Below are positions 1 to 64,000 of a stretch of DNA of 64,000 nt, piece after piece. The translations under genes were made by a program, and so were the position numbers. Every line of letters starts with the position of its first letter. Position 1 is the first letter of the stretch. The stretch comes from Asticcacaulis taihuensis (GTDB lineage: Bacteria; Pseudomonadota; Alphaproteobacteria; Caulobacterales; Caulobacteraceae): contig NZ_FMTS01000004.1 of NCBI RefSeq assembly GCF_900100255.1, positions 186,001 through 250,000 of the forward strand, written 5' to 3'. The notes beneath the pieces were generated by a model. That model was not told where the DNA came from. It was given only the letters and a program-made list of their open reading frames with translations, and did not search any database.

Positions 1-250
1 AAATGACTTTTTGGTTATGCAAACGCTCACTCTGAAGCGCCAGGCTGAGGTTGAAAACCTCCGCTTCAAGGTCGGCCTGGGAGGTCTGGGCATCCACCGT
101 TTGGCGTGAACGCAGAAAGGCGACCTCCGAGCGCAGTCCGACAAGCTCCAGGTTGAGCGAGGTCAAGCGACGCGTCAGATCAATCACGCGGGCATTGGCA
201 GTCTCGACATCTATGAGCGCCTGTTCAAGCGAAATCGCGTTCAAGTCCAT
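1..250 (-). CDS. Coiled-coil protein, N-terminal part (truncated by window edge)
   Basis: An open frame starts with ATG at 248-250 on the minus strand, 7 bases after an AAGGA ribosome binding site, and runs off the left edge without a stop. The visible 83 residues start MDLNAISLEQALIDVE and are rich in Leu, Glu, Arg and Ala in heptad-like spacing, so a long coiled coil is likely. It follows rfbA by about 80 bases on the same strand and may be the last visible gene of the rhamnose operon. Coiled-coil N-termini occur on some large polysaccharide glycosyltransferases, but no catalytic region is visible, so no function is assigned. The plus-strand frame over the same bases is judged a shadow. Confidence 0.6.
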   Translation of the reverse strand, partial: MDLNAISLEQALIDVETANARVIDLTRRLTSLNLELVGLRSEVAFLRSRQTVDAQTSQADLEAEVFNLSLALQSERLHNQKVI

Positions 251-328
251 CACAAATCCTTATTCCTAAACTTCTATAGACCACGCAACAAAAAGGGATC
301 AAGCCCGTTTTGCCCTTACGGAGCGTTT

Positions 329-1198
329 CTAACGACTCGCCAGGCACTTTTTGAGATATTGGCCATAGTCGCTCTTACCCAAACGTACGGCCAGATTGTC
401 GAGCTGGGTTTCGTCGATGAACCCTTTTCGCCAGGCAATTTCCTCGGGGCAGGCAATCTTGAATCCCTGACGCTTTTCCAGAACACGCACAAATTCCGCA
501 GCATCCAGTAGGCTGTCCGGCGTCCCGGTATCCAGCCAGGCATAGCCACGGCCAATGGGCTTCACGCTCAGTTCGCCGCGCTCCAGATAGGTACGGTTGA
601 CATCCGTGATCTCATACTCGCCGCGCGCTGAAGGCTTCAGGTTGGCGGCGATATCCACGACCTGCTGGTCATAGAAATAAAGACCGGTAATGGCCCAGTT
701 GGAACGCGGTCTTGCCGGTTTTTCCTCAACGGAAAGCGCCCTAAAATTGGCGTCAAATTCGACGACGCCATAGCGTTCCGGATCTGAGACCTGATAAGCG
801 AAAACACTAGCACCGGAAGTAATGGTGGCGGCCTCTTCCAGGAAACTGGAAAGTGAAGGTCCGTAGTAGATATTATCTCCGAGGATAAGACAGGACGGCT
901 CCCCGCCGACGAAATCGGCGCCGATGATGTATGCCTGGGCCAGACCGTCCGGCTTTGCCTGCTCGGCAAAAGATAAGCTGATACCCCACTGTTCACCGGT
1001 CCCGAGCAGTTTCTGAAACAGGGGCAGATCATGCGGTGTCGAAATTATAAGGATATCCCGAATGCCCGCCATCATGAGCGTTGACAGGGGATAATAGATC
1101 ATTGGCTTGTCATAGACAGGCATCATCTGCTTGGAGACGCCAATGGTCATCGGGTGCAGACGTGTTCCGCTGCCGCCGGCGAGAATAATGCCCTTCAT
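329..1198 (-). CDS. rfbA: Glucose-1-phosphate thymidylyltransferase RfbA/RmlA
   Basis: This cytoplasmic enzyme joins glucose-1-phosphate and dTTP to make dTDP-glucose, the first step of dTDP-L-rhamnose synthesis. The 289-residue product has the usual family length. The nucleotide-binding signature GGSGTRL lies at residues 8-14, the [11 protein letters not shown] motif follows at about 23-33, and the [10 protein letters not shown] segment lies near residue 105. Its ATG overlaps the rfbD stop by one base (TGATG), which indicates translational coupling. It is the fourth gene of an rfbC-rfbB-rfbD-rfbA series on the minus strand. Identification is very secure. Confidence 0.97.
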
Positions 1199-2097
1199 CA
1201 GGAAGGATCCTCTTCTTTTGGTCCGATCAGCCGGTCAAGGCAGTCATCGAGCGATGTGGGCCACGGATCGAGGCGCAGACCGAATGTATCGTCGAGTTTG
1301 TCACCATTAAGGCGTGAATTGGCCGGGCGTTTCGCGGGGGTCGGGTAATCCGCCGTTGTGATGGGATTAACCCGAACCGGTTTACGACCGCGCTTCTCGG
1401 CGCCTTTGAAAATAGCCGTTGCAAATTCAGCCCAGGTGGTTTCCCCCTGGCCGGTGAGATGAAACGTGCCGCGGATGGTCGGGTCGCGATCGATGACGAC
1501 CTGTTGGGCGATAGCCAGCAGAGCGCGCGCAATCTCCAGAGCGTAGGTCGGACAGCCATGCTGGTCCGCGACAACACTCACTTCGTCCCGGGTCTCGCCC
1601 AGACGCAACATCGTCTTTACAAAGTTGTTGCCGTAGGGCGAATAGACCCAGGCCGTGCGCAGAATGACGTGGTTGTCCGTGGCCGCACGAATCTGTGTTT
1701 CACCGGACAGTTTGGTCTTGCCGTAGACGCTGACCGGCGCCGGCATATCCGCTTCGGTGTAAGCGTCCGCCTTATCACCGGCAAAGACATAGTCTGTCGA
1801 CAAGTGGAGGATCGGTATATCCAGTTCAGCCGCCAGCCTGGCCAGCACACCCGGGGCATCGCCATTAATTTTCTGCGCCAGCTCGGTTTCGGTTTCCGCC
1901 TTGTCGACGGCGGTATAGGCCGCGGAAGAAATAATCACATCCGGGCGCGCCTCGCGGACAGGCGGTTCCAGTGACTCCGGCTGTGACAGATCTATTTCCG
2001 GCAATCCGATGCGGATGATCTCCAGGCCTAGCTTTTGCCCCAGCACCTGCAGAGAGGTATCGACCTGGCCTTCTTTTCCGGTAACAAGAATACGCAT
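1198..2097 (-). CDS. rfbD: dTDP-4-dehydrorhamnose reductase RfbD/RmlD
   Basis: This enzyme makes the final NAD(P)H-dependent reduction giving dTDP-L-rhamnose. The 299-residue protein is a short-chain dehydrogenase of typical RmlD length. It carries STDYVFAGD near residue 103 and the catalytic YGKTK (YxxxK) near 128-132. The N-terminal dinucleotide loop reads GKEGQVD instead of the usual GxxGQxG: the third glycine (position 13) is Asp, codon GAT. The change is odd but the rest of the fold motifs are intact, so the gene is probably functional. It begins 4 bases after rfbB ends and overlaps the rfbA start, consistent with one operon. Confidence 0.95.
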
Positions 2098-2101
2098 ATG
2101 A

Positions 2102-3154
2102 TCAGACTTTCAGGACGCCGAGGCGTTCGCCCGTATAGACCTCGCCCCGCAGCGGACGCCACCACGCTTCGTTATCCAGATACCAGCGGACCGTCTTTTC
2201 GATGCCGCTGTCGAAGTTTTCCTGCGCCTTCCATCCCAGTTCGGTTTCCAGTTTGGTCGCGTCAATAGCGTAGCGGTGATCATGACCCGGCCGGTCAGTG
2301 ACAAAGGTGATGAGATTGTCGTGGGGGGCGTTTTGCGGGCGCAGTTCATCCATGATGGCGCAGATGCGACGAACGACGTCGATATTCTTGCGCTCGTTAC
2401 GGCCGCCGACATTATAGGTCTCGCCTGGGCGTCCCTGCGAACAAATCAGGTGCAGGGCGCGTGCATGATCCTCGACATAAAGCCAGTCACGGATGTTGCT
2501 GCCGTCGCCGTAGACCGTCAGAGGCTTGCCTTCCATGGCATTGATGATGTTGAGCGGGATCAGCTTTTCGGGGAAGTGATAGGGACCGTAATTATTGGAG
2601 CAGTTGGATACGACGACTGGCAGACCATAAGTCCGGTGCCAGGCCTTTGCCAGGTGATCCGAAGCGGCTTTTGACGCCGAATAGGGTGAAGACGGATCGT
2701 AAGGCGTGGTCTCTTCAAAAAGACCGGTTGCCCCCAGGGACCCATAAACCTCATCGGTGGATACATGCAGAAAGCGGAAATTGGCCCGGGCCTCGCCTTG
2801 CAGGCTGTTCCAGTAGTTGCGGGCGCCTTCCAGCATGGAAAATGTGCCCATAACGTTGGTTTCTACAAAGTCCTTCGCGCCGGTGATGGAGCGATCAACA
2901 TGGCTTTCGGCCGCCAAGTGCATGATGTGGTCGGGGCGGAAAGTGGCGATGGTTGCGCTGATCTTGCCATAGTCGCAGATATCAGCCTGGACGAAATGGT
3001 AGTTATTGGCGCCTTCGATCGGGATCAGGGATTCAAGGTTGCCGGCATAGGTCAGCTTGTCGAGGTTCAAAACATCGGCGCCCACTTCGCTGACCAGATA
3101 ACGCACCAGCGCCGAGCCAATAAAACCGGCGCCACCGGTAACCAGAATACGCAT
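2102..3154 (-). CDS. rfbB: dTDP-glucose 4,6-dehydratase RfbB/RmlB
   Basis: This NAD-dependent enzyme converts dTDP-glucose to dTDP-4-keto-6-deoxyglucose. The 350-residue product has the extended-SDR NAD motif GGAGFIG at residues 7-13, a STDEVYG catalytic segment near residue 131 and the YSASKAASD YxxxK motif near 160, all typical of RmlB. A GAGGG sequence lies upstream of the ATG. It sits between rfbC (about 110 bases upstream) and rfbD (4 bases downstream). The gap to rfbC shows no strong terminator, so all four genes may share a transcript. Confidence 0.97.
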
Positions 3155-3263
3155 TCACAAATCATCCCTCATAAGCTGGCGCATTAAACTTTCGGTTGAA
3201 CCCACAGGTTCCGGTCCGCAAAGCTCCCCCACTGCCAGCACAATCAATCAGCCAATATATCGC

Positions 3264-3806
3264 CTAGCGTAAAGACGCAAGCTTAGGCTGCACCTTATCC
3301 TTGTCGGAAAGTACCGCTTTCGACAGATCGATCGGCCACTCGATACCTATAGCCGGATCATCAAAGGCCAGGCCGGCGTCATGGGGCTGTGAATAGGGGT
3401 TGGTCACCTTGTAGAAAACGATCGTATCCGGCTCCAGCGTGCAGAAACCGTGGGCGAATCCTTCCGGCACCCATAACTGTTCCCCCTTTTCGGCGGTCAA
3501 GGTTGCGCCGATCCATTGCCCGAAAGTGTCCGATTCCGGCCGGATATCAACAGCGACATCGAATATGGCGCCCTTCAGGCACCGGACCAGCTTACCCTGC
3601 GGGAATGGCGCCTTCTGATAGTGCAACCCGCGAATCGTTCCGACCTGCGCCGAAAGCGACTGATTGTCCTGAACGAAGGTCACATCCTCAATGTGCTCAC
3701 GAAACCAGTCCGCCTTAAAGGCTTCCATGAAATAGCCCCGGCTGTCGCCAATCAGCTTAGGCAGAATAAGGGCCGGGCCGGAAATTTCAAAACGCTTGCT
3801 GTCCAC
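3264..3806 (-). CDS. rfbC: dTDP-4-dehydrorhamnose 3,5-epimerase RfbC/RmlC
   Basis: This cupin epimerase inverts C3 and C5 of dTDP-4-keto-6-deoxyglucose. The product is about 180 residues, the normal size. It has the catalytic RGLHYQ histidine region near residue 60 and the YKVTNPYS segment near residue 133 that carries the conserved tyrosine. A GTG at 3804-3806 is preferred as the start because AAGG lies 7 bases upstream; an in-frame TTG lies one codon earlier. It is the first gene of the rhamnose set on this strand and follows the GT2 gene after about 70 AT-rich bases that may hold a promoter. Confidence 0.95.
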   Translation of the reverse strand: MDSKRFEISGPALILPKLIGDSRGYFMEAFKADWFREHIEDVTFVQDNQSLSAQVGTIRGLHYQKAPFPQGKLVRCLKGAIFDVAVDIRPESDTFGQWIGATLTAEKGEQLWVPEGFAHGFCTLEPDTIVFYKVTNPYSQPHDAGLAFDDPAIGIEWPIDLSKAVLSDKDKVQPKLASLR

Positions 3807-3877
3807 CAATTCACCTTTTTCATGAGTAACGCGCGGAACATGCTACGCCACCATTTAAAGATAAAGCTCTTTTTTAT

Positions 3878-5173
3878 TTAAATTTTTATGGCGCGATCGG
3901 TATCGCGGCGCAGGCCTTCCGGATAGAAACAGGAGTGCCGGGCGGCCGCGCCATGACGGCGGTAAAATGCCTTCAATTCGGTCTGCCTTCGCGCCCGTTC
4001 GGCGGGATGGTCATCATCGCGTCGCGACTGGCTTTCCTTGTGAATCAACGTTGCCTGAGGCGCATATATGACCTTAAGTCCCTGTTCGCGCACACGCAGG
4101 CACAGATCGACATCGTTCAGGCTGATCGCAAAATCGTCCTCATTGAAGCCACCCAGTGCCTCGAACAGGCTGGCGCGTATCATAAGACAAGCCCCCGTTA
4201 CGGCATCGACCTCACCCGCCACCGCCATGAGGGGGTTGCGGGACCAAACGTCGCGTGGCGCCAGACGGAAAGGATGCCCCGGGCCAGGCACCAGATTTGC
4301 GGCAATACCGGCATGCTGGAGCAGGCCCGATGGATAAAGCAGACGTGCACCGACGACACCCACATCGGGTCTTGTCGCGTAACCAAGCATTCCGTTCAGC
4401 CAGTCGGCGTCCATCGCTTCGATATCATCATTCAGAAAAAGCAGGCATTCGTGCCGGGCCAGTCTTGCACCGGCATTACACAGCCGCGAAAAGTTGAAAG
4501 GGATATCGAGACGCAGCACCTGTGTATTTTCCCGTCCGCGCAGATCATCAAGAACGCGCAGCATGTCCGGCGCGACAGCGCCATTATCCACAATTATAAG
4601 TTCCGTTTGCGCGTCCTCCATGGCGCCCAGCGAATTAACGCAGCTTTCAAGCAATTCGGCATGAACCTTGGTCGGAATAATGATTGAAACCGACGGTTTT
4701 TCTGTCAATGCCATCGGCGGCAAGAATTCGCGGTGTTCAACGGGCAGGTCAGCGCCTGAAGGCGCGATGTCAAAGCTCGCTGCCGTCAAACGCCCTTTGC
4801 GCCGCCAGAAACCGGCAATTGAGGTGACCGCCTGGACAGGACCTCTCCTCAAAAGGCTCAAGAGCTTGCGAGTAAAAAAAACCAACCGCTTCAGGACGGA
4901 CATCTGAACGATCCTGAGCGTGGCCCGCCCCTGCGGGTGGAGCTGACGCAACCAAATACCATAACACCCTTTGGGCACGAACAGGACAAGCTCGCTGCCA
5001 TCGCGCAGATACACGACACTGCGCTGATAAGTCTCCACCTCCAAGAGCTCGACCTCCAGTCCGCCCCCCACAGCCTGGAAGAGACACATCCCCGATAGTT
5101 CGCGCGGCGCCATATCCAATTTCTCTCCGGCAGCGATCGGCGCCTGTGTATTTGCTTTCGTTGTCATCATCAC
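3878..5173 (-). CDS. Family 2 glycosyltransferase
   Basis: The 431-residue protein has an N-terminal region of about 150 residues without a recognised fold, then a GT-A family 2 domain. VSIIIPT opens the domain near residue 160, a FLNDDIEA (DxD-type) segment lies near 240, and the LNDVDLCLRVREQG motif near 365 is typical of rhamnosyl- and related transferases. The N-terminal part may be an accessory domain. Placement next to the dTDP-rhamnose genes suggests, but does not prove, that it transfers rhamnose or a neighbouring sugar in a surface polysaccharide. The start offers three consecutive ATG codons and no strong ribosome binding site. Confidence 0.85.
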   Translation of the reverse strand: MMMTTKANTQAPIAAGEKLDMAPRELSGMCLFQAVGGGLEVELLEVETYQRSVVYLRDGSELVLFVPKGCYGIWLRQLHPQGRATLRIVQMSVLKRLVFFTRKLLSLLRRGPVQAVTSIAGFWRRKGRLTAASFDIAPSGADLPVEHREFLPPMALTEKPSVSIIIPTKVHAELLESCVNSLGAMEDAQTELIIVDNGAVAPDMLRVLDDLRGRENTQVLRLDIPFNFSRLCNAGARLARHECLLFLNDDIEAMDADWLNGMLGYATRPDVGVVGARLLYPSGLLQHAGIAANLVPGPGHPFRLAPRDVWSRNPLMAVAGEVDAVTGACLMIRASLFEALGGFNEDDFAISLNDVDLCLRVREQGLKVIYAPQATLIHKESQSRRDDDHPAERARRQTELKAFYRRHGAAARHSCFYPEGLRRDTDRAIKI

Positions 5174-5222
5174 TCATAGTGGCGCAATTCAAATAACAAG
5201 ACGAGCCATTTTACAGAATTTT
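5174..5222. promoter_or_regulatory. Divergent intergenic gap between GT2 and GT4 genes
   Basis: Only 49 bases separate two divergently read glycosyltransferase genes, so both promoters must lie here or extend into the coding ends. The gap is AT-rich but no clear -35/-10 pair stands out. If the GT4 gene really starts at the internal ATG at 5337, the regulatory space would be larger. Confidence 0.35.
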
Positions 5223-6398
5223 ATGTTGCGATCCATTCTACACGCCAGTCATCGCGCCGCCTTCAAAATCAAATACGCTGCCCGTTCCCGCAAGTGGAGT
5301 CCGGCCCAGGAAAGGGACCGACCCAAAGATTCCCGAATGATCATTTCCGGCTATTTCGACGAGGCCCTGGGCATAGGCCGAGCCGGCCGGCTAGTCGCAA
5401 ATCGACTTGAAGAACTTGGATATGACGTTATACGTGAAGATCTACGTCCATTCGATCATGGGCTGTTGCGGACATCACAAAAATCCTTTCCTGGTAAGGC
5501 GCCTGTCTGGTTGATCACTGTCAATCCGCCAGAGGCACAACTGGCGTTCTACGGGCACAGACCCGACGAATGGAAGGACGCTTATCGCATCGGCATCTGG
5601 CACTGGGAAAGTAGCCGCGCACCAGACGAATGGGTCCCGCTTGCACCCTATTTTCATGAAATATGGGTACCGAGCGCCTTCGCTGCAGGGGCCGTAAAAG
5701 GTGCCTTCGATGCTTGCGGGCAAAGCCAACTTTCCGACCGTGTCCAGGTTCACGCCTTACCGGTTGAGATTCCGCCGAGCAGAAAGTCGAAACGCTGGGA
5801 TAACAAAATACAGGTCTTGACCATGTTCGATCCGCGCAGCCATTTCGAACGCAAAAATCCCGCAGCCGTTATCGATGTGTGGCTGGCATTGTTTCCCCAA
5901 CCCGAAACGAATGCGCAACTGACGATAAAGACGCTTGAGGAATCTACAAGTCATCCACTATTTGAAGCCCTCACGACACGCGTGACGGGCAGAAATGATA
6001 TTCAGATACGCGCCGAAACGCTCGATGCGGCTGGCACCGACGCTATGATCAACGATTGCGACATCATGATGTCGCTACACCGGGGCGAAGGCTACGGCCT
6101 ACCACTGGCCGAAGCCATGGCGGCAGGCAAAGCTGTTCTTGCGACCGGATGGTCGGGCAATATGCAATTCATGACACCCGAAAATTCGTGGCCCGTACCC
6201 TTCGATCTAGTTTCAGCTCCAAGCCGATATAACGGACCCGCAGCGCACTGGGCCGAACCAAATCTGCAGCAGGCTGCAATCGGATTGAAATCACTTATAG
6301 AATCCGAAAACCTTCGCTGTAGATTAGGGACACAGGCACGACGAGATATGGTTACCCTTCGCGACCGTTGGCGCGAACAGGCGGCATGGCTTAAGTAG
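5223..6398 (+). CDS. GT4-family (group 1) glycosyltransferase
   Basis: A GT-B fold transferase of 391 residues. The C-terminal half carries the family signature HRGEGYGLPLAEAMAAGKAV, with two glutamates 8 residues apart in the E-x7-E arrangement that binds the donor nucleotide sugar. The N-terminal half has a SGYFDEALGIGRAGR loop typical of the acceptor domain. The first 38 residues are basic and poorly family-like; a start at the ATG at 5337 (MIISGYFDEALG) is possible, and neither start has a strong ribosome binding site. It is divergent from the GT2/rhamnose genes and probably acts on the same polysaccharide. Codon use looks less GC-biased than in the efflux genes downstream. Confidence 0.8.
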   Translation: MLRSILHASHRAAFKIKYAARSRKWSPAQERDRPKDSRMIISGYFDEALGIGRAGRLVANRLEELGYDVIREDLRPFDHGLLRTSQKSFPGKAPVWLITVNPPEAQLAFYGHRPDEWKDAYRIGIWHWESSRAPDEWVPLAPYFHEIWVPSAFAAGAVKGAFDACGQSQLSDRVQVHALPVEIPPSRKSKRWDNKIQVLTMFDPRSHFERKNPAAVIDVWLALFPQPETNAQLTIKTLEESTSHPLFEALTTRVTGRNDIQIRAETLDAAGTDAMINDCDIMMSLHRGEGYGLPLAEAMAAGKAVLATGWSGNMQFMTPENSWPVPFDLVSAPSRYNGPAAHWAEPNLQQAAIGLKSLIESENLRCRLGTQARRDMVTLRDRWREQAAWLK

Positions 6399-6525
6399 AG
6401 TGTAATTTTCCCTTTGCATCTGCCGGTCATGTGGCTAGCTTTGTCCCAGAATCCGTACGCCACACTTTTTTCGCCGGATTTCATTCGCGCCTGCGTTAAG
6501 AAGGGCAGTATCCAAGAGGCGCCTG

Positions 6526-7683
6526 ATGTTTAAACCTGTACCTACCGTGATTGCTGCCGTCCTGATCGGCACGCTTTGCCTTTCTGCTTGCGCCCAAAAG
6601 GACGACAGCGGTGCTAAGGGGGCGCGCGGACCGACACCAGTAGGTTATGTGGTGGTCAATACCCAGCCCCTCAACCTGACCCAGGAACTGGCTGGCCGGA
6701 CTTCAGCGTACCTCGTCTCCGAAGTGCGTCCGCAGGTGGGCGGCATCATCAAGGCGCGGCTGTTTACAGAGGGCGGACAGGTTACTGCTGGACAGTCTCT
6801 CTACCAGATCGATCCGGCCACCTATCAGGCGGCCTATGACAGCGCACTGGCGCAACAGGCCCAGGCCCAGGCCAATTATGATTCGGCGAAACAAAAGGCC
6901 GACCGCTACACCCAGCTCATCAGTATCAAGGCCATCAGCCAGCAGGATTACGACGATGCCCAGACGGCGCTGAAGACCGCGGCCGCCACCCTGGCCCTGC
7001 AAAAGGCCGCTGTCCAGACCGCCCGCATCAATCTGAACTACACCAAGGTCGTCTCGCCGATCTCCGGTCAGATCGGCAAGTCCGCGGTCACGCCCGGCGC
7101 GCTCGTCACCGCCAACCAGACCACCGCCCTGGCGACGGTGCAGGATCTGTCTAAAATCTATGTCGACATCACCCAGTCAGCCTCCGACCTGCTGAAGCTC
7201 AAACGCGCCCTGGCATCGGGAGAACTGGGCGCGCCGGATCATGCGGACGTCACCCTGACGCTCGATGACGGCTCGACCTACCCACTCACCGGCCGTCTGG
7301 AATTTTCCGACGTCACGGTCGATCCGGCCACTGGTTCGGTGACGCTGCGCGCCGTTTTCGCCAATCCGCAGGGCCTGCTGCTGCCCGGCATGTTCGTCAA
7401 TGCCCGCATCGTCAAGGGCACGGTGTCGCAGGCCATCCTGATTCCACAGGGCGCCGTGGTGCTGGATCCGACGGGCGGGGCAAGCGTGCTGCTGGCCGGG
7501 GCTGACAACAAGGCGCACAAGCAGGTCATTACGCTGGGCCAGATGCAGGGCAATCAGTGGCAGGTGCTGAACGGCCTCAAGGCCGGCGACAAGGTGATCG
7601 CCGAAGGCGCCATGAAGCTGAAGGACAAGGGCGAGATCAAGGCCCAGCCGATCAAGCCCGCTCCCAACGCTTCGGAGCAATAG
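6526..7683 (+). CDS. RND efflux periplasmic adaptor (MexA/AcrA type)
   Basis: The 385-residue lipoprotein is the membrane fusion protein of a tripartite efflux pump. It has a signal peptide ending in a lipobox LSAC (Cys near residue 22), then the adaptor core: a lipoyl-like half near VRPQVGGIIKARLFTEGG, an alpha-hairpin rich in Ala and Gln (about residues 100-165), and the second lipoyl half near VVSPISGQIGKS. A RBS (GAGG) lies 6 bases before ATG. It is followed after 3 bases by the pump gene and then by the porin, forming a three-gene operon. No TetR or MarR repressor is adjacent, so control is not visible here. Confidence 0.93.
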   Translation: MFKPVPTVIAAVLIGTLCLSACAQKDDSGAKGARGPTPVGYVVVNTQPLNLTQELAGRTSAYLVSEVRPQVGGIIKARLFTEGGQVTAGQSLYQIDPATYQAAYDSALAQQAQAQANYDSAKQKADRYTQLISIKAISQQDYDDAQTALKTAAATLALQKAAVQTARINLNYTKVVSPISGQIGKSAVTPGALVTANQTTALATVQDLSKIYVDITQSASDLLKLKRALASGELGAPDHADVTLTLDDGSTYPLTGRLEFSDVTVDPATGSVTLRAVFANPQGLLLPGMFVNARIVKGTVSQAILIPQGAVVLDPTGGASVLLAGADNKAHKQVITLGQMQGNQWQVLNGLKAGDKVIAEGAMKLKDKGEIKAQPIKPAPNASEQ

Positions 7684-7686
7684 TTC

Positions 7687-10600
7687 ATGTTGTCGCGTTT
7701 CTTTATCGTCCGGCCGATCTTCGCCTGGGTCATCGCCATCGTCATCATGCTGGCCGGCACCCTGGCCATCTTCACCCTGCCGGTCGAGCAATATCCGAAG
7801 ATTGCCCTGCCGCAGGTCACGGTTTCGGCCACCTATACCGGCGCCTCGGCCAAGGTGGTCGAGGATTCGGTGACCCAGGTGATCGAACAGGGCATGACCG
7901 GGCTGGATGGCCTGAAATACATGACCTCGACCTCCTCGACGGGTTCCGGTTCGGTGACCCTGGTGTTCGAGGCCGGCACCGATCCGGATTTCGCCCAGGT
8001 TCAGGTGCAGAACCAGGCCAATTCGGTGATCCGCCGCCTGCCGACCGACGTGCAGCAGCAGGGCCTGCGCGTCAACAAGGCATCGGGCTCCACCCTCATG
8101 GCCATCGCCCTCTATACCGAAGACGACAGCCTGACCAACGCCGACCTCGCAGACTGGATCGCTTCCAATCTCAATGACCCGATATCCCGCATCGAAGGCG
8201 TTGGCGATACTCGCGTCTTTGGTTCGCAATACGCCATGCGCATCTGGCTGAACGCCGACAAGCTGGCCAGTTTCAGCCTGACACCGACGGACGTCATCAA
8301 TGCTATCCGGGCGCAGAACACCCAGGTTTCCGCCGGCAATCTGGGGGCCGATCCGGCAACGCCGGACACCGCGATCAACGCCACCATCACGGCGCAGTCA
8401 CAGCTTCAGACCCCGGCGCAGTTTGAGAACATCATCGTCAAGAACAACGCCGCCGGCACGCCCGTCTATCTGCGCGACGTGGCGCGCGTCGAACTGGGGC
8501 CGCAAAACTACGGCAGCATCGCCCGTATGAACGGCCACAAGGCTTCGGGGATGCAGATTACCCTGGCCACCGGCGCCAATGCGCTCAAGACCGCCGATCT
8601 GGTCAAGGCCAAGATCAAGGAACTGGAACCCTCCTTCCCGGCCGGTGTCAAATACGCCATCCCCAACGACTCGACAGATTTCGTCAAGCTGTCGATCGAA
8701 GACGTGGTGAAGACCCTGATCGAAGCCATCGTGCTCGTCTTCGTCATCATGTTCATCTTCCTGCAAAACTGGCGCGCCACGCTTATTCCGGCCATCGCCG
8801 TGCCGGTCGTTCTGCTGGGCACGTTCGGCATCCTGGCCGTCTTCGGCTTCTCCATCAATACGCTCACCATGTTCGGACTGGTGCTGGCCATCGGACTGCT
8901 GGTCGATGACGCCATTGTCGTGGTCGAAAACGTCGAGCGCGTCATGCACGAAGAGGGTCTGGGGCCGCTGGAAGCGACGCAAAAATCGATGGACGAGATC
9001 ACCGGCGCCCTGATCGGCGTCGCCTCGGTGCTGGCCGCCATGTTCGTGCCGATGGCCTTTTTCGGCGGCACGCAAGGAATCATCTACCGCCAGTTTTCGG
9101 TGACGCTCGTTTCGGCCATGGGCCTGTCAGTGCTCGTCGCCCTCGTTCTGACCCCGCCGCTCTGCGCCACCCTGCTGCGTCGCCCGAAGCCGCATGAAGG
9201 CATCACGGTCGCACCGGAAGGCGCGGAAGAAGAGGATGTGAAGGTCAAGGGGCTGCTCGCCGGCTTCAATCGTGGTTTCCAGGTCTTCGCACATCGTTAC
9301 CAGAAATCGGTCAAGGGCATTATCCGCAAGCCCGGCCTGTTCATGCTGGTCTATGCCGGCATCATCGCCGCCGTGGTTGGCCTGGCCATGACCCTGCCAA
9401 CCTCCTTCCTGCCAGATGAAGACCAGGGCGCGCTGATGACCCAGGTCCAGTTGCCGGTCGGCTCCACCACCGACAAGACGGTGGCCGTCCTCAAGCAGGT
9501 CCAGGAGGTCTATCAGAAAGACCCGTCGGTTGCCTATGTCTTCACCATCGCCGGTTTCGGCGGGTCCGGATCGGGCGGGAACCAGGGCATGGCTTTCGTC
9601 CGTATGAAGGATTTCAAACAACGCCACAGCGACGACATGAAGGTGTTTGCCCTCGTCGATCGCGTCAACAAGCAGTTTTCCAAAATCCACACGGCCCGCG
9701 TCTTCCCGATCATCCCGCCGGCCGTGCGCGAACTGGGCAATGCCTCCGGCTTCGACTTGCAGTTGAAGGATGTCAGCGGCGTGGGCCACGAGGGCCTGGC
9801 CGACGCGCGCGACCAGTTAGTGGCAGCAGCGGCCAAGGAGCCGATCCTGCAGAACGTCCGCGCCAATGTTCAGGACGACACCCCGCAGCTCAAGCTCGAT
9901 ATCGACAATACCCGCGCCGGCGCCATGGGTGTGGCGGTCTCCGACATCAATTCGCTGCTGGGCACCGCGCTCGGCGGCACCTATGTCAATGACTTCATCG
10001 ACCGCGGCCGGATCAAGCGCGTCTATGTCCAGGGCGATGCCCCGTTCCGCAGCCAGCCGGAGGACATCAACCGCTGGTTCCTGCGCAACAACGAAGGCAG
10101 CATGGTCCCCTTCTCGGCCGTAGGCTCATCACGCTGGACCTTCGGCCCGCCGCAACTGCAACGCTACAATGGTGCCGGCTCGATGGAAATCCAAGGCACC
10201 GCCGCCACCGGCCAGTCCAACGGCAAGGCCATGGAAAAGATGGAAGAACTGGCGGGGCAATTGCCCCCCGGCATCGGTTACGAATGGACCGGCATCTCGC
10301 TCCAGGAAAAGGAATCCGGCCAGCAGGCGCCTGCGCTCTACGCCCTGTCCGTACTGGTTGTGTTTTTGCTTCTGGCCGCGCTCTATGAAAGCTGGTCGAT
10401 CCCGTTCGCTGTCATCCTCGTCGTGCCGCTGGGCGTCTTCGGCGCCCTGCTGGCCACCTGGTTCCGCGGGCTGGATAACGACATCTACTTCCAGGTCGGC
10501 CTGCTGGCCACCATGGGCCTTTCGGCCAAGAACGCCATCCTGATCGTCGAATTCGCTAAGATCCTGCACGAGGAAGGCCGTACCCTGCTCGACGCCACCC

Positions 10601-10857
10601 TGGAAGCGGTCCGCATCCGTTTGCGCCCGATCGTCATGACCTCGCTCGCCTTTACCTTCGGCATCCTGCCGCTGGCCCTGGCCAATTCGGCCGGCTCGGC
10701 CTCGCAGCACGCTATCGGCACCGGTCTGATCGGCGGCGTGCTTTCGGCCACCTTCCTGGCCATCTTCTTCGTGCCGCTGTTCTTCGTGCTGGTGCAGAAA
10801 CTGTTCCGCATGGATAACCTGCCACAGGATATCGCCGCCAAAAAGGAAGGCCGCTAA
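7687..10857 (+). CDS. RND multidrug efflux permease (MexB/AcrB, HAE-1 type)
   Basis: The 1056-residue inner-membrane proton antiporter has the usual RND length and architecture: TM1 at the N-terminus (SRFFIVRPIFAWVIAIVIM), a large periplasmic loop, TM2-6, a second loop and TM8-12. The proton-relay aspartate pair is intact in GLLVDDAIVVVENVE near residues 406-407. The C-terminal ATMGLSAKNAILIVEFAK segment is typical of the hydrophobe/amphiphile exporter group. It forms a trimer with the adaptor upstream and the porin downstream; its TAA stop overlaps the porin ATG by one base. Substrates cannot be read from sequence. Confidence 0.96.
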   Translation: MLSRFFIVRPIFAWVIAIVIMLAGTLAIFTLPVEQYPKIALPQVTVSATYTGASAKVVEDSVTQVIEQGMTGLDGLKYMTSTSSTGSGSVTLVFEAGTDPDFAQVQVQNQANSVIRRLPTDVQQQGLRVNKASGSTLMAIALYTEDDSLTNADLADWIASNLNDPISRIEGVGDTRVFGSQYAMRIWLNADKLASFSLTPTDVINAIRAQNTQVSAGNLGADPATPDTAINATITAQSQLQTPAQFENIIVKNNAAGTPVYLRDVARVELGPQNYGSIARMNGHKASGMQITLATGANALKTADLVKAKIKELEPSFPAGVKYAIPNDSTDFVKLSIEDVVKTLIEAIVLVFVIMFIFLQNWRATLIPAIAVPVVLLGTFGILAVFGFSINTLTMFGLVLAIGLLVDDAIVVVENVERVMHEEGLGPLEATQKSMDEITGALIGVASVLAAMFVPMAFFGGTQGIIYRQFSVTLVSAMGLSVLVALVLTPPLCATLLRRPKPHEGITVAPEGAEEEDVKVKGLLAGFNRGFQVFAHRYQKSVKGIIRKPGLFMLVYAGIIAAVVGLAMTLPTSFLPDEDQGALMTQVQLPVGSTTDKTVAVLKQVQEVYQKDPSVAYVFTIAGFGGSGSGGNQGMAFVRMKDFKQRHSDDMKVFALVDRVNKQFSKIHTARVFPIIPPAVRELGNASGFDLQLKDVSGVGHEGLADARDQLVAAAAKEPILQNVRANVQDDTPQLKLDIDNTRAGAMGVAVSDINSLLGTALGGTYVNDFIDRGRIKRVYVQGDAPFRSQPEDINRWFLRNNEGSMVPFSAVGSSRWTFGPPQLQRYNGAGSMEIQGTAATGQSNGKAMEKMEELAGQLPPGIGYEWTGISLQEKESGQQAPALYALSVLVVFLLLAALYESWSIPFAVILVVPLGVFGALLATWFRGLDNDIYFQVGLLATMGLSAKNAILIVEFAKILHEEGRTLLDATLEAVRIRLRPIVMTSLAFTFGILPLALANSAGSASQHAIGTGLIGGVLSATFLAIFFVPLFFVLVQKLFRMDNLPQDIAAKKEGR

Positions 10858-12209
10858 TGAGACAGGCCGTCGTAATCTCACTGCTGGCTGCTACGGCTCT
10901 ATCGGCCTGCACCATGGCGCCGCGTTATGAGCGTCCCGTAGCCCCGGTGGCCGCCGAATGGCCAGTGGAGGCGCCGGTCGCCGCAAACACGCCGATCCGG
11001 TGGCGCGACCTGTTCATCGATCCGCACCTGCAAGCCACCATCAATCTGGCGCTGGCGCAGAACCGCGACCTGCGCGTGGCGGCGCTCAATGTCGAAAAGG
11101 CCCAGGCGCAGTATCGCATAGCCCGCGCCGACCTGCTGCCGGCCATCGACGCCTCGCTCAGCCACCCGCGCAGCGAAAACGGCCACAGCTATACGGCTGA
11201 TCTCGGTCTCAGCGCCTATGAGGTCGATCTGTTCGGCCGCGTCCGTTCACTGAAAAATGCCACCATTGAGAGCTTCTTCGCTGAGCGGGAAAACCGCAAC
11301 GCCGTGCAGATCAGCCTGATCGCTGCCGTCGCCTCCCAATGGCTGACCCTGGCCTCTGACCAGGACCAGCTTCGCCTGGCGCAGCAGACCCTGGCCAGCC
11401 GCAATGAGGCCCTGACCATCGCCGAAGGCCGCGCCCGGATCGGCGTATTGAGCGATCTCGACCTCGCCTCTATCCAGGTGCTGGCCCAGACCGCGCGGGC
11501 CGATGTCGCCCGCCTGCAAACCGTCATCGACCAGGACAAGTCCGCCCTCACCTTGCTGACCGGCGCGCCCCTCACCACCGACCTTCTGCCCGACGGCCTG
11601 AACACCGGTCAGGTGGCCGATGCCCTGCCGGTCGGGCTGCCGTCGGATGTGCTGCTCGATCGCCCCGATGTGCTGGCGGCCGAACATGACCTGAAAGCGG
11701 CCAACGCCAATATCGGGGCCGCGCGGGCGGCCTTCTTCCCGCGCATTTCGCTGACCGGTTCGACCGGCTCGTCCAGCCCGGATCTCGACGGCCTGTTCAA
11801 ATCCGGCAACGGCACCTGGAGCTTCGTGCCGTCGATCTCGGTTCCGATCTTCGCAGGCGGCGCCAATATCGCCGGGCTGAAGAGCGCCGAAGCCAGCCGT
11901 GATATCGCGGTCGCCCAGTATGAAAAGGCCATCCAGTCGGCCTTTTCCGAGGTCAGCGACGCGCTCGCCGTGCGCGCCCGCATCGATGAGCGCCTGAGCG
12001 CCCAAACCGCCGCCACCAATGCCGCCCAGCGCAGCCTGACCCTTTCCCAGGCCCGCTATGACAACGGCGTGGACAGTTACCTGACCCTTCAGGATGCCCA
12101 GCGTACGCTGTATGCGTCGCAACAGACCCTGATCAGCCTGCAGGCGCTGCGCGCCACCAATCTCGTGGCGCTCTACAAGGCATTGGGTGACGACGGGAGC
12201 CTGCAATAG
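10857..12209 (+). CDS. Outer-membrane efflux lipoprotein (OprM/NodT type)
   Basis: The 450-residue product is the TolC-like exit duct of the pump. It has a lipoprotein signal with LSAC lipobox (Cys near residue 18), then the two repeated OEP halves with long amphipathic helices rich in Ala, Gln and Arg. The RADLLPAIDAS motif (about residues 85-95) and the RAAFFPRISLTGS motif (about 290) mark equivalent positions of the two repeats. Translation is coupled to the permease gene through a TAATG overlap. No clear terminator follows before the toxin-antitoxin pair 70 bases downstream. Confidence 0.94.
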   Translation: MRQAVVISLLAATALSACTMAPRYERPVAPVAAEWPVEAPVAANTPIRWRDLFIDPHLQATINLALAQNRDLRVAALNVEKAQAQYRIARADLLPAIDASLSHPRSENGHSYTADLGLSAYEVDLFGRVRSLKNATIESFFAERENRNAVQISLIAAVASQWLTLASDQDQLRLAQQTLASRNEALTIAEGRARIGVLSDLDLASIQVLAQTARADVARLQTVIDQDKSALTLLTGAPLTTDLLPDGLNTGQVADALPVGLPSDVLLDRPDVLAAEHDLKAANANIGAARAAFFPRISLTGSTGSSSPDLDGLFKSGNGTWSFVPSISVPIFAGGANIAGLKSAEASRDIAVAQYEKAIQSAFSEVSDALAVRARIDERLSAQTAATNAAQRSLTLSQARYDNGVDSYLTLQDAQRTLYASQQTLISLQALRATNLVALYKALGDDGSLQ

Positions 12210-12248
12210 GCGGTTCCGTTTACACGGATTTTTGATATTTGACGGCTA

Positions 12249-12268
12249 AGGTGACACGGACATCACCT
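12249..12268. promoter_or_regulatory. Inverted repeat upstream of the antitoxin gene, candidate operator
   Basis: AGGTGA (12249-12254) and TCACCT (12263-12268) form a perfect 6-bp inverted repeat with an 8-bp centre, ending 11 bases before the antitoxin ATG. AbrB/MazE-type antitoxins usually repress their own operon by binding such palindromes, so this is a plausible autoregulatory site. It also lies just before the GAGG ribosome binding site. Confidence 0.45.
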
Positions 12269-12279
12269 CCGAGGCGGCC

Positions 12280-12501
12280 ATGGAACTGAAAATTACCCGG
12301 ATCGGCAATTCGCTGGGCGTCATCCTGCCGCGCGACCTGCTGACCCGCCTGAAACTCGACAAGGGCGATTCCGTGTTTCTGACGGAAACGTCAGAGGGCT
12401 ACCGCCTGTCGCCCTACGATCCCGCCTTCGCCGAACAGATGCAGACAGCGCGCGACCTGATGAGAAAACGCCGCAATACCGTTCATGAACTGGCGAAATA
12501 G
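12280..12501 (+). CDS. AbrB/MazE/SpoVT-family antitoxin
   Basis: The 73-residue protein begins MELKITRIGNSLGVILPRDLL, the swapped-hairpin AbrB DNA-binding motif of MazE-like antitoxins (residues 1-45). The C-terminal third is charged (RDLMRKRRNTVHELAK) and is probably the toxin-neutralising tail. A GAGG ribosome binding site precedes the ATG. The toxin gene starts directly after the stop codon, without a spacer base, as expected for an antitoxin-first pair. The antitoxin is expected to neutralise the Doc-like partner and repress the operon. Confidence 0.85.
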   Translation: MELKITRIGNSLGVILPRDLLTRLKLDKGDSVFLTETSEGYRLSPYDPAFAEQMQTARDLMRKRRNTVHELAK

Positions 12502-12900
12502 ATGCCGTTCGTCCTGATCCAGGAAGGGGTGATCGAGGCGATACAGGCCGAACTGGTGGCCGAACATGGCGGCCAGGCGGGCCTGCGCGAACTCAGCCCG
12601 ATAAGGATCATGCACGCCCGTGCCCATGCCCTGAATGACAGCACCTCAACCGACCTGGCCAGCCTGGCCGCCTGCTATGGCTATACGCTGGCCCACGACC
12701 AGTTGTTTCATGACGCCAATCTGTCGACCGCACTGATTGCAACGGAACTCTTCCTGTCACTCAATAGCAGCCGGCTCGGCGCCGACGACACGACCTGCTT
12801 TCTTGGTTTTATGGTTGTCGGCAATGGCGAGCTGAGCGCCGAAGCTTTCGCAAGCTGGATACGCGGCCATATTACACCGCAGGCAATGGTCACGGCGTGA
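12502..12900 (+). CDS. Doc (death-on-curing) family toxin with degenerate Fic/Doc motif
   Basis: The 132-residue protein aligns by eye with phage P1 Doc: an N-terminal EHGGQAGLREL segment matches the GGLPGMRD-type region, and DQLFHDANLSTALIATELFL (about residues 66-85) matches the Doc motif HxFxDANKRTAL. In Doc the motif His is needed for phosphotransfer and Lys-Arg for nucleotide binding; here they are Gln67, Leu74 and Ser75, while Phe69, Asp71, Ala72 and Asn73 are kept. The protein may therefore be inactive, may have changed chemistry, or may act only as a partner of the antitoxin. The reading frame is intact and directly abuts the antitoxin gene. Confidence 0.8.
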   Translation: MPFVLIQEGVIEAIQAELVAEHGGQAGLRELSPIRIMHARAHALNDSTSTDLASLAACYGYTLAHDQLFHDANLSTALIATELFLSLNSSRLGADDTTCFLGFMVVGNGELSAEAFASWIRGHITPQAMVTA

Positions 12901-13031
12901 CTGTTGTATTTCGTCGGACAAGTTAACGTCATTACAATCATATTGCGCCATACTTACCGATATATGCCTGTAAAACGGGCATGGAAGCGCTCAACGACCG
13001 GTAAAATGCCGGCGGCAATTCGGTGGTACAA

Positions 13032-15812
13032 ATGTATAGAATTCTTTACTGCTTAAAGGATCAGCATGACTGGAAGCTGGTCTTTCTGGCCGCCGCCGTC
13101 TGCATTTTGTCTTCTGTTGTCGCCGTCCTGACCATTGAACGCGCCCAGTCCACTTCCGGCGCGCAGCGGATGCACTGGGTGCTGACGGCCGGCGCCGCCG
13201 GCGGTTTCGGTATCTGGGCCACGCATTTCATCGCCATGCTGGCCTATAATTCGGGCGTCGCAACCGGTTATGACCTGCGCCTGACCGTTTTGTCTCTGTT
13301 CTGCGCCATGGGCATCACCGCCGGCGGCGTCGAGGTCGGCATCAGCCGGAGTTTCAGATATTCAAGTCTGGTGGGCGGCGCTGTACTTGGCGCCGGCATC
13401 GCCTCCATGCATTATCTCGGCATGATGGCGCTGGACCTGCCCGGCCGCGTCCTCTGGGCGCCTGACCTGGTAACCCTGTCGATCCTTCTGGGAATAGCCT
13501 TTGGCGCCATCGCCATGTGGGCCATCAGCCACGCCACCCAGCACCGCTGGGCCGCACGCCTGTCCCCGCTGCTGCTCGTCCTGGCCATCGTGTCGCATCA
13601 CTTTACCGCCATGGGCGCGGTCACCGTGCAGCCCGACCCTGCCCGCACGGCCAGCGGCCTGATGCTGTCACCCGGTTCGATGTCGCTGACCATCACCATG
13701 GCCGCCATCGCTGTCCTGACCCTGTGCGCCTTCGCCGTCATTTCCGGGCGCAAACTCGACCTGATGCGCGATGAGAGCAACCGCCGTTTCCGTATCCTGC
13801 TGGAGGGGCTGGAAGATACCGCGATCTTCCTGCTCGATCCGCAGGGCCGCGTCACCGACTGGAATGCCGGCAGCGGCCGCAATAACGGCTATCCTGTCGA
13901 GGACATTACCGGCCGGATCTATGCCGATGTCTGCGCGGTCGATGCGGACTTCCCCGTCCGCTACCGCGAGGCCCTGAAACAGGCCGAGCTTGAAGGCCGC
14001 GCCGAACTGGAAGGCCCCGCCCGCCGCGCCGATGGAAAGCTTTTCTGGGGCCAGACCCTGCTGCGCGCCCTCCGCGACGGCGAAGGCAAGCTGCTGGGTT
14101 TCGCCAACATCACCCACGAAATCACCGAACGCAAGGCGGCCGAAGACGCTGTGAAGACTTCGGCGCGAAACCTCGACGCCGCCTTGTCCAACATGCCTAT
14201 GGGCTTATGCCTGTTCGACCGTAATGAACGCCTCATTCTGGCCAACCGCCGTTTCATTGAGTTTTATAATCTGGATGAAAACCTTGTGCAGCCGGGCGTC
14301 AGCTTCCGCACCCTTCTTGTTGCTATATTGAGCCAGCGCGATGATACCGTCCTTGACGACAGTGTCATAGAAGCCTTTCATGCCCGCCATCGGGAACTGA
14401 TCGCCCTTCCGAGTGGCGGCACCTTTGTCTCGGACTATTTTCCCGGTCGGGTCATGTCCATTTCACACAGACCGATGGCCGATGGCGGGTGGGTCTCGAC
14501 GTTCGAAGACATTACCGAGCGCCGCGCCTCCGAAGCGCGCATCCAGCATCTGGCGCGCCACGATGCCCTGACCGGCCTGCCCAACCGTACCCACTTCAAC
14601 GACGCTTTCGAAATTGAACTGGCCCGCGCCGCGCAGAATGGCGAATATCTCGGCATGGTGGCCTTCGATATCGCGCAGTTCAAGGAAATCAATGACCGCC
14701 TCGGTCACGAGGCCGGTGACGAAGTGCTGAAAAAGCTGGCCACCCGACTGGTCGATCACGCCCATGTCGATGGCCGCCTGGTGGCGCGTTTCGGCGGCGA
14801 TGAGTTCAATTCCATGCGCCGCTTCAAACGTCTCGAAGACCTGCGCGAGGCGGTGCAAAAGCTTTATGACTGTACCTGCGAGCCCATTCGCATCGGCGAC
14901 GAAGATATCGTCCTCACCATCAATATGGGCGTCAGCATCTATCCGCAGGACGGACAGACGCGGGAAGCCCTGCTCAATAACGCCGACCTTTCGATGCAGC
15001 GCGCCAAGACGATCACCGGACGATCGCTGTGCTATTATGACGCCGCCATGGACGAGGCGGCGCGCGAGCGCAACGCCATCGCCAAGGATCTGAAGCGCGC
15101 GCTCAAGGATGAGGAATTCCGGCTGTTCTACCAGGTCCAGCAATCGGTCGTGAGCGGTGAGATCACTGGATATGAGGCTCTGATCCGCTGGAAGCATCCG
15201 GTGCGCGGTTTTGTGTCGCCCATGGATTTCATTTCCGTCGCCGAAGAGAGCGGCGCCATTGTCGAGATCGGCGCCTGGGTGCTGCGCACGGCCTGCCGCG
15301 AAGCCGCCGGCTGGGGCAATGACCTCAAGATCGCCGTCAACCTGTCGCCGGTCCAGCTTAATGATGCCAGTCTGATCGAAACGGTGCGGCAGGTGCTGGT
15401 CGAAACCTGCCTTTCGCCTTCGCGCCTCGAACTGGAAATCACCGAATCGACCATTATCGGCGACAAGATCCACGCCCTGCACCAGTTGCGCCAGATCAAG
15501 GCCATGGGCGTTACCATTGCCATCGATGATTTCGGCACCGGCTATGCCTCGCTGGATACGCTCAACTCCTTCCCATTCGATAAGATCAAGATCGACCGCT
15601 CCTTCCTGATGGAAGCCGACAAAAGCGCCCAGGCGCGCGCCATTGTCCGGGCCATCCTGGCCCTCGGCAAGTCGCTTGAGATACCGGTGCTGGCCGAAGG
15701 GGTCGAGACCGAGGCACAACTGGGCCTGCTGCGCGAGGAAGGCTGCGAAGAAGCGCAGGGCTACCTGCTGGGCCGCCCGGTGGAATTCATCGGCGCGGTC
15801 AAAGCGGCCTGA
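13032..15812 (+). CDS. MHYT-PAS-PAS-GGDEF-EAL cyclic-di-GMP turnover protein
   Basis: An inner-membrane signalling protein of about 926 residues. The first 240 residues form the seven-helix MHYT sensor, with repeated metal-binding motifs THFIAML, MHYLGMM and HHFTAMG, a fold proposed to sense O2, CO or NO through copper. Two PAS domains follow (about 250-380 and 385-500), then a GGDEF domain with intact GGDEF near residue 588, lacking an RxxD inhibitory site, and an EAL domain with EALIRWKHP near 715, DDFGTGYAS and EGVETEAQL. Both cyclase and phosphodiesterase motifs look complete. ATG at 13032 is preferred over GTG at 13023 because GGTGG lies 5 bases before it. It stands alone on the plus strand. 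Confidence 0.92.
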   Translation: MYRILYCLKDQHDWKLVFLAAAVCILSSVVAVLTIERAQSTSGAQRMHWVLTAGAAGGFGIWATHFIAMLAYNSGVATGYDLRLTVLSLFCAMGITAGGVEVGISRSFRYSSLVGGAVLGAGIASMHYLGMMALDLPGRVLWAPDLVTLSILLGIAFGAIAMWAISHATQHRWAARLSPLLLVLAIVSHHFTAMGAVTVQPDPARTASGLMLSPGSMSLTITMAAIAVLTLCAFAVISGRKLDLMRDESNRRFRILLEGLEDTAIFLLDPQGRVTDWNAGSGRNNGYPVEDITGRIYADVCAVDADFPVRYREALKQAELEGRAELEGPARRADGKLFWGQTLLRALRDGEGKLLGFANITHEITERKAAEDAVKTSARNLDAALSNMPMGLCLFDRNERLILANRRFIEFYNLDENLVQPGVSFRTLLVAILSQRDDTVLDDSVIEAFHARHRELIALPSGGTFVSDYFPGRVMSISHRPMADGGWVSTFEDITERRASEARIQHLARHDALTGLPNRTHFNDAFEIELARAAQNGEYLGMVAFDIAQFKEINDRLGHEAGDEVLKKLATRLVDHAHVDGRLVARFGGDEFNSMRRFKRLEDLREAVQKLYDCTCEPIRIGDEDIVLTINMGVSIYPQDGQTREALLNNADLSMQRAKTITGRSLCYYDAAMDEAARERNAIAKDLKRALKDEEFRLFYQVQQSVVSGEITGYEALIRWKHPVRGFVSPMDFISVAEESGAIVEIGAWVLRTACREAAGWGNDLKIAVNLSPVQLNDASLIETVRQVLVETCLSPSRLELEITESTIIGDKIHALHQLRQIKAMGVTIAIDDFGTGYASLDTLNSFPFDKIKIDRSFLMEADKSAQARAIVRAILALGKSLEIPVLAEGVETEAQLGLLREEGCEEAQGYLLGRPVEFIGAVKAA

Positions 15813-15829
15813 GTTACGGTCTGACTGGA

Positions 15830-16546
15830 CTATTGCGCGGCGGTTTCACCTTCCGGCTGCATCGAATCCACCATCTCCAGAGACTCTGAAATGATCGCCC
15901 GCATGGCACGTTCGGCCACGGCCGGCTGGCCGGCCTCGATGGCGAGCAATACCGCTTCGTGAGCCGGAATACTGGCCGTGTGGCCGGCAATCCGGTTGGT
16001 CAGGCCAATCGATATGGTCAGGGCCGTATGGATCAGTTCCCTGAGCTGGATGATGAAGGGATTGCCGGACGCCTGAAGAATGGCGACGTGGAAATCGATA
16101 TCCGCCAGCAGCGCCAGATCATGATGATCGGCATCATCGCGCATCCCGTTCAGCCCCGCACGAATGGCCCTGATATCGGCCCTGGTGGCGCGTTTCGCCG
16201 CCAGTGACGCGGCGATCGGCTCGATGGCCAGCCGCACCTCCGACAGGTCACGGTAAATCTTGTGCGAATAGGGCCGTTCGGTCATCCAGCGCGTAACATC
16301 GGGATCGAGCAGGTTCCAGTGGCTGACAGGTTCGACGCGCGTGCCCTGACGCGGGCGCGAGGTCAAAAGCCCCTTGGCCGTCAACATCTTGACGGCTTCG
16401 CGGGCGACGGTGCGGCTGGAATTGTGGGCGATGCACAGCTCGGCCTCGGTCGGGAAACCGCTTTGTTCGTATTCCCCGACTACGATGGCCTGCCCCAGTT
16501 TTTCGACCAGCGAATAGGTGAGGCTTACCCCCGGCATGTGCCGCAT
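15830..16546 (-). CDS. GntR-family transcriptional regulator, FadR/FCD subfamily
   Basis: The 238-residue regulator has an N-terminal winged helix (residues 10-75; FPTEAELCIAHNSSRTVAREAVKML is the recognition region) and a C-terminal all-helical FCD ligand-binding domain with conserved metal-site residues near FHVAIL and HEAVLLAI. Such proteins usually sense organic acids or sugar acids and repress neighbouring catabolic genes, but no catabolic operon adjoins it here: the c-di-GMP gene converges on it 18 bases away and a LysR gene lies upstream. Ligand and targets are unknown. An operator-like palindrome lies about 105 bases upstream at 16651. Confidence 0.88.
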   Translation of the reverse strand: MRHMPGVSLTYSLVEKLGQAIVVGEYEQSGFPTEAELCIAHNSSRTVAREAVKMLTAKGLLTSRPRQGTRVEPVSHWNLLDPDVTRWMTERPYSHKIYRDLSEVRLAIEPIAASLAAKRATRADIRAIRAGLNGMRDDADHHDLALLADIDFHVAILQASGNPFIIQLRELIHTALTISIGLTNRIAGHTASIPAHEAVLLAIEAGQPAVAERAMRAIISESLEMVDSMQPEGETAAQ

Positions 16547-16650
16547 GTGCGTTTTCCCGATTTTTTCGTTCGTTATGCCTTTAATTTAATTGGCAAAATT
16601 GCGTTTGTCACCTCAAATTGCGATCAACCGCCGACATCACGGCAAGTCAT

Positions 16651-16664
16651 TGATAGCGCTAACA
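16651..16664. promoter_or_regulatory. LacI/GntR-like palindromic site upstream of the gntR gene
   Basis: TGATAGCGCTAACA contains the symmetric core TAGCGCTA and matches 11 of 14 positions of the site TGATAGCGTTATCA found at 24763. It lies in the 126-bp gap between the LysR stop and the GntR start. It could be an operator for the GntR gene or a site of the LacI regulator encoded at 44899. Only the palindrome is seen; function is inferred. Confidence 0.35.
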
Positions 16665-16672
16665 TAATCACC

Positions 16673-17566
16673 TCAGGTTTGCGCCGCGAAGCGCTCTATC
16701 AGCCACTGCGCGGCCGGTCCGGGCGGCGTATCGGTGCGGTAGATGGCGTGCATGTCATATTCATTGACCGGCCAGTCCGGCAGGTTGAGTGCGACCAGGC
16801 GCCCGGCCTCCAGATCGCCGCGCACCATGAATTCGGGCATGGAGCCCCAGCCGACACCGGCCAGCAGCAGGGCGTGTTTGGAGCCCAGATCGGCCAGCCG
16901 CCAGGTCTTGACGCCAATGACGCCGAAATCCTGGCCGGCTGTCAGTGGCGACCGGTCCGTCAGCACCAGTTGGATATGATTGCGGGCCTCGCCCGGCGCC
17001 TTGCGCCCGGTATGGGCCAGCGGATGAAAGGGCGCCGCCACCGGCACCAGTTTCACCGCGCCGATATGGCGGCGATCCAGCCCCTCGACCGAGGTGTTGA
17101 GCGGTCCGCTGATGCCGATCACCGCCGTCTTCCCGGTCACCAGTTGGGTGATACCGCCCAGGGCCTCGACATGCAGGCGCAGGGGAATGGTGGGAAAGGC
17201 GGCCTGAAAGGCCTGCAGGGCATCGACCAGCCGCGCCGTCGGCAGCATGACATCCACCGCCACCGAGACCTCGGCCTCCAGCCCTTCCAGCAGCCCCTTC
17301 ACCCTGGCGCGCAGGATATCGACGCCGTGCGTTACAGTGCGCGCCTCGGCCAGTACGGCCCGGCCCACTTCTGTGAGTTCGGGCTTTCGCGTCCCCACGC
17401 GGTCGAAAATCGGCAGACCAAGCTGGAATTCGAGATTGTCGATGGCGTAGGTGATCGCCGAGGTGGCGCGGTTCAGCCGGCGCGCCGCGGCGGCGAAGCT
17501 GCCTGTCTCCACCACGCAAAGCAGAATCTGCAACTGGTCGAGCGTGGGTGTGCCGGGATCAGACAT
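16673..17566 (-). CDS. LysR-family transcriptional regulator
   Basis: The 297-residue protein has a typical LysR layout: an N-terminal helix-turn-helix (DQLQILLCVVETGSFAAAAR and NRATSAITYAIDNLE, residues 9-45) followed by a periplasmic-binding-protein-like effector domain. An open frame extends 24 codons further upstream, but ATG at 17564-17566 (MSDPGTPTLDQ) fits the family start. It is divergent from the pirin gene, with 113 bases between starts. Divergent LysR-pirin pairs are common in proteobacteria and the regulator probably controls pirin in response to an unknown effector. Confidence 0.9.
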   Translation of the reverse strand: MSDPGTPTLDQLQILLCVVETGSFAAAARRLNRATSAITYAIDNLEFQLGLPIFDRVGTRKPELTEVGRAVLAEARTVTHGVDILRARVKGLLEGLEAEVSVAVDVMLPTARLVDALQAFQAAFPTIPLRLHVEALGGITQLVTGKTAVIGISGPLNTSVEGLDRRHIGAVKLVPVAAPFHPLAHTGRKAPGEARNHIQLVLTDRSPLTAGQDFGVIGVKTWRLADLGSKHALLLAGVGWGSMPEFMVRGDLEAGRLVALNLPDWPVNEYDMHAIYRTDTPPGPAAQWLIERFAAQT

Positions 17567-17679
17567 TTCTAAAATTCCGAAAAGTTTGTTCAATATTATA
17601 TGGATTTTCAGAACAGATCGCAAGGCATAGAAGATCACTCACCGACAAGGAAACGACCTTGTTCGAGGAGATTGTCGCA
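17567..17679. promoter_or_regulatory. Divergent lysR-pirin promoter region
   Basis: This 113-bp AT-rich gap must contain both divergent promoters and the LysR binding sites. A perfect 6-bp inverted repeat, ACAAGG (17645-17650) and CCTTGT (17657-17662), lies just before the pirin ribosome binding site GAGGAG (17665-17670). LysR sites of T-N11-A form can be drawn in the AT-rich half but are not unique enough to call. Confidence 0.45.
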
Positions 17680-18543
17680 ATGACCACCCTGACCGCACAA
17701 AAAGATCGCTCGATCACCACCGTACATACGGCTTTCCGCACCCTGGAGGGTGACGGCTTCGAAGTGCGCCGCGCCATCCCTTCCAAGGCTTATGAGGCCA
17801 TAGGTCCGTTCATCTTCCTGGATCATTTCGGCCCGATCGAATTCCTGCCCGGCGAGGCCAAGGGCGCTTCGGCCCACCCGCACGCCGGGATCGAAACCCT
17901 GACCCTGCTGCTTGAAGGCCGCAGCATCCACAAGGACAGCCTTGGCAATATGAGCGTGATGCAGCCGGGCGAAGTGCAGTGGATGCGCGCCGGCCGCGGC
18001 ATCATCCATGACGAAGGCCCCGATGCCGAAATTCAGCGCACCGGCGGCCGCAATCACGGCATCCAGCTCTGGCTCAACATGCCGAAGGGCCGTAAGCACG
18101 ACGATCCGGCTTACCGCCACTTTACCGCAGGTGAAATCCCCGTCGTCCACGGTGACAAGGCCACAGCGCGCGTCGTCGCGGGGCATGTCAATAGCGTTAC
18201 GGGGCCGCTCGAAAGCTTCGGCACGCCGACTGTTATCCACGCCTCGCTGAAAGCCGGCGGCCGGATCACCCTGGAAACCCATGCCCGCGAACTGGCGCTC
18301 TACGTCATGACCGGCGCGGCCGTGGTTGCCGGCCAGGCCGTTTCTCCCGGTGAACTGGTCCGCTTCGGCGACGGCGATGCTGTCACGCTCACCACCGATC
18401 AGGACAGCGAAATCCTCCTTGTTGGCGGCGATCCGCTCGATGCGCCGATCGTCCGCCATGGCCCGTTCGTCATGAACACCATTGACGAACTCGAACGCGC
18501 CGTCCGCGACTACTACGCCGGCCGCATGGGAAAGATATCTTAA
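17680..18543 (+). CDS. Pirin family bicupin protein
   Basis: The 287-residue protein is a bicupin of the pirin family. The N-terminal cupin carries the metal-binding set HPHAGIETLT (about residues 67-76) and the later HKDS and GEVQWMRAGRGIIHDE segments, which supply the usual three His and one Glu. Some bacterial pirins have quercetinase activity; others act as redox-sensing partners of regulators. The ATG at 17680 is chosen because GAGGAG lies 9 bases upstream and the protein then matches family length; a 44-codon upstream extension would cover the promoter. It is divergent from the LysR gene and followed by WrbA and OsmC, suggesting an oxidative or electrophile stress group. Confidence 0.92.
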   Translation: MTTLTAQKDRSITTVHTAFRTLEGDGFEVRRAIPSKAYEAIGPFIFLDHFGPIEFLPGEAKGASAHPHAGIETLTLLLEGRSIHKDSLGNMSVMQPGEVQWMRAGRGIIHDEGPDAEIQRTGGRNHGIQLWLNMPKGRKHDDPAYRHFTAGEIPVVHGDKATARVVAGHVNSVTGPLESFGTPTVIHASLKAGGRITLETHARELALYVMTGAAVVAGQAVSPGELVRFGDGDAVTLTTDQDSEILLVGGDPLDAPIVRHGPFVMNTIDELERAVRDYYAGRMGKIS

Positions 18544-18631
18544 TGCGCTCATAGGCCGCGCAGGCTCGCCGCACTGTGCTCAAGCAGCGAAGCGGTAGCA
18601 CGCTTCGATGGGGCGGCGGGCCTTGCCCTTG

Positions 18632-18651
18632 CCAGGCCATGGCTGGCCTGG
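18632..18651. other. Short perfect hairpin between pirin and wrbA genes
   Basis: CCAGGCCA (18632-18639) and TGGCCTGG (18644-18651) form a perfect 8-bp inverted repeat with a TGGC loop. There is no T-run after it, so it is not a classical terminator. It could be an RNA-stabilising stem or a protein site. Confidence 0.35.
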
Positions 18652-18704
18652 AATTTCCTACCCTCCTCCCCCTCTTCTCCAGCTTATCAGTAAGGATGAC
18701 TCAA

Positions 18705-19304
18705 ATGGCTAAGGTTCTCGTTCTCTATTATTCTTCCTACGGTCATATCGAAACCATGGCGAAGGCCGTGGCCGAAGGCGCCCGCGAAGCGGGTGCGCAG
18801 GTCGATATCAAGCGCGTGCCCGAAACCGCGCCGCTGGAAGTGGCCAAGGCGGCGCATTTCAAGCTCGATCAGGAAGCCCCGATCGCCACGGTTGCCGATC
18901 TCGAAAACTATGACGCTATCATCGTCGGTGTCGGCACGCGCTTTGGCCGCCTGGCCTCGCAAATGGCCGCCTTCTGGGATCAGGCCGGCGGTCTGTGGGC
19001 GCGCGGCGCCCTGCACGGCAAGGTCGGCGGCGCTTTCACGTCTACAGCCACGCAGCACGGCGGCCAGGAAACCACCCTGTTCTCCATCATCACCTCCCTG
19101 CTGCATTTCGGCATGACCGTCGTAGGCATGGATTACGGCCACGCCGGCCAGATGACGCTCGATGAGATCACCGGCGGCTCGCCTTACGGCGCCTCGACCA
19201 TCACCGGCGGCGACGGTTCGCGCCAGCCGAGCGAAAACGAATTGACCGGCGCCCGTTATCAGGGCCGCAAGATTGCCGAAACGGCCATTAAGCTGCACGG
19301 CTGA
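18705..19304 (+). CDS. wrbA: NAD(P)H:quinone oxidoreductase WrbA
   Basis: The 199-residue flavodoxin-like protein reduces quinones by two electrons using FMN and NAD(P)H, which limits semiquinone radicals. [19 protein letters not shown] at the N-terminus is the FMN phosphate loop; the [11 protein letters not shown] segment (about 78-88) and the [12 protein letters not shown] segment (about 112-123) are the WrbA signatures. Start at 18705 gives the exact WrbA length and has AAGGA 8 bases upstream. It follows the pirin gene and precedes OsmC; a hairpin terminator follows it. Confidence 0.95.
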
Positions 19305-19313
19305 TATGGTATG

Positions 19314-19346
19314 AAAGGGTCGCCCGCACACGGGCGGCCCTTTATT
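19314..19346 (+). terminator. Hairpin terminator after wrbA
   Basis: A 13-bp stem (AAAGGGTCGCCCG at 19314-19326 with CGGGCGGCCCTTT at 19331-19343, one G-U pair) has a CACA loop and ends in TTTATT. It lies between wrbA and the OsmC gene and ends just before the OsmC ribosome binding site, so it could be a full terminator or an attenuator limiting read-through. Confidence 0.75.
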
Positions 19347-19360
19347 CTCAGGAGACCCAA

Positions 19361-19753
19361 ATGGCCCGCGCCACCGCCCATATCGGCACCGATCAATACG
19401 CCACCACGCTTCATGTCGCCGGCCGAACACTGATCGCCGACGAACCCGCCGATAACGGCGGCCAGGATGCCGGCCTGGCCCCCTATGATTTCCTGCTGTC
19501 GGCTCTCGCGTCCTGCACCGCCATTACCCTGCGCATGTATGCCGATCACAAGGGCTGGCCGCTGAAGGCGGTCGATGTCGCCCTGCACTTCTACCGCGAC
19601 GGCGAAAAGGAAATCATCGACCGGGTGGTCACCCTCGACGGCGACCTGACGCCGGGACAGCGCGAACGCCTGCTCCAGGTGACGGAACGTACGCCGGTGA
19701 CCAAGACGCTGAAGCAGGGCCTGACCATCGCCACCACTCTGCGGGACGCCTGA
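19361..19753 (+). CDS. OsmC-family peroxidase-like protein
   Basis: The 130-residue protein is an OsmC/Ohr-fold thiol protein that may reduce organic hydroperoxides. The segment LLSALASCTAITLRMYA (about residues 45-61) contains the conserved Cys of the family. The second conserved cysteine found near the middle of true OsmC/Ohr is not obvious; the matching helix reads QVTERTPVTKTL, which is the YhfA-like arrangement where the motif is often CPV. A one-cysteine member may have altered redox chemistry. GGAG lies 6 bases upstream of ATG. Confidence 0.88.
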   Translation: MARATAHIGTDQYATTLHVAGRTLIADEPADNGGQDAGLAPYDFLLSALASCTAITLRMYADHKGWPLKAVDVALHFYRDGEKEIIDRVVTLDGDLTPGQRERLLQVTERTPVTKTLKQGLTIATTLRDA

Positions 19754-19834
19754 CCGGAACGGTATCCCTGGCCTTATTCGCCAAACGCGCGACTCATGTT
19801 AACCATTTCTCAGTTGAGTATGGAGGCTGGGCAA

Positions 19835-20005
19835 ATGACGGAAGCGGTTACCAGACTTGTGGAGGGCCTGCGCGATGCCGGCTTTACCATCAATCCCTTG
19901 AAATCATCGCCCTTGTGGCAGGTCGACGGCCGCGGACCGATGAGCACGGCGCAACTGATCGACCTGGCCTCGAAGCTGCGGCTGACAACCAGCCGCCCGC
20001 ACTGA
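19835..20005 (+). CDS. Small hypothetical protein
   Basis: A 56-residue protein starting MTEAVTRLVEGLRDAGF, with a GGAGG ribosome binding site 8 bases upstream of ATG at 19835. An in-frame extension to 19796 is possible but lacks a ribosome binding site. No recognised family, signal peptide or membrane segment is visible; it looks like a small helical soluble protein. It is convergent with the L,D-transpeptidase gene about 150 bases away. Confidence 0.5.
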   Translation: MTEAVTRLVEGLRDAGFTINPLKSSPLWQVDGRGPMSTAQLIDLASKLRLTTSRPH

Positions 20006-20157
20006 TGCTGAAAAAAAGCGTCCGGTTTGGTGTGCCGGACGCAGACGTTCAGGGTCAAAGTTCAGGGAAGGACACAGGGGAATGATGTCCGAGTTCCATG
20101 AAACAGGAAATGTTGTAAAGATTCGATAGCAATCTGATACGCCCCATCGCGGACAGG

Positions 20158-21195
20158 TCATTTCTGGATACGCAGGCCGGGCGGGATCTGGTCGCCCGTG
20201 GGCAAATCGCCTTCCATGATGGTCAGCACTTCACCCGTCGTTTCCAGATTGCTGACGGCCGGCGTCACAAACACGGTGTCGCCGGTTTTCAATATGGCCG
20301 ACAGGGCATCGGCAAACGGCTTCGGTATCTGCACCTCGTTCGATATGGCGCTGTCGAGCGGTTTGCCGGCCTCGTCCTCGCGCCCCGGCAGGCTGGCGAA
20401 GATCCACTGCCTTTCACCCGATTTCGTGATCGTCAGGGTCAGGACATGGCTCTCGAAATCGCGCGCCGGCATGGAAATACGCGCCCGGCCGATTTCGACC
20501 CCTGACCGCATGACGATGATCCGGTTATCGGCCTGGGAAATGATGATGGTCACGGGGCCCTGCGGCGCGCGTTCCGGATGCCATTCATAATCCGCCGAGA
20601 CTGGTAAGGCGCCTTCGGAAGGCAGAGCCGCGCCCACGGCGTCAACCGGCAACAGGAGATCGCCGCCCGTCATGCGCATGGGTACGGAATCCACTTCGTT
20701 GACGATAACCGTAATGCCCAGGCTGGTAATGGTGAACAGCTTCTCCGCCAGGGCATAGGGCAGTCTTATGCAGCCGTGGCTGGCGGGATAACCGGGCAGG
20801 TTGCCGGCATGAAGCGCCACGCCGCTCCAGGTCAGGCGCTGCATGAAGGGCATGGGCGCGTCGTCATAGAGATTGGAGTGGTGGTCGATATCCTTTTGCA
20901 GGATGGTGAAGACACCGGTCGGGGTCTCGTGGCCATCCTTGCCGCTGGAGATGGTCGTCACCCCGATGCGCACGCCATTGCGATAGATGGTGGCGATCTG
21001 GCGGGAGAGATCGACATAGATCATGACCGGGCCGGTGGGTGCAATTTCCGGCGCCCAGACCCACTCACCCGGTTTCAGCGCCTGCGCGGCATAGGCGAGC
21101 TCGATCGAGGAAGACTTTTTCGCGGTCTCGGCCAGACCCTGCCCGGACATACCGAGCATAAGGACGGAAAGGCCAAGAGCGGAAAAGAGCTTCAT
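20158..21195 (-). CDS. Secreted L,D-transpeptidase (YkuD) with degenerate second repeat
   Basis: The 345-residue exported protein cross-links peptidoglycan or attaches proteins to it. A signal peptide covers residues 1-22. The YkuD domain (about 55-168) has the catalytic signature HAGN (His129) and SHGCIRLP (Cys142). The C-terminal part (about 203-325) starts with WHPERAPQGPV, which repeats WAPEIAPTGPV at residue 47, and continues with matching residues (SGVEIGRARIS against NGVRIGVTTIS) but has no HGC motif. This looks like an internal duplication whose second copy lost catalysis. It starts 6 bases after the preceding transpeptidase gene, suggesting translational coupling. Confidence 0.9.
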   Translation of the reverse strand: MKLFSALGLSVLMLGMSGQGLAETAKKSSSIELAYAAQALKPGEWVWAPEIAPTGPVMIYVDLSRQIATIYRNGVRIGVTTISSGKDGHETPTGVFTILQKDIDHHSNLYDDAPMPFMQRLTWSGVALHAGNLPGYPASHGCIRLPYALAEKLFTITSLGITVIVNEVDSVPMRMTGGDLLLPVDAVGAALPSEGALPVSADYEWHPERAPQGPVTIIISQADNRIIVMRSGVEIGRARISMPARDFESHVLTLTITKSGERQWIFASLPGREDEAGKPLDSAISNEVQIPKPFADALSAILKTGDTVFVTPAVSNLETTGEVLTIMEGDLPTGDQIPPGLRIQK

Positions 21196-21201
21196 GTTGC
21201 G

Positions 21202-21801
21202 TTACGCCTTTCCGGCATAGATGAGACGACCGGCGCCCAGACGGTCCATCACGGTCTGGCGATCGGTCTCGGAAAAGGCCAGGCATCCCTGGCTGCGCCC
21301 CAGCTTACCGGTCGTGGCGATCATTTCCGGGCTGACATACCAGGCGCCGTGAATGACGATGGCACGGCTGAAGGCATTGTTGTTCTGCGGGTCAAGCCCT
21401 TCCAGCCGGCGCGAAAGGCCATGTTTGCCGACATAGGTATCGCCGGTCAGATAGCTGCCTTCGGAAGTGGCTTCTGAACCGGGATCATTGGAAAAACGCT
21501 GGAGCCAGCCCGTATGGTTGAGATCGGACCCCTTGCCGTGGGCGACAAGGAAGGACTGTGTACGGCCATCGGACAGATTGAGAATATGGAAGCGCGGCTC
21601 ATGCGAGGGCTGCGAGAAATCGGCAATACCCATCAGGTCGGTGTGATCAACCCGGTCGCCGTGGCTCAGCAAAGCCTGGCGCGCCCTGGCCAGCAATTGC
21701 GGGGATGGGCCGCCTGGCGTGGCCGCGTGGGCGCGCGGCACGATCAGACTGGCGGCGCCGGCGGACAGGGCGAGGGACATAAAATGACGGCGACTACGCA
21801 T
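21202..21801 (-). CDS. L,D-transpeptidase catalytic-domain protein (YkuD_2 type), Tat-like signal
   Basis: The 199-residue product belongs to the murein L,D-transpeptidase catalytic-domain family that differs from classical YkuD. The conserved GRSQGCLAF (Cys near residue 173) and VIHGAWYVS segments are present. The N-terminus MRSRRHFMSLALSAG is a Tat-like signal ending at AHA; the ATG at 21801 is preferred over 21837 because AAGG lies about 8 bases upstream and the twin-arginine motif then starts correctly. It lies in a minus-strand cell-wall cluster, directly upstream of the second transpeptidase. Confidence 0.85.
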   Translation of the reverse strand: MRSRRHFMSLALSAGAASLIVPRAHAATPGGPSPQLLARARQALLSHGDRVDHTDLMGIADFSQPSHEPRFHILNLSDGRTQSFLVAHGKGSDLNHTGWLQRFSNDPGSEATSEGSYLTGDTYVGKHGLSRRLEGLDPQNNNAFSRAIVIHGAWYVSPEMIATTGKLGRSQGCLAFSETDRQTVMDRLGAGRLIYAGKA

Positions 21802-21893
21802 ACTGGATACCTTAATACGAAAATGGTCTTTTTTCACTACCTACATAATGTGGCTTTGATGGGTCGCCACCCCGGCCACCCGACAATCGCCGG

Positions 21894-22982
21894 TCAGGCT
21901 GTGAAGCCGCTGGAATACTGTGTGCCTGCGGCCGTGAAGGTGGCCGTCAGTTGCTGCATCCGCAGGCGCGGATCAAAGGAGATATGCACCCAGGTGCCTT
22001 CTTGGATCAATTGATCGAAGCGGATATCGCTGGCGATGATCTTCTGGCAGATTTGCAGTGGCGTGCCGAAGCCCGGACAGACGAAATCGACCGCATAGCC
22101 GCTCATATGGGCGCTGTTGGGTGCCCCGCCGACGGCGGCATTAAGCGCCGGCGAACGGTAGCCGCTGTTAACCCGGATCGGCTTGCCCAGAAGCGTGCGC
22201 ACCCGGTCCATTTGTTGCGCGGTCTGCCTCAGGGTTTCCACCATTTCCGGCGACGGCGTATTGTCGATATTGCGGTGCTCCGTATGGGTCAGTTCGTCGA
22301 GCGTGAAATACTGGGCAAAGCCATTGGCCGGCGGCGCAGGTTCGGCGGGCACGTCCAGCGCCGGAAAGACGGCCCTGGCCTTGTCGAGCCAGATTTTGCG
22401 GTCTTCCAGGCCGTTGACCCCGCCATTGACGATGCGGGTTACCCCTTCGACGTCGTCGGCATCGGCCTTGGCATTGCAGCCGGTCTGTTTCCAGAAGGCC
22501 GCCGCCCCTTGCGCCGCATAGAGCGGGTTCTCCAGCAATTCCGGCTGGTCGAGCAAGGGCTGGTTGATCAGGGCGGCATAGGTGGCGTAGTTGCTGCGCC
22601 CGGTGATCATGATGAAGCCGCGGCCGATATATTTTGCCCCGTCACCGGGATTGACATTACCGAGCGACGGCCGGTTGCCATAGACGAATTCGGCGATGGC
22701 GTCAGGGCCTGCGGCGACCAGTTCATTGGCCTTTTCGATGGTCTGGACCCGACTGCGGAAGACGGCCAGCAAAACGTCCGGGCGGTAGTTCAGGTTTTCC
22801 TTCAAGGCCCGGAAACCGGCGCTTTCGTGCGCCAGTTGCGCCAGAAAATGGACGAGGCGCTGACGCGACGTGATATTGCCCAGTGCCAGGCAGGCTTCCA
22901 GAGCCGGGGCATAGGCCAGCGCCCGATCGTCACGGATAGAGGGTGACAGCGCCTTCAATCGCTCAGGCGTGATGATGGTCAT
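21894..22982 (-). CDS. GH19 (chitinase/lysozyme-like) - peptidase M15 fusion
   Basis: The 362-residue protein joins two murein-hydrolase modules. Residues 1-205 resemble GH19 endolysins: the catalytic Glu53 in LAHESAGF and the GAKYIGRGFIMITGRSNY motif near residue 120. Residues 225-345 resemble peptidase M15_3: zinc ligands His292 and Asp299 in SAHMSGYAVDF and His333 in WVHISF. No signal peptide is seen, as in phage endolysins, so export would need a partner. GGGGG precedes ATG, and the upstream unknown membrane-protein gene ends 17 bases away, suggesting a two-gene unit. It probably cuts both the glycan chain and the peptide of peptidoglycan. Confidence 0.85.
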   Translation of the reverse strand: MTIITPERLKALSPSIRDDRALAYAPALEACLALGNITSRQRLVHFLAQLAHESAGFRALKENLNYRPDVLLAVFRSRVQTIEKANELVAAGPDAIAEFVYGNRPSLGNVNPGDGAKYIGRGFIMITGRSNYATYAALINQPLLDQPELLENPLYAAQGAAAFWKQTGCNAKADADDVEGVTRIVNGGVNGLEDRKIWLDKARAVFPALDVPAEPAPPANGFAQYFTLDELTHTEHRNIDNTPSPEMVETLRQTAQQMDRVRTLLGKPIRVNSGYRSPALNAAVGGAPNSAHMSGYAVDFVCPGFGTPLQICQKIIASDIRFDQLIQEGTWVHISFDPRLRMQQLTATFTAAGTQYSSGFTA

Positions 22983-22999
22983 GCGTGCCCCCTTACCCG

Positions 23000-24373
23000 T
23001 CAGTCGTCGCGCGGGCGCTGGTCGGGATCGAGCGCGCGCAGAGCGGCCAGGTCGTCCGGCGCATTACCGGCAGACGCCACGAGAGACGGCTGATAGCCAA
23101 GCTGCGGCGTAACCTGCGAGGTGCCGGTATTGTCCGCCGCCGGCTTGAACGCGTTCATCAGGGAGGCCAGGCCGTCCGATCCGGTCACCCCGCTGCCGCC
23201 ATCCTTGGGCTTCAGGGTCGAGCGCACCGTCATCAGCCGGGCCAGGATGTCGAACCAGAAAGGCGCGCCCAGCGTCACGGCGAAGGCGGTCATCAGCCAT
23301 CCCGCGATCAATGAGATCAGCGGCAGGACATTGAACAGGGCATTGTCGCCCAGCGAAGGTGTGCCGCGATAGAGATTGACGGTACGTTCGGAAATATTGC
23401 GCCAGCTTTGGCTCAGATTGGCTGTGAAGCTGCCTTTCGACCAGTCCGGCATGGGCGTCACCGGGATTTCCGTGGTGCGGCAGTTACCCGGCGTATAGGT
23501 GGCGTCGCCGGGACTGTCGCAGAAGCGGAACAGGTGGTTCATGGTGTCGATAGTGGTGTCGTTCCAGCCCAGGGGCAGGTCGAGCGCGCTCAAGGGGTTC
23601 TTGCCGGAATCGGGCATAAGCTGCGAGGCGTCGCTGTGGGCGCTGGCCTTTTCCTTGTAATAGGTCTCCGACGACGCCTCGACCGCCTTGCGTAAGGACG
23701 GGCTGAGATAGAGGCTCTGGGCAATCACCACCGTATTGACATTGAGGATGACGCAGGTGACCAGGGCCAGCCAGAAGATCAGGGTCTGGGTTTCGAGGCG
23801 ATACCAGCCAGAAACGCGATCCATGGTGGCATTGTACCAGTTCTCCAGAAACATCCGCGCCTTGTCGATATCGCCGGCCGAATTGTTGATGGCGAACTGG
23901 ACCATTTTCGACAGCCTGGCATTGGGCAGGTTGCGGCTGGCGGTGAGGATGGCATTCGGATCGAGGCTGCCCTCTGCATTCTGGCCGCCACTGTCCGCCA
24001 GCAGGTCAAGCACTACGAAGGCGAAATGGCTGCTGGGAATATAGGAGGGCAGGTTCTTGCCCTGGAAGAAGCTGCGCTTCGGCGGAATGGTGTAACGGCC
24101 GCGATAAAGCGACATGGTCAGCGGGTGATCGTAGAAATTCTTCAGCAGTTCGTAGCCACTGGCATCGGCCTTGACGACGGCGCCTTTGTTCGAAACATTT
24201 TGCGGCGGATGATCGCACAGCAACTCGATCAGCCCCTTTTCCAGGTTGCGCGACCGGCGCTTCATGAAGCCTTCTATGGCTTCGCGCACTACGGTGGTCA
24301 GCAGGCTCATCAGCAGGTAGACGAAGACCAGCCCCGCCGCCACGTCGATCGAGTCAGGCAACAACGAACCCAC
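23000..24373 (-). CDS. Unrecognised membrane protein, three transmembrane segments
   Basis: The product of about 457 residues has a hydrophobic N-terminal helix (AAGLVFVYLLMSLLT), a second near residue 205 (TLIFWLALVTCVILNV) and a third near residue 355 (LPLISLIAGWLMTAFAVTL), separated by large polar regions; the C-terminus is disordered (Gly, Pro, Asp). GTG at 24371-24373 is preferred because AGGGG lies 7 bases upstream; a TTG lies two codons earlier. I do not recognise the family. It lies directly upstream of the signal-less GH19-M15 protein, so a role in anchoring, exporting or regulating that hydrolase is possible but unproven. Confidence 0.6.
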   Translation of the reverse strand: MGSLLPDSIDVAAGLVFVYLLMSLLTTVVREAIEGFMKRRSRNLEKGLIELLCDHPPQNVSNKGAVVKADASGYELLKNFYDHPLTMSLYRGRYTIPPKRSFFQGKNLPSYIPSSHFAFVVLDLLADSGGQNAEGSLDPNAILTASRNLPNARLSKMVQFAINNSAGDIDKARMFLENWYNATMDRVSGWYRLETQTLIFWLALVTCVILNVNTVVIAQSLYLSPSLRKAVEASSETYYKEKASAHSDASQLMPDSGKNPLSALDLPLGWNDTTIDTMNHLFRFCDSPGDATYTPGNCRTTEIPVTPMPDWSKGSFTANLSQSWRNISERTVNLYRGTPSLGDNALFNVLPLISLIAGWLMTAFAVTLGAPFWFDILARLMTVRSTLKPKDGGSGVTGSDGLASLMNAFKPAADNTGTSQVTPQLGYQPSLVASAGNAPDDLAALRALDPDQRPRDD

Positions 24374-24741
24374 GCGCAACCCCCTGCCTTATCATATGCC
24401 CTTTTGGCAACCAGCCCGAATAACAGGGTTAACCTAAATTAACCAAAGTGCAATCTCAAGGACGCCAGCGGCCCCTTAAGGGCGCGGAATAACGCCGTCA
24501 TGCGCATTTTTTGCCACAGATTCGAGCCAGTGCGTCAGGCGCGGCTCCATCCATTATCCGGAAATCGAAAATGGACAGTCACAATACGGACATTAAATAT
24601 TTTGCCTGTAACAAACTTTTTAATTCTAAAATTTCACGCCGCGTATTTATCATACATAAAAAAATTTATGCCATTTCAACGACTTCTGTGGCATTTTTGC
24701 TATCACGCACCCTATTTATAGTACAAGTGATCAATAAAACC

Positions 24742-24755
24742 TGGCAACGTTGTCA
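24742..24755. promoter_or_regulatory. LacI-family operator-like palindrome, site 1
   Basis: TGGCAACGTTGTCA is symmetric except for one pair and matches TGACAATGTTGTCA at 43029 in 12 of 14 positions. It overlaps a possible -35 (TTGTCA) of the TonB-dependent receptor gene, so a bound LacI-family repressor would block transcription. Such sites with a central CG are typical of the LacI family. Confidence 0.6.
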
Positions 24756-24762
24756 GACCCTA

Positions 24763-24776
24763 TGATAGCGTTATCA
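24763..24776. promoter_or_regulatory. LacI-family operator-like palindrome, site 2
   Basis: TGATAGCGTTATCA is symmetric in 12 of 14 positions. Its centre lies 21 bp (two helical turns) from the centre of site 1, so two dimers could bind on the same DNA face or form a tetramer contact. It lies upstream of the receptor gene at 25032. Confidence 0.6.
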
Positions 24777-25031
24777 GGAATACGGACCCAAGGCCCTCGG
24801 CGCACACACCGAGTCCGCCGGCGAGTATCGTATCAAACAAGTTGGGAAAGAACGTAAGGATTGGCGAAACGCTCATACGGGCCTTAATGTCACGTTACAG
24901 CGTTTTTACATTTAAACAATGTTTTATAGGCACGCGGTCGCCAGCGCCGTGGTCCGTCTCTCCCATCTTGTCAGTTTTGCATATGCCGCGTTCGGAAAGC
25001 GCGCGGCCGTTCACTCCAGGGAGACGTTTTA

Positions 25032-27884
25032 ATGACGACGACTAAAAAGAAACTGGGTCTGCTGATGGGAACCGCCTCCATGGCCGTTCTCAGTACGCTG
25101 GCCCTTGGCACATTCGCTTATGCCCAAGATGCCGCGCCGGCCGCTGCCCCGGCCGACGATACGGTCATCATCGTGACCGGCCAGCGCGCCCAGCTCAAGA
25201 GCGCGCAAAAGATCAAGAAGGACTCGGACGTGATCGTGGATTCGGTCACCGCCGTCGATATCGGCGCCCTGCCCGACCGCTCGGTGGCCGATGCCCTGCA
25301 GCGCATTTCCGGCGTCACCATCCAGCGCGCCGCCGAAGCCAATGACCCTATCCGCATGACGGCGGAAGCCGGTGGCGTCGAAATCCGCGGCCTGGCCTGG
25401 GTCCGTTCGGAAACCAACGGCCGCGACATCTTCTCCGCCAAGAACGGCCGCGGCCTCTCCTGGGGCGACGTGTCGTCCGACCTGCTGGCCGGCGTCGACG
25501 TCTACAAGAACCCCTCCGCCGACATGATCGAAGGCGGCATCGGCGGCACGGTCAACCTGCGCACCCGCCTGCCCTTCGATTCCAAGAAGCCGGTCATCGC
25601 CTTCACGGCGGACGCCACTCAGGGCGACCTGCAAAAGAAAAACCACTATTCGCTCAGCGCGCTTTATTCCAACCGCTGGAACACCTCGATCGGTGAAGTC
25701 GGCGCCCTGCTGAACTACTCGCTGGTCAGCGAAGGCAATATGACGAACGTCATCGCCGTCGACCGCTATAATGCCGCGACGACGGCTGGCGGTGATTCAG
25801 TTCTTGTGCCCAACACCATGGGCTGGCGCACCATCGACTGGAACCAAAAGCGCACGGCAATCAACGGCGCCCTGCAATGGCGTCCGAGCGACGATCTGGA
25901 GTTCACCTTGTCCGTTCTGGACGCCAAGGCGGAACCGAAGAACACCGAATACAATGTCGGCTTCTATAACGACAGCGGCGAGTTCACCTCTGTCGACTCC
26001 ATGGCCACCTACCAGTACGATGCCAATGGCGCATTCAAGAGCGGCACCGTCAAGAATGCCGGCATTACTTCCAACACCCGCTACGGCGAAGACCACAACG
26101 AAACCACCGACGTTTCGCTGCACGCCCGCTGGAACGTCAATGACAAGCTGACCCTGGCCGGCGACGTCCAGTATGTCCGCTCCATGGCCACGGTGCTGTC
26201 GAATACGGCCTTCCTGCAGATCGCCAACAAGGTCGATGCCTCGATCGATATCAGCGGCGACCTGCCGGTGATCGGCATTTCAGAGCCCAATACCACCACG
26301 GATGCGTCCACCTACTGGTGGGCGGCCGCGATGGACCATATCGAAAAGAACCACGGCAATGAGTTGGCCGCGCGTATCGACGGCGAATACCAGATCGATT
26401 CCGGCTGGCTCAAGAGCTTTAAGTTCGGCGTCCGCTCGACGGACAAGGACTACATCACCCGCCAGTCCACCTATAACTGGAGCCTGCTGAGCCACCAGTA
26501 CTGGGGCGGCGGCACCCCGGTCTATACCTCGGATACCGGTTCGGGCACCTATGAACTGCGCGATTTCAGCAACTTCATGAACGGCGACGTGCCGGTTCCA
26601 GGCAGCGTCATCTTCCCGGAAGCCTCGGTCGTCAATCAGGGCACGGCCCATACCTATGATCTGCTCAAGGCGACGGAGACAGCCGGCTGGGGCTGGTCAC
26701 CGCTCACCGACTTCACAGGCGGCACCAACGGCAATGGCCTCAACTCACAAAACGAGAAGACCACCGCCGCCTACGTCAACCTAAAGTTCGGCGGCGACGT
26801 AGACGGCCATGTTCTTGATGGCAATGTCGGCGTCCGTGTCGTCAAGACGCAGGTCGATGGCCAAAGCTACATCTACATGGCCGCACCGACCACAGCACAG
26901 CCCTGTACCGCCAACTGCGATGTCTATAATAATGTCTTCGCGTTTGCCAATGGCGGCTTCCTGCAGAACTATTCCGGCAGTAACGAATACACCAACACCC
27001 TGCCGAGCCTGAACGTCCGCCTGAAGTGGAACGATCAGTTGCAGTTCCGCTTTGCCGCCTCGAAGGGCATTGTCCGCCCAGATCTCGCCTGGCTGAGCCC
27101 ATACACCTCGCTGGGTTCCAGCTTCACGCTCGATACAGGCGGTGCGCTGACGGCCTACACCCTGACCGGCACAGGCGGCAATCCAAACCTCAAGCCGATC
27201 GAAGCCAACCAGTATGACCTGACGGCCGAATGGTACTTCGCCCCGACCGGCAGCCTCACGCTGGACCTGTTCAAGAAGGACCTGTCGAACTACATCTATA
27301 ACGGCACACAGACCGAGACCTACACCAACAATGGCGTCACGCTCGATTTCGCTGTCGCCCGCCGCTTCAATGGCACGGTCGATGGCAAGGTCGATGGTTT
27401 CGAAGTTGCTTACCAGCAATTCTATGACTTCCTGCCGGCGCCGTTCAACGGCCTGGGTATGCAGGCCAACTATACGCACATCGACTCTTCGGGCGGTCGT
27501 AACTCCGGATCGGTCGATGGCAGCGCCCTCAACGCCCTGCCGCTGGAAGGCATGTCGCCGGACAGCTACAATGTCGCTCTGATGTATGAAAAGTACGGTA
27601 TCTCGGCACGTCTGGCCTATAACTGGCGCTCGAAGTACCTCTACACCACCTCGGCGGCCAACGTGAACCGTCCACTGTGGGCGGATGATTACGGCCAGCT
27701 CGACGGCTCGATCTTCTACACGATCAACCCGAACTACAAGATCGGTGTTCAGGCCGTGAACCTGACGCACTCGACCACAACCCAACTGGTATCGAGCGAT
27801 CTCACCGCCCCGCTGGAAACCCAGTGGTACTCGGCCATCAAGACCGACCGCCGTATCTCGGTCGTCCTGCGCGGCCTGTTCTAA
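25032..27884 (+). CDS. TonB-dependent receptor (Xanthomonas/Caulobacter type)
   Basis: A 950-residue outer-membrane receptor that imports a ligand with energy from TonB-ExbBD. The signal peptide ends near ALGTFAYA (about residue 33). A plug domain follows (about 50-190) with DTVIIVTGQ near the TonB-interaction region, the ALPDRSVADALQRISGV motif and the EGGIGGTVNLRTR motif, then a 22-strand barrel ending in a C-terminal Phe (VVLRGLF), as outer-membrane proteins need. The motif set fits the large Caulobacter/Xanthomonas receptor family used for plant glycans. The halogenase gene follows after a terminator. Operator-like palindromes lie upstream. The ligand is inferred to be an oligosaccharide. 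Confidence 0.93.
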   Translation: MTTTKKKLGLLMGTASMAVLSTLALGTFAYAQDAAPAAAPADDTVIIVTGQRAQLKSAQKIKKDSDVIVDSVTAVDIGALPDRSVADALQRISGVTIQRAAEANDPIRMTAEAGGVEIRGLAWVRSETNGRDIFSAKNGRGLSWGDVSSDLLAGVDVYKNPSADMIEGGIGGTVNLRTRLPFDSKKPVIAFTADATQGDLQKKNHYSLSALYSNRWNTSIGEVGALLNYSLVSEGNMTNVIAVDRYNAATTAGGDSVLVPNTMGWRTIDWNQKRTAINGALQWRPSDDLEFTLSVLDAKAEPKNTEYNVGFYNDSGEFTSVDSMATYQYDANGAFKSGTVKNAGITSNTRYGEDHNETTDVSLHARWNVNDKLTLAGDVQYVRSMATVLSNTAFLQIANKVDASIDISGDLPVIGISEPNTTTDASTYWWAAAMDHIEKNHGNELAARIDGEYQIDSGWLKSFKFGVRSTDKDYITRQSTYNWSLLSHQYWGGGTPVYTSDTGSGTYELRDFSNFMNGDVPVPGSVIFPEASVVNQGTAHTYDLLKATETAGWGWSPLTDFTGGTNGNGLNSQNEKTTAAYVNLKFGGDVDGHVLDGNVGVRVVKTQVDGQSYIYMAAPTTAQPCTANCDVYNNVFAFANGGFLQNYSGSNEYTNTLPSLNVRLKWNDQLQFRFAASKGIVRPDLAWLSPYTSLGSSFTLDTGGALTAYTLTGTGGNPNLKPIEANQYDLTAEWYFAPTGSLTLDLFKKDLSNYIYNGTQTETYTNNGVTLDFAVARRFNGTVDGKVDGFEVAYQQFYDFLPAPFNGLGMQANYTHIDSSGGRNSGSVDGSALNALPLEGMSPDSYNVALMYEKYGISARLAYNWRSKYLYTTSAANVNRPLWADDYGQLDGSIFYTINPNYKIGVQAVNLTHSTTTQLVSSDLTAPLETQWYSAIKTDRRISVVLRGLF

Positions 27885-27919
27885 AGACGGCAGCTTCTCC
27901 CCGAAGTTTGCTTCTGCCT

Positions 27920-27951
27920 GCCCCTTCCGGCCCTGCCGGGAGGGGCTTTTT
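27920..27951 (+). terminator. Rho-independent terminator after the TonB-dependent receptor gene
   Basis: GCCCCTTCCGGC (27920-27931) and GCCGGGAGGGGC (27935-27946) form a 12-bp GC stem with one G-U pair and a CCT loop, followed by TTTTT (27947-27951). It separates the receptor gene from the halogenase gene, which must then have its own promoter or rely on read-through. Confidence 0.9.
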
Positions 27952-28007
27952 ATGTCAGCCCCTGCTTTTGCTGCTATAAGACAGGACCAGTGAACCGGGA
28001 AAACAGA

Positions 28008-29531
28008 ATGGCCGAACCTATCCGCAAGATCATTATCGCCGGCGGCGGCACGGCCGGCTGGATGACCGCTGCTGCCCTGCGCACGAGCCTGGCTCAGGAT
28101 GTCGAAATCCTGCTGATCGAATCGGAGGACATCGGCACGATCGGTGTCGGTGAAGCCACCATCCCGACCATCCGCCTGTTCAATGAACATGTCGGCATTG
28201 ATGAGCGCAGCTTCATCCGCGCCACCGAAGCCACCTTCAAACTCGGCATCGAGTTTCAGGGCTGGGGGCATGAAGGCAACCGGTATTTCCACCCGTTCGG
28301 TGATTACGGCGGCACGCACGAAGGCCTTGCCGCGCACCAGATCTGGCGCCGGCTCAATTTGGCGGGCGACCATACACCGCTGGAAGCCTACAGCGTCGGC
28401 ACGCAAATGGCATATGCGGGCAAGTTCTTTCCGCCCAATCCCGACCCGCGCTCGCCGATGCACGACTATTCCTATGCGTTTCATTTCGACGCGGGCCTCT
28501 ATGCGCGTTTCCTGCGCCAGCATTGCGAACAGCGCGGCGTGCGCCGCCTCAATGCGAAAATCGCCAATGTCAATCTGCGCGGCGAGGACGGCTACATCGA
28601 CAGCCTGACCCTTGACGATGGCCGGGTCGAGACCGCTGACCTGTTCATCGACTGCACCGGCTTTCGGGCGCTGTTGCTGGGCGGAGCACTGGGCGTGCCG
28701 TTCGTCGACTGGTCCCACTACCTGCCGGTCGATCGTGCCTGGGCCGTGCCGACGGCGAAGGCCGCCTCACCGGCAATCATGCCGTTTACCCGCTCCACCG
28801 CCCATGAAGCCGGCTGGCAGTGGCGCATTCCGCTCCAGCACCGGACCGGCAACGGCCATGTCTTTTCATCGAGCCACATCAGTGAACAGGCCGCGCTCGA
28901 TACGCTGATGCAAAATCTGGATGCACCGCCGCTGAAAGACCCGATGCTGATCCGTTTCAAAACCGGCCATCGTCAGCGCTTCTGGGAAAAGAACTGCGTC
29001 GCGGTCGGGCTGGCCACCGGCTTCCTCGAACCGCTGGAATCAACGTCTATCAACTTCATCCAGAACGCGGCTATCCGGCTTCTGGAACTGTTTCCGGCCA
29101 AAGAGATCGACCCTTATCTGCGCGACGAATACAATCTGCGCAACCAGGCCTCCTATGACTATGTGCGTGACTTCATCATTGCCCACTACTGCCTGAACAG
29201 CCGTGAGGGCGAGTTGTGGCGTCATTGCGCAAACATGCCGATTCCGGACGACCTGCAATGGAAGCTGGAGCTCTACAGGCGGCGCGGCGAGGTGCTGATC
29301 CGCAAATTTGATCATTTCCATGAGCCCTCGTGGATTTCGATCTATCACGGCCACGGCCTGCGCGCGGCGGCCTACGACCCCCTGGCCGACCGTATTCCGC
29401 TGGAAACCTTAAGCGCCCTGATGCAGAGACGACGCGAAGGCATCCAGCGCGTTGTGGCGCAGGTGCCATTCCATGCCGAATTCATCGCCAAACATTGTCC
29501 GTCGGAGAGCTTCATGAAAGCGGGCGTGTAA
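28008..29531 (+). CDS. Flavin-dependent tryptophan-halogenase-like protein 1
   Basis: A 507-residue FADH2-dependent halogenase-fold enzyme. The FAD loop GGGTAG is at residues 12-17, the lysine that activates hypochlorous acid in PrnA-type enzymes is at Lys78 (ATFKLGIEF), and the monooxygenase-excluding WxWxIP motif is intact as WQWRIP at 270-275. The later FxxPxxSxG motif reads FLEPLESTS (339-347), with Ser for the last Gly. ATG at 28008 is preferred over GTG at 27990 because GGGAA lies close upstream. Genes of this type commonly accompany TonB-dependent receptors in Caulobacterales. The true substrate is unknown; no flavin reductase is adjacent. It converges on the DUF885 gene with 7 bases between. 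Confidence 0.88.
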   Translation: MAEPIRKIIIAGGGTAGWMTAAALRTSLAQDVEILLIESEDIGTIGVGEATIPTIRLFNEHVGIDERSFIRATEATFKLGIEFQGWGHEGNRYFHPFGDYGGTHEGLAAHQIWRRLNLAGDHTPLEAYSVGTQMAYAGKFFPPNPDPRSPMHDYSYAFHFDAGLYARFLRQHCEQRGVRRLNAKIANVNLRGEDGYIDSLTLDDGRVETADLFIDCTGFRALLLGGALGVPFVDWSHYLPVDRAWAVPTAKAASPAIMPFTRSTAHEAGWQWRIPLQHRTGNGHVFSSSHISEQAALDTLMQNLDAPPLKDPMLIRFKTGHRQRFWEKNCVAVGLATGFLEPLESTSINFIQNAAIRLLELFPAKEIDPYLRDEYNLRNQASYDYVRDFIIAHYCLNSREGELWRHCANMPIPDDLQWKLELYRRRGEVLIRKFDHFHEPSWISIYHGHGLRAAAYDPLADRIPLETLSALMQRRREGIQRVVAQVPFHAEFIAKHCPSESFMKAGV

Positions 29532-29538
29532 ACACAGC

Positions 29539-31302
29539 CTATTTCTCTTCATCCGGATAGGGGCCGACACCGCCGCCCGCGATAAAGGCGTCGATATGGG
29601 CCGTAAGCACCGGCAGCGGCACAGAGCCGAGTTCGAGCACGGCATCATGGAAGGCCCGGATGTTGAATTTATCGCCCAGCGCCTTTTCCGCCTTCGTGCG
29701 GGCATCCCGGATCGCCATTTCGCCGAGATAATAGGAAAGCGCCTGGCCCGGCCAGGAGATATAGCGGTCGACCTCGGTATCGATCTCGTGTTCGGACAGG
29801 GCAGTATTGTCACGCAGGTACAGGCGGGCCTGTTCGCGCGTCCAGCCCATCGCATGAATGCCGGTATCGACCACCAGCCGCGAGGCGCGCCATGCCTGGT
29901 AGCTGAGATAGCCGAAGCGGTCATAGGGCGTGTCATACATGCCCATCTCGACGCCGAGATATTCGCTATAAAGTGCCCAACCCTCGCCATAGGCCGAGAT
30001 ATAGGTCTTCTGGCGGAATTCCGGCAGGGACTTGTTTTCCAGGGCCAGCGGCATCTGGAAGGCATGACCCGGCGCCGATTCGTGCAGGGTCAGCGCCGTA
30101 AGCTGGAACAGCGGCCGCGACGGCAGGTCATAGGTATTGACATAATAGGCCCCCGGCCCGCCGCGCCCGGAGGTATAATAGGGCGCGATTTCCGGCGCCA
30201 CCGGCACGATGGCGAAGCGTGAGCGCGGCAGCCGGCCGAAATATTGCGACGCCTTGCCATCAAAGGTCTTGGCGATCCAGGCAGCTCGGTCGAGCAGATC
30301 TTGAGGCGTTTTGGCATAGAACTTTGGATCGCTGCGCAGGTAGGCCAGGAAGGCCGGCAAGTCGCCCTCAAACTTGACCTCTTTCATCACCTCCAGCATC
30401 TGGGCGCGGATGAGCGCCATCTGGTCGAGACCCAGTTGGTGAATCTGCGCCGGCGGCAGGTCCAGCGTGGTGAACTCACGGATCTTGGACTGGTAATAGG
30501 CCGCGCCATCCGGCAATTCGCTGGCGCCCAAAGCCATCTGCGCGTGCGGCACATAGTCGGTATCGAAAAAGGCCAGCAGGGTCTTGTGTGCAGGGATCAC
30601 CGCCTCGTTGATAGCCTTGACCGCAAGCGCTCGCAGTTCCGCCTGCTTTGCAGCCGGTATACTGGCGGGCATGGTGAGGAACGGCTTGTAATAGACGCTG
30701 TCCTCCGGCTTCTTGATATCGATCACCGTGCGGATCGAGGCGTCGCGGCCTTCCAGCGTCACCTGCGGCGCGGTGAAATGGCGCTCCAGACCGGCCTTCA
30801 TATTGACGATCTGCTGGTCGAAATAGCGCGGCATGTCGGAAAGCTGGCCGATATAGTTCCGGTAATCCGCCTCGGTGTGGAAATCGCTTTCCGTGATATA
30901 GGTCAGGTCGGCCCAGAAGCTGCTGTCGGAATTGACCGGCTTTTCATATTCGCGGAACTGCTTCGCGGCCACCAGTCCATCTATCTGCGTCTTATAGACC
31001 TGGTAATTGACCTGATTTTCCGCAGAAAGACTTTTGGTATCAATGGCGGCGAGCTTTGATTCCACATCCTGCCAGTAGACCAATTGCCTGCTTTGCGCCG
31101 CCGCGCTGACATCGGGCAGGTGCGCGGCCACCCCGGCATTGACATTGTTCTCATCGGTTTGTTGCAGGGATTGCCGCCAGGCCCATTCGGTCGTGTAGAT
31201 CGCCTTGAACTGCTCGTCCGATGGCCCAGCAAATGCCGGCAGGGCGGTGGTCATCAAAGGGATGGTCAGGCACAGTGCGGGCGCAAAACGGTAAACGGGC
31301 AT
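29539..31302 (-). CDS. Secreted DUF885 family protein (predicted zinc metallopeptidase)
   Basis: The 587-residue exported protein has a signal peptide ending at LPAFA (about residue 26) and a DUF885 domain. The HESAPGHAFQ motif near residue 385 fits the HExxxGH zinc-binding type of this family, and the later SAYGEGWALYSEYLG segment supplies a further conserved Glu. A peptidase role is therefore likely but the substrate is unknown. ATG at 31302 is preferred: GAGAGGA lies 8 bases upstream, whereas the TTG at 31308 is weak. The start codon is inside a long perfect inverted repeat (31294-31341), so translation may be regulated. Confidence 0.88.
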   Translation of the reverse strand: MPVYRFAPALCLTIPLMTTALPAFAGPSDEQFKAIYTTEWAWRQSLQQTDENNVNAGVAAHLPDVSAAAQSRQLVYWQDVESKLAAIDTKSLSAENQVNYQVYKTQIDGLVAAKQFREYEKPVNSDSSFWADLTYITESDFHTEADYRNYIGQLSDMPRYFDQQIVNMKAGLERHFTAPQVTLEGRDASIRTVIDIKKPEDSVYYKPFLTMPASIPAAKQAELRALAVKAINEAVIPAHKTLLAFFDTDYVPHAQMALGASELPDGAAYYQSKIREFTTLDLPPAQIHQLGLDQMALIRAQMLEVMKEVKFEGDLPAFLAYLRSDPKFYAKTPQDLLDRAAWIAKTFDGKASQYFGRLPRSRFAIVPVAPEIAPYYTSGRGGPGAYYVNTYDLPSRPLFQLTALTLHESAPGHAFQMPLALENKSLPEFRQKTYISAYGEGWALYSEYLGVEMGMYDTPYDRFGYLSYQAWRASRLVVDTGIHAMGWTREQARLYLRDNTALSEHEIDTEVDRYISWPGQALSYYLGEMAIRDARTKAEKALGDKFNIRAFHDAVLELGSVPLPVLTAHIDAFIAGGGVGPYPDEEK

Positions 31303-31341
31303 GGACAAGTCCTCTCATAAGTCAGACTGACCATGCCCGTT
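31294..31341 (-). promoter_or_regulatory. Inverted repeat that pairs the DUF885 start codon with its leader
   Basis: AACGGGCATGG (31294-31304) and CCATGCCCGTT (31331-31341) are perfect 11-bp inverted repeats 26 bp apart. In the minus-strand mRNA the upstream arm would pair exactly with the AUG CCC GUU start of the DUF885 gene, with the GAGAGGA ribosome binding site in the loop. A start-codon-masking hairpin or a dyad operator is suggested. The loop also contains TCAGTCTGA, a small palindrome. Confidence 0.55.
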
Positions 31342-31375
31342 GCCGCCCTCAATGCGCAACTCCTTATTTCAGATG

Positions 31376-33994
31376 TTACGACATCATATGCCGCAAGGTG
31401 AGATCACCGGCGACAGGCGCCGATCCACGCGGGGTAAAGGTGATGACCCGTGTCTCGCCCGGCAGCAGGTCGAAGAAGTTATCGCTGAACACACCGTCAT
31501 GCCCGTCGAAACCCAGGCACAGGTTCTTGACCAGTACGGGCGAGGTGACGGTGACAGCCACCGCACGCTCAAGCGGCTTCACACGGCTTTCGATTGCGGG
31601 CTTCGGCAATGCCAGATCCTTGACCGGCTTGAAGTAGACAATATTCTCCGACAGCAACTGATCCGCGTCCATAAGCCGGACGTGCAGCAGGGCGTTTTCC
31701 GGCGCCAGGCCATTCAAAAGGCCCGCCACATTGCCGGTAAAGACGGCCTCAGCGCGATTGGCTTTGAGCGTGAGCGGCACGGTCTGGACGCGCCCGCCCT
31801 CGCCCTTGAAGTCCACGGTCCTGATTTCGAGGGTTGCCACCCTGTCCTTCAGATAATCGCTGACCACAGTGACCGTCACCTTGTCGCCTTCCACAACCGG
31901 CGACACCAGCGCTGGCGCGAAAGCCTTCACCGCGAAATACTGCTGCGCCTTCCAGCGGCCGAAATAGTCGATGCTGCTCCACGAGGCGACCGGCCAGCAG
32001 TCATTGATCTGCCAGAACAGCGACCCCATGCAATAGGGCATACGCGCGCGGTGGGCTTCCATCGCCACCTTGATGCCCTCGGCCTGCAGGACCTGCCCGA
32101 CATAGAGGAACTGCTGGAAATCCGCGGGCACAACATAATCGCGCTGCATGTAGTTCTTAATCGTGCCGTTGCCGATCGAAGAGCGCTGGTGTGCCGCCAT
32201 CACCTCCGAAAAGATGTCGTAATCCTCCGGCTTCGTGTAGGCCTGCACCGTTTTGAATTCCGGGAAGGACTGGAAGCCGTATTCGCTCATGAAGCGGCCG
32301 ATATGGGTGCGGTAATCGGCAAAGGGCTTCTGGCCCCACCAGACATCCCAGTAATGGATATCGCCGGATTGCTTCGGTTGCGAGATATCAGAATGCTTGT
32401 CCCAGGCCGCCTGCGGTGAGGACGGCCAGTAAAAGCGCTGGCCGTCATGTTCGGCCACCACCTTCGGCAGGATATCGAGGAAGACCGCCTGATAGCCCGC
32501 CCACATCTCGTCGCGCTGGCTTTGCGTATATTTCTGCTTCCAACCCCAACCGCCTTCGGGCACATCGTTCTGCCAGGCGGCGTCGATCTCGTTATTGCCG
32601 ACCCACAGAGCGATGGACGGGTGATTGCGCAGGCGGCGGACATTATATATCGCTTCCTGCCTGACGTTTTCGAGGAAGGCGGCATCGCCCGGATACATGG
32701 AGCAGGCGAACATGAAATCCTGCCAGACCAGTATGCCGTTGTGGTCGCACAGGTCGTAGAAATAGTCCTCTTCGTAGGTGCCGCCGCCCCAGACGCGCAG
32801 CATGTTCATATGGGTATCGACCGCCGACTGCACCACGCGATCATAGACCTCATTGGTCACGCGCGGCAGGAAGCTGTCATTGGGGATATAGTTGGCCCCC
32901 TTCATGAAAACCGGCACGCCGTTCAACTCGACATAAAAGCTGCTGCCGTCGGCATCCGGCGTCTGAACGATCTTGATCGTGCGCAGGCCGGTGGTCACGG
33001 TCCGGCTGTCGGTGGCACTGGCAGTGACCACACGGCCGGTCAGGGAGTAGAGGTGCGCCTCACCCAGGCCGTTGGTCCACCACAGTTTCGGTTTGCTTAT
33101 GGCGACCTTCAGCGGAACCGTATTGACGCCCTTGACGAGCGTGACCGCCTGACGCGCCCGAATGGCCCCGTCCGTCTCGCTGGAGAGGTCGATCACCGCC
33201 GGCCCCGCCTGATCGGCCATGATCTCGAACATGATCGTCAGGGCCGCCTGATCCTTCGTCAGACTGTCCTGCACCACCTGCAAATCGCTGATTCGGGCAC
33301 CGCTCCATGCGCGCAAGGTGATGGGCCGCCAGATGCCAGAGGTGACGAAGCGCGGTCCCCAGTCCCAGCCATAGTGATACCCGGCCTTGCGGGTAAAGAC
33401 GCTCACCCGTTTCTCTCCCAGACCACCGTTTTCGCTTTGGTCATTGGGCGCCGGCGGATTGTAACCCAGGGCATCGAGCCGCTTCAGTCCTTCAGTGATC
33501 GGCGAGCGGAACAGGATGCGCAGGGCATTGGCACCGGCCTTCGCCTGCGGTTTTATGTCGGCGGTCCACTCGCGGAACATATTATCTGCGGAAAGCACCA
33601 GAACGTCGTTGAGCCAAACCTCGGCATAGGTGTCGAGGCCGGCGAAGACCAGTTCGATATGATCGTGCGCCAGGGTTTTTGCATCTAGTTCAAGCGTCGT
33701 GCGATATTCCCAGTCGACCTTGTCAATCCACTGCTGGTCGCGTTCATTGGTGCGGTAAAAGGGATCGGCAATCCGACCTGCCGCCAGCAGATCGGTATGG
33801 ACCGTTCCCGGCACAGTGGCAGCAATCCAGTCGTCCTTGCCCGCCTGGCGCATCTGCCAGCCGGTATTAATCCGCTGTTCGATTGGCATCCCGGCTGTCG
33901 CTTTCGCCTCTGTCTGCCCGGCCAGCAGGGCCAGCCCCAGCCCGGCGCCCGATGTTTTCAGCAACGCACGCCTGTGCGGATTGTTACGGCGCAT
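31376..33994 (-). CDS. GH2 beta-mannosidase, Tat-like signal
   Basis: The 872-residue enzyme hydrolyses terminal beta-mannosides from mannan or N-glycan type chains. The N-terminus MRRNNPHRRALLKTSG is a Tat-like signal. The GH2 layout follows: jelly-roll domain, immunoglobulin-like domain, then a TIM barrel with the acid/base Glu in WVGNNEID and the nucleophile Glu in MSEYGFQSFPE, followed by C-terminal Ig-like domains. The GNNE and SEYG motifs fit beta-mannosidases rather than beta-galactosidases. GGGAGA lies about 7 bases before ATG. A strong AT-rich inverted repeat sits immediately upstream. It ends 74 bases before the DUF885 gene on the same strand. Confidence 0.92.
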   Translation of the reverse strand: MRRNNPHRRALLKTSGAGLGLALLAGQTEAKATAGMPIEQRINTGWQMRQAGKDDWIAATVPGTVHTDLLAAGRIADPFYRTNERDQQWIDKVDWEYRTTLELDAKTLAHDHIELVFAGLDTYAEVWLNDVLVLSADNMFREWTADIKPQAKAGANALRILFRSPITEGLKRLDALGYNPPAPNDQSENGGLGEKRVSVFTRKAGYHYGWDWGPRFVTSGIWRPITLRAWSGARISDLQVVQDSLTKDQAALTIMFEIMADQAGPAVIDLSSETDGAIRARQAVTLVKGVNTVPLKVAISKPKLWWTNGLGEAHLYSLTGRVVTASATDSRTVTTGLRTIKIVQTPDADGSSFYVELNGVPVFMKGANYIPNDSFLPRVTNEVYDRVVQSAVDTHMNMLRVWGGGTYEEDYFYDLCDHNGILVWQDFMFACSMYPGDAAFLENVRQEAIYNVRRLRNHPSIALWVGNNEIDAAWQNDVPEGGWGWKQKYTQSQRDEMWAGYQAVFLDILPKVVAEHDGQRFYWPSSPQAAWDKHSDISQPKQSGDIHYWDVWWGQKPFADYRTHIGRFMSEYGFQSFPEFKTVQAYTKPEDYDIFSEVMAAHQRSSIGNGTIKNYMQRDYVVPADFQQFLYVGQVLQAEGIKVAMEAHRARMPYCMGSLFWQINDCWPVASWSSIDYFGRWKAQQYFAVKAFAPALVSPVVEGDKVTVTVVSDYLKDRVATLEIRTVDFKGEGGRVQTVPLTLKANRAEAVFTGNVAGLLNGLAPENALLHVRLMDADQLLSENIVYFKPVKDLALPKPAIESRVKPLERAVAVTVTSPVLVKNLCLGFDGHDGVFSDNFFDLLPGETRVITFTPRGSAPVAGDLTLRHMMS

Positions 33995-34003
33995 GATCTT
34001 CTC

Positions 34004-34036
34004 CCTGAATAAATATATTTGTTATATTTATTCAGG
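34004..34036 (-). promoter_or_regulatory. Perfect 14-bp inverted repeat at the GH2 ribosome binding site
   Basis: CCTGAATAAATATA (34004-34017) and TATATTTATTCAGG (34023-34036) are perfect 14-bp arms around a 5-base loop, ending 10 bases before the GH2 ATG. The AGG end of the downstream arm in the transcript merges with the GGGAGA ribosome binding site, so pairing could hide it. The gap to the Nudix gene is only 80 bases, so the element may also be a repressor operator at the promoter. Confidence 0.6.
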
Positions 34037-34074
34037 ATAACACACGGTCCCCCGCCGCGTCACGCGATTTTCGC

Positions 34075-35052
34075 CTACACTTCCAGCCGGAAGTACTCGA
34101 TAATATCGGCGTGATCCTCGAACATCTGGCCGCACATGGCATCCAGATCATCGATGGCGACCCAGTGCGCGCCGGCGGCGTCATCGGCGGCCTCGACCTT
34201 CGGCAATGGCCCTTCCGGAAAACGGAAATGGAAGGCATGGGTGATGGTGCGGCCGCGCGCCGATCGTTTCGGATAATCAAACACCTGCGAGGCCACCAGA
34301 TGTTCGGCGATATGAGCGGGTGTCAGGTCGAGATGCGTTTCCTCCGCCACTTCGCGCACCGCCGATTGCAGCAGGGTCTCATCCGGCTCGACAAACCCGC
34401 CCGGCAAGGCCCACAGCCCCACGCCTGGCTGACCGCCGCGCTTAATCAGAAGCAGGTGGCGGCCATGCTGGATCAGGGTGTCGCAGGTGACAAATATCGG
34501 CGGATAAGGCGCCACGCCCCAACTCAGTTTGTAATAATCGATATAGAGCTGTTCCTCGCGCAGGCGGTTAAAATCCGGCGTTGCGGCATAGGCGCGCAGC
34601 ATCTCCAGCACCGCCTTTGGCACCTGCGCCGCTACGGCGTCCGGCCCATCGCGCAGAAACGCGGCGCGCACCTGCTCGGCCCTTTCGGGCTCGGCCAGTG
34701 AATTGGCAAGTGGATGGGCCAGATCTTCCGCGCCCAGCCAGCCGCCGCCATCTTCCGGTAGAAGCGCCGTCACCTGATCGCAGACACCTCCCTGCAGGTC
34801 CGGCCGGTACAGATGATCGTGCGCATGGCAGAAATCCGCCCGATCCGCCAGCGGTCCCAACGCCGCCCGCAGCATGGCCTCGCGCATATGGGCCGGCCAC
34901 GGCATCTGGGTTGACGGCGCCCGGTCAGTGCCGGTCAGGACGATATGAAGATGTCCGCAGCGCCGGAAAGCCTCTTTCAGCCGGGCCAGATCAGCGGCCA
35001 GGGGCGGCGCGAAAGCGCCTGTGACAACACCATGCTGGAATTCGTAGATCAT
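34075..35052 (-). CDS. NadM-like protein: degenerate NMN adenylyltransferase domain plus Nudix hydrolase
   Basis: The 325-residue protein has the layout of bifunctional NMN adenylyltransferase/Nudix proteins. The N-terminal domain (about 1-160) begins GVVTGAFAPPLAADLARL where active enzymes have GRFQPFHxGHL, so the nucleotidyltransferase HxGH is missing. The C-terminal Nudix domain (about 190-320) has GGFVEPDETLLQSAVREVAEE, close to the Nudix box GX5EX7REUXEEXGU but with His for the late Gly. It may hydrolyse an NAD-related or other nucleotide. It follows the acyl-CoA dehydrogenase gene by 87 bases on the same strand and may be co-transcribed. Confidence 0.85.
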   Translation of the reverse strand: MIYEFQHGVVTGAFAPPLAADLARLKEAFRRCGHLHIVLTGTDRAPSTQMPWPAHMREAMLRAALGPLADRADFCHAHDHLYRPDLQGGVCDQVTALLPEDGGGWLGAEDLAHPLANSLAEPERAEQVRAAFLRDGPDAVAAQVPKAVLEMLRAYAATPDFNRLREEQLYIDYYKLSWGVAPYPPIFVTCDTLIQHGRHLLLIKRGGQPGVGLWALPGGFVEPDETLLQSAVREVAEETHLDLTPAHIAEHLVASQVFDYPKRSARGRTITHAFHFRFPEGPLPKVEAADDAAGAHWVAIDDLDAMCGQMFEDHADIIEYFRLEV

Positions 35053-35139
35053 CCTGTACGTCCTGACAGTTCGATAATCCGGATTATCTCCGATACAGAT
35101 TAAGCCTGCATTCCATCCAGGTAAAGCAACAGTATTTGC

Positions 35140-36288
35140 CTAAAGGCGTTCTTCCACGAAACGCTCTATCTTCGCGTTGTTCGTCAATAAGCGATAGTTG
35201 GAAATCATCACTCGAGCACTCAACATATCCCCCAGTATTTCGGAAAGGCTGTAAGTCCCGGCCTCAGCATAGCCGCGCATACCGACAAGACCCAGCGCGC
35301 CCAGGCATATCTCCGTCAGGTAATCGGAGCACAGAACCTTCAGGCGTTTGACATCGGCCGTGTGCGCCATTCCCATGCCGCCAACGCTTTCCCTGTTGTC
35401 AAAGGCGACAACCGCATCGCGGATCAGCGCGTTCATGGCATAGTGTTTGTCCACCAGCCGGCTTAATTCACTGCGCATCACATCCGCCACATCGCTTTCC
35501 GCCGGCGGGCTGGAAGAGATGCTGGCCCTCACCTTGTCCAGCGCACTGGCCGCCATGCCACTCCACAACGCCGCCCAGAAAATATGAATGGAAGGCGTCA
35601 TGGTATCTCTTGCAATGACCGGATAGGGATCAGGGAATAGCGCCTCCTCTGCAAACCTGACAGTCAGGGCATATGGCTTATTCATGATGCCCCGCATCCC
35701 CATGAAACCTACGGCGCGACCGGGCTGAAGGTCAGTATTCTTCATTTCGGCAGCAATAAGCATCTGTACTTTTTTACCATTTGGCTTGAGCCGCATGGCG
35801 CTGACCAGAATCAGTCCCGCATGATCCAGATAGGAGATATTGGGACTTTCCTTTGTGACGGTCAGTGTGTCGCCGTCTTCCTCAATCGTGCAGATCGATC
35901 CAAAAATATCACCGCCTACGCCCTTTTCGGAGGTGCCGCTGGCGACCAGCACCTGTTCACCCACCAGTCTTTGGAGAAGCTCACGGAAGAATGGCGTGTC
36001 GCCGCCGTGTCTGACCAGGGTCAGGGCCTGAGACATGTGCATGGCGTAAATCAGGCCGGCGGAACCGGACAAACGCGCGATATTGAAAGTAATCCGCGCC
36101 GTATCGCCAATCGAGAGGGCAGGCGCGTTTTCCTCATCCGACACGACCCACAAAAGCCGGTCCGCCCGCAGTTGCGCCAGTATAGCGTCGGTAAATGCCT
36201 TTTCGTCGCCGGGCTGCCGCGGCCCAAACGACAGACGTTCGCCAAGGGTCCGCGAAAGCTCAACCCGATCTCTGCTGGCCGTGGCCAT
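35140..36288 (-). CDS. Acyl-CoA dehydrogenase family flavoprotein, atypical active site
   Basis: The 382-residue protein has the acyl-CoA dehydrogenase fold: an N-terminal helical domain, a beta domain with VASGTSEKGVGGDIFGS (about 113-129), and a C-terminal helical bundle with FDNRESVGGMGMAHTADVKRL. The usual C-terminal RD..YEGT segment, which holds the catalytic Glu of short- and medium-chain members, is replaced by GDMLSARVMISNYRLLTNN. Catalysis may use another acid, as in some family members. Because the operon also encodes a carrier protein and an aminoacyl-type ligase, oxidation of a carrier-bound (amino)acyl group, as for PltE/PigA-type enzymes, is a sensible hypothesis. RBS GGGAGG precedes ATG. 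Confidence 0.85.
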   Translation of the reverse strand: MATASRDRVELSRTLGERLSFGPRQPGDEKAFTDAILAQLRADRLLWVVSDEENAPALSIGDTARITFNIARLSGSAGLIYAMHMSQALTLVRHGGDTPFFRELLQRLVGEQVLVASGTSEKGVGGDIFGSICTIEEDGDTLTVTKESPNISYLDHAGLILVSAMRLKPNGKKVQMLIAAEMKNTDLQPGRAVGFMGMRGIMNKPYALTVRFAEEALFPDPYPVIARDTMTPSIHIFWAALWSGMAASALDKVRASISSSPPAESDVADVMRSELSRLVDKHYAMNALIRDAVVAFDNRESVGGMGMAHTADVKRLKVLCSDYLTEICLGALGLVGMRGYAEAGTYSLSEILGDMLSARVMISNYRLLTNNAKIERFVEERL

Positions 36289-36372
36289 GATCGCCTCCCT
36301 GCTCTACGGACTGCCGTAAATTGCAGGCCGCCATTCAAATACCGCTGGTTGCGCCCCCAGGCAATGGCCGTA

Positions 36373-37905
36373 TCAGGCCGTTCCCTGCGACAAATCGTTG
36401 CGCAATCTTATGAAATCGGTCTTGCCGTTCGGCGTCAAAGGAAAACTGTCCATCATATGCCAGGCACGGGGCTGCATATGCTGCGACATCTCCTTGCGCG
36501 CAAACGTCTTGAGCGCCGGAACCGGTCCCGGAGCATCCGACCCTCCGCCTGCGGGCGCGATGACCGCCGCCACGATCATTTCGCCCATGATTTCATGCGG
36601 CACACCGACAATGGCGACATCACGCACCAGACCAGTCGCCCGGATCATGGTTTCAATTTCGTCCGGACTGACACGCACGCCCATGCACTTGATTTGCCGG
36701 TCCCGCCGTCCCTTGATAACCAGCAAACCCTCGGACGTCTTCCAACCGAGATCACCGGTGAAGACCACATTCGGCGCCGCAACTCCGGCGTAGCGCCACA
36801 GTGGATCGGGCCTCAGCACCTTTGCAGTCGCTTCCGGCGCATTCCAGTAGCCCATGAAGGCGCCCGTGCCGCGATGGATGATTTCACCGATTTCGTCCGG
36901 TTCGGCCTCCCGGCCGTCCTCACTCAGAATATTTAGCTGAACGCCAGGATAACCAAAGCCAACCGAATGGGGGTGCTCACCTGACCAGGCCACTGGCAGC
37001 CCGGCGCTGCGGTAGGTTTCCGTCATGCCGTAGTTGAGCGAGATGTCGCAATGGCCGAAAACCGCCCGGACATCGGCGTAAATCGCCGGCGGGATCAGCC
37101 CGCCTGTATTGGTCACCAGGCGCAGAGAACTCAGATCGGTTTCACGAAGCGGCGATAACCCGCGCAACAGAAGCGCGAAGATTGACGGCAGGCCGGCAAA
37201 GACAGTCGGCTTGTGCGCCTCGATGGCTTCGCACAGGGCAAACGGATTGCGCGCTTGGGGCAGAACCTGCGTCACGCCCAGCAGCACGGTGGAAAGAAGC
37301 TGGCCATAGCCATAGTCGAAGGCCCAGGGGATCGGGCACAGAATCCGGTCGTCCGCGCGCAGGCCAAGATGCGCCGCCACCATCCGGCATCCTGCGATCA
37401 GGGTGGCATGATTTTGCGTCACGCCCTTAGGCGGGCCCATCGATCCTGAGGTAAAGAAGATGGAGGCCGGCTCCAGGTCGTGCGTCAGGCCACGGGCCGG
37501 CGGTGACAGCGGCTCGGCCTTTTCAGTCCCCAGGACAAGGACCGGGCATTCCAACGTCCGTGTGGCAACCTCGGCGCATTTCTCATCGACGAACGCGACC
37601 CTGGGCCGGGTCACCCCCGCCGCATGGCTCAGGTGTGTCAGCGGTGCTTCGTCATTCACCAGCGCCACAATGGCGCCGATCATCCAGGCACCCAGAAGGG
37701 TGGCCGCCAGATCCGGTGAATTTCCGGCCCAGACGAGGCAACGGTCACCGGGCTGAACTCCGAAACGCACCATCAGGGCCGCCGCTTCCGCCGCCCTGAG
37801 GCGCAGGTCGCTGAAGCTTATGTGGCGGTCACCCTGGATAAGCGCCGGCGCCGCCCCCCTCTGTTCCGCCACGGCGTCAAAGCATCGCCACAAACCCGTC
37901 GTCAT
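36373..37905 (-). CDS. AMP-forming acyl/aminoacyl ligase
   Basis: A 510-residue ANL-superfamily enzyme that adenylates a carboxylic acid and transfers it to a thiol. Motifs in order: A3 FFTSGSMGPPKG (150-161), A5 NYGMTE, A7 TGDLG, A8 KGRRDRQIKCMG and A10 TPNGKTD with Lys495. ATG at 37905 is chosen because a GGTGA sequence precedes it and the decarboxylase ends 7 bases upstream; the 20-codon upstream extension is basic and unlike the family. The neighbouring carrier protein is the likely acceptor. Related ligases occur beside PLP decarboxylases and carrier proteins in exosortase-associated and butirosin-like loci. Substrate is probably an amino acid, but this is inference. Confidence 0.88.
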   Translation of the reverse strand: MTTGLWRCFDAVAEQRGAAPALIQGDRHISFSDLRLRAAEAAALMVRFGVQPGDRCLVWAGNSPDLAATLLGAWMIGAIVALVNDEAPLTHLSHAAGVTRPRVAFVDEKCAEVATRTLECPVLVLGTEKAEPLSPPARGLTHDLEPASIFFTSGSMGPPKGVTQNHATLIAGCRMVAAHLGLRADDRILCPIPWAFDYGYGQLLSTVLLGVTQVLPQARNPFALCEAIEAHKPTVFAGLPSIFALLLRGLSPLRETDLSSLRLVTNTGGLIPPAIYADVRAVFGHCDISLNYGMTETYRSAGLPVAWSGEHPHSVGFGYPGVQLNILSEDGREAEPDEIGEIIHRGTGAFMGYWNAPEATAKVLRPDPLWRYAGVAAPNVVFTGDLGWKTSEGLLVIKGRRDRQIKCMGVRVSPDEIETMIRATGLVRDVAIVGVPHEIMGEMIVAAVIAPAGGGSDAPGPVPALKTFARKEMSQHMQPRAWHMMDSFPLTPNGKTDFIRLRNDLSQGTA

Positions 37906-37912
37906 AAGTCCG

Positions 37913-39196
37913 TCACCCCTGGAGCGAGGTCTCAGCCATGCGCAGACGCCCCGTCCTGTCCACATCCGTCCAGTGATTGAGCGCGCTTTCCGTTGCGTCG
38001 ATCACCTCATTGCCTGCCAGCACGATTTCGGCCGGTTCCGGGTGGCTGATAAAGCGCGTAGGGCTGGCTGTCAGGCCATAGGCGCCGGAATTTTCAACCG
38101 CGATCACGTCTCCGACCCGAACCTCTGGCAACATGATGTCGGTGGCCAGCACGTCAATCGTCGTACAGAGCGGTCCGACCAGTGTGTATTTGTGTGGCAC
38201 AGCGTCGGGATTGGAGACATTCATCATGTGCCAGTTACGGCGGATAATCGTTCCCATCATGCCGCAGGCCGCCAGGTGATTGTTGAACCCGGCGTCGCAC
38301 AGGCGCATATCGACGCCGCGCGTGTGCTTTTCGCCCACCACCCCGGTCAGCAGCCAGCCAGCCGGACCGATCAACCAGCGTCCCATTTCGAGCACACAAT
38401 GTGAATGGGCGAAGCGCGGATCGCTTTTCAGGTCATCGATCAGCGGCAGCGCCAGTTCGGCAACCGCGGCGATATCGAGCGGCGCATCTCCGCCCCCGTA
38501 GGTCAGGCCGAAGCCGGAGCCGAACACCAGCTTTTCCGGACGGATATCACCATGCTTTGCCGCGCGGCGGAACAGCTCGATAAAGATGGCGAAATTCTCG
38601 GCTATCGCCGTGGGATTCAAGCTGTTGGTGCCGGAATAGATGTGGAAACCGATCAGATTCAGGTGCCTGAGCCCCAAAACCGTATCGACTGCCTCTTCGA
38701 GCACCTCGTCATCAATGCCAAACTGGCTGGCCCGCCCTGAAAAGCTGACGCCGAAATGGCGCGGGCCCGTCGACGGGTTGATGCGGATCAGTACCGACTG
38801 GCGCACCCCCAGTTCGCCGGCCCAGTAATCAGCACGCCTGGCTTCCGCCAGGGATTCAAGCACGAGTTCGCCCACCCCTTGAGCCACCGCGCCACGGATT
38901 TCAGCATCCCGCTTTGCCGGCCCTGAAAAGGTGATCCTCTCAGCCGGGCAGCCCGCCCTGAGCGCGCGCTCGACTTCCTTGTAGGAGGACACATCGAACG
39001 TCGCCACATGCGGCAACATACGGCGCAGCAGTTCGACATTCGGATTGGCCTTTACGGCGTAGCTGACGCCGAAATGCTGCCCGAACAATTGTTTCAGATG
39101 CTCGAAACGGCGGGTCAGTTCATCGGCGTCATAAACATAAAGCGGTGTGCCAAACTGCGCCGCCACGTGTGTCATCCGGCTTTCAAACGGCTGCAT
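37913..39196 (-). CDS. PLP-dependent decarboxylase (DAP/ornithine decarboxylase fold, BtrK-like)
   Basis: The 427-residue fold-III enzyme has the PLP lysine in VSYAVKANPN (Lys49), the phosphate-binding SGFG region near 227-230, FHIYSGTN near 185, EMGRWLIGPAG near 270-280 and the active-site GPLCTTID with Cys344. The usual CESGD is changed to CTTID, so it is unlikely to be ordinary lysA or ornithine decarboxylase. BtrK in butirosin synthesis is a relative that decarboxylates glutamyl-carrier protein, and similar enzymes occur in exosortase A loci. The direct linkage to a carrier protein upstream and a ligase downstream fits a carrier-bound amino-acid substrate. GGAG lies about 8 bases before ATG. 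Confidence 0.88.
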   Translation of the reverse strand: MQPFESRMTHVAAQFGTPLYVYDADELTRRFEHLKQLFGQHFGVSYAVKANPNVELLRRMLPHVATFDVSSYKEVERALRAGCPAERITFSGPAKRDAEIRGAVAQGVGELVLESLAEARRADYWAGELGVRQSVLIRINPSTGPRHFGVSFSGRASQFGIDDEVLEEAVDTVLGLRHLNLIGFHIYSGTNSLNPTAIAENFAIFIELFRRAAKHGDIRPEKLVFGSGFGLTYGGGDAPLDIAAVAELALPLIDDLKSDPRFAHSHCVLEMGRWLIGPAGWLLTGVVGEKHTRGVDMRLCDAGFNNHLAACGMMGTIIRRNWHMMNVSNPDAVPHKYTLVGPLCTTIDVLATDIMLPEVRVGDVIAVENSGAYGLTASPTRFISHPEPAEIVLAGNEVIDATESALNHWTDVDRTGRLRMAETSLQG

Positions 39197-39226
39197 GGAT
39201 CAGTCTCCGGTCTCGTCTTGAGTTTT

Positions 39227-39466
39227 TTAGGCCGCCGATTCCAGATAGGCAAGAATGCGTGAAATGCTGTCGAAGTTTTCAAGCTTCACATCGGTGGGGG
39301 CAATGGTGACGCCCCCTTCGTTTTCGATATAGGTCATCAGTGTCACGAGCGCGAAGCTGTCCACCAGACCGCTGCTGAACAACAGGGTATCGGCGGTAAT
39401 CTCTTCGCCATCAAGCGCCAGTTCTTCAACCAGAAAGTCACGCAGGTTCTCGTAGGTCAGGGACAC
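39227..39466 (-). CDS. Acyl (peptidyl) carrier protein
   Basis: A 79-residue carrier protein. The phosphopantetheine attachment serine is Ser37 in GLVDSFALVTLM (canonical DSL, here DSF). The N-terminal helix and acidic helix II match the family. GTG at 39464-39466 is the start, with TGGAG 7 bases upstream; an ATG four bases before is out of frame. It is the first gene of the operon carrier protein - decarboxylase - ligase - dehydrogenase. It is distinct from the fatty-acid carrier protein, which lies in fab clusters. A 4'-phosphopantetheinyl transferase is not encoded nearby and would come from elsewhere in the genome. Confidence 0.85.
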   Translation of the reverse strand: MSLTYENLRDFLVEELALDGEEITADTLLFSSGLVDSFALVTLMTYIENEGGVTIAPTDVKLENFDSISRILAYLESAA

Positions 39467-39684
39467 TCATAATCTCCATTAATGAAAAACGCGACAGGAT
39501 CGTCAAAGCGGGGTTCAACGGCACCTTAGCGGCTTTAAAATATGTCAGATCCGCTTTCATACACATCAGACGCCACAACCGTGTGACGCCACGAAATAAA
39601 CGCATCCGTTTTTACTGCAGTCAGAGCCTACATAACCGGCTCAAATTAAAAGTCGCCTAAAATTTTACCCTGACATACAATATC
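39467..39684 (-). promoter_or_regulatory. Intergenic region upstream of the carrier-protein operon
   Basis: The 218-bp, relatively AT-rich gap lies between the mug gene and the first operon gene, both on the minus strand. The carrier-protein promoter should be here. No clear hairpin terminator for mug or a strong -35/-10 pair was identified. Confidence 0.35.
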
Positions 39685-40224
39685 TTACTCTCCTGCAATT
39701 TCAATGCCACGCACGCGGTCGGCCAGATCCTGCCACACCGCCTGGTTCCAGAAGATACGCGCTTGCCCTGAAGGCGATGGCAGAACACAGATGCGGGTAT
39801 CGCCCACTGTCTCCGACTGAAAGCCCAGGGGGATATGGCCAGTCGACCGGCCCAGGAACACACTGGCGCCGGTCTTGCTGGTAAAGGCCAGGATTTTCGG
39901 CTGGTACTTCTCGATCTTTTCGCGCAGGGCGGTTGCATCCAGCGCCCCTTGCGGAAGCTGATTGTCATTGCCGAAATGCGCCTTGCACAGATCGGTCAGG
40001 CCGATGCCGTGGTCGAGCAGCCGGGCATAGTCCTGCGGTTTGATCCGCTCCGGCGTCAGGCCGGTATTATGCAGGGTTCGCCAGAAGAAATTGCCCGGAT
40101 TGGCATAATAGGCCCGCTGTTCAGCCGATACGCGTCCCAGGGCCGTGCCGCAGAAAACGACCTTCAGGCCCGGCATCAGCAGGTCGGGTACATGGCCGGG
40201 CGGCAGGGGACCAGACTTATCCAT
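39685..40224 (-). CDS. mug: G/U mismatch-specific uracil-DNA glycosylase (Mug)
   Basis: The 179-residue enzyme of the uracil-DNA glycosylase superfamily removes uracil or thymine from G mismatches and some etheno adducts. The first motif reads VFCGTALGRVSA (about residues 24-35), where E. coli Mug has GINPG; the region YYANPGNFFWRTL matches the Mug/TDG family, and the second motif is LPSPSGQA (canonical NPSG). The motif changes may alter substrate preference. ATG at 40224 begins MDKSGPLPPG. It is divergent from the SSS symporter gene, with 98 bases between starts. Confidence 0.9.
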   Translation of the reverse strand: MDKSGPLPPGHVPDLLMPGLKVVFCGTALGRVSAEQRAYYANPGNFFWRTLHNTGLTPERIKPQDYARLLDHGIGLTDLCKAHFGNDNQLPQGALDATALREKIEKYQPKILAFTSKTGASVFLGRSTGHIPLGFQSETVGDTRICVLPSPSGQARIFWNQAVWQDLADRVRGIEIAGE

Positions 40225-40322
40225 CTCAATTCCACTTCAAACAGGAAGCCACCTATACCACCGGCTTGCGCCCTTTGTGAATTCCGTTAGGCTGAACGAA
40301 AGAATACGGGGAAGCGGACACC

Positions 40323-41930
40323 ATGCCTTTGGCGCATAATCTGAGCTGGCTCGATCTGGGCGTCTTCAGCGTCTATATCGGCGGGCTCCTGTTGTTCGGC
40401 CTGATTGACCGCCACCGGCAGCTAAAGGCCCGCGAACACTTCCTGGCCGGGCAATCCGCCTCATGGCCGAAAATCGGCTTCGCGCTCTATGCCTCGACCA
40501 TCTCGGCCACTTCTCTCGTCGGCCTGACGGGCGCTGCCTATTCGCACGGCATTTCCGTCTTTAATTACGAATGGATGGCGGCCATCGTGCTGACCATCTT
40601 CTGCGCCTTCGTTCTGCCGACCTATATCAAATCGCAGGTCTTCACCGTGCCGGAGTTCCTCGAACTGCGCTACGGCAAATTCGTGCGCACCTATGTGTCC
40701 GGCCTCGGCGTGATCCTCGGCGTCTTCCTCGATGCGGCCGGTGGGTTGTTCGCCGGCTCCATCCTGTTCCAGATCCTGGTGCCAGACTGGCCGCTATGGC
40801 AGGTGTGCGCGCTGCTGGCCGTGCTCGCCGGCGGCTTCCTCATTGCCGGCGGCCTGCGCGCCGTCCTGATGGTCGAAGGCATACAGGGCGTGGTCATGGT
40901 CATTGTCGCCTCCGGCATCGCCTTCTTCACCTTCCGGGCGGTGGGCGGCGGCGATGTGATCGCCGGCTGGAGCCATACTCTCAAGGCCATCGACCCCACG
41001 CATCTCAAGCTGATCATGCCGGCGGATGACAAGGACATGCCGTGGACGGGCCTGCTCACCGGGGTGCCGCTGATCGGCTTTTATTTCTGGTGTACCAACC
41101 AGATCATGGTCCAGCGCGTTCTGGCGGCGAAATCGCTTGATCACGGGCGCTGGGGCTCGCTGATGGGCGGGGCGCTCAAGCTGACCAACCTGTTTCTGGT
41201 CATCCTGCCGGGCGCCGCGGCCCTGCTGCTCTTTCCCGCTCTGCCGCAACCCGACCGCGTCTTCTCGCACATGGTTTTTGAGGTCATGCCGCATGGCCTG
41301 ATCGGGCTGATCGTGGCGGCCTGCCTGATCTCCATCCTGGCCAACCTCTCCGGCATCTACAACTCGACCTCGACGCTTCTGACCATGGACTTTATCCGCA
41401 AGCTCAAACCGGACATGACCGATGGTCAACTGGTGCGCACCGGCCAGGCCATTACCGTGATCCTGATGGTCATCTCGGTCCTGTGGACGCCGCAGATCAT
41501 CCATTTCCAGGATACTTTATGGAAATATCTCCAGGCGGTGCTGTGCTATTTCGTGCCGCCGATCGCCGCCGTCTTTATCGCCGGCCTGTTTATCAAACGG
41601 GTCAATCGGGCCGGTGCCGCGGTGGGGCTGGTGGCCGGCACGATCACCAGTGTAATCCTGTTTGTCGACGCCTTCGCCTTTCATATCCTGCCGCTGCATT
41701 TTCTTGTGGCGGCCATCGTCATCTTCGCGGTCGCCTTTATCGCCCTGCTGGCCGGCAGCCTGACGGCGCCCGCGCCAGACCCCGCCACAGTGAGTCACCT
41801 GATGTTCGCAAAGGATGTCTGGCAGGCGGAGACGGCGCATCTGAAGACGGTAAAATGGTATCAAAACTACCGTTTTCTATCCGCGGCGCTCTTGCTGCTG
41901 ACCGGCGCCATCGTCATCTGGTTTGCATAA
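40323..41930 (+). CDS. Sodium:solute symporter (SSS/SLC5 family)
   Basis: A 535-residue inner-membrane transporter with 13-14 predicted helices. The N-terminal GLLLFGLIDRHRQLKAREHFLAGQSASWPKIGFALYA region and the ISATSLVGLTGAAYSHG motif in TM1-2 are typical of Na+-coupled sugar/solute carriers. Placement before the GH16 glucanase suggests it imports mono- or disaccharides released outside the cell, though SSS members also take up other solutes. GGGGAAG lies about 7 bases upstream of ATG. The gap to GH16 is 86 bases and contains TATAAC, a possible -10. Confidence 0.88.
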   Translation: MPLAHNLSWLDLGVFSVYIGGLLLFGLIDRHRQLKAREHFLAGQSASWPKIGFALYASTISATSLVGLTGAAYSHGISVFNYEWMAAIVLTIFCAFVLPTYIKSQVFTVPEFLELRYGKFVRTYVSGLGVILGVFLDAAGGLFAGSILFQILVPDWPLWQVCALLAVLAGGFLIAGGLRAVLMVEGIQGVVMVIVASGIAFFTFRAVGGGDVIAGWSHTLKAIDPTHLKLIMPADDKDMPWTGLLTGVPLIGFYFWCTNQIMVQRVLAAKSLDHGRWGSLMGGALKLTNLFLVILPGAAALLLFPALPQPDRVFSHMVFEVMPHGLIGLIVAACLISILANLSGIYNSTSTLLTMDFIRKLKPDMTDGQLVRTGQAITVILMVISVLWTPQIIHFQDTLWKYLQAVLCYFVPPIAAVFIAGLFIKRVNRAGAAVGLVAGTITSVILFVDAFAFHILPLHFLVAAIVIFAVAFIALLAGSLTAPAPDPATVSHLMFAKDVWQAETAHLKTVKWYQNYRFLSAALLLLTGAIVIWFA

Positions 41931-42016
41931 TCGGCCGCGTCTGCTAGGTTGCCGGCATAAGCCGAAAAGGCATTAGCGAAACACAAAAAATATAACGCTT
42001 TTTACAGGAGACGCCC

Positions 42017-42877
42017 GTGTCGCCCCTCGCCCGTTTCATGCCCCTGCTCGCCCTGCTCCTGCCGCTGAACGCCCAAGCCGATCCATCCACGCCGCCGGCC
42101 GCCGATTCCCTGGCCATTGACGAACCGGGCGGTGTACCGGCCGGCTACAGCTTGAAATGGTCAGATGAATTCAACACGCCGGGCCTGCCGGATGGCGGGC
42201 TGTGGACATACGACACCGGCGCCAACAAGCACGGCTGGGCCAATCATGAACTGCAATATTACAGCGATGCCCGCCCGGAAAACTCCCGCGTCGAGGATGG
42301 CAGCCTGATCATCGAGGCGCGCAAGGAAGACCTGAAAGACAAGTCTGACTGGGGCGGCCAGCACTACACCTCCGCGCGCCTGCTGTCGAAAAAGACCTAT
42401 ACATACGGCTATGTCGAGGTGCGTGCGCAACTGCCTTGCGGTCTGGGCGTCTGGCCCGCCATCTGGCAATTGCCTGCCACCAAGGCGCTCAAGTGGCCGG
42501 ATGACGGTGAAATCGACATCATGGAATATGTCGGCTGGAACCCGGACACAATCTACCATACCGTCCACACCGGACTCTACAACCACGTCAAGGGCACACA
42601 GAAAGGTGTTCTCAAGACCATGCCGGCCGTCTGCGGCCAGTGGCATACCTACAGCCTGTTGTGGACGCCGGACGAGATAAAGGAAGGCATAGACGGCCGC
42701 TTCTACTATCGCTTCCGCAATGAAGGCACCGGCAAGGGCGCCTGGCCGTTCGACCGGCCGCATGAGTTGATCCTCAACCTGGCGGTCGGCGGTGATTTCG
42801 GCGGCAAGACCGGCGTCGATGACAGCACCATGCCGTGGCAATTCAAGATCGACTATGTGCGGGTGTACCAGAAATAG
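42017..42877 (+). CDS. Secreted GH16 beta-glucanase
   Basis: A 286-residue exported endo-beta-glucanase-like enzyme (laminarinase or lichenase type). A signal peptide ends near residue 21 (LNAQA). The GH16 jelly roll carries the catalytic DGEIDIMEY, with nucleophile Glu165, Asp167 and acid/base Glu170; the WPAIWQLP segment nearby is characteristic. GTG at 42017 is the start, with GGAG 6 bases upstream. A strong terminator follows. It probably cuts a beta-1,3/1,4-glucan outside the cell and feeds the neighbouring transporter. Confidence 0.93.
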   Translation: MSPLARFMPLLALLLPLNAQADPSTPPAADSLAIDEPGGVPAGYSLKWSDEFNTPGLPDGGLWTYDTGANKHGWANHELQYYSDARPENSRVEDGSLIIEARKEDLKDKSDWGGQHYTSARLLSKKTYTYGYVEVRAQLPCGLGVWPAIWQLPATKALKWPDDGEIDIMEYVGWNPDTIYHTVHTGLYNHVKGTQKGVLKTMPAVCGQWHTYSLLWTPDEIKEGIDGRFYYRFRNEGTGKGAWPFDRPHELILNLAVGGDFGGKTGVDDSTMPWQFKIDYVRVYQK

Positions 42878-42879
42878 AC

Positions 42880-42915
42880 CGCTTCCTGAGTCTCGGGACT
42901 CAGGAAGCGTATTTT
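42880..42915 (+). terminator. Rho-independent terminator after GH16
   Basis: CGCTTCCTGAGTC (42880-42892) and GACTCAGGAAGCG (42897-42909) form a perfect 13-bp stem around a TCGG loop, followed by TATTTT. It starts 2 bases after the GH16 stop, so it ends the symporter-GH16 transcript. Confidence 0.93.
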
Positions 42916-43314
42916 CCCCGCATATGCCGGCAGCCCGATGATCGTTTCGCTGGTCATCGGACCGGTTTATCCGGGGCTTGTGACGCGTGAGACACATAGC
43001 CCCGGCAAGGCCGGCTGTAAATAAACTCTGACAATGTTGTCAGCCGGCGCCACAGCCTGATGGCAATACCAATTTATTGAAATGACTGCATTTTTGCATA
43101 AATATCACAGGAAATTTTTCTATTTTTCATAGAGTTGCCGCTGCGTTTCCGTTTGGCAGGACAACCAGACCACGCCAAAAAGACAGCCATCACGCACCGG
43201 GGCTGAAATTTTCCATTTCTGTTCAAATTCTTAGCCTGTCTCGCCCGCTAGTCCATCGCTTGCCCTGCGGCCAACCGCGTGTTAGCGTCACATTCTTGGC
43301 ATCTGGGGGCCTGC
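42916..43314 (+). promoter_or_regulatory. Regulatory region upstream of halogenase 2 and lacI
   Basis: This 399-bp stretch holds no supported gene. It contains a LacI-type palindrome at 43029-43042, then an AT-rich segment (43070-43140) likely to include the promoter, and a GGGGG-type ribosome binding site before the ATG at 43315. The gap resembles the region before the TonB-dependent receptor at 25032, which also has a palindrome and an AT-rich tract. Confidence 0.5.
43029..43042. promoter_or_regulatory. LacI-family operator-like palindrome upstream of halogenase 2-lacI
   Basis: TGACAATGTTGTCA is symmetric in 12 of 14 bases and matches TGGCAACGTTGTCA at 24742. It lies about 270 bases before the halogenase 2 start. 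The lacI gene is the second gene of this transcript, so autoregulation is likely. Confidence 0.6.
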
Positions 43315-44898
43315 ATGACATCCTCACCGCGAATCCTGATTGCCGGCGGCGGCACGGCCGGCTGGATGACCGCCGCCTATCTGGCGCGCGTGTTCGGACA
43401 GGGCGCAGGTGCCCCACGGATTACCCTGATCGAATCGCCCGACATCGGCACGGTGGGGGTGGGCGAAGGCAGCATCCCGACGATCCGCACCACCTTGCAA
43501 ACCCTTGGCATAGACGAGGCCGAATTCCTGCGCGACTGCTCGGCTACCTTCAAGCAGGGTATCCGTTTCGACGACTGGGAAGTGGAGGGCACAAGCTACA
43601 GCCACCCCTTTGAAGCCCCCTATTTTACCGATGGCGCCGGACTCCTGCCCTACTGGTTGTTGCAGGATCCGGCAACGCGGCCGCCTTTCGCCGAAGCCGT
43701 CACCCTGCAAAAACGGGTGGCCGATGCCGGACGCGCTCCCAAACGCGCGCACGAGGGCGGTTATTTTGGCGGCCGGATGAATTATGCCTATCATTTCGAC
43801 GCCGGCCGCTTCGGCAACCTGCTGGCCAGATACGCCTGTCTCTATGGCGTTACCCACCTGGCAGGCCGTATCAGCGAGGTCGAGACCGGAACCGACGGCA
43901 TTGCCGCCGTCATTTCCCCCGAGCATGGCCGGATAGAGGCTGATTTCTATATCGATTGCACCGGTTTTGCCGCCCTGCTGATCGGCAAGGCCCTGGGCTC
44001 CCCTTTTCATTCCGTCAGGGACGTGCTCCTCACCGATACAGCCCTGGCGATCCAGTTGCCCTATGCCGACCCGCAGGAAGCCATTCCGAGCTACACGATC
44101 TCGACCGCACATGAGTCCGGCTGGACCTGGGACATCGGCCTCGATAGCCGGCGCGGTGTTGGTTACGTCTATTCCAGTGCCCACAGTTCGGATGACCGGG
44201 CGCGAGAGGTTTTGCGCACCTATCTGCGCCGATATGCCGGCGACAATGCCGCAAGCCTGGAGCCGCGCCTGATCCGGTTTGATCCCGGCTACCGCAAGGC
44301 ACAGTGGGTCAGGAACTGCTGCGCCATCGGCCTCTCCGCCGGCTTCTACGAACCGCTGGAAGCCACCGGCATCATGATGATCGAAGTGGCCATTGGCCTG
44401 CTGGTTGACTGCTTCCCCTTCACCGGTCCGGCCGACGCCTCTGCGGCCCTCTTCAACGAGCGGATGTGTCAGCGCTATGAAAAGACCGCCGAGTTCCTGA
44501 AACTGCACTACTGCATTTCCCGCCGTCCGGAAGCCTTCTGGCGCGACAATGCCGATCCGGCCACCATCCCGGAAAACCTGCGTGCCTTGTTGGATATGTG
44601 GACATATCGCCCGCCCTCGCGCTTCGACACCCTGACCGATATCGATATCTTCGCCGCCTCGTCCTACCAGTATATTCTATACGGCATGAACTACCCGACC
44701 GACCTCCGCGCCCAGGCGCCGATCCACAGCCGGACCGAAGCCGCCGACAAGATCTTCGCCCGTATCCGCGCTTTTACCGACGGCGCCATCCGCGATCTGC
44801 CGTCGCACCGTGACCTGATCACCCAGATCTATGCGCACGGGTTTGCTCCGCCGCCCGCCCTCAAACGCACCGATCCCTTTCTCACCGTGAGCCGTTAG
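43315..44898 (+). CDS. Flavin-dependent tryptophan-halogenase-like protein 2
   Basis: A 527-residue relative of halogenase 1. The FAD loop GGGTAG is at 11-16 and the catalytic-type lysine is at Lys80 (SATFKQGIRF). The WxWxIP motif is altered to WTWDIG (270-275), losing the Pro, and the later motif reads FYEPLEATG (344-352), with Ala for Ser. These changes suggest a different substrate or loss of halogenation. The ATG at 43315 is preferred to 43279 because GGGGG precedes it. It is followed directly by lacI without a spacer, a coupled pair. No flavin reductase is nearby. Confidence 0.87.
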   Translation: MTSSPRILIAGGGTAGWMTAAYLARVFGQGAGAPRITLIESPDIGTVGVGEGSIPTIRTTLQTLGIDEAEFLRDCSATFKQGIRFDDWEVEGTSYSHPFEAPYFTDGAGLLPYWLLQDPATRPPFAEAVTLQKRVADAGRAPKRAHEGGYFGGRMNYAYHFDAGRFGNLLARYACLYGVTHLAGRISEVETGTDGIAAVISPEHGRIEADFYIDCTGFAALLIGKALGSPFHSVRDVLLTDTALAIQLPYADPQEAIPSYTISTAHESGWTWDIGLDSRRGVGYVYSSAHSSDDRAREVLRTYLRRYAGDNAASLEPRLIRFDPGYRKAQWVRNCCAIGLSAGFYEPLEATGIMMIEVAIGLLVDCFPFTGPADASAALFNERMCQRYEKTAEFLKLHYCISRRPEAFWRDNADPATIPENLRALLDMWTYRPPSRFDTLTDIDIFAASSYQYILYGMNYPTDLRAQAPIHSRTEAADKIFARIRAFTDGAIRDLPSHRDLITQIYAHGFAPPPALKRTDPFLTVSR

Positions 44899-45957
44899 AT
44901 GCCCGATCCGATCACCCGCAAACCGACCATTATCGACGTCGCCAGCCTGGCCGGGGTTTCGATCAAGACCGTATCGCGGGTCATCAACAATGAACGTCAC
45001 GTCTCGGTCGATATGCGCACGCGTGTCCGGCAGGCCGTCACCGAACTGGGCTTCGAGGCTAATGAATCAGCGCGCGGGATGCGCAGCCTGGCGCCGGAAA
45101 AATCCTATGTCGTAGCCCATCTCTATGGCGATGCCGGCGGGCTCTATACCCACGATATCCAGCTTGGCCTGATGGAGCGTTGCCGCTATTTCGGCTATCA
45201 CCTTGTCGTCGAGGAACTGGATTACCAGAGCCCGGATGTCGAGCGCCGCGCCAAGGACCTGGTCAAACGCCTGAAGCTCGACGGCGCGGTCCTGACCGCG
45301 CCGCTCACCGATAATGAAATCGTACTGAGTGTGCTCGATGAAGCCGGCGTGCCCTATGTCCGGGTATCGCCCGTCACCGAGGTGCCGCACCTGCCGAGCG
45401 TACGCATCGATGAAAAGCGCGCTGCCTACCAGATGACGCAGCACCTGCTGACCTATGGCCACAAGCGGATCGCCTTTATTCGCGGCCTGCCCAATCACGC
45501 CGCCACCATTTATCGCTTTGAAGGCTATGCCCAGGCGCTGAAAGAGGCCGGTCTTGAGGTCGATCTCGGCCTGGTGGAAGACGGCGAATTCCGCTATTTC
45601 GCCACCATTCCCTGTGCCCGGCGGCTGCTGGAACGCGACGAGCCGCCGACCGCCATATTTGCCTGCAATGACGAAATGGCCGTCGCCGTCATCAAGGTGG
45701 CGCATGAAATGGGCCTGACCCTGCCTGATGACTGCTCGATCGTCGGGTTCGACGACATCCCGACCTCCGAAATGCTGTGGCCTTCGCTGACCACGGTTCG
45801 CCAGCCGGTACCGAGACTGGGCGCCATGGCCGGCGACCTCCTGTTTACCCGCCTGTCGCCGCTCGGCACCTCGGAATGGCCGACGCCGGTCCCCCATCAG
45901 GTCCTGCCGCACGATATCGTTCTGCGCGGCTCTACTGCGCCTCTGCGGCAGCCTTAG
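44899..45957 (+). CDS. LacI-family transcriptional regulator
   Basis: The 352-residue repressor has a classical N-terminal helix-turn-helix (DVASLAGVSIKTVSRVINNE, about residues 11-30) and a periplasmic-binding-protein-like sugar-binding domain. LacI members usually respond to a sugar or sugar phosphate. Its ATG follows the halogenase 2 stop at once. Palindromes upstream of the operon and of the TonB-dependent receptor at 25032 are candidate targets. It converges on the DUF1810 gene with 6 bases between stops. Confidence 0.92.
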   Translation: MPDPITRKPTIIDVASLAGVSIKTVSRVINNERHVSVDMRTRVRQAVTELGFEANESARGMRSLAPEKSYVVAHLYGDAGGLYTHDIQLGLMERCRYFGYHLVVEELDYQSPDVERRAKDLVKRLKLDGAVLTAPLTDNEIVLSVLDEAGVPYVRVSPVTEVPHLPSVRIDEKRAAYQMTQHLLTYGHKRIAFIRGLPNHAATIYRFEGYAQALKEAGLEVDLGLVEDGEFRYFATIPCARRLLERDEPPTAIFACNDEMAVAVIKVAHEMGLTLPDDCSIVGFDDIPTSEMLWPSLTTVRQPVPRLGAMAGDLLFTRLSPLGTSEWPTPVPHQVLPHDIVLRGSTAPLRQP

Positions 45958-45963
45958 GTAGTT

Positions 45964-46389
45964 TCAGGCGCTTTCAAGCAGCCGCAGGGTCGCCTTGTCC
46001 GGCCCGCCGCACCAGCGGTCAAGCGCATCATCGAAAAGTGTGGCATCCCCGGCGGCTCTGGAAAACAGCGTCATGCTGGAGCAGAACTTAAGGTCATCCG
46101 GCGTGCCGAATATCTGATGCAGCGAGGCCGCCTGCGTGTCGATGACGATGCGCGTACAGGCGCGCAACCGTTCGCCAAGCAGGGGATGATCCAGATAGGC
46201 CCTGGCCTCCGACAGACCGGAAATGCCGTAATATTGCGCCCGCGCCGAGCGGCCAAGGCTGGATAATTGTGGGAAGATGAACCACATCCAGTGGCTGGTC
46301 TTGCGGCCGCCCCGCAGTTCGGCCAGAGCCTGCGCATAGACCGGCGCCTGGGCACTGACAAAGCGATTGAGATCGTGGTCAGGGCGCAC
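45964..46389 (-). CDS. DUF1810 family protein
   Basis: The 141-residue soluble protein has the conserved features of DUF1810: DLNRFVSAQAPVYAQALAELRGGRKTSHWMWFIFPQ at the start and the LSSLGRSARAQYYGI segment. Its biochemical role is unknown. The start is GTG at 46389, with a weak ribosome binding site; the gene follows the small upstream gene by 6 bases, so it is probably co-transcribed. Confidence 0.85.
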   Translation of the reverse strand: MRPDHDLNRFVSAQAPVYAQALAELRGGRKTSHWMWFIFPQLSSLGRSARAQYYGISGLSEARAYLDHPLLGERLRACTRIVIDTQAASLHQIFGTPDDLKFCSSMTLFSRAAGDATLFDDALDRWCGGPDKATLRLLESA

Positions 46390-46395
46390 GACCGG

Positions 46396-46695
46396 TCAGG
46401 TCAGGTTCATTTCATACTGAACCGGCCCATCGGGCATAAACGTGCTCATCACCTGGCGGATATCACGGGCGGCCTCGCCGGCCGACATATCACCCGCGCG
46501 CACAGTAGACAGCAACCGGCTAAGATAGCCCGACATCCGCCGCGCCTGTTCGACTGTCAGGTCGATATCGAACAACAGCAGGATATCATCACGGGTTTCC
46601 GTCTCGGTCAGGGTATGCTGCCTGAGCCCGGCAAGGGTGATTTCAACGGCGTCGGCCTGACCGGCGGCGGTAAGGGTAGCGGGAATGGCGGTCAT
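46396..46695 (-). CDS. Small hypothetical protein
   Basis: A 99-residue, acidic, soluble protein beginning MTAIPATLTAAGQAD. ATG at 46695 is preferred over an upstream extension to 46767 because AGGAGGAGG lies just upstream. Predicted helices (TVEQARRMSGYLSRLLSTVRAG and SAGEAARDIRQVMST) dominate the C-terminal half. No family is recognised. It immediately precedes DUF1810 on the same strand. Confidence 0.6.
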   Translation of the reverse strand: MTAIPATLTAAGQADAVEITLAGLRQHTLTETETRDDILLLFDIDLTVEQARRMSGYLSRLLSTVRAGDMSAGEAARDIRQVMSTFMPDGPVQYEMNLT

Positions 46696-46798
46696 CGCCT
46701 CCTCCTGGGTTTGCAAAACACTACTGCCTGCCCCATTGCCGCTTTCACACGCGACGATCTCATACAATCGCGTTCGTTATAAATTTTCAGTCTGAAAT

Positions 46799-48124
46799 TC
46801 AGCCGGCCGCGATATCTTCGCTTGGGCGGCCGATGGACGAATAGGTGAAGCCGTGACGTGCCACTTCTTCGCGGCGATAAATATTGCGCAGATCGACCAG
46901 GACCGGTGATTTCAGGGCCGCCTTGATGCGCTTCAGGTCGAGACCGCGGAACTCGTTCCATTCAGTGACGATCACCACCGCATCGGCGCCGGTAGCGGCG
47001 TCATAGGCGCCTTCGCAATAGGTAATCGGTGGCAGCACAGCCTTGGCATTTTCCATGCCTTCCGGATCGAAGGCGCGGATGGCGGCGCCGGCCTCGACCA
47101 GTTCCTCAATGATGGTGATGGCCGGGGAATCGCGCATGTCGTCGGTTTCCGGCTTGAAGGTCAGGCCGAGCAACGCCACGGTCTTGCCGGCGACGCTGCC
47201 GCCCAGCGCCTTGATGACCTTCTTCGTCATCTTCGACTTGCGGGCGTCATTGATTTCCACGGTCGTCTCGATCAGCCTGATCGGCGCGCCGAAATCCTGC
47301 GCCGTCTTGACCAGGGCCAGGGTATCCTTGGGGAAGCACGAGCCGCCATAGCCGGGGCCGGCGTGCAGGAACTTGGTGCCGATGCGGTTATCCAGGCCGA
47401 TGCCGCGCGCCACTTCCTGGACATTGGCGCCCACCGCCTCGCACAGGTCGGCCATTTCGTTGATATAGGTGATCTTCATCGCCAGGAAGGCATTGGCGGC
47501 GTACTTGATCAGCTCGGAGGTGCGGCGCGTGGTGAACATCAGCGGTGACTGGTTGATGAACAGCGGACGATAAACCTCGGTCATGACCGAACGGGCGCGC
47601 TCATCTTCGATGCCGACCACGATGCGGTTCGGTATCATAAAGTCCTTGATCGCCGCGCCCTCGCGCAGGAATTCCGGATTGGACACCACGGCCACATCGG
47701 CGTCCGGATTGGTCTCGCGGATGATGCGCTCGACCTCATCGCCGGTGCCGACCGGCACGGTCGACTTAGTGACGACGACGGTGAAACCCTCGACCGAGCG
47801 GGCAATATCGCGCGCGGCGGCGTAGACGTATTTAAGGTCGGCATGGCCGGTCTCCGGATGAGGCGGTGTACCAACCCCGATAAAGACCACCTCAGCGCCG
47901 GCAACGGCGGCCTTGATATCGGTCGTAAAGGTCAGGCGGCCGGCCTTGACATTATCGAGCGTCATTTCCTCAAGGCCCGGCTCGAAGATCGGGATGCCCC
48001 CCTTCTTCAGCCCCTCGATCTTGTCGGCATTGAGGTCCATGCAGACGACATCATGGCCGAATTCGGCGAAACACACACCCGAAACCAGGCCGACATAGCC
48101 CGAGCCAATCATCGTAATCTTCAT
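46799..48124 (-). CDS. ugd: UDP-glucose 6-dehydrogenase
   Basis: The 441-residue enzyme oxidises UDP-glucose to UDP-glucuronate with two NAD+. The N-terminal Rossmann motif GSGYVGLVSGVCFAEFGHDV (residues 8-27), the catalytic GPGYGGSCFPKDT with the active-site Cys near residue 263, and the C-terminal domain with TFKPETDDMRDSP are all present. UDP-glucuronate is a precursor for exopolysaccharide and uronic-acid sugars, so it fits the polysaccharide genes at the left end of the window. It stands alone with a promoter region to its right. Confidence 0.97.
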   Translation of the reverse strand: MKITMIGSGYVGLVSGVCFAEFGHDVVCMDLNADKIEGLKKGGIPIFEPGLEEMTLDNVKAGRLTFTTDIKAAVAGAEVVFIGVGTPPHPETGHADLKYVYAAARDIARSVEGFTVVVTKSTVPVGTGDEVERIIRETNPDADVAVVSNPEFLREGAAIKDFMIPNRIVVGIEDERARSVMTEVYRPLFINQSPLMFTTRRTSELIKYAANAFLAMKITYINEMADLCEAVGANVQEVARGIGLDNRIGTKFLHAGPGYGGSCFPKDTLALVKTAQDFGAPIRLIETTVEINDARKSKMTKKVIKALGGSVAGKTVALLGLTFKPETDDMRDSPAITIIEELVEAGAAIRAFDPEGMENAKAVLPPITYCEGAYDAATGADAVVIVTEWNEFRGLDLKRIKAALKSPVLVDLRNIYRREEVARHGFTYSSIGRPSEDIAAG

Positions 48125-48233
48125 TTTTCGACCTTATTTTGCCCAAACCCACGGAGCGAGTCATCAAAAACTTTGAGCCGAACCAAACCCAACTGCACCT
48201 GCAAAGGCAAGCGAAATATGCTGACCGATTGTA

Positions 48234-49112
48234 TCAGGTCGTTTGCAGACCTGGCAGGGCGTCGAAATCGGCAGCGTCATGGCGCTCCTTAAGGCCGTCG
48301 GTGGCGCGGTTGACCAGACGGCCACGCTGCACGCCCGATCGCGCCTCAAGCCGGTCCATCCAGCGGCGAATATTTGTGTATTCGTCAACCGACAGGAATC
48401 CGGCGGCAGAATAGGCATTGTTCACAATGCCGCCATACCAGGGATAGATGGCTATGTCGGCGATGGTGTAGTCATCGCCCGCTACAAATTCGCTTTTGCC
48501 CAGCTGCGTATCCAGCACATGCAACTGGCGCTTGGTTTCCATGGCGTAGCGGTTGATGGCGTATTCAATTTTGAACGGCGCATAGGCATAGAAATGGCCG
48601 AAACCGCCACCGACAAACGGCGCGGAACCCATCTGCCACATCAGCCAGTTCATCGTTTCGGCGCGTTTATGATGCTCAGTCGGTAAAAAGACCCCGAACT
48701 TTTCCGCCAGATAAAACAGGATCGAGCCGCTTTCAAACAGGCGCGTTGAGGGCGCGGTCGAATAATCTACCAGAGCCGGAATCTTGGAGTTGGGATTGAT
48801 GGAGACGAAACCGCTGCCGAACTGGTCGCCTTCGCCGATATTGATCAGCCAAGCGTCATATTCGGCGCCGGCATGGCCCAGGGCCAGCAGTTCCTCCAGC
48901 ATGATGGTGACCTTGATGCCATTGGGCGTGCCCAGCGAATAGAGCTGGAGCGGATGCTTACCCGCAGGCAATTCCCTGTCATGCGTCGCGCCGGAAACAG
49001 GCCGGTTAATATTGGCGAACTGCCCGCCGTTGCCTTTGCCTTTGCCCCACTGCCAGACCTTTGGCACGACATAGCCGGTCGGCTGGTTTTGGGCGGGATC
49101 ATTGTCGGCCAT
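48234..49112 (-). CDS. yghU: Glutathione S-transferase, YghU family
   Basis: The 292-residue protein has a thioredoxin-fold N-terminal domain, with LYSLGTPNGIKVTIMLEEL (about 61-79), and an all-helical C-terminal domain. Length and the N-terminal extension with WQWGKGKGNGGQFANINRP fit YghU, a bacterial disulphide-bond oxidoreductase that binds two glutathiones. ATG at 49112 is favoured because GAGG lies 6 bases upstream. Probably acts in redox or peroxide defence. Confidence 0.92.
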   Translation of the reverse strand: MADNDPAQNQPTGYVVPKVWQWGKGKGNGGQFANINRPVSGATHDRELPAGKHPLQLYSLGTPNGIKVTIMLEELLALGHAGAEYDAWLINIGEGDQFGSGFVSINPNSKIPALVDYSTAPSTRLFESGSILFYLAEKFGVFLPTEHHKRAETMNWLMWQMGSAPFVGGGFGHFYAYAPFKIEYAINRYAMETKRQLHVLDTQLGKSEFVAGDDYTIADIAIYPWYGGIVNNAYSAAGFLSVDEYTNIRRWMDRLEARSGVQRGRLVNRATDGLKERHDAADFDALPGLQTT

Positions 49113-49187
49113 GGCGCACCTCAATATGTAACTGTATGGCCTTCATATGGTCGCGGCTGGCGGCTTTGCAACCGGTCCGGCCTATTC

Positions 49188-50105
49188 TTACACAGGCGCG
49201 TCGTGCTTGTCCTTGCGGCGGCGGCCAAGCAGCATCTTCGCTTCCAGGTGCGCGCGCAGGGCACCGTAATAGGCCCGCAGAAAAGTCTCGTCACCCGGCG
49301 GATCGATTTTCGGGTCCACCCAGTTGATCCGCGCCTTGATCCGGGCAGCCACCGCCTTCATCACCGCCGGTTTGCGTTCGCGCAGCACCTGTTCCAGCAC
49401 GGTCAGTTCCATCTCGCCATAGGCCAGTTGATCCGGTGTAAAGCTGAGACCCAGATTACGGTCGCCTTCCAGATCGACCAGGTCGTAACTGAGGGATGCC
49501 TTCGGCATATGGACGACGCGCGTCCCGGCCAGGAAATCCCCCAGCCGGGCATGTTGTTTGTTGAACAGGGGCAAAAGAAGCAGGGCCAACGCCCACAGGA
49601 AGGCCAACCATGAGCCGGCCGAATGATTGGCCGACCAGGCGAAGATCAAGGTCACCGGCAGGTACAGCTCGACCTCACGCAGGGCATTGCGTGTAAAAAC
49701 CGCCGCCGGGGTCAGCCGGCCGCCGTCATGCGAGATCACCCGCAGCTTCATGACCCGCTTGCCGGGGGTCGCGGCGCGCGCGCCCATCTCGAAGATAATA
49801 AAATAGCCGGAACGCAGGAAAAACAGGAAGAGCATGGCCACGATCAGCACGAACGAGCCCAGCGCCTTGTTCTTGCCGCCATCAAACACATGCTCCAGCG
49901 GCAGGATCAGCCAGATGATGACCACGACAACCGGCGCCAGGATCATGATCAGCCAGTCGAGCAGCAGGGCACCGACGCGCTCACCGAACGTGGCATTGAT
50001 AAAGGGCAGGACCACGCCCTCAGGCGTGAGGATTTCCGTGGCCGTGCGGCCGATTTCGCCATAAGGCGCATCGCTGGCCAGGTCTCGCTTGCCGGCTTTG
50101 GCCAT
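49188..50105 (-). CDS. RDD family membrane protein
   Basis: A 305-residue protein with an RDD domain: FGERVGALLLDWLIMILAPVVVVIIWLI holds the Arg and two Asp positions of the family in the first transmembrane helix, and three more hydrophobic helices follow. Its start overlaps the SpoIIM stop by one base (TGATG). RDD-SpoIIM pairs occur with MoxR and DUF58 genes in many proteobacteria and are thought to belong to a membrane-associated assembly or stress complex; the exact role is unknown. Confidence 0.87.
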   Translation of the reverse strand: MAKAGKRDLASDAPYGEIGRTATEILTPEGVVLPFINATFGERVGALLLDWLIMILAPVVVVIIWLILPLEHVFDGGKNKALGSFVLIVAMLFLFFLRSGYFIIFEMGARAATPGKRVMKLRVISHDGGRLTPAAVFTRNALREVELYLPVTLIFAWSANHSAGSWLAFLWALALLLLPLFNKQHARLGDFLAGTRVVHMPKASLSYDLVDLEGDRNLGLSFTPDQLAYGEMELTVLEQVLRERKPAVMKAVAARIKARINWVDPKIDPPGDETFLRAYYGALRAHLEAKMLLGRRRKDKHDAPV

Positions 50106-51124
50106 CAGGCGCCCTCCCCCGGTTTCCTGCGGCCGACAGAGGTATAGTAAAGCCCCCAGATCGTCAGCATGACCGCGCCGATGCCGATGCGGGCAAACGG
50201 ATCGGTGATCATCTGCCGGCCGATGCCTTCCAGGCAGCCGGCCACCGTCAGCATGACAGCGACACCGATCATGGCCGTGCCGGTCAGGGTACCGGCTTCG
50301 CGCAGCGCCTGCTTGCGGGTAACGTCACCAGGGAACATCAGCCGGCGGGCGATATGGAAGCCGCAGCCGGCGGCGATGACCAGGGCGAACAGTTCCGTCG
50401 TGCCGTGGATGGTCAGCCAGGCGGCGAATTCAAAGCCCAGCCCCTGCTGCGCGAACAGCCACACCATGGCGCCAAGCGTAATTCCGGTATAGAGCGTCAG
50501 AGCGAAGGTCGGCAGGCCGAAGACCGCACCAAAGGCGAAGGTCGAGATCGCCACGCCAACATTATGCGTCATCAGGAAGACGGCAAAGGGCGACAGGGCA
50601 TGGTTTTCCGGATTGCCGCCAATGGTCTTGCGCAGGTCTTCCGCCGAAGAGTCGAGCCCGCGGCTGCCCTGTTCACCCGGCAGGAAGACATTGTACCAGG
50701 TGGAATCGTGCGCGCACATCAGCCAGCCGGCAATGGCGCCCGCCACCAGGGTGGCGAAGGCCAGGACGATTTCGCCCCCCAGTTTGCGCACCGCGCGCGG
50801 CCAGCCCAGGACGAAGAAGCTGTAGAGCACGTCCTTGAAACGTGTCTGCGGTCCGTAGACATAGACATAGGCGCGCACGCACAGGGCCTGCAGATAGGTG
50901 ATCATGTTGCGGTCGAGCGAGATCGACTGCGCCATGGAAAGCGACGACATCGCTGAGCGATACAGCAACGGCAGGTTCAGCAGTTCATCGATGGAGAAAC
51001 TGCCAAGACCGCGCCTTTCCACCTTGTCGAGTTGGGTTGAAAGCGCGCGCCAGTCGGATTGCCGCGCCTCGCGGAACTTCTGGCTTTTCAGGCGCAGAAC
51101 AGGCTTTGGGGCATCATCGGTCAT
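50105..51124 (-). CDS. SpoIIM-family membrane protein (stage II sporulation protein M homologue)
   Basis: The 339-residue product has a cytoplasmic N-terminal helical part and at least five transmembrane helices, including GWPRAVRKLGGEIVLAFATLVAGAIAGWLM and FAVFLMTHNVGVAISTFAFGAVFG. It belongs to the SpoIIM family found outside spore formers. ATG at 51122-51124 has GGAGG upstream; a 12-codon extension is weaker. It is the first gene after the palindromic element and overlaps RDD. It probably works with the DUF58/MoxR genes on the other side of the element. Confidence 0.88.
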   Translation of the reverse strand: MTDDAPKPVLRLKSQKFREARQSDWRALSTQLDKVERRGLGSFSIDELLNLPLLYRSAMSSLSMAQSISLDRNMITYLQALCVRAYVYVYGPQTRFKDVLYSFFVLGWPRAVRKLGGEIVLAFATLVAGAIAGWLMCAHDSTWYNVFLPGEQGSRGLDSSAEDLRKTIGGNPENHALSPFAVFLMTHNVGVAISTFAFGAVFGLPTFALTLYTGITLGAMVWLFAQQGLGFEFAAWLTIHGTTELFALVIAAGCGFHIARRLMFPGDVTRKQALREAGTLTGTAMIGVAVMLTVAGCLEGIGRQMITDPFARIGIGAVMLTIWGLYYTSVGRRKPGEGA

Positions 51125-51135
51125 GGCTGGCCTCC

Positions 51136-51293
51136 AAAGTAAGATACCCCACCACCACATCTAGCCGCTTCGCGTCGTCGTGTGGTCCCCCTCCCCGGCT
51201 TAGCCGGGGAGGTATAAGACCTGTACCTCCCCATCTTTGATGGGGAGGGGGACCGACGCGCTCTTGCGCGTTGGTGGTGGGGTATCTTGCTTT
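51136..51293. repeat. 158-bp MITE-like palindromic element
   Basis: The element has terminal inverted repeats of 22 bp (51136-51157 and 51272-51293) with a single mismatch; the inner 17 bp, including GATACCCCACCACCA, are perfect. Inside lies a second pair, GGTCCCCCTCCCC (51184-51196) and GGGGAGGGGGACC (51242-51254), which encloses two hairpins: CCTCCCCGGC/GCCGGGGAGG (51190-51212) and CCTCCCCATC/GATGGGGAGG (51226-51248). No open frame fits. It resembles intergenic REP or MITE elements seen in Caulobacterales and sits between DUF58 and SpoIIM, splitting an otherwise compact block. Confidence 0.85.
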
Positions 51294-51313
51294 CTGATTA
51301 TGCATCACTCCCC

Positions 51314-52630
51314 CTACAGCCGATCGGCGCGTTTCAGCGCCAGGTACTTGCTGACAATCGCCGCTGCCATCTGTTCGGTCGGCGTCTCCAGCACCTCGAC
51401 GCCCTGACGGCGCAGTTGCGTCAGGACGCGTTCGCGCTGGCTGGCCAGGCGGCGAGCAAAGACGGCGCGCGTCACGTCTTCAGCCTGGTTCGGTGTTTTC
51501 GCCATCAGATCCTCGACCACCTCGTCACGGCAGGCGACGAACAATACCAGATGCTTTTTCGACAGGCGGTTCAGGCTCTCTAACATCAGGTCGGCGCTGA
51601 TTTCATCGATGAAATCGGAAAACAGGATGATCAGTGAACGGCGAGCCACCTTGGCATTCAGATCAGCCAGAGCCAAAGTATGGTTGGATTCCTCCGGTGA
51701 ATCCTCCAGCGCCGACAACTGGTATTTCAGTGTGGCGAACCCGTTGGTGCCGGAGATCGGCGGCGCAATGTGATAGGGCTTGGAAGCAAAGGCGAAGGTG
51801 CGGACATTGTCGCCGATCTTCAGCGCCGTATACCCCAGCAGCAGACCGGCATAGATGGCGCGGTCCAAACGCTTCAGCCCGCCCAGCGGCTCCCCCATCA
51901 GGCGGCCGGTATCATAGGCCAGCACGATATGATGATTGCGTTCGGCCTGATACTCGCGGGAGAATAGTTTCATATGCCGCGCCGAAGACCGCCAGTCGAT
52001 GCGGCGGTGATCCTGCGAGGCATCGTATTCGCGCAGGGCATGATATTCCGAGCCGTTATAAAGCTGGTTCTGCACCCGTACGCCGTAGATATTATCGAGC
52101 GAGAACAGGTCGGCGGCCTCCTGCTCCACGCCTTGGAGGTCCGGCGTCACGACGATTTCGCTATCGAGCGGCACTCGCGTCTGGACGTAAACCAGGCCCA
52201 GGAAACCCCGCCCGCGGATATAGGCGGCCTCGATATCGCCACGCCCCCGTGCCATCGCCTTCAGATTTAGCGTACCATGAAACGCGCCGTCCTGCCGCGT
52301 CAGCCGGCGTTCATAGGTCGAGGTCAGAAGCAGGCGATGCAGGCCGAGACGCAGTTCGATGATCGCCGGTTGCCGCCACTTTGTGAAGCGCGCCTCGAAC
52401 GGCACATCGACCGTCCGGCCGACGCCGAGCACGGCCGGTGGCTTGATCGTGAAGACCAGCCCGGCGGCCACAGGCGCGAACATGCCGTCCAGCAGGGCCG
52501 CGACAAACAGCAGGGCCGCCACCAGCGGCACCCAGGCCCACAGACCGGGCGCAAATATCCCCACGCCGAGCGCAACAAGCACGCTCAGGGCCAGGATCGT
52601 CAGCAGGCGCGGTGTGGGATAGATGGGCAT
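51314..52630 (-). CDS. DUF58 domain protein (VWA-like, MoxR partner)
   Basis: The 438-residue protein has two N-terminal transmembrane helices and a DUF58 domain with the diagnostic IDWRSSARH segment near residue 215, next to DASQDHR and a VWA-like AYDTGRLM. DUF58 proteins act with MoxR AAA ATPases as chaperone-like modules. Its ATG overlaps the MoxR stop by one base. It is the last gene before the palindromic element. Substrate is unknown. Confidence 0.9.
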   Translation of the reverse strand: MPIYPTPRLLTILALSVLVALGVGIFAPGLWAWVPLVAALLFVAALLDGMFAPVAAGLVFTIKPPAVLGVGRTVDVPFEARFTKWRQPAIIELRLGLHRLLLTSTYERRLTRQDGAFHGTLNLKAMARGRGDIEAAYIRGRGFLGLVYVQTRVPLDSEIVVTPDLQGVEQEAADLFSLDNIYGVRVQNQLYNGSEYHALREYDASQDHRRIDWRSSARHMKLFSREYQAERNHHIVLAYDTGRLMGEPLGGLKRLDRAIYAGLLLGYTALKIGDNVRTFAFASKPYHIAPPISGTNGFATLKYQLSALEDSPEESNHTLALADLNAKVARRSLIILFSDFIDEISADLMLESLNRLSKKHLVLFVACRDEVVEDLMAKTPNQAEDVTRAVFARRLASQRERVLTQLRRQGVEVLETPTEQMAAAIVSKYLALKRADRL

Positions 52631-53583
52631 CAGCGCGGTATTTCAATTCTTTCAAGCAGCCCCTGCAATACGCGATCGACGCTCTCGCCCTCGATCTCGG
52701 CGGAAGGCGACAGCAGGACGCGGTGGCGCATGGTGGCGGGATAGAGCGCCTTGATATCGTCCGGCAGCACATAGTCACGACCATCGAGCACGGCCCTGGC
52801 ACGGGCGGCACGCGCCAGCAGGGCACCGGCGCGCGGGCTTGCCCCGACCGACAGTTGCGGCGCTTCACGGGTGGCGCGGATCAGGGCGACGATATAGTTG
52901 AGATTGGCATCATTGAGCTTCACGCTTGACACAACCTGGATCGCCTCAGCCAGTGAGGCCGCGCTGAGAACGGCCGAGACGCCGGCCAGCACCGGATCGG
53001 TGGCCGCCGCATTGCCCGCCGTATCAACAATGCGCTTTTCTTCCTCAAGCGACGGATAGCCCAGCACATGCTTGAACAGGAAGCGATCGAGCTGCGCTTC
53101 GGGCAGCGGATAGGTGCCCTGCTGCTCGATCGGGTTCTGCGTGGCGATGACGGTGAAATGCGAACCCAGGTCATGTTTGACGCCATCGAGCGTCACCGAG
53201 CGCTCCTGCATGGCTTCGAGCAGAGCGGCCTGGGTCTTCGGCGGCGTGCGGTTGATTTCATCGGCCAGCAGCAAATCGCAGAAGATCGGCCCCTTGGTCA
53301 GGGTGAAGCTCGATGTCTGGAAGTTGAACAGGTTGGAGCCCAGCACGTCGCCTGGCAGCATGTCCGGCGTGAACTGGATGCGGCCAAATTTCAGGCTTAA
53401 GGCTTGGCAGAAGACGCGCGCCAGCAGCGTCTTGGCCGTGCCCGGCGGGCCTTCGAGCAGCACATGGCCGCCGGAAAAAAGCGCCGTCAGCATCAGGTCG
53501 ACCGTATCGGTCTGGCCGATGATGACCTTGCCGATCTCGCCGCGCAGCCGGGCCGCGAGAGCTTGGATTTCAGGTATGAGCAC
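52630..53583 (-). CDS. MoxR-type AAA+ ATPase
   Basis: A 317-residue AAA+ ATPase with Walker A GPPGTAKT (residues 45-52), Walker B LLADEINR near 110, and a sensor [18 protein letters not shown] loop near 150, the last being typical of MoxR. The GTG start lies inside the end of the DUF4350 gene, overlapping by 14 bases, and its stop overlaps DUF58. MoxR members use ATP to help insert cofactors or assemble VWA-containing proteins. Confidence 0.95.
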
Positions 53584-55237
53584 GTTGTATCTCCGTCTTC
53601 CAGGCGTGGAGCTTGAGTGTGATATCGATAAGCTGGTGTACAGTCATGACCTTTGCCGCGCGGGCCTTGAGGTCGATAAAGGAGTCGGTCGTCTTTTGCG
53701 CCTGACCCAGGCGTTCGGCGAGATCGTCCGGGCTTTCAGCATTGACACCCAGCCTGTACCCCTTGTCCTTCAGAACCTGATCGCGCACCAGATCGGCATA
53801 GGCCGGGCCGAGCCGGACCTCTTTCAGGGTGATGGCCATCAGGCGGGCGGCATTGTCGGCCAGAATTTTCACGCCGCGCCCCAGGGGCGGCTCCACCGGC
53901 GCCTCGCGGGCCGGGCCGAAGCGCGAAAACGCCGCCCACATCAGGCCAAGGCCGGCGATCAGCAGGCACAGCGGCACGGCGATAAAGGGCGGGCGGCTCA
54001 GGGCGTGCAGCAGGTCGTGATCGGTCGATATGCCGTTGAAGGTCAGGTTGAAAATCACCCGGCCGGGTTTGTTGGCGGGCGGGCTGATCGTATCGATCAG
54101 GTTCAGGGCCGCGACCACCTTCTGCGGATCGGCCAGTATCTGATTGTTGAGCAGGTCGGGGTCGCTGAGCAGGTATATCGGCGCCTTCGGTTGCGGGCGG
54201 CCTCTGGTGACGATCACCCGCGACAACACCGCCTCGCCATTGGGACCGGTCAGCACCGGCTGGAGGTTTGGCCCGGTGATCGATTGCAGGCCGGTGATCG
54301 CCCCCACGGAAACGGGCGCAGCAAAAGCGATACCTTCAGCGGTCGGTTTGAAGGTCCACAGGTGCTTCAGGGGCAGGTCCTTCTGGCCATTGGCCGCCGC
54401 CTCCATCTCGGCAGCCGACAAAGCCCGTGTATCGCGCTTCAACACGTACGAGACCAAATCGAAGGTCACCAGACTGTCGCCATTGCGTACGGTTTGCGTC
54501 CCCGGCGGCGAGGCTTTTATTCTGGCCACCGCCTGTTTGTCATCTTTCGGCGCCGGCACTTCACTCACGGGTGACAGGAAACCCAGGCTGTCAACCACAT
54601 TGGCGGCGGCAACCAAAGTCGGGCCGCGATCCCAGTAGCGGTTGCGCGGATCGGGTCCGGCATTCCATTTCGGCGCCACGACCAGCACCACCTTGCCCAG
54701 TGGCTGGCGCAGGACGTGTTTCGATCGTCGGGGATCGGGAATCTGCGTCGCGCCGTTGCCTGTTTCGTCATCCGTATCACCGCTGGCCGAGACGCTTGCG
54801 GAAGCGGCGCTTTCCGAGGCGGCATCGGCCGAGGACACACTGGCCGAAGACACACTGGCCGAAGAGGCTGACGACGTGTCGTCGCTGTCGAAATGATAGG
54901 CATAGGTCAGGGTGCCGCCATCATCATCGAGTGTGATGATTTCCAGGTCACCATGTTCGATCAGCGGGCCGTCTTCCATGCGGTTGACAATGACCTCATG
55001 CCCCCTCGCCTCCAGCAGGCGGCGCAGCCCCGCCGTGCCCTGCGCCGAAAGGCCGGTCGCATTGGCCTTCTGGCCCGTTTTCGGCACCGAATTGACATCG
55101 AAGAGCGTGATGGCCGCCGCCGCGAACAGGCACAGGCAGAGAAAGGCCGCCACAGCCGGCAGCCAGCCGGAAGCCTTGCCGATCCGGGCTCCGATATGTT
55201 GCCCCAAGGTCTTTTTGACTGCCGCGGGCTTGGCCAT
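53570..55237 (-). CDS. DUF4350 domain membrane protein with low-complexity linker
   Basis: A 555-residue protein: N-terminal membrane helix ([21 protein letters not shown], near residue 30), the DUF4350 N-terminal region ([15 protein letters not shown]), a low-complexity Ser/Ala run (about 117-150) and a second helix near residue 415 ([24 protein letters not shown]). DUF4350 proteins appear beside MoxR and DUF58 genes and are predicted membrane parts of that complex. The low-complexity run is built of imperfect 5-codon repeats. It begins where DUF4129 ends and overlaps MoxR. Confidence 0.85.
54828..54872. repeat. Imperfect 15-bp tandem repeat inside the DUF4350 gene
   Basis: GCCGAGGACACACTG (54828-54842) and GCCGAAGACACACTG (54843-54857) are near-identical 15-bp units, with a third, more diverged unit to 54872. 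On the coding strand they specify Ser/Ala/Val-rich residues of a linker. In-frame 15-bp units could vary in number by slippage without breaking the frame. Confidence 0.7.
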
Positions 55238-55962
55238 CAGGCAATCCCCTCGGCGGCTACAAAGGCGGTATAGGCGGCGCGGCAGGCGTCAAAATCCGCC
55301 CGCGTGGCGGCTATGCCGGCGAAATAACTCTTTTCCACGCAGCGCACGATTTCGGTGAAGGCCGGACGTGCTGCTTCCGGCAGCAGCGGATGCGAACGGA
55401 TATCGCGCGCCGAATAATGTTTGCGCACCAGGTCCGGCCGGAAGGCGTTGATATCCGCCACAGACCGCACCAGCAGCAGGTGAATCGCCTCGTCATAGCT
55501 GCCTTCGGCCGCCAGTTTATCGATATCACCCAGCAGGGCCACCACCGCCTCCCGCGTCGGCCGCCAGGGCGCATCGGCCCGCAGATGATCGCGTGCGAAC
55601 AGTCGCTGGAACCGCGACGTAATCATCATGCGCACGAAGGGGGACAACAGCAGTGCGATCAGGGCCAAGGCCAGAGCCACGAGAATATAGGGCATGACAG
55701 GCGCCAGCGGCTTGAAGACGCTGGCGACCTTCTCGAAAAATTCTCCGATATTCTTGAAAACCCGGTTCCAGAATTCCAGCGCCTTCAAATCCGGCTTCGG
55801 CATGGCCGTAAAGGTGGTTTGCAGGTCGTGACTGCCATTGACCTGCCCGATCAGGCGCTTCGCTTCGGCGGCATCGACAGGCGTATTGGCGCTGCCATGC
55901 CCGACACCCGCCACGGCACGTGAGGCGCTGTCTGTTGCCCCGGTCTGCGTCAAAGCCTGCAA
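55237..55962 (-). CDS. DUF4129 domain membrane protein
   Basis: The 241-residue product has one membrane helix (MPYILVALALALIALLLSPFV, near residue 95) and a C-terminal DUF4129 domain (about 140-230) with SYDEAIHLLLVRSVADINAFRPDLVRKHYSARDI. This domain is typical of the MoxR gene neighbourhood. The only in-frame start that keeps the N-terminus is TTG at 55962, with a purine-rich sequence next to it; the true start is uncertain. It is the first gene of the block and overlaps DUF4350 by one base. Confidence 0.8.
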   Translation of the reverse strand: MQALTQTGATDSASRAVAGVGHGSANTPVDAAEAKRLIGQVNGSHDLQTTFTAMPKPDLKALEFWNRVFKNIGEFFEKVASVFKPLAPVMPYILVALALALIALLLSPFVRMMITSRFQRLFARDHLRADAPWRPTREAVVALLGDIDKLAAEGSYDEAIHLLLVRSVADINAFRPDLVRKHYSARDIRSHPLLPEAARPAFTEIVRCVEKSYFAGIAATRADFDACRAAYTAFVAAEGIA

Positions 55963-56052
55963 TCCCCCGTCCCGTTCGTCTTACAGGCGCCCCCACGCCG
56001 TAACGGTTAGACCTTAGGGCGCAAGCAGGGGCCGGGTCAAGCGCTAAGCGTG

Positions 56053-56346
56053 TCAGGCGTCCGCCGCCTCTTCCAGTATCTGGTCGATGGTCCAGCTTGA
56101 AATCGTGCCAGGCAGCCGCCTGACCGCCGCATCCCCCATTCGCCAGGGGCGGCATTTGAAGGTCGCACCATTCAGGCTGATGCACAGGCCGGTCGGGTCA
56201 AAATGCTCAATCCTGGCTTCAACCTTTCCGTCTTCTTCCAGATGTAAATCGAGGACATCCATCCGGCGCAGGACGCCGCTCTGGATGGTGAAGGCCATGC
56301 CGCGGCCAATGTTCCGGCTGTTCGCAACCGCATGATATTGAGCCAT
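56053..56346 (-). CDS. Small hypothetical protein
   Basis: A 97-residue protein with GGGAGG about 6 bases before ATG. It starts MAQYHAVANSRNIGRGMAF and alternates short hydrophobic strands with charged turns, so a small beta-rich fold is likely. No signal peptide or known family is recognised. It lies about 90 bases upstream of the DUF4129 gene on the same strand. Confidence 0.55.
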   Translation of the reverse strand: MAQYHAVANSRNIGRGMAFTIQSGVLRRMDVLDLHLEEDGKVEARIEHFDPTGLCISLNGATFKCRPWRMGDAAVRRLPGTISSWTIDQILEEAADA

Positions 56347-56452
56347 CAGAACCTCCCTGTCTGATTTTTGTGTGTCCCGTCATACTGCCCGGTTTACTAT
56401 CAGGAACCAATGCGGAAATCGGCGTCTCGCTTTTCTGTGAACTCAGGCGCTG

Positions 56453-58663
56453 TCATACGGTCCAGCGCACCGTGATTTCAGCATCGGCCGCCGGCCGGTA
56501 TTCGACATATGTGTTGCCGCTGTCCGTTGTTTCCAGCCTCTCAATTGAGACTTCAGGCAGCCCGGCCTTATCATCGAGCGCGATCAGGCGGAGGCGCGCG
56601 ACACATCCTTTCGGCCCCTTGAGCTGAATGCCGATACAGCCATCCTTCGGCTCGATATTGGCCGGATAATCGGCGAACAGCCGGAAGGGCGCGTTGCCAC
56701 AGGCGAAGTAGGCGCGTGATGCCAGGACGAACGCACTGCCGGCGCCATAGACCTCCTGTCCCACCTGCCCGGCGGGACTGCCGTCGCCGTAGATATCTTC
56801 CAGCGGCAGCGAAAGCGCCCGGTCGATATGGCCATTGCGGACAGTATCGGACAGGCTCTCAGCCGGCAGTAAGTCCGGATAGAAGGACCACAGCACATCC
56901 AGCGCATAGCGCCGGTATTCACACATCAGAAGCTTCAGTGCCTCCGGCAGATCCGGGCCCGAAATCTTCAGCGCCTCGTCGAAAGCCTCAAACACCTCGA
57001 ACGCTTCATAGGCCGCCATATAAGGACCGTCATGCAGGCATGTGACGCCGAAGAAGTTGGTGTAATGACCGGCCCAGCCGATCTTCGATGCCCACAGTTC
57101 GCAATTGTGCATCAGGCCGGCGATGAAGACATAGGCCTGGTCGAGATAGTGCGGATCGTCCTCCATCTGCCACAGCCGCAGGCAGGCGAGCGCGCCCCAG
57201 GCCGTCAGATTGGTCTGGTAAACCAGTTCGAAGCGATTATTCTCCAGGGCTTTCAATGCCGCCCTGGCCTCAGCCACATAGGTGGCATCATGGGTCAGTT
57301 CGTGCGCCAGCAGCATGACATAGGCGTAGAAGCCGCCGACATCGGTCTGGCCCAGCCCGTCGCCGCGATCCTTTTCGATCACCTTCAGGTTCGTCAGGTC
57401 ATACTGAATCGGCCACCTGTATTTGAAATGGTGCGCCGCCTTCACGGTAAAGGCGATCGATTTGCGAAACAGGGTATCGGCCCAGGCTTCGCCCTTAAGC
57501 GCCAGACGCGCCAGGTTCATCAGCGGATGGTAGATATACCAGGAATCGACCGCGTCACGGTCCTTGTCGTCACCGACATCCGGCAGGTAGCGGCGCAGGG
57601 TACGCAGCTCATTGTCGAAAAACCCTTCCATGGCATCGGCCAGGTTATCCGAAAACGGATCACGGCACCCGCGCCAGGCTTCGTATTCGCGCAGGGATTT
57701 CAGCACCGTCATCTGGACCATGCTGTCGGGATATTCGGCCGCGACGTAGGGCCGGATATAGGTTCTGCCGTCATGAACCTGGGTGACATCCGGTGAGGTC
57801 TTGAGGTCCAACAGGGTCTTGTCGGCCCGCCAGATCCAGTCGCGGTATTCCGGTTGGGGCTTATCGAGATGGGGATAGATATCCGCCAGCATCGCGACGA
57901 AGTTGCGCGCCACCTCGAACTCATTCGCTCCGCAATCATCCCGGAGGCTGATCAGGGCGTCCGAAATCACATAGTCCTGCCCCGCTTTCAGCGGATCGAC
58001 CGGCGGCGAGTCACCATTGGGTGATCCCGGCGGCTGATAGCCAAGTTCCGGCCATTGTCCCCCCACCACGCCGTCGGGCTTGGTTTTGGTGTCGACAAAG
58101 AAGGGATTGAGCGCCGTCAGATTCTGCATGTAGAGGACGCTGCCAAACGCGGGCTTTTTCAAACACAGATAGCAAAGCCCGGCATTCAGACCGCGCTGGC
58201 CGGCCTCCACTCTGCCTTCTGCCTGGCGCGGATCATCGTTTTCATCGAGCACATAAAGATCGCGCGGCCAGAAGACGACCAGCAGGTCATGCGAGGGTAC
58301 AAGGCGCGAAGTCATGCGCAGGAAATTGTCACCTCGAAATGTCAGGCTGATGCGGTAGACACCGGAATGGGTCTCGACTGTCCAGTCGCCGCCATCCTCA
58401 CGACGATGGGCCTCGACAATGATATTCTGGCCCATGATCGGATAGGTGCGCAGGGCAATGCCGCCCTGGCCCGGCTTGCGAACCACCACCCAGAGCGAGT
58501 CCCGACCATGGTGGGTGGAAACCGTATAATCGCCCAATGGCCATTGACTTTCCGGCTCATTGGCCGCCAGAATTTCAAAACGGGCATTCAGCGTTTCCGG
58601 GGTAAAACCGGGCGTTTCGGGGTGTGGATTTTGCTTACTGGCCTTGTGGTCCACCGTGGTCAT
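56453..58663 (-). CDS. Unrecognised large protein, possible (alpha/alpha)-barrel carbohydrate enzyme
   Basis: The product of about 736 residues has no signal peptide. Residues 1-270 look beta-rich, with GDYTVSTHHGRDSLWVVVR; the middle (about 270-600) is helical and rich in Trp, Tyr and Asp (RYLPDVGDDKDRDAVDSWYIYHPL, GWAGHYTNFFG), resembling catalytic barrels of glycoside hydrolases or lyases; the last part is beta-rich. I cannot assign a family or catalytic residues. ATG at 58663 is preferred over TTG at 58678. It follows the sensor kinase gene on the minus strand, about 110 bases away. Confidence 0.75.
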   Translation of the reverse strand: MTTVDHKASKQNPHPETPGFTPETLNARFEILAANEPESQWPLGDYTVSTHHGRDSLWVVVRKPGQGGIALRTYPIMGQNIIVEAHRREDGGDWTVETHSGVYRISLTFRGDNFLRMTSRLVPSHDLLVVFWPRDLYVLDENDDPRQAEGRVEAGQRGLNAGLCYLCLKKPAFGSVLYMQNLTALNPFFVDTKTKPDGVVGGQWPELGYQPPGSPNGDSPPVDPLKAGQDYVISDALISLRDDCGANEFEVARNFVAMLADIYPHLDKPQPEYRDWIWRADKTLLDLKTSPDVTQVHDGRTYIRPYVAAEYPDSMVQMTVLKSLREYEAWRGCRDPFSDNLADAMEGFFDNELRTLRRYLPDVGDDKDRDAVDSWYIYHPLMNLARLALKGEAWADTLFRKSIAFTVKAAHHFKYRWPIQYDLTNLKVIEKDRGDGLGQTDVGGFYAYVMLLAHELTHDATYVAEARAALKALENNRFELVYQTNLTAWGALACLRLWQMEDDPHYLDQAYVFIAGLMHNCELWASKIGWAGHYTNFFGVTCLHDGPYMAAYEAFEVFEAFDEALKISGPDLPEALKLLMCEYRRYALDVLWSFYPDLLPAESLSDTVRNGHIDRALSLPLEDIYGDGSPAGQVGQEVYGAGSAFVLASRAYFACGNAPFRLFADYPANIEPKDGCIGIQLKGPKGCVARLRLIALDDKAGLPEVSIERLETTDSGNTYVEYRPAADAEITVRWTV

Positions 58664-58774
58664 TCTGGTCAACTCCAACCCGTTCGGATCGAGCGAGGCT
58701 AAGACGATGTCCGTAAAATATCGATGCGCCCAAAGGCAGGCAGACGCCGCCCCGACATAAATTCGCCAGCGCGC

Positions 58775-61276
58775 CTATCGCCGTTTCAGCGCGGCCCTGT
58801 CCAGCACGTCACGCACACGCAAGGCCAACTCCTCCAGGGTGAAGGGCTTGCCGATCAGTTCGACATCATTGTCCAGTATGCCATTGTGGACCACCGCATT
58901 GCGCGTATATCCGGTCGTGTAGATCACGGGCAGGTCCGGACGCTTTTCGCGCGCCAGATCGACCAGTTTGCGGCCGTTCATTTCCGGCATGACGATATCG
59001 GTAAACAAAAGGTCCACATCGGGCCGGTCAAGCAGGGTGGCCAGGGCGCCCTGGGCATTGCCGGCTTCGAGGACTCGGTAACCCAGGTCTGCCAGCGCCG
59101 TGGCCGAGAACTGCAGGACCAGGTCCTCGTCATCGACTACCAGAATCAGTTCCCGCCCATCATTGTTCGGCAGAACCGCCAGGCGGTCGGCGTCGCCTCC
59201 GTCAACGGCGTCGCCCATATAGCGCGGCAAATATATCTTCACACTCGTTCCGTGACCAACCTCGGAATAGATCTTGGTGTGCCCGCCCGACTGCTTGATG
59301 AAACCATAGACCTGGCTGAGCCCCAGGCCGGTCCCCTTACCAACCTCCTTCGTGGTAAAGAACGGATCGAACGCCTTGGCCAGGACATCGGGCGCCATGC
59401 CGCTGCCGGTATCTGTCACGCCGATCATCACATACTGGCCGGGCGTGATGCCCAGTTCCCTGGCGACATAGCGTTTGTCGAGATGCGCATTCTGAGTCTC
59501 GATGGTGAGACGGCCGCCCCCTTCCATGGCGTCGCGGGCATTGACCGCCAGATTGAGCAGGACGCTTTCCAACTGGTTCTGATCGACGTGTATCCGCCAG
59601 ACGCCGCCTGACAGCACCGTCTCCAACTGGACATCCGCGCCAAGGGAATGGCGGAACAGGTCAGACATGCCGGCCACCAGCCGGTTGGGGTCGGTCACTT
59701 CCGGCTTCAGCGGCTGCTGGCGCGAGAAGGCCAGCAAACGCCGGGTCAGGTTGCCGGCCCGTTTGGACGCCTCAAGCGCCGAAGAAATCAGTGCCTTGGC
59801 ACGCGGATCGTCAACGGCCGTCCGGCGGTCGAGAAGTTCCAGCGAGCCGGAAACGACCGCCAGCATATTGTTGAAATCGTGCGCCACACCGCCGGTCAGG
59901 TGCCCTACGGCCTCCATTTTCTGCGCCTGACGCAGTTGCTCCTCGGCCTCATGCAGGCGCACCTGATCCCGTATGCGTTCGGTCACATCGAAGACGAACT
60001 GGTAGGCGCCGATCTGGCGCCCCGTCTCGTCATACAGGGGGTTGAATTTCATTTCATAATGGCGCGGCTCCCTGTCTGGGGCGCCGAACTCGGATACCTC
60101 TGTGAAGGCTTCGCCGTCCAGGGCCCGGCGCCAGACCGCGCGCACCGCCGCCTGCTGCTCAGGTATATGGCTGAGAACCGCCAGCATATTGTCGCCGACT
60201 TTCGGCGTGACTCCGAAAATGCGGCTGAACTCTTCCGAACCGGCCCGATTGATGGCCAGCCAGTTCAGATCCATATCCGCTACCTGAACAAAGGCGTCGG
60301 TCGATTCCAGGATGTCGGCCAGAATACGCTGTTCCGCCAGGGCCGCACTGACGCGCTCTTCCAGTTGGGCATTGAGCGCCCTGAGTTCCGCCGTGACACG
60401 CGCGCGTTCCGTCGCGGTGCGCGTCCGCTCCGCCACCTCGCGCACAAAGGCCAGTTCCTCCTCCGGCCATTCCCGCGCCGTCTCGTGATTGAGGTAGAGC
60501 AGGGCAACAAAGCGTCCGCGTTCGGTGACCGGCATATTGACGACGGACTGCGCACTGATTGCTTTCAGGGCGTCCGCGGTCGCCGCGGTTCGCGGATCGG
60601 TTTCGGCATCAGCGAATACCACGGTTTCGCCCTGCTTCAGATTTTCGATATAGGAGCCGTAGTTGCGGAAATGCAGCACGCCGGCCAGGCTTTTTATGCC
60701 GGGCGCATTCCAGTCACGTTCGATGGTAATCGTCTCATTGAGCGTGTCGATCACGCCATATCCCGCCCGGCTGACCTTGAGTGTTTCACCCAGGAGCCTG
60801 GCCGCCAAGAAGGCGATCTCGTCAGCATCTTCCACATCGCGGATTTCGTCGGTCAGCCGCATCAGCGCCTGGCGGCGAACCGCCTCGCGTTTTTTGTCCG
60901 AAATGTCACGGGCAATCTTGGAAGCGCCGATAATCCGGCCATCCGGGCCGCGGATGGGGGATACGGTGACCGACAGATCGATGGCCGCCCCGGACTTGTG
61001 TCGGCGGACCGTTTCAAAGTGATGCACGCGCTCGCCGGCCCTGATCTTGCCGATGATCAGGTCTTCCTCGGAGCGGCGGTCATCGGGAATGATCAGGGTA
61101 ATGTGCTGGCCGATCGCCTCCTGAGCGGAATAGCCGAAAATCTTGGCGGCGGCCTCGTTCCATGAGGTGATAACGCCATCCAGCGTCTTGGCGACAATGG
61201 CGTCTTCGGACGATTCGACAATCGCCCCCAGGCGGGCCTGCGCCAGCAGCGCTTCACTTTCGAGCTTGTTATTCAC
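58775..61276 (-). CDS. Hybrid sensor histidine kinase (PAS-GAF-PAS-HisKA-HATPase-REC)
   Basis: A soluble kinase of about 833 residues. Domains in order: PAS (about 15-135) with GVITSWNEAAAKIFGYS, GAF (about 150-300), coiled link and second PAS (about 320-440), HisKA with phosphoacceptor His in GGVAHDFNN near 466, HATPase_c with MLAVVSGSLELL beyond, GTGLGLSQVYG, and a C-terminal receiver with phosphoacceptor Asp near 760 (LLFTDIVMP). The GTG at 61276 is preferred as start: residues before it, to the TTG at 61354, are not PAS-like. No cognate regulator is adjacent. It is not membrane-anchored, so it senses a cytoplasmic signal. Confidence 0.9.
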   Translation of the reverse strand: MNNKLESEALLAQARLGAIVESSEDAIVAKTLDGVITSWNEAAAKIFGYSAQEAIGQHITLIIPDDRRSEEDLIIGKIRAGERVHHFETVRRHKSGAAIDLSVTVSPIRGPDGRIIGASKIARDISDKKREAVRRQALMRLTDEIRDVEDADEIAFLAARLLGETLKVSRAGYGVIDTLNETITIERDWNAPGIKSLAGVLHFRNYGSYIENLKQGETVVFADAETDPRTAATADALKAISAQSVVNMPVTERGRFVALLYLNHETAREWPEEELAFVREVAERTRTATERARVTAELRALNAQLEERVSAALAEQRILADILESTDAFVQVADMDLNWLAINRAGSEEFSRIFGVTPKVGDNMLAVLSHIPEQQAAVRAVWRRALDGEAFTEVSEFGAPDREPRHYEMKFNPLYDETGRQIGAYQFVFDVTERIRDQVRLHEAEEQLRQAQKMEAVGHLTGGVAHDFNNMLAVVSGSLELLDRRTAVDDPRAKALISSALEASKRAGNLTRRLLAFSRQQPLKPEVTDPNRLVAGMSDLFRHSLGADVQLETVLSGGVWRIHVDQNQLESVLLNLAVNARDAMEGGGRLTIETQNAHLDKRYVARELGITPGQYVMIGVTDTGSGMAPDVLAKAFDPFFTTKEVGKGTGLGLSQVYGFIKQSGGHTKIYSEVGHGTSVKIYLPRYMGDAVDGGDADRLAVLPNNDGRELILVVDDEDLVLQFSATALADLGYRVLEAGNAQGALATLLDRPDVDLLFTDIVMPEMNGRKLVDLAREKRPDLPVIYTTGYTRNAVVHNGILDNDVELIGKPFTLEELALRVRDVLDRAALKRR

Positions 61277-61426
61277 GGTTCCGATCGTCGAGTGAGTGCG
61301 GGAAGCCTTTTGGCGTACAAAGAATAAAATAAGAAAACAGTTGGAACTAGCCAAAGCTGTTTAATTGACGGAACGGCTGGCGCCGAGCCCGTCCCCGCAT
61401 AGACAGCTTCCCGCGAAAGCCCTCCC

Positions 61427-62587
61427 CTATTTCTTCCTGAAGGCCTTTTCGGCTTCGGTCGTCATGGCCTTGATCTGGGCGGGTTCGGCGGCGCGATAGG
61501 GCGTGCCGTCGGGATAGAAGATATCGTGGAACCACAGGGTCGGCTGGCTTTTCGTGTATGGCTTTTCCCACGAATCCCACGGCAGATTGGTCTGGCTCTT
61601 GCCCAGCACGAAGCCCCAGTTGATAGCGCCGACATTATATTTGCGAGCCATAGGCAGGGCCGAATCAAACGTCGAGCCGTTGCCGCGCGCCATGTACTCG
61701 GTCATGATCAACGGGCGGCCATAGGGTTGCAGCGATTTGATGCGTTCTTCCAGGCGTTCCGGCCAGTCATAACTGTGGAAGCTGATGATGTCCGACTGGT
61801 CGATCTGCACACGCTCGACAGCGTTCAGCCTGCCGTTCGGCGACCAGTCGTCATGGTGCCACACGCCCGAGGTCAGGGGCTGGATCGGGTCTTCCGTCCG
61901 CGCCCAGGCAAAGACCTGCGGCAGCAGCTTGGCCACCTGAGCCGTCTTGGTGGCCTCATCCAGTTGCTGATAATTACCGCCACCCTGATTGTCAGGCTCA
62001 TTCCACACATCCCAGGCCAGGATACGGTCGTCCCTGGCGAAGGCGCCGACAATGCCCTTGACGTAGGATTCGTACTTGCCCCAGCCGGCCTCATCCATCA
62101 GCCCAGCCGTACCCGGCGACTGCACCCAGCCGGAATTGTGCACGCCAGGGATCGGCGGATGCTGCGGCCCCAGCTTCGGGTTCGGGTCCCAGCAGGAATC
62201 GAACAGGACGAGCATCGGCTTGATATGGTGCTTGGCCGCCAGATCGAGCACGATGTTGATGCGCTTTTTGAACCCTTCCGGTTCCTGCGCCCATAGCTGG
62301 TCCTGCAGGAAAATACGCATGGTGTTCATGCCGATGCCTTCGGCGTAACCGAACTCCTTGTCGATCTCGGCCGGATTGAAGGTATCGGCCTGCCACATCT
62401 CGAACTGGTTGATGGCGTCGGTCGGCAGGAAGTTGGACCCCACCAGCCAGCGCTGCTTCGCGTACCACGCATTGGCTGCAGTAGGTGACCAGCGCGCCGT
62501 CTCGGCATAGGCGGGGACGCAAGAAAGCGCCAGAAGAGCCGCACAGGTTACGCCCACGCGGAACAGATTCGCAGACAGAATATTCAC
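61427..62587 (-). CDS. Secreted GH5-type endoglucanase/mannanase
   Basis: A 386-residue exported enzyme with signal peptide ending near residue 28 (VPAYA). The TIM barrel carries the GH5 (clan A) catalytic residues: acid/base Glu197 in WDVWNEPDN and nucleophile Glu297 in MTEYM. The FHSYDWPERLEE segment between them fits beta-glycanases. Substrate could be cellulose, mannan or glucan and cannot be settled by eye. GTG at 62587 is the start, with GGAGGAAG upstream. It follows a TonB-dependent receptor gene on the same strand, as in a polysaccharide uptake locus. Confidence 0.9.
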   Translation of the reverse strand: MNILSANLFRVGVTCAALLALSCVPAYAETARWSPTAANAWYAKQRWLVGSNFLPTDAINQFEMWQADTFNPAEIDKEFGYAEGIGMNTMRIFLQDQLWAQEPEGFKKRINIVLDLAAKHHIKPMLVLFDSCWDPNPKLGPQHPPIPGVHNSGWVQSPGTAGLMDEAGWGKYESYVKGIVGAFARDDRILAWDVWNEPDNQGGGNYQQLDEATKTAQVAKLLPQVFAWARTEDPIQPLTSGVWHHDDWSPNGRLNAVERVQIDQSDIISFHSYDWPERLEERIKSLQPYGRPLIMTEYMARGNGSTFDSALPMARKYNVGAINWGFVLGKSQTNLPWDSWEKPYTKSQPTLWFHDIFYPDGTPYRAAEPAQIKAMTTEAEKAFRKK

Positions 62588-62655
62588 AGTGCTTCCTCCG
62601 ATATTCTATTGGCTTATTTGATAGCCATTTTTTATTTCGCCCTGGTTACGGCGAT

Positions 62656-62682
62656 GGGGCCGAATCCGTGCGGACCGGCCCC
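62656..62682 (-). other. Intercistronic hairpin between receptor and GH5 genes
   Basis: GGGGCCG (62656-62662) and CGGCCCC (62676-62682) enclose an inner TCCG/CGGA stem. No U-run follows on the minus strand, so it may stabilise the upstream message or attenuate read-through rather than terminate it fully. Confidence 0.5.
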
Positions 62683-62703
62683 AAGAACTTGAAATCCAGC
62701 AGT

Positions 62704-62736
62704 AATGAGAGGGCTGCAAGGCGCGGCCCCCTCATT
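62704..62736 (-). other. Hairpin just after the receptor stop codon
   Basis: AATGAG (62704-62709) plus the following GGG pair with CCC and CTCATT (to 62736). The stem starts 3 bases beyond the receptor stop and precedes the hairpin at 62656. Together they could separate receptor and GH5 expression levels. Confidence 0.45.
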
Positions 62737-62738
62737 CA

Positions 62739-64000
62739 TCAGTTATATTTGAAGCGGACAGACAGGCCATAGTAGCGGCCTTCGTCACGGATATCGCGGA
62801 CGAACCGCTTACCCGCTTCGTACTCATGGAAGTTATGGAACGGCTTGGCCAGGATGTTAGAGACATCGAAGTTAAGCGTATAGGCATCGTTCGGCGAATA
62901 GCTGAACGAATAGTCCAGACGGTTTACCGCTTCCGTACCTTCGCCTTCCCAGCCACCGCTGCGGTTATCATAGGAATTAATCCAGCGTGAACGGCCGTTA
63001 TACGAAAGACGGGTGGAAATCTTGTCCTTTTCATAGAAGACAGCCAGGTTATAGCTCCAGTTCGACACGCCAGGGATCTTTACCATCTGGCCTGCGCCAC
63101 CCAAGGCCGCGGGCAGTTCGTTATAGGCATCGATATAGGTCAGGTTCGACTGAACGCCGATACCATTCCATGCGCCCGGCAGGAAGTCGAAGAAGGTCTG
63201 GCCGGCAATTTCTATCCCCTTGATCTTACCGGCGCCGGCATTTTCAGGACGGGACACTTCAAGAACACCGTAGGTAGGATCATTCACCCGGCTGGTATAG
63301 TTGTTAATGAAGCCAAACAGGTCGTGGTAGAATACAGCCACGCTCGCCGACGTATTGCCCGACGGATAGTATTCCCAGGTAACATCGTAGTTTGTCGAAG
63401 TCAGCGGCTTCAGGTCCGGGTTACCGGCAGAACCATAGGCATCCGCCGCATTGGGGACGGGCGTGCCGTTTGGAACATACTGTGAAATGTTCAGCGCCGG
63501 ATTGAGCTGGCCAAAATCAGGGCGTGTCCGCGTCTTGGTAATGCCCAGTCGAATCTGCATCTGGTCATTCGGACGCAGGCGCATACTGACATTAGGCAGT
63601 ACATCGGTATAGTTTTGGCTGATGGTATGGGGAACCGCCGTGGTCACGCCATCCCAGGTGACACTGGAAACACCGCTGTATTTGCCCATCGTATTGACGA
63701 TGCGCACACCGATATTGCCATCGACCTCGGACTTGAAGAAATGGGTTTCATACCGCCCCTGGATATAGCCGGTGCGGGTCGCTTCCTTCGCGGTAAAGCC
63801 GCGATAGGGATTGTAGGGCATCAGGTCGGGTTGCCATTGGGTCTGCGTGTTTTTCCAGCCCTGGTCCGTGGGATTGAGCGCCACCAGTTGTGCGAGCGCG
63901 TCGCGGGTCACCGACAGGAGCGCCTGGCGGTTATCGACAATGCCCGCCCGTGACGGCTGCAAATAGCTCCGGAAACCCTGATCGCCGCCGCGGAAGGTAT
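62739..64000 (-). CDS. TonB-dependent receptor, C-terminal part (truncated by window edge)
   Basis: The minus-strand open frame runs from the window edge to a stop at 62739 and encodes about 420 residues of the barrel of a receptor like the one at 25032. Features are repeated amphipathic beta-strands (FRLRPNDQMQIRLGITKTRTRP, LTSTNYDVTWEYYPSGNTSASVAVFYHD) and the terminal YYGLSVRFKYN, an aromatic-rich outer-membrane end. The plug domain and signal peptide lie outside the window. GH5 follows it on the same strand, so it probably imports a beta-glycan fragment. Its ligand is inferred. Confidence 0.88.
   Translation of the reverse strand, partial: TFRGGDQGFRSYLQPSRAGIVDNRQALLSVTRDALAQLVALNPTDQGWKNTQTQWQPDLMPYNPYRGFTAKEATRTGYIQGRYETHFFKSEVDGNIGVRIVNTMGKYSGVSSVTWDGVTTAVPHTISQNYTDVLPNVSMRLRPNDQMQIRLGITKTRTRPDFGQLNPALNISQYVPNGTPVPNAADAYGSAGNPDLKPLTSTNYDVTWEYYPSGNTSASVAVFYHDLFGFINNYTSRVNDPTYGVLEVSRPENAGAGKIKGIEIAGQTFFDFLPGAWNGIGVQSNLTYIDAYNELPAALGGAGQMVKIPGVSNWSYNLAVFYEKDKISTRLSYNGRSRWINSYDNRSGGWEGEGTEAVNRLDYSFSYSPNDAYTLNFDVSNILAKPFHNFHEYEAGKRFVRDIRDEGRYYGLSVRFKYN

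What the first reader, a model, noticed from the sequence alone, without database searches (positions are those of the whole stretch)
35140..39466. Four-gene operon for a carrier-tethered amino-acid pathway
A carrier protein (Ser37), a fold-III PLP decarboxylase with a non-standard CTTID active site, an AMP-forming ligase and an acyl-CoA-dehydrogenase-like flavoprotein are read in the same direction with short gaps. Ligase plus carrier plus BtrK-like decarboxylase is known from butirosin and from exosortase-associated loci; adding a dehydrogenase suggests a new sequence: load amino acid, decarboxylate or oxidise on the carrier, release. No transferase, thioesterase, exosortase or NRPS/PKS gene is next to it. 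The product could decorate a surface polysaccharide or be a small metabolite.
Basis: partly seen in the sequence, partly recalled or inferred. Interest (0 to 1): 0.75.

Follow-up and report, generated by a model that had tools for sequence, protein, structure and literature searches.

The report
Carrier-bound amino acid tailoring operon
Four neighbouring genes, acquired as a block, probably load an acidic amino acid onto a small carrier protein, remove CO2 and oxidise it; several relatives carry the same set with a Dlt-type machine that fixes amino acids onto the cell surface.

Summary
Confirmed: four intact minus-strand genes at 35140-39466 encode a carrier (Ser37), a BtrK-like decarboxylase, an AMP ligase and an ACAD-fold protein. 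They form a unit: all four occur together in 4 other genomes, and two short contigs show parts. Here they are a ~4.7-kb insertion between two genes adjacent in a congener. The ligase's pocket segment hits only VinN in the PDB, so the trio resembles VinN/VinL/VinO: load an acidic amino acid by its side chain, decarboxylate it on the carrier. The ACAD-fold protein lacks the catalytic Glu of dehydrogenases at both known positions; 21 of 22 distant relatives sit beside amino acid:carrier-protein ligases, so the family probably acts on aminoacyl carriers. Five relatives also have an MBOAT (DltB-like where tested), an SGNH-like protein and an FxYxxF (DltX-like) microprotein: a Dlt-type export route. 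The window genome has no MBOAT or exosortase but holds a GNAT-like gene found in 2 of 199 family genomes, both with this set. All reactions are inferred. New variant of a known kind.

The parts
39227..39466 (-). stand-alone carrier protein, 79 aa, phosphopantetheine site Ser37 (DSF)
   Evidence: PP-binding 6.3e-9; NCBIfam best ACP_for_OlsHI, then DltC, all far below cut-off; 48-57% identical to carriers in L001-L004 and L052
37913..39196 (-). fold-III PLP decarboxylase, BtrK-like, 427 aa
   Evidence: best PDB match BtrK, 2j66 2.4e-58 and 7ru7 2.8e-58; TIGR03099 342 bits, cut-off 478; tree
36373..37905 (-). AMP-forming ligase with VinN-like pocket, 510 aa (the ORF could start at 37965)
   Evidence: AMP-binding 2.8e-69; pocket segment hits only VinN in the PDB at E 1e-5; D197, Y198, R299, K495 invariant in the 5 ligases aligned, window included
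35140..36288 (-). ACAD-fold protein without the dehydrogenase glutamate, 382 aa
   Evidence: fold match Z 34.4-37.1 to the top 50 ACAD-fold entries; Ile at both catalytic-Glu positions; distant kin beside aa:CP ligases
35053..39718 (.). approximate extent of the inserted block relative to congener G490
   Evidence: window 28008-35052 and 39719-43482 align to G490 stretches about 70 bases apart
34075..35052 (-). flanking NMN adenylyltransferase/Nudix-type gene, not part of the set
   Evidence: NUDIX 1.6e-19, PRK05379 models below cut-off; neighbour of the UDG gene in G490
39685..40224 (-). flanking Mug/UDG-type glycosylase gene, not part of the set
   Evidence: PF03167 2.3e-16; the NMNAT/Nudix gene lies beside it in 4 of 16 other congener loci

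Best explanation
A horizontally acquired operon for tailoring an amino acid while it is bound to a carrier protein. The ligase activates the side-chain carboxyl of an acidic amino acid (aspartate-like favoured, glutamate possible) and loads it on the carrier. The BtrK/VinO-type enzyme removes the alpha-carboxyl, giving a beta-alanyl- or GABA-type carrier. The ACAD-fold protein then oxidises the aminoacyl group, more likely at the amine or C-N bond than by alpha,beta-desaturation. In relatives the group is exported and esterified to a surface polymer by a Dlt-type machine (MBOAT, DltX-like microprotein, SGNH-like protein). In this organism, which has no MBOAT, an unlinked GNAT-like protein is the best candidate to pass it to an acceptor. 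Shown: genes, motifs, co-occurrence, insertion, missing Glu, absence of MBOAT matches. Inferred: every reaction, flavin binding, the substrate, the order and the acceptor.
For: All four genes together in G000, L052, L002, L003, L004. Insertion against G490. The ligase's pocket segment hits only VinN at E 1e-5 (2.4e-10 and 2.7e-10), with D197-Y198 over VinN D-F and TETYRS over TECKRI without a gap; D230, F231, K330, R331 and the short loop are named as VinN's key features (PMC11253843, passages). VinN/VinL/VinO load and then decarboxylate 3-methylaspartate on an ACP (PMC11284099, passages). BtrK is the decarboxylase's best PDB match. 21 of 22 distant ACAD-like loci have an aa:CP ligase homologue next to them; the one tested matches Bll0957 at 3.4e-98. 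MBOAT, SGNH-like gene and FxYxxF frame in relatives; the two MBOATs tested match the DltB model. GNAT-like gene in 2 of 199 family genomes, both of which hold the close ACAD-like gene.
Against: In whole-length searches the ligase's best PDB match is linear gramicidin synthetase, and CmiS6 ranks just above VinN. VinN's Lys330 is Tyr298 here. The window genome has no MBOAT match, so transfer cannot be by the Dlt route as known. The GNAT-like gene is about 125 kb away, matches Pfam only below cut-off (0.0071) and no NCBIfam model, and is in 3 of the 7 genomes with the set. The Dlt-type cassette also exists without the ACAD-like gene (L125), so oxidation is optional. No reductase or phosphopantetheinyl transferase was searched for.
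Confidence: 0.5

Rival explanations
1. The ACAD-fold protein is a dehydrogenase after all: it makes an alpha,beta-unsaturated (4-aminocrotonyl- or 3-aminoacryloyl-type) carrier thioester, using a base at another position.
For: Fold matches are mostly acyl-CoA dehydrogenases and include carrier-acting ColB1 (7xp7) and AnaB (4irn); top profile matches include a short-chain and a butyryl-CoA dehydrogenase.
Against: No Glu at either known position in 19 of 19 family members; the family's other branch sits with aa:CP ligases, a group reported for Gly, Ala or Ser, and a glycyl group cannot be desaturated at alpha,beta.
Confidence: 0.2
2. In this organism the set makes a small released metabolite, not a surface decoration; the carrier product is hydrolysed or passed by the GNAT-like protein to a soluble amine.
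For: No MBOAT match in the genome; G533 and the window genome share the GNAT-like gene; a tandem alpha/beta hydrolase lies beside the G533 set.
Against: Five relatives have the MBOAT/SGNH-like/FxYxxF genes; the hydrolase was not searched for in the window genome.
Confidence: 0.25
3. Remnant: the set arrived without its export half and does nothing useful here.
For: Relatives in the same ACAD clade have the MBOAT cassette, this genome has no MBOAT match; the GNAT-like gene lies at another site.
Against: All four frames are intact with conserved key residues; G533 has the same four genes without the MBOAT cassette beside them (its one MBOAT, L070, lies elsewhere and is 33% identical to that of L003), and both genomes have the GNAT-like gene.
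Confidence: 0.12
4. An exosortase-A-associated ligase/decarboxylase pair, as the NCBIfam names suggest.
For: Best NCBIfam models are TIGR03098 and TIGR03099.
Against: Both score well under cut-off (320 of 592 and 342 of 478 bits); no exosortase match in the genome; the decarboxylase groups apart from the TIGR03099 members over cut-off that were put in the tree.
Confidence: 0.03

Closest known systems
VinN / VinL / VinO of vicenistatin biosynthesis (and FlvN)
   Same: stand-alone ligase, stand-alone carrier and PLP decarboxylase acting in turn on a carrier-bound acidic amino acid; matching ligase pocket (PMC11284099 passages)
   Different: no polyketide synthase noticed beside it; Tyr in place of VinN Lys330; extra ACAD-fold protein
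BtrK/BtrI of butirosin
   Same: decarboxylase family; best PDB match, entry 7ru7 is named L-glutamyl-[BtrI acyl-carrier protein] decarboxylase
   Different: butirosin's carrier is loaded by an ATP-grasp enzyme (recalled), here by an AMP-forming ligase
Dlt pathway (DltA, B, C, D, X)
   Same: ligase plus carrier; in relatives also MBOAT (DltB-like where tested), SGNH-like protein and FxYxxF microprotein
   Different: adds a decarboxylase and an ACAD-fold protein; window genome has no MBOAT match
Amino acid:carrier-protein ligase loci (Bll0957 type)
   Same: homologous ACAD-fold protein beside the ligase (21 of 22 distant loci) and a carrier homologue in 17 of the 22 four-kb stretches
   Different: loading by an aminoacyl-tRNA-synthetase-like enzyme; window-type decarboxylase not seen in those scanned; DUF1839 in several
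Exosortase-A-associated ligase/decarboxylase (TIGR03098/TIGR03099)
   Same: related ligase and decarboxylase
   Different: below cut-offs, separate decarboxylase clade, no exosortase match

Membership tests
VinN-type beta-amino-acid adenylation enzymes | Asp binding the amino group, followed by a bulky residue (D230-F231) | tested here: met
   D197-Y198 align to VinN D-F; both invariant in the 5 ligases aligned
VinN-type beta-amino-acid adenylation enzymes | Lys330-Arg331 in a shortened loop | tested here: inconclusive
   Arg kept (R299), Lys replaced by Tyr298; no gap against VinN in the loop
VinN-type beta-amino-acid adenylation enzymes | activates an acidic or beta-amino acid and loads a stand-alone carrier | not testable with these tools
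   needs an enzyme assay
BtrK/VinO-type carrier-dependent decarboxylase | fold-III PLP decarboxylase with PLP Lys and C-terminal Cys motif | tested here: met
   Pfam domains; KANPN, CTTID and NSGAYGL aligned to BtrK
BtrK/VinO-type carrier-dependent decarboxylase | acts on carrier-bound substrate | not testable with these tools
   gene adjacency only
Acyl-CoA dehydrogenase | ACAD fold | tested here: met
   Z 34.4-37.1, 346-372 residues aligned; model mean pLDDT 84.8
Acyl-CoA dehydrogenase | catalytic Glu at the MCAD-376 or IVD-254 position | tested here: not met
   19 of 19 family members have Ile/Val at the first and Ile/Val/Ser/Cys/Ala at the second; 10 of 10 IVD-type ACADs have Glu at the second. 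The first position was placed through their GAGT-type motif; no control with Glu there was in the alignment
Dlt pathway (window genome) | DltB-type MBOAT | tested here: not met
   0 PF03062 matches in the genome at E 0.001; the same search found one in 6 of 6 other genomes
Dlt pathway (window genome) | DltX-like FxYxxF microprotein | tested here: inconclusive
   none among 557 short ORFs of the window; rest of the genome not searched
Dlt pathway (relatives) | MBOAT + SGNH + FxYxxF microprotein together | tested here: met
   L002, L003, L004, L005, L073, L125; SGNH is weak: GDSL matches under cut-off in L002 and L004, none in L003, the rest by similarity to L003
Exosortase-A-associated TIGR03098/TIGR03099 | score above curated cut-off and exosortase in the genome | tested here: not met
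   320 of 592 and 342 of 478 bits; no PF09721 match
Class D flavin monooxygenases (KijD3, DnmZ, DszC) | ACAD fold without catalytic Glu, using O2 and a reductase | tested here: inconclusive
   3m9v (KijD3, name recalled), DnmZ, nitrososynthase and DszC are among the top 11 profile matches; oxygenation and reductase not tested

The most novel reading that the evidence does not exclude
A Dlt-type surface-modification pathway in Gram-negative bacteria that first remakes its amino acid on the carrier: an acidic amino acid is loaded by its side chain, decarboxylated to a beta- or gamma-amino acyl group and then oxidised at nitrogen by a glutamate-less ACAD-fold enzyme shared with the orphan amino acid:carrier-protein ligase systems. 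The window lineage has swapped the membrane transfer machine for a GNAT-like protein.
Probability: 0.3. Interest if true: 0.82.

Novelty: new variant of a known kind. Interest (0 to 1): 0.62.

Why it matters
[quoted passage not shown] The shared ACAD-fold protein gives a direct, testable next step for those ligases, and the relatives predict a new amino-acyl decoration on a Gram-negative surface polymer.

Tried and rejected
Promoter/terminator scan of the locus: 1 and 3 sites, no more than shuffles give. GC content of the block is like its flanks, so composition does not show the transfer; the empty site does. Plasmid search: 66 records matched, all under 60% identity and the 30 listed at 33.8% or less, so no plasmid with the close gene was seen. 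Exosortase membership rejected. The first ACAD model (6 sequences, mean pLDDT 75.9) was replaced by a 19-sequence model (84.8); fold matches cannot tell dehydrogenase from oxygenase, since the top 50 entries lie within Z 34.4-37.1 and hold both. Literature searches listed no paper whose title or abstract describes this gene set; they cover only the held open-access library, listings were capped, and I read passages of four papers only. The VinN structure paper is not held; the Mocibob papers on aa:CP ligases were not looked up.

Counts, selections and weak points. The 22 distant ACAD-like loci are those at E 1e-20 or better (7; 15); weaker matches were left out. In one search ten ordinary ACADs were picked out of the 20 listed, namely those with GAGT/GGTS/GGSS-type C-termini; L018, with FEGA, was left out, so the control set is of the IVD type by choice. 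In one search, 12 of 16 other congener loci showed no NMNAT/Nudix gene within the 1.5 kb held. The GNAT-like and ACAD searches drew separate samples of the family (199 and 299 genomes), which need not nest. L128 and L124 have long branches in the tree. L058 repeats the place of L054; L071/L078, L072 and L075 repeat places of L005, L003 and L004. The FxYxxF frames of L002, L004 and L073 were found by looking at the gap on purpose after the ORF scan missed them.
Full report
The observation. Reading the minus strand from 39466 to 35140 gives four intact genes: a 79-residue carrier with Ser37 in DSF, a 427-residue fold-III PLP decarboxylase, an AMP-forming ligase and a 382-residue ACAD-like protein. 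Alignment with relatives puts the ligase start at 37905. The best PDB match of the decarboxylase is BtrK (2.4e-58), whose Cys motif is CTPED against CTTID here.

A real unit, acquired as a block. The genome-contig scan gave five loci with a close relative of the ACAD-like protein (45-58% identical). Of these, L002 (Octadecabacter algicola), L003 (Rhodobacterales MAG) and L004 (Pseudomonadota MAG) hold all four genes; L001 (Caulobacteraceae MAG) and L005 (Rhodobacterales MAG) are short contigs with three and two of them. G533 (L052), from the same family as the window genome, holds carrier, decarboxylase, ligase and ACAD-like gene in the same order. The set is rare: ACAD-like matches under E 1e-100 are in 1 of 385 class genomes and 2 of 299 family genomes; with a profile at 1e-40 they are in 2 of 345 genomes of the family of G682. 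All 16 family genomes that match at 1e-20 are listed, and the own genome is the only one of its genus among them. In congener G490 the two flanking genes are 91-92% identical at protein level and their matches lie about 60 bases apart; at DNA level the window carries about 4.7 kb where G490 has about 70 bases. Three more congeners have the flanking genes as neighbours; 12 others do not within the 1.5 kb held.

The ligase. With the pocket segment as query, two PDB sequences pass E 1e-5, at 2.4e-10 and 2.7e-10 (3wv4 and 3wvn); both entries are VinN (table in PMC11253843). Residues D197-Y198 fall on VinN D-F, and TETYRS on TECKRI with no gap. Over the whole length the best match is linear gramicidin synthetase; CmiS6 (5jjp, 1.3e-40) and VinN (5.2e-40) are the best stand-alone ligases that I recognise, and VinN is the only one of these at 1e-60 in the profile search. 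A review says that VinN binds its beta-amino group with D230, and that F231, K330, R331 and a loop one residue shorter set its specificity (PMC11253843, passages). A second review says that VinN loads 3-methylaspartate on VinL and that the PLP enzyme VinO then decarboxylates it on the carrier (PMC11284099, passages). Ligase, carrier and decarboxylase here match that trio. The Lys of the basic pair is Tyr here, so the substrate is not fixed; an acidic amino acid is the best guess because a BtrK-type decarboxylase needs a free alpha-carboxyl after loading (chemistry of the family, recalled).

The ACAD-fold protein. The 19-sequence model has mean pLDDT 84.8 and the ACAD fold (best Z 37.1, 369 residues at 3.1 A; the top 50 entries lie between 34.4 and 37.1). 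ColB1 (assembly-line-tethered cysteine dehydrogenation) and AnaB (prolyl carrier oxidase) are among them, and the monooxygenases DszC and TdsC too. In an alignment with ten IVD-type ACADs, which all have Glu at the 254 position, none of 19 family members has Glu there or at the MCAD-376 position; the second was placed through the GAGT-type motif, without a control that has Glu there. A profile search ranks a short-chain and a butyryl-CoA dehydrogenase first, then 3m9v (KijD3, name recalled), with DnmZ, nitrososynthase and DszC in the top 11. The tree splits the family into two fully supported groups, six window-type and thirteen distant. Of 22 distant loci, 21 have an amino acid:carrier-protein ligase homologue in the 1.5 kb on either side, and 17 a carrier homologue; the one ligase tested in the PDB matches Bll0957 at 3.4e-98, the others are 46-66% identical to it. 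The exception (L038) has the tandem hydrolase only. A 2022 review lists Gly, Ala and Ser for such ligases and says that the role of the loaded carriers is unknown (PMC9437257, passages). The common element is an aminoacyl carrier; since a glycyl group has no beta carbon, oxidation at the amine or C-N bond explains both branches better than desaturation. This is inference, and the substrates of these 21 ligases were not tested.

Transfer. L003, L004 and L005 have an SGNH-like gene and an MBOAT gene between ligase and ACAD-like gene; L002 has both upstream on the other strand, and what look like exopolysaccharide genes downstream (names by eye). Pfam finds MBOAT in L002 and L003; the SGNH call is weak, with GDSL matches below cut-off in L002 and L004 and none in L003. 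The MAG of L001 has the pair on another contig (L073, SGNH cut by the contig end). L125 has carrier, decarboxylase, sulfotransferase, ligase, SGNH-like and MBOAT genes but no ACAD-like hit in 19.4 kb, and its decarboxylase groups with those of the window set (98/92). The two MBOATs tested (L003, L125) match the DltB model at 166 and 180 bits, under its cut-off of 375. A paper on MBOAT-SGNH systems says that DltB takes its amino acid from a carrier protein and hands it to a Tyr in the FxYxxF end of the microprotein DltX, and that other such pathways lack carrier and DltX (PMC12148441, passages). All six MBOAT loci looked at for it (L002, L003, L004, L005, L073, L125) have a frame ending in FxYxxF between the SGNH-like and MBOAT genes; in L002, L004 and L073 it was seen in a plain frame translation, not in the ORF scan. 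Among 10,998 short ORFs of the fetched loci and the window, the only six that end so are the microproteins of L003, L005 and L125 or second copies of them. So the relatives carry a Dlt-type export route.

The window genome differs. It has no PF03062 match, though the same search finds one in 6 of 6 other genomes tested, and no exosortase. The gene beside the G533 carrier gene is GNAT-like (PF00583 0.0071, below cut-off; no NCBIfam model). A homologue 59% identical lies in the window genome at contig 13, 95767-96402, about 125 kb from the operon and outside the window. It is in 2 of 199 family genomes, and both have the set. It is also in G683, beside the ACAD-like gene of L004, and absent at 1e-5 from the other four genomes with the set and from six others. 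Its site in G490 holds other DNA. Of the seven genomes with the set or part of it, five have the MBOAT cassette and three the GNAT-like gene, and each has at least one; G533 also has an unrelated-looking MBOAT elsewhere (33% identical to that of L003, other neighbours). I take the GNAT-like protein as the likely transfer enzyme here; nothing tests this.

Verdict. Real, intact, rare, moved as a block, and a new variant: VinN/VinO-type loading and decarboxylation combined with an unusual ACAD-fold protein and, in relatives, with Dlt-type export. I saw no description of it in the listings of the held library, which leaves most subscription papers unsearched.

Noticed in passing
L007-L013, L037-L051 (distant ACAD-like loci) and their longer stretches L053-L068: A recurring neighbourhood of carrier protein, ACAD-like protein and aa:CP ligase, in several cases with DUF1839, a tandem alpha/beta hydrolase and a GH2-like protein (last name by eye): a possible way to the unknown function of aa:CP ligases.
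   Followed up: partly
L125:4936-11411: Carrier, decarboxylase, sulfotransferase, ligase, SGNH-like, FxYxxF microprotein and MBOAT without an ACAD-like gene: the Dlt-type cassette exists without that step.
   Followed up: partly
L126:9457-12574 and L127:7136-10750: Ligase, carrier and decarboxylase of a neighbouring clade inside what look like exopolysaccharide loci, without an MBOAT hit.
   Followed up: partly
L057:9733-10689 against L153:3980-6166: The site of the GNAT-like gene is variable: G490 holds about 2.2 kb of other sequence where the window genome has it.
   Followed up: no
window 27990-29531 and 43279-44898: Two flavin-dependent halogenase-like genes, one beside a TonB-receptor-like gene at 25032-27884 (names recalled by eye, no family search run).
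   Followed up: no
L002:5561-6478, L003:2963-3901: A sulfotransferase (PF13469 in L003) sits between decarboxylase and ligase in these loci but not in the window.
   Followed up: no
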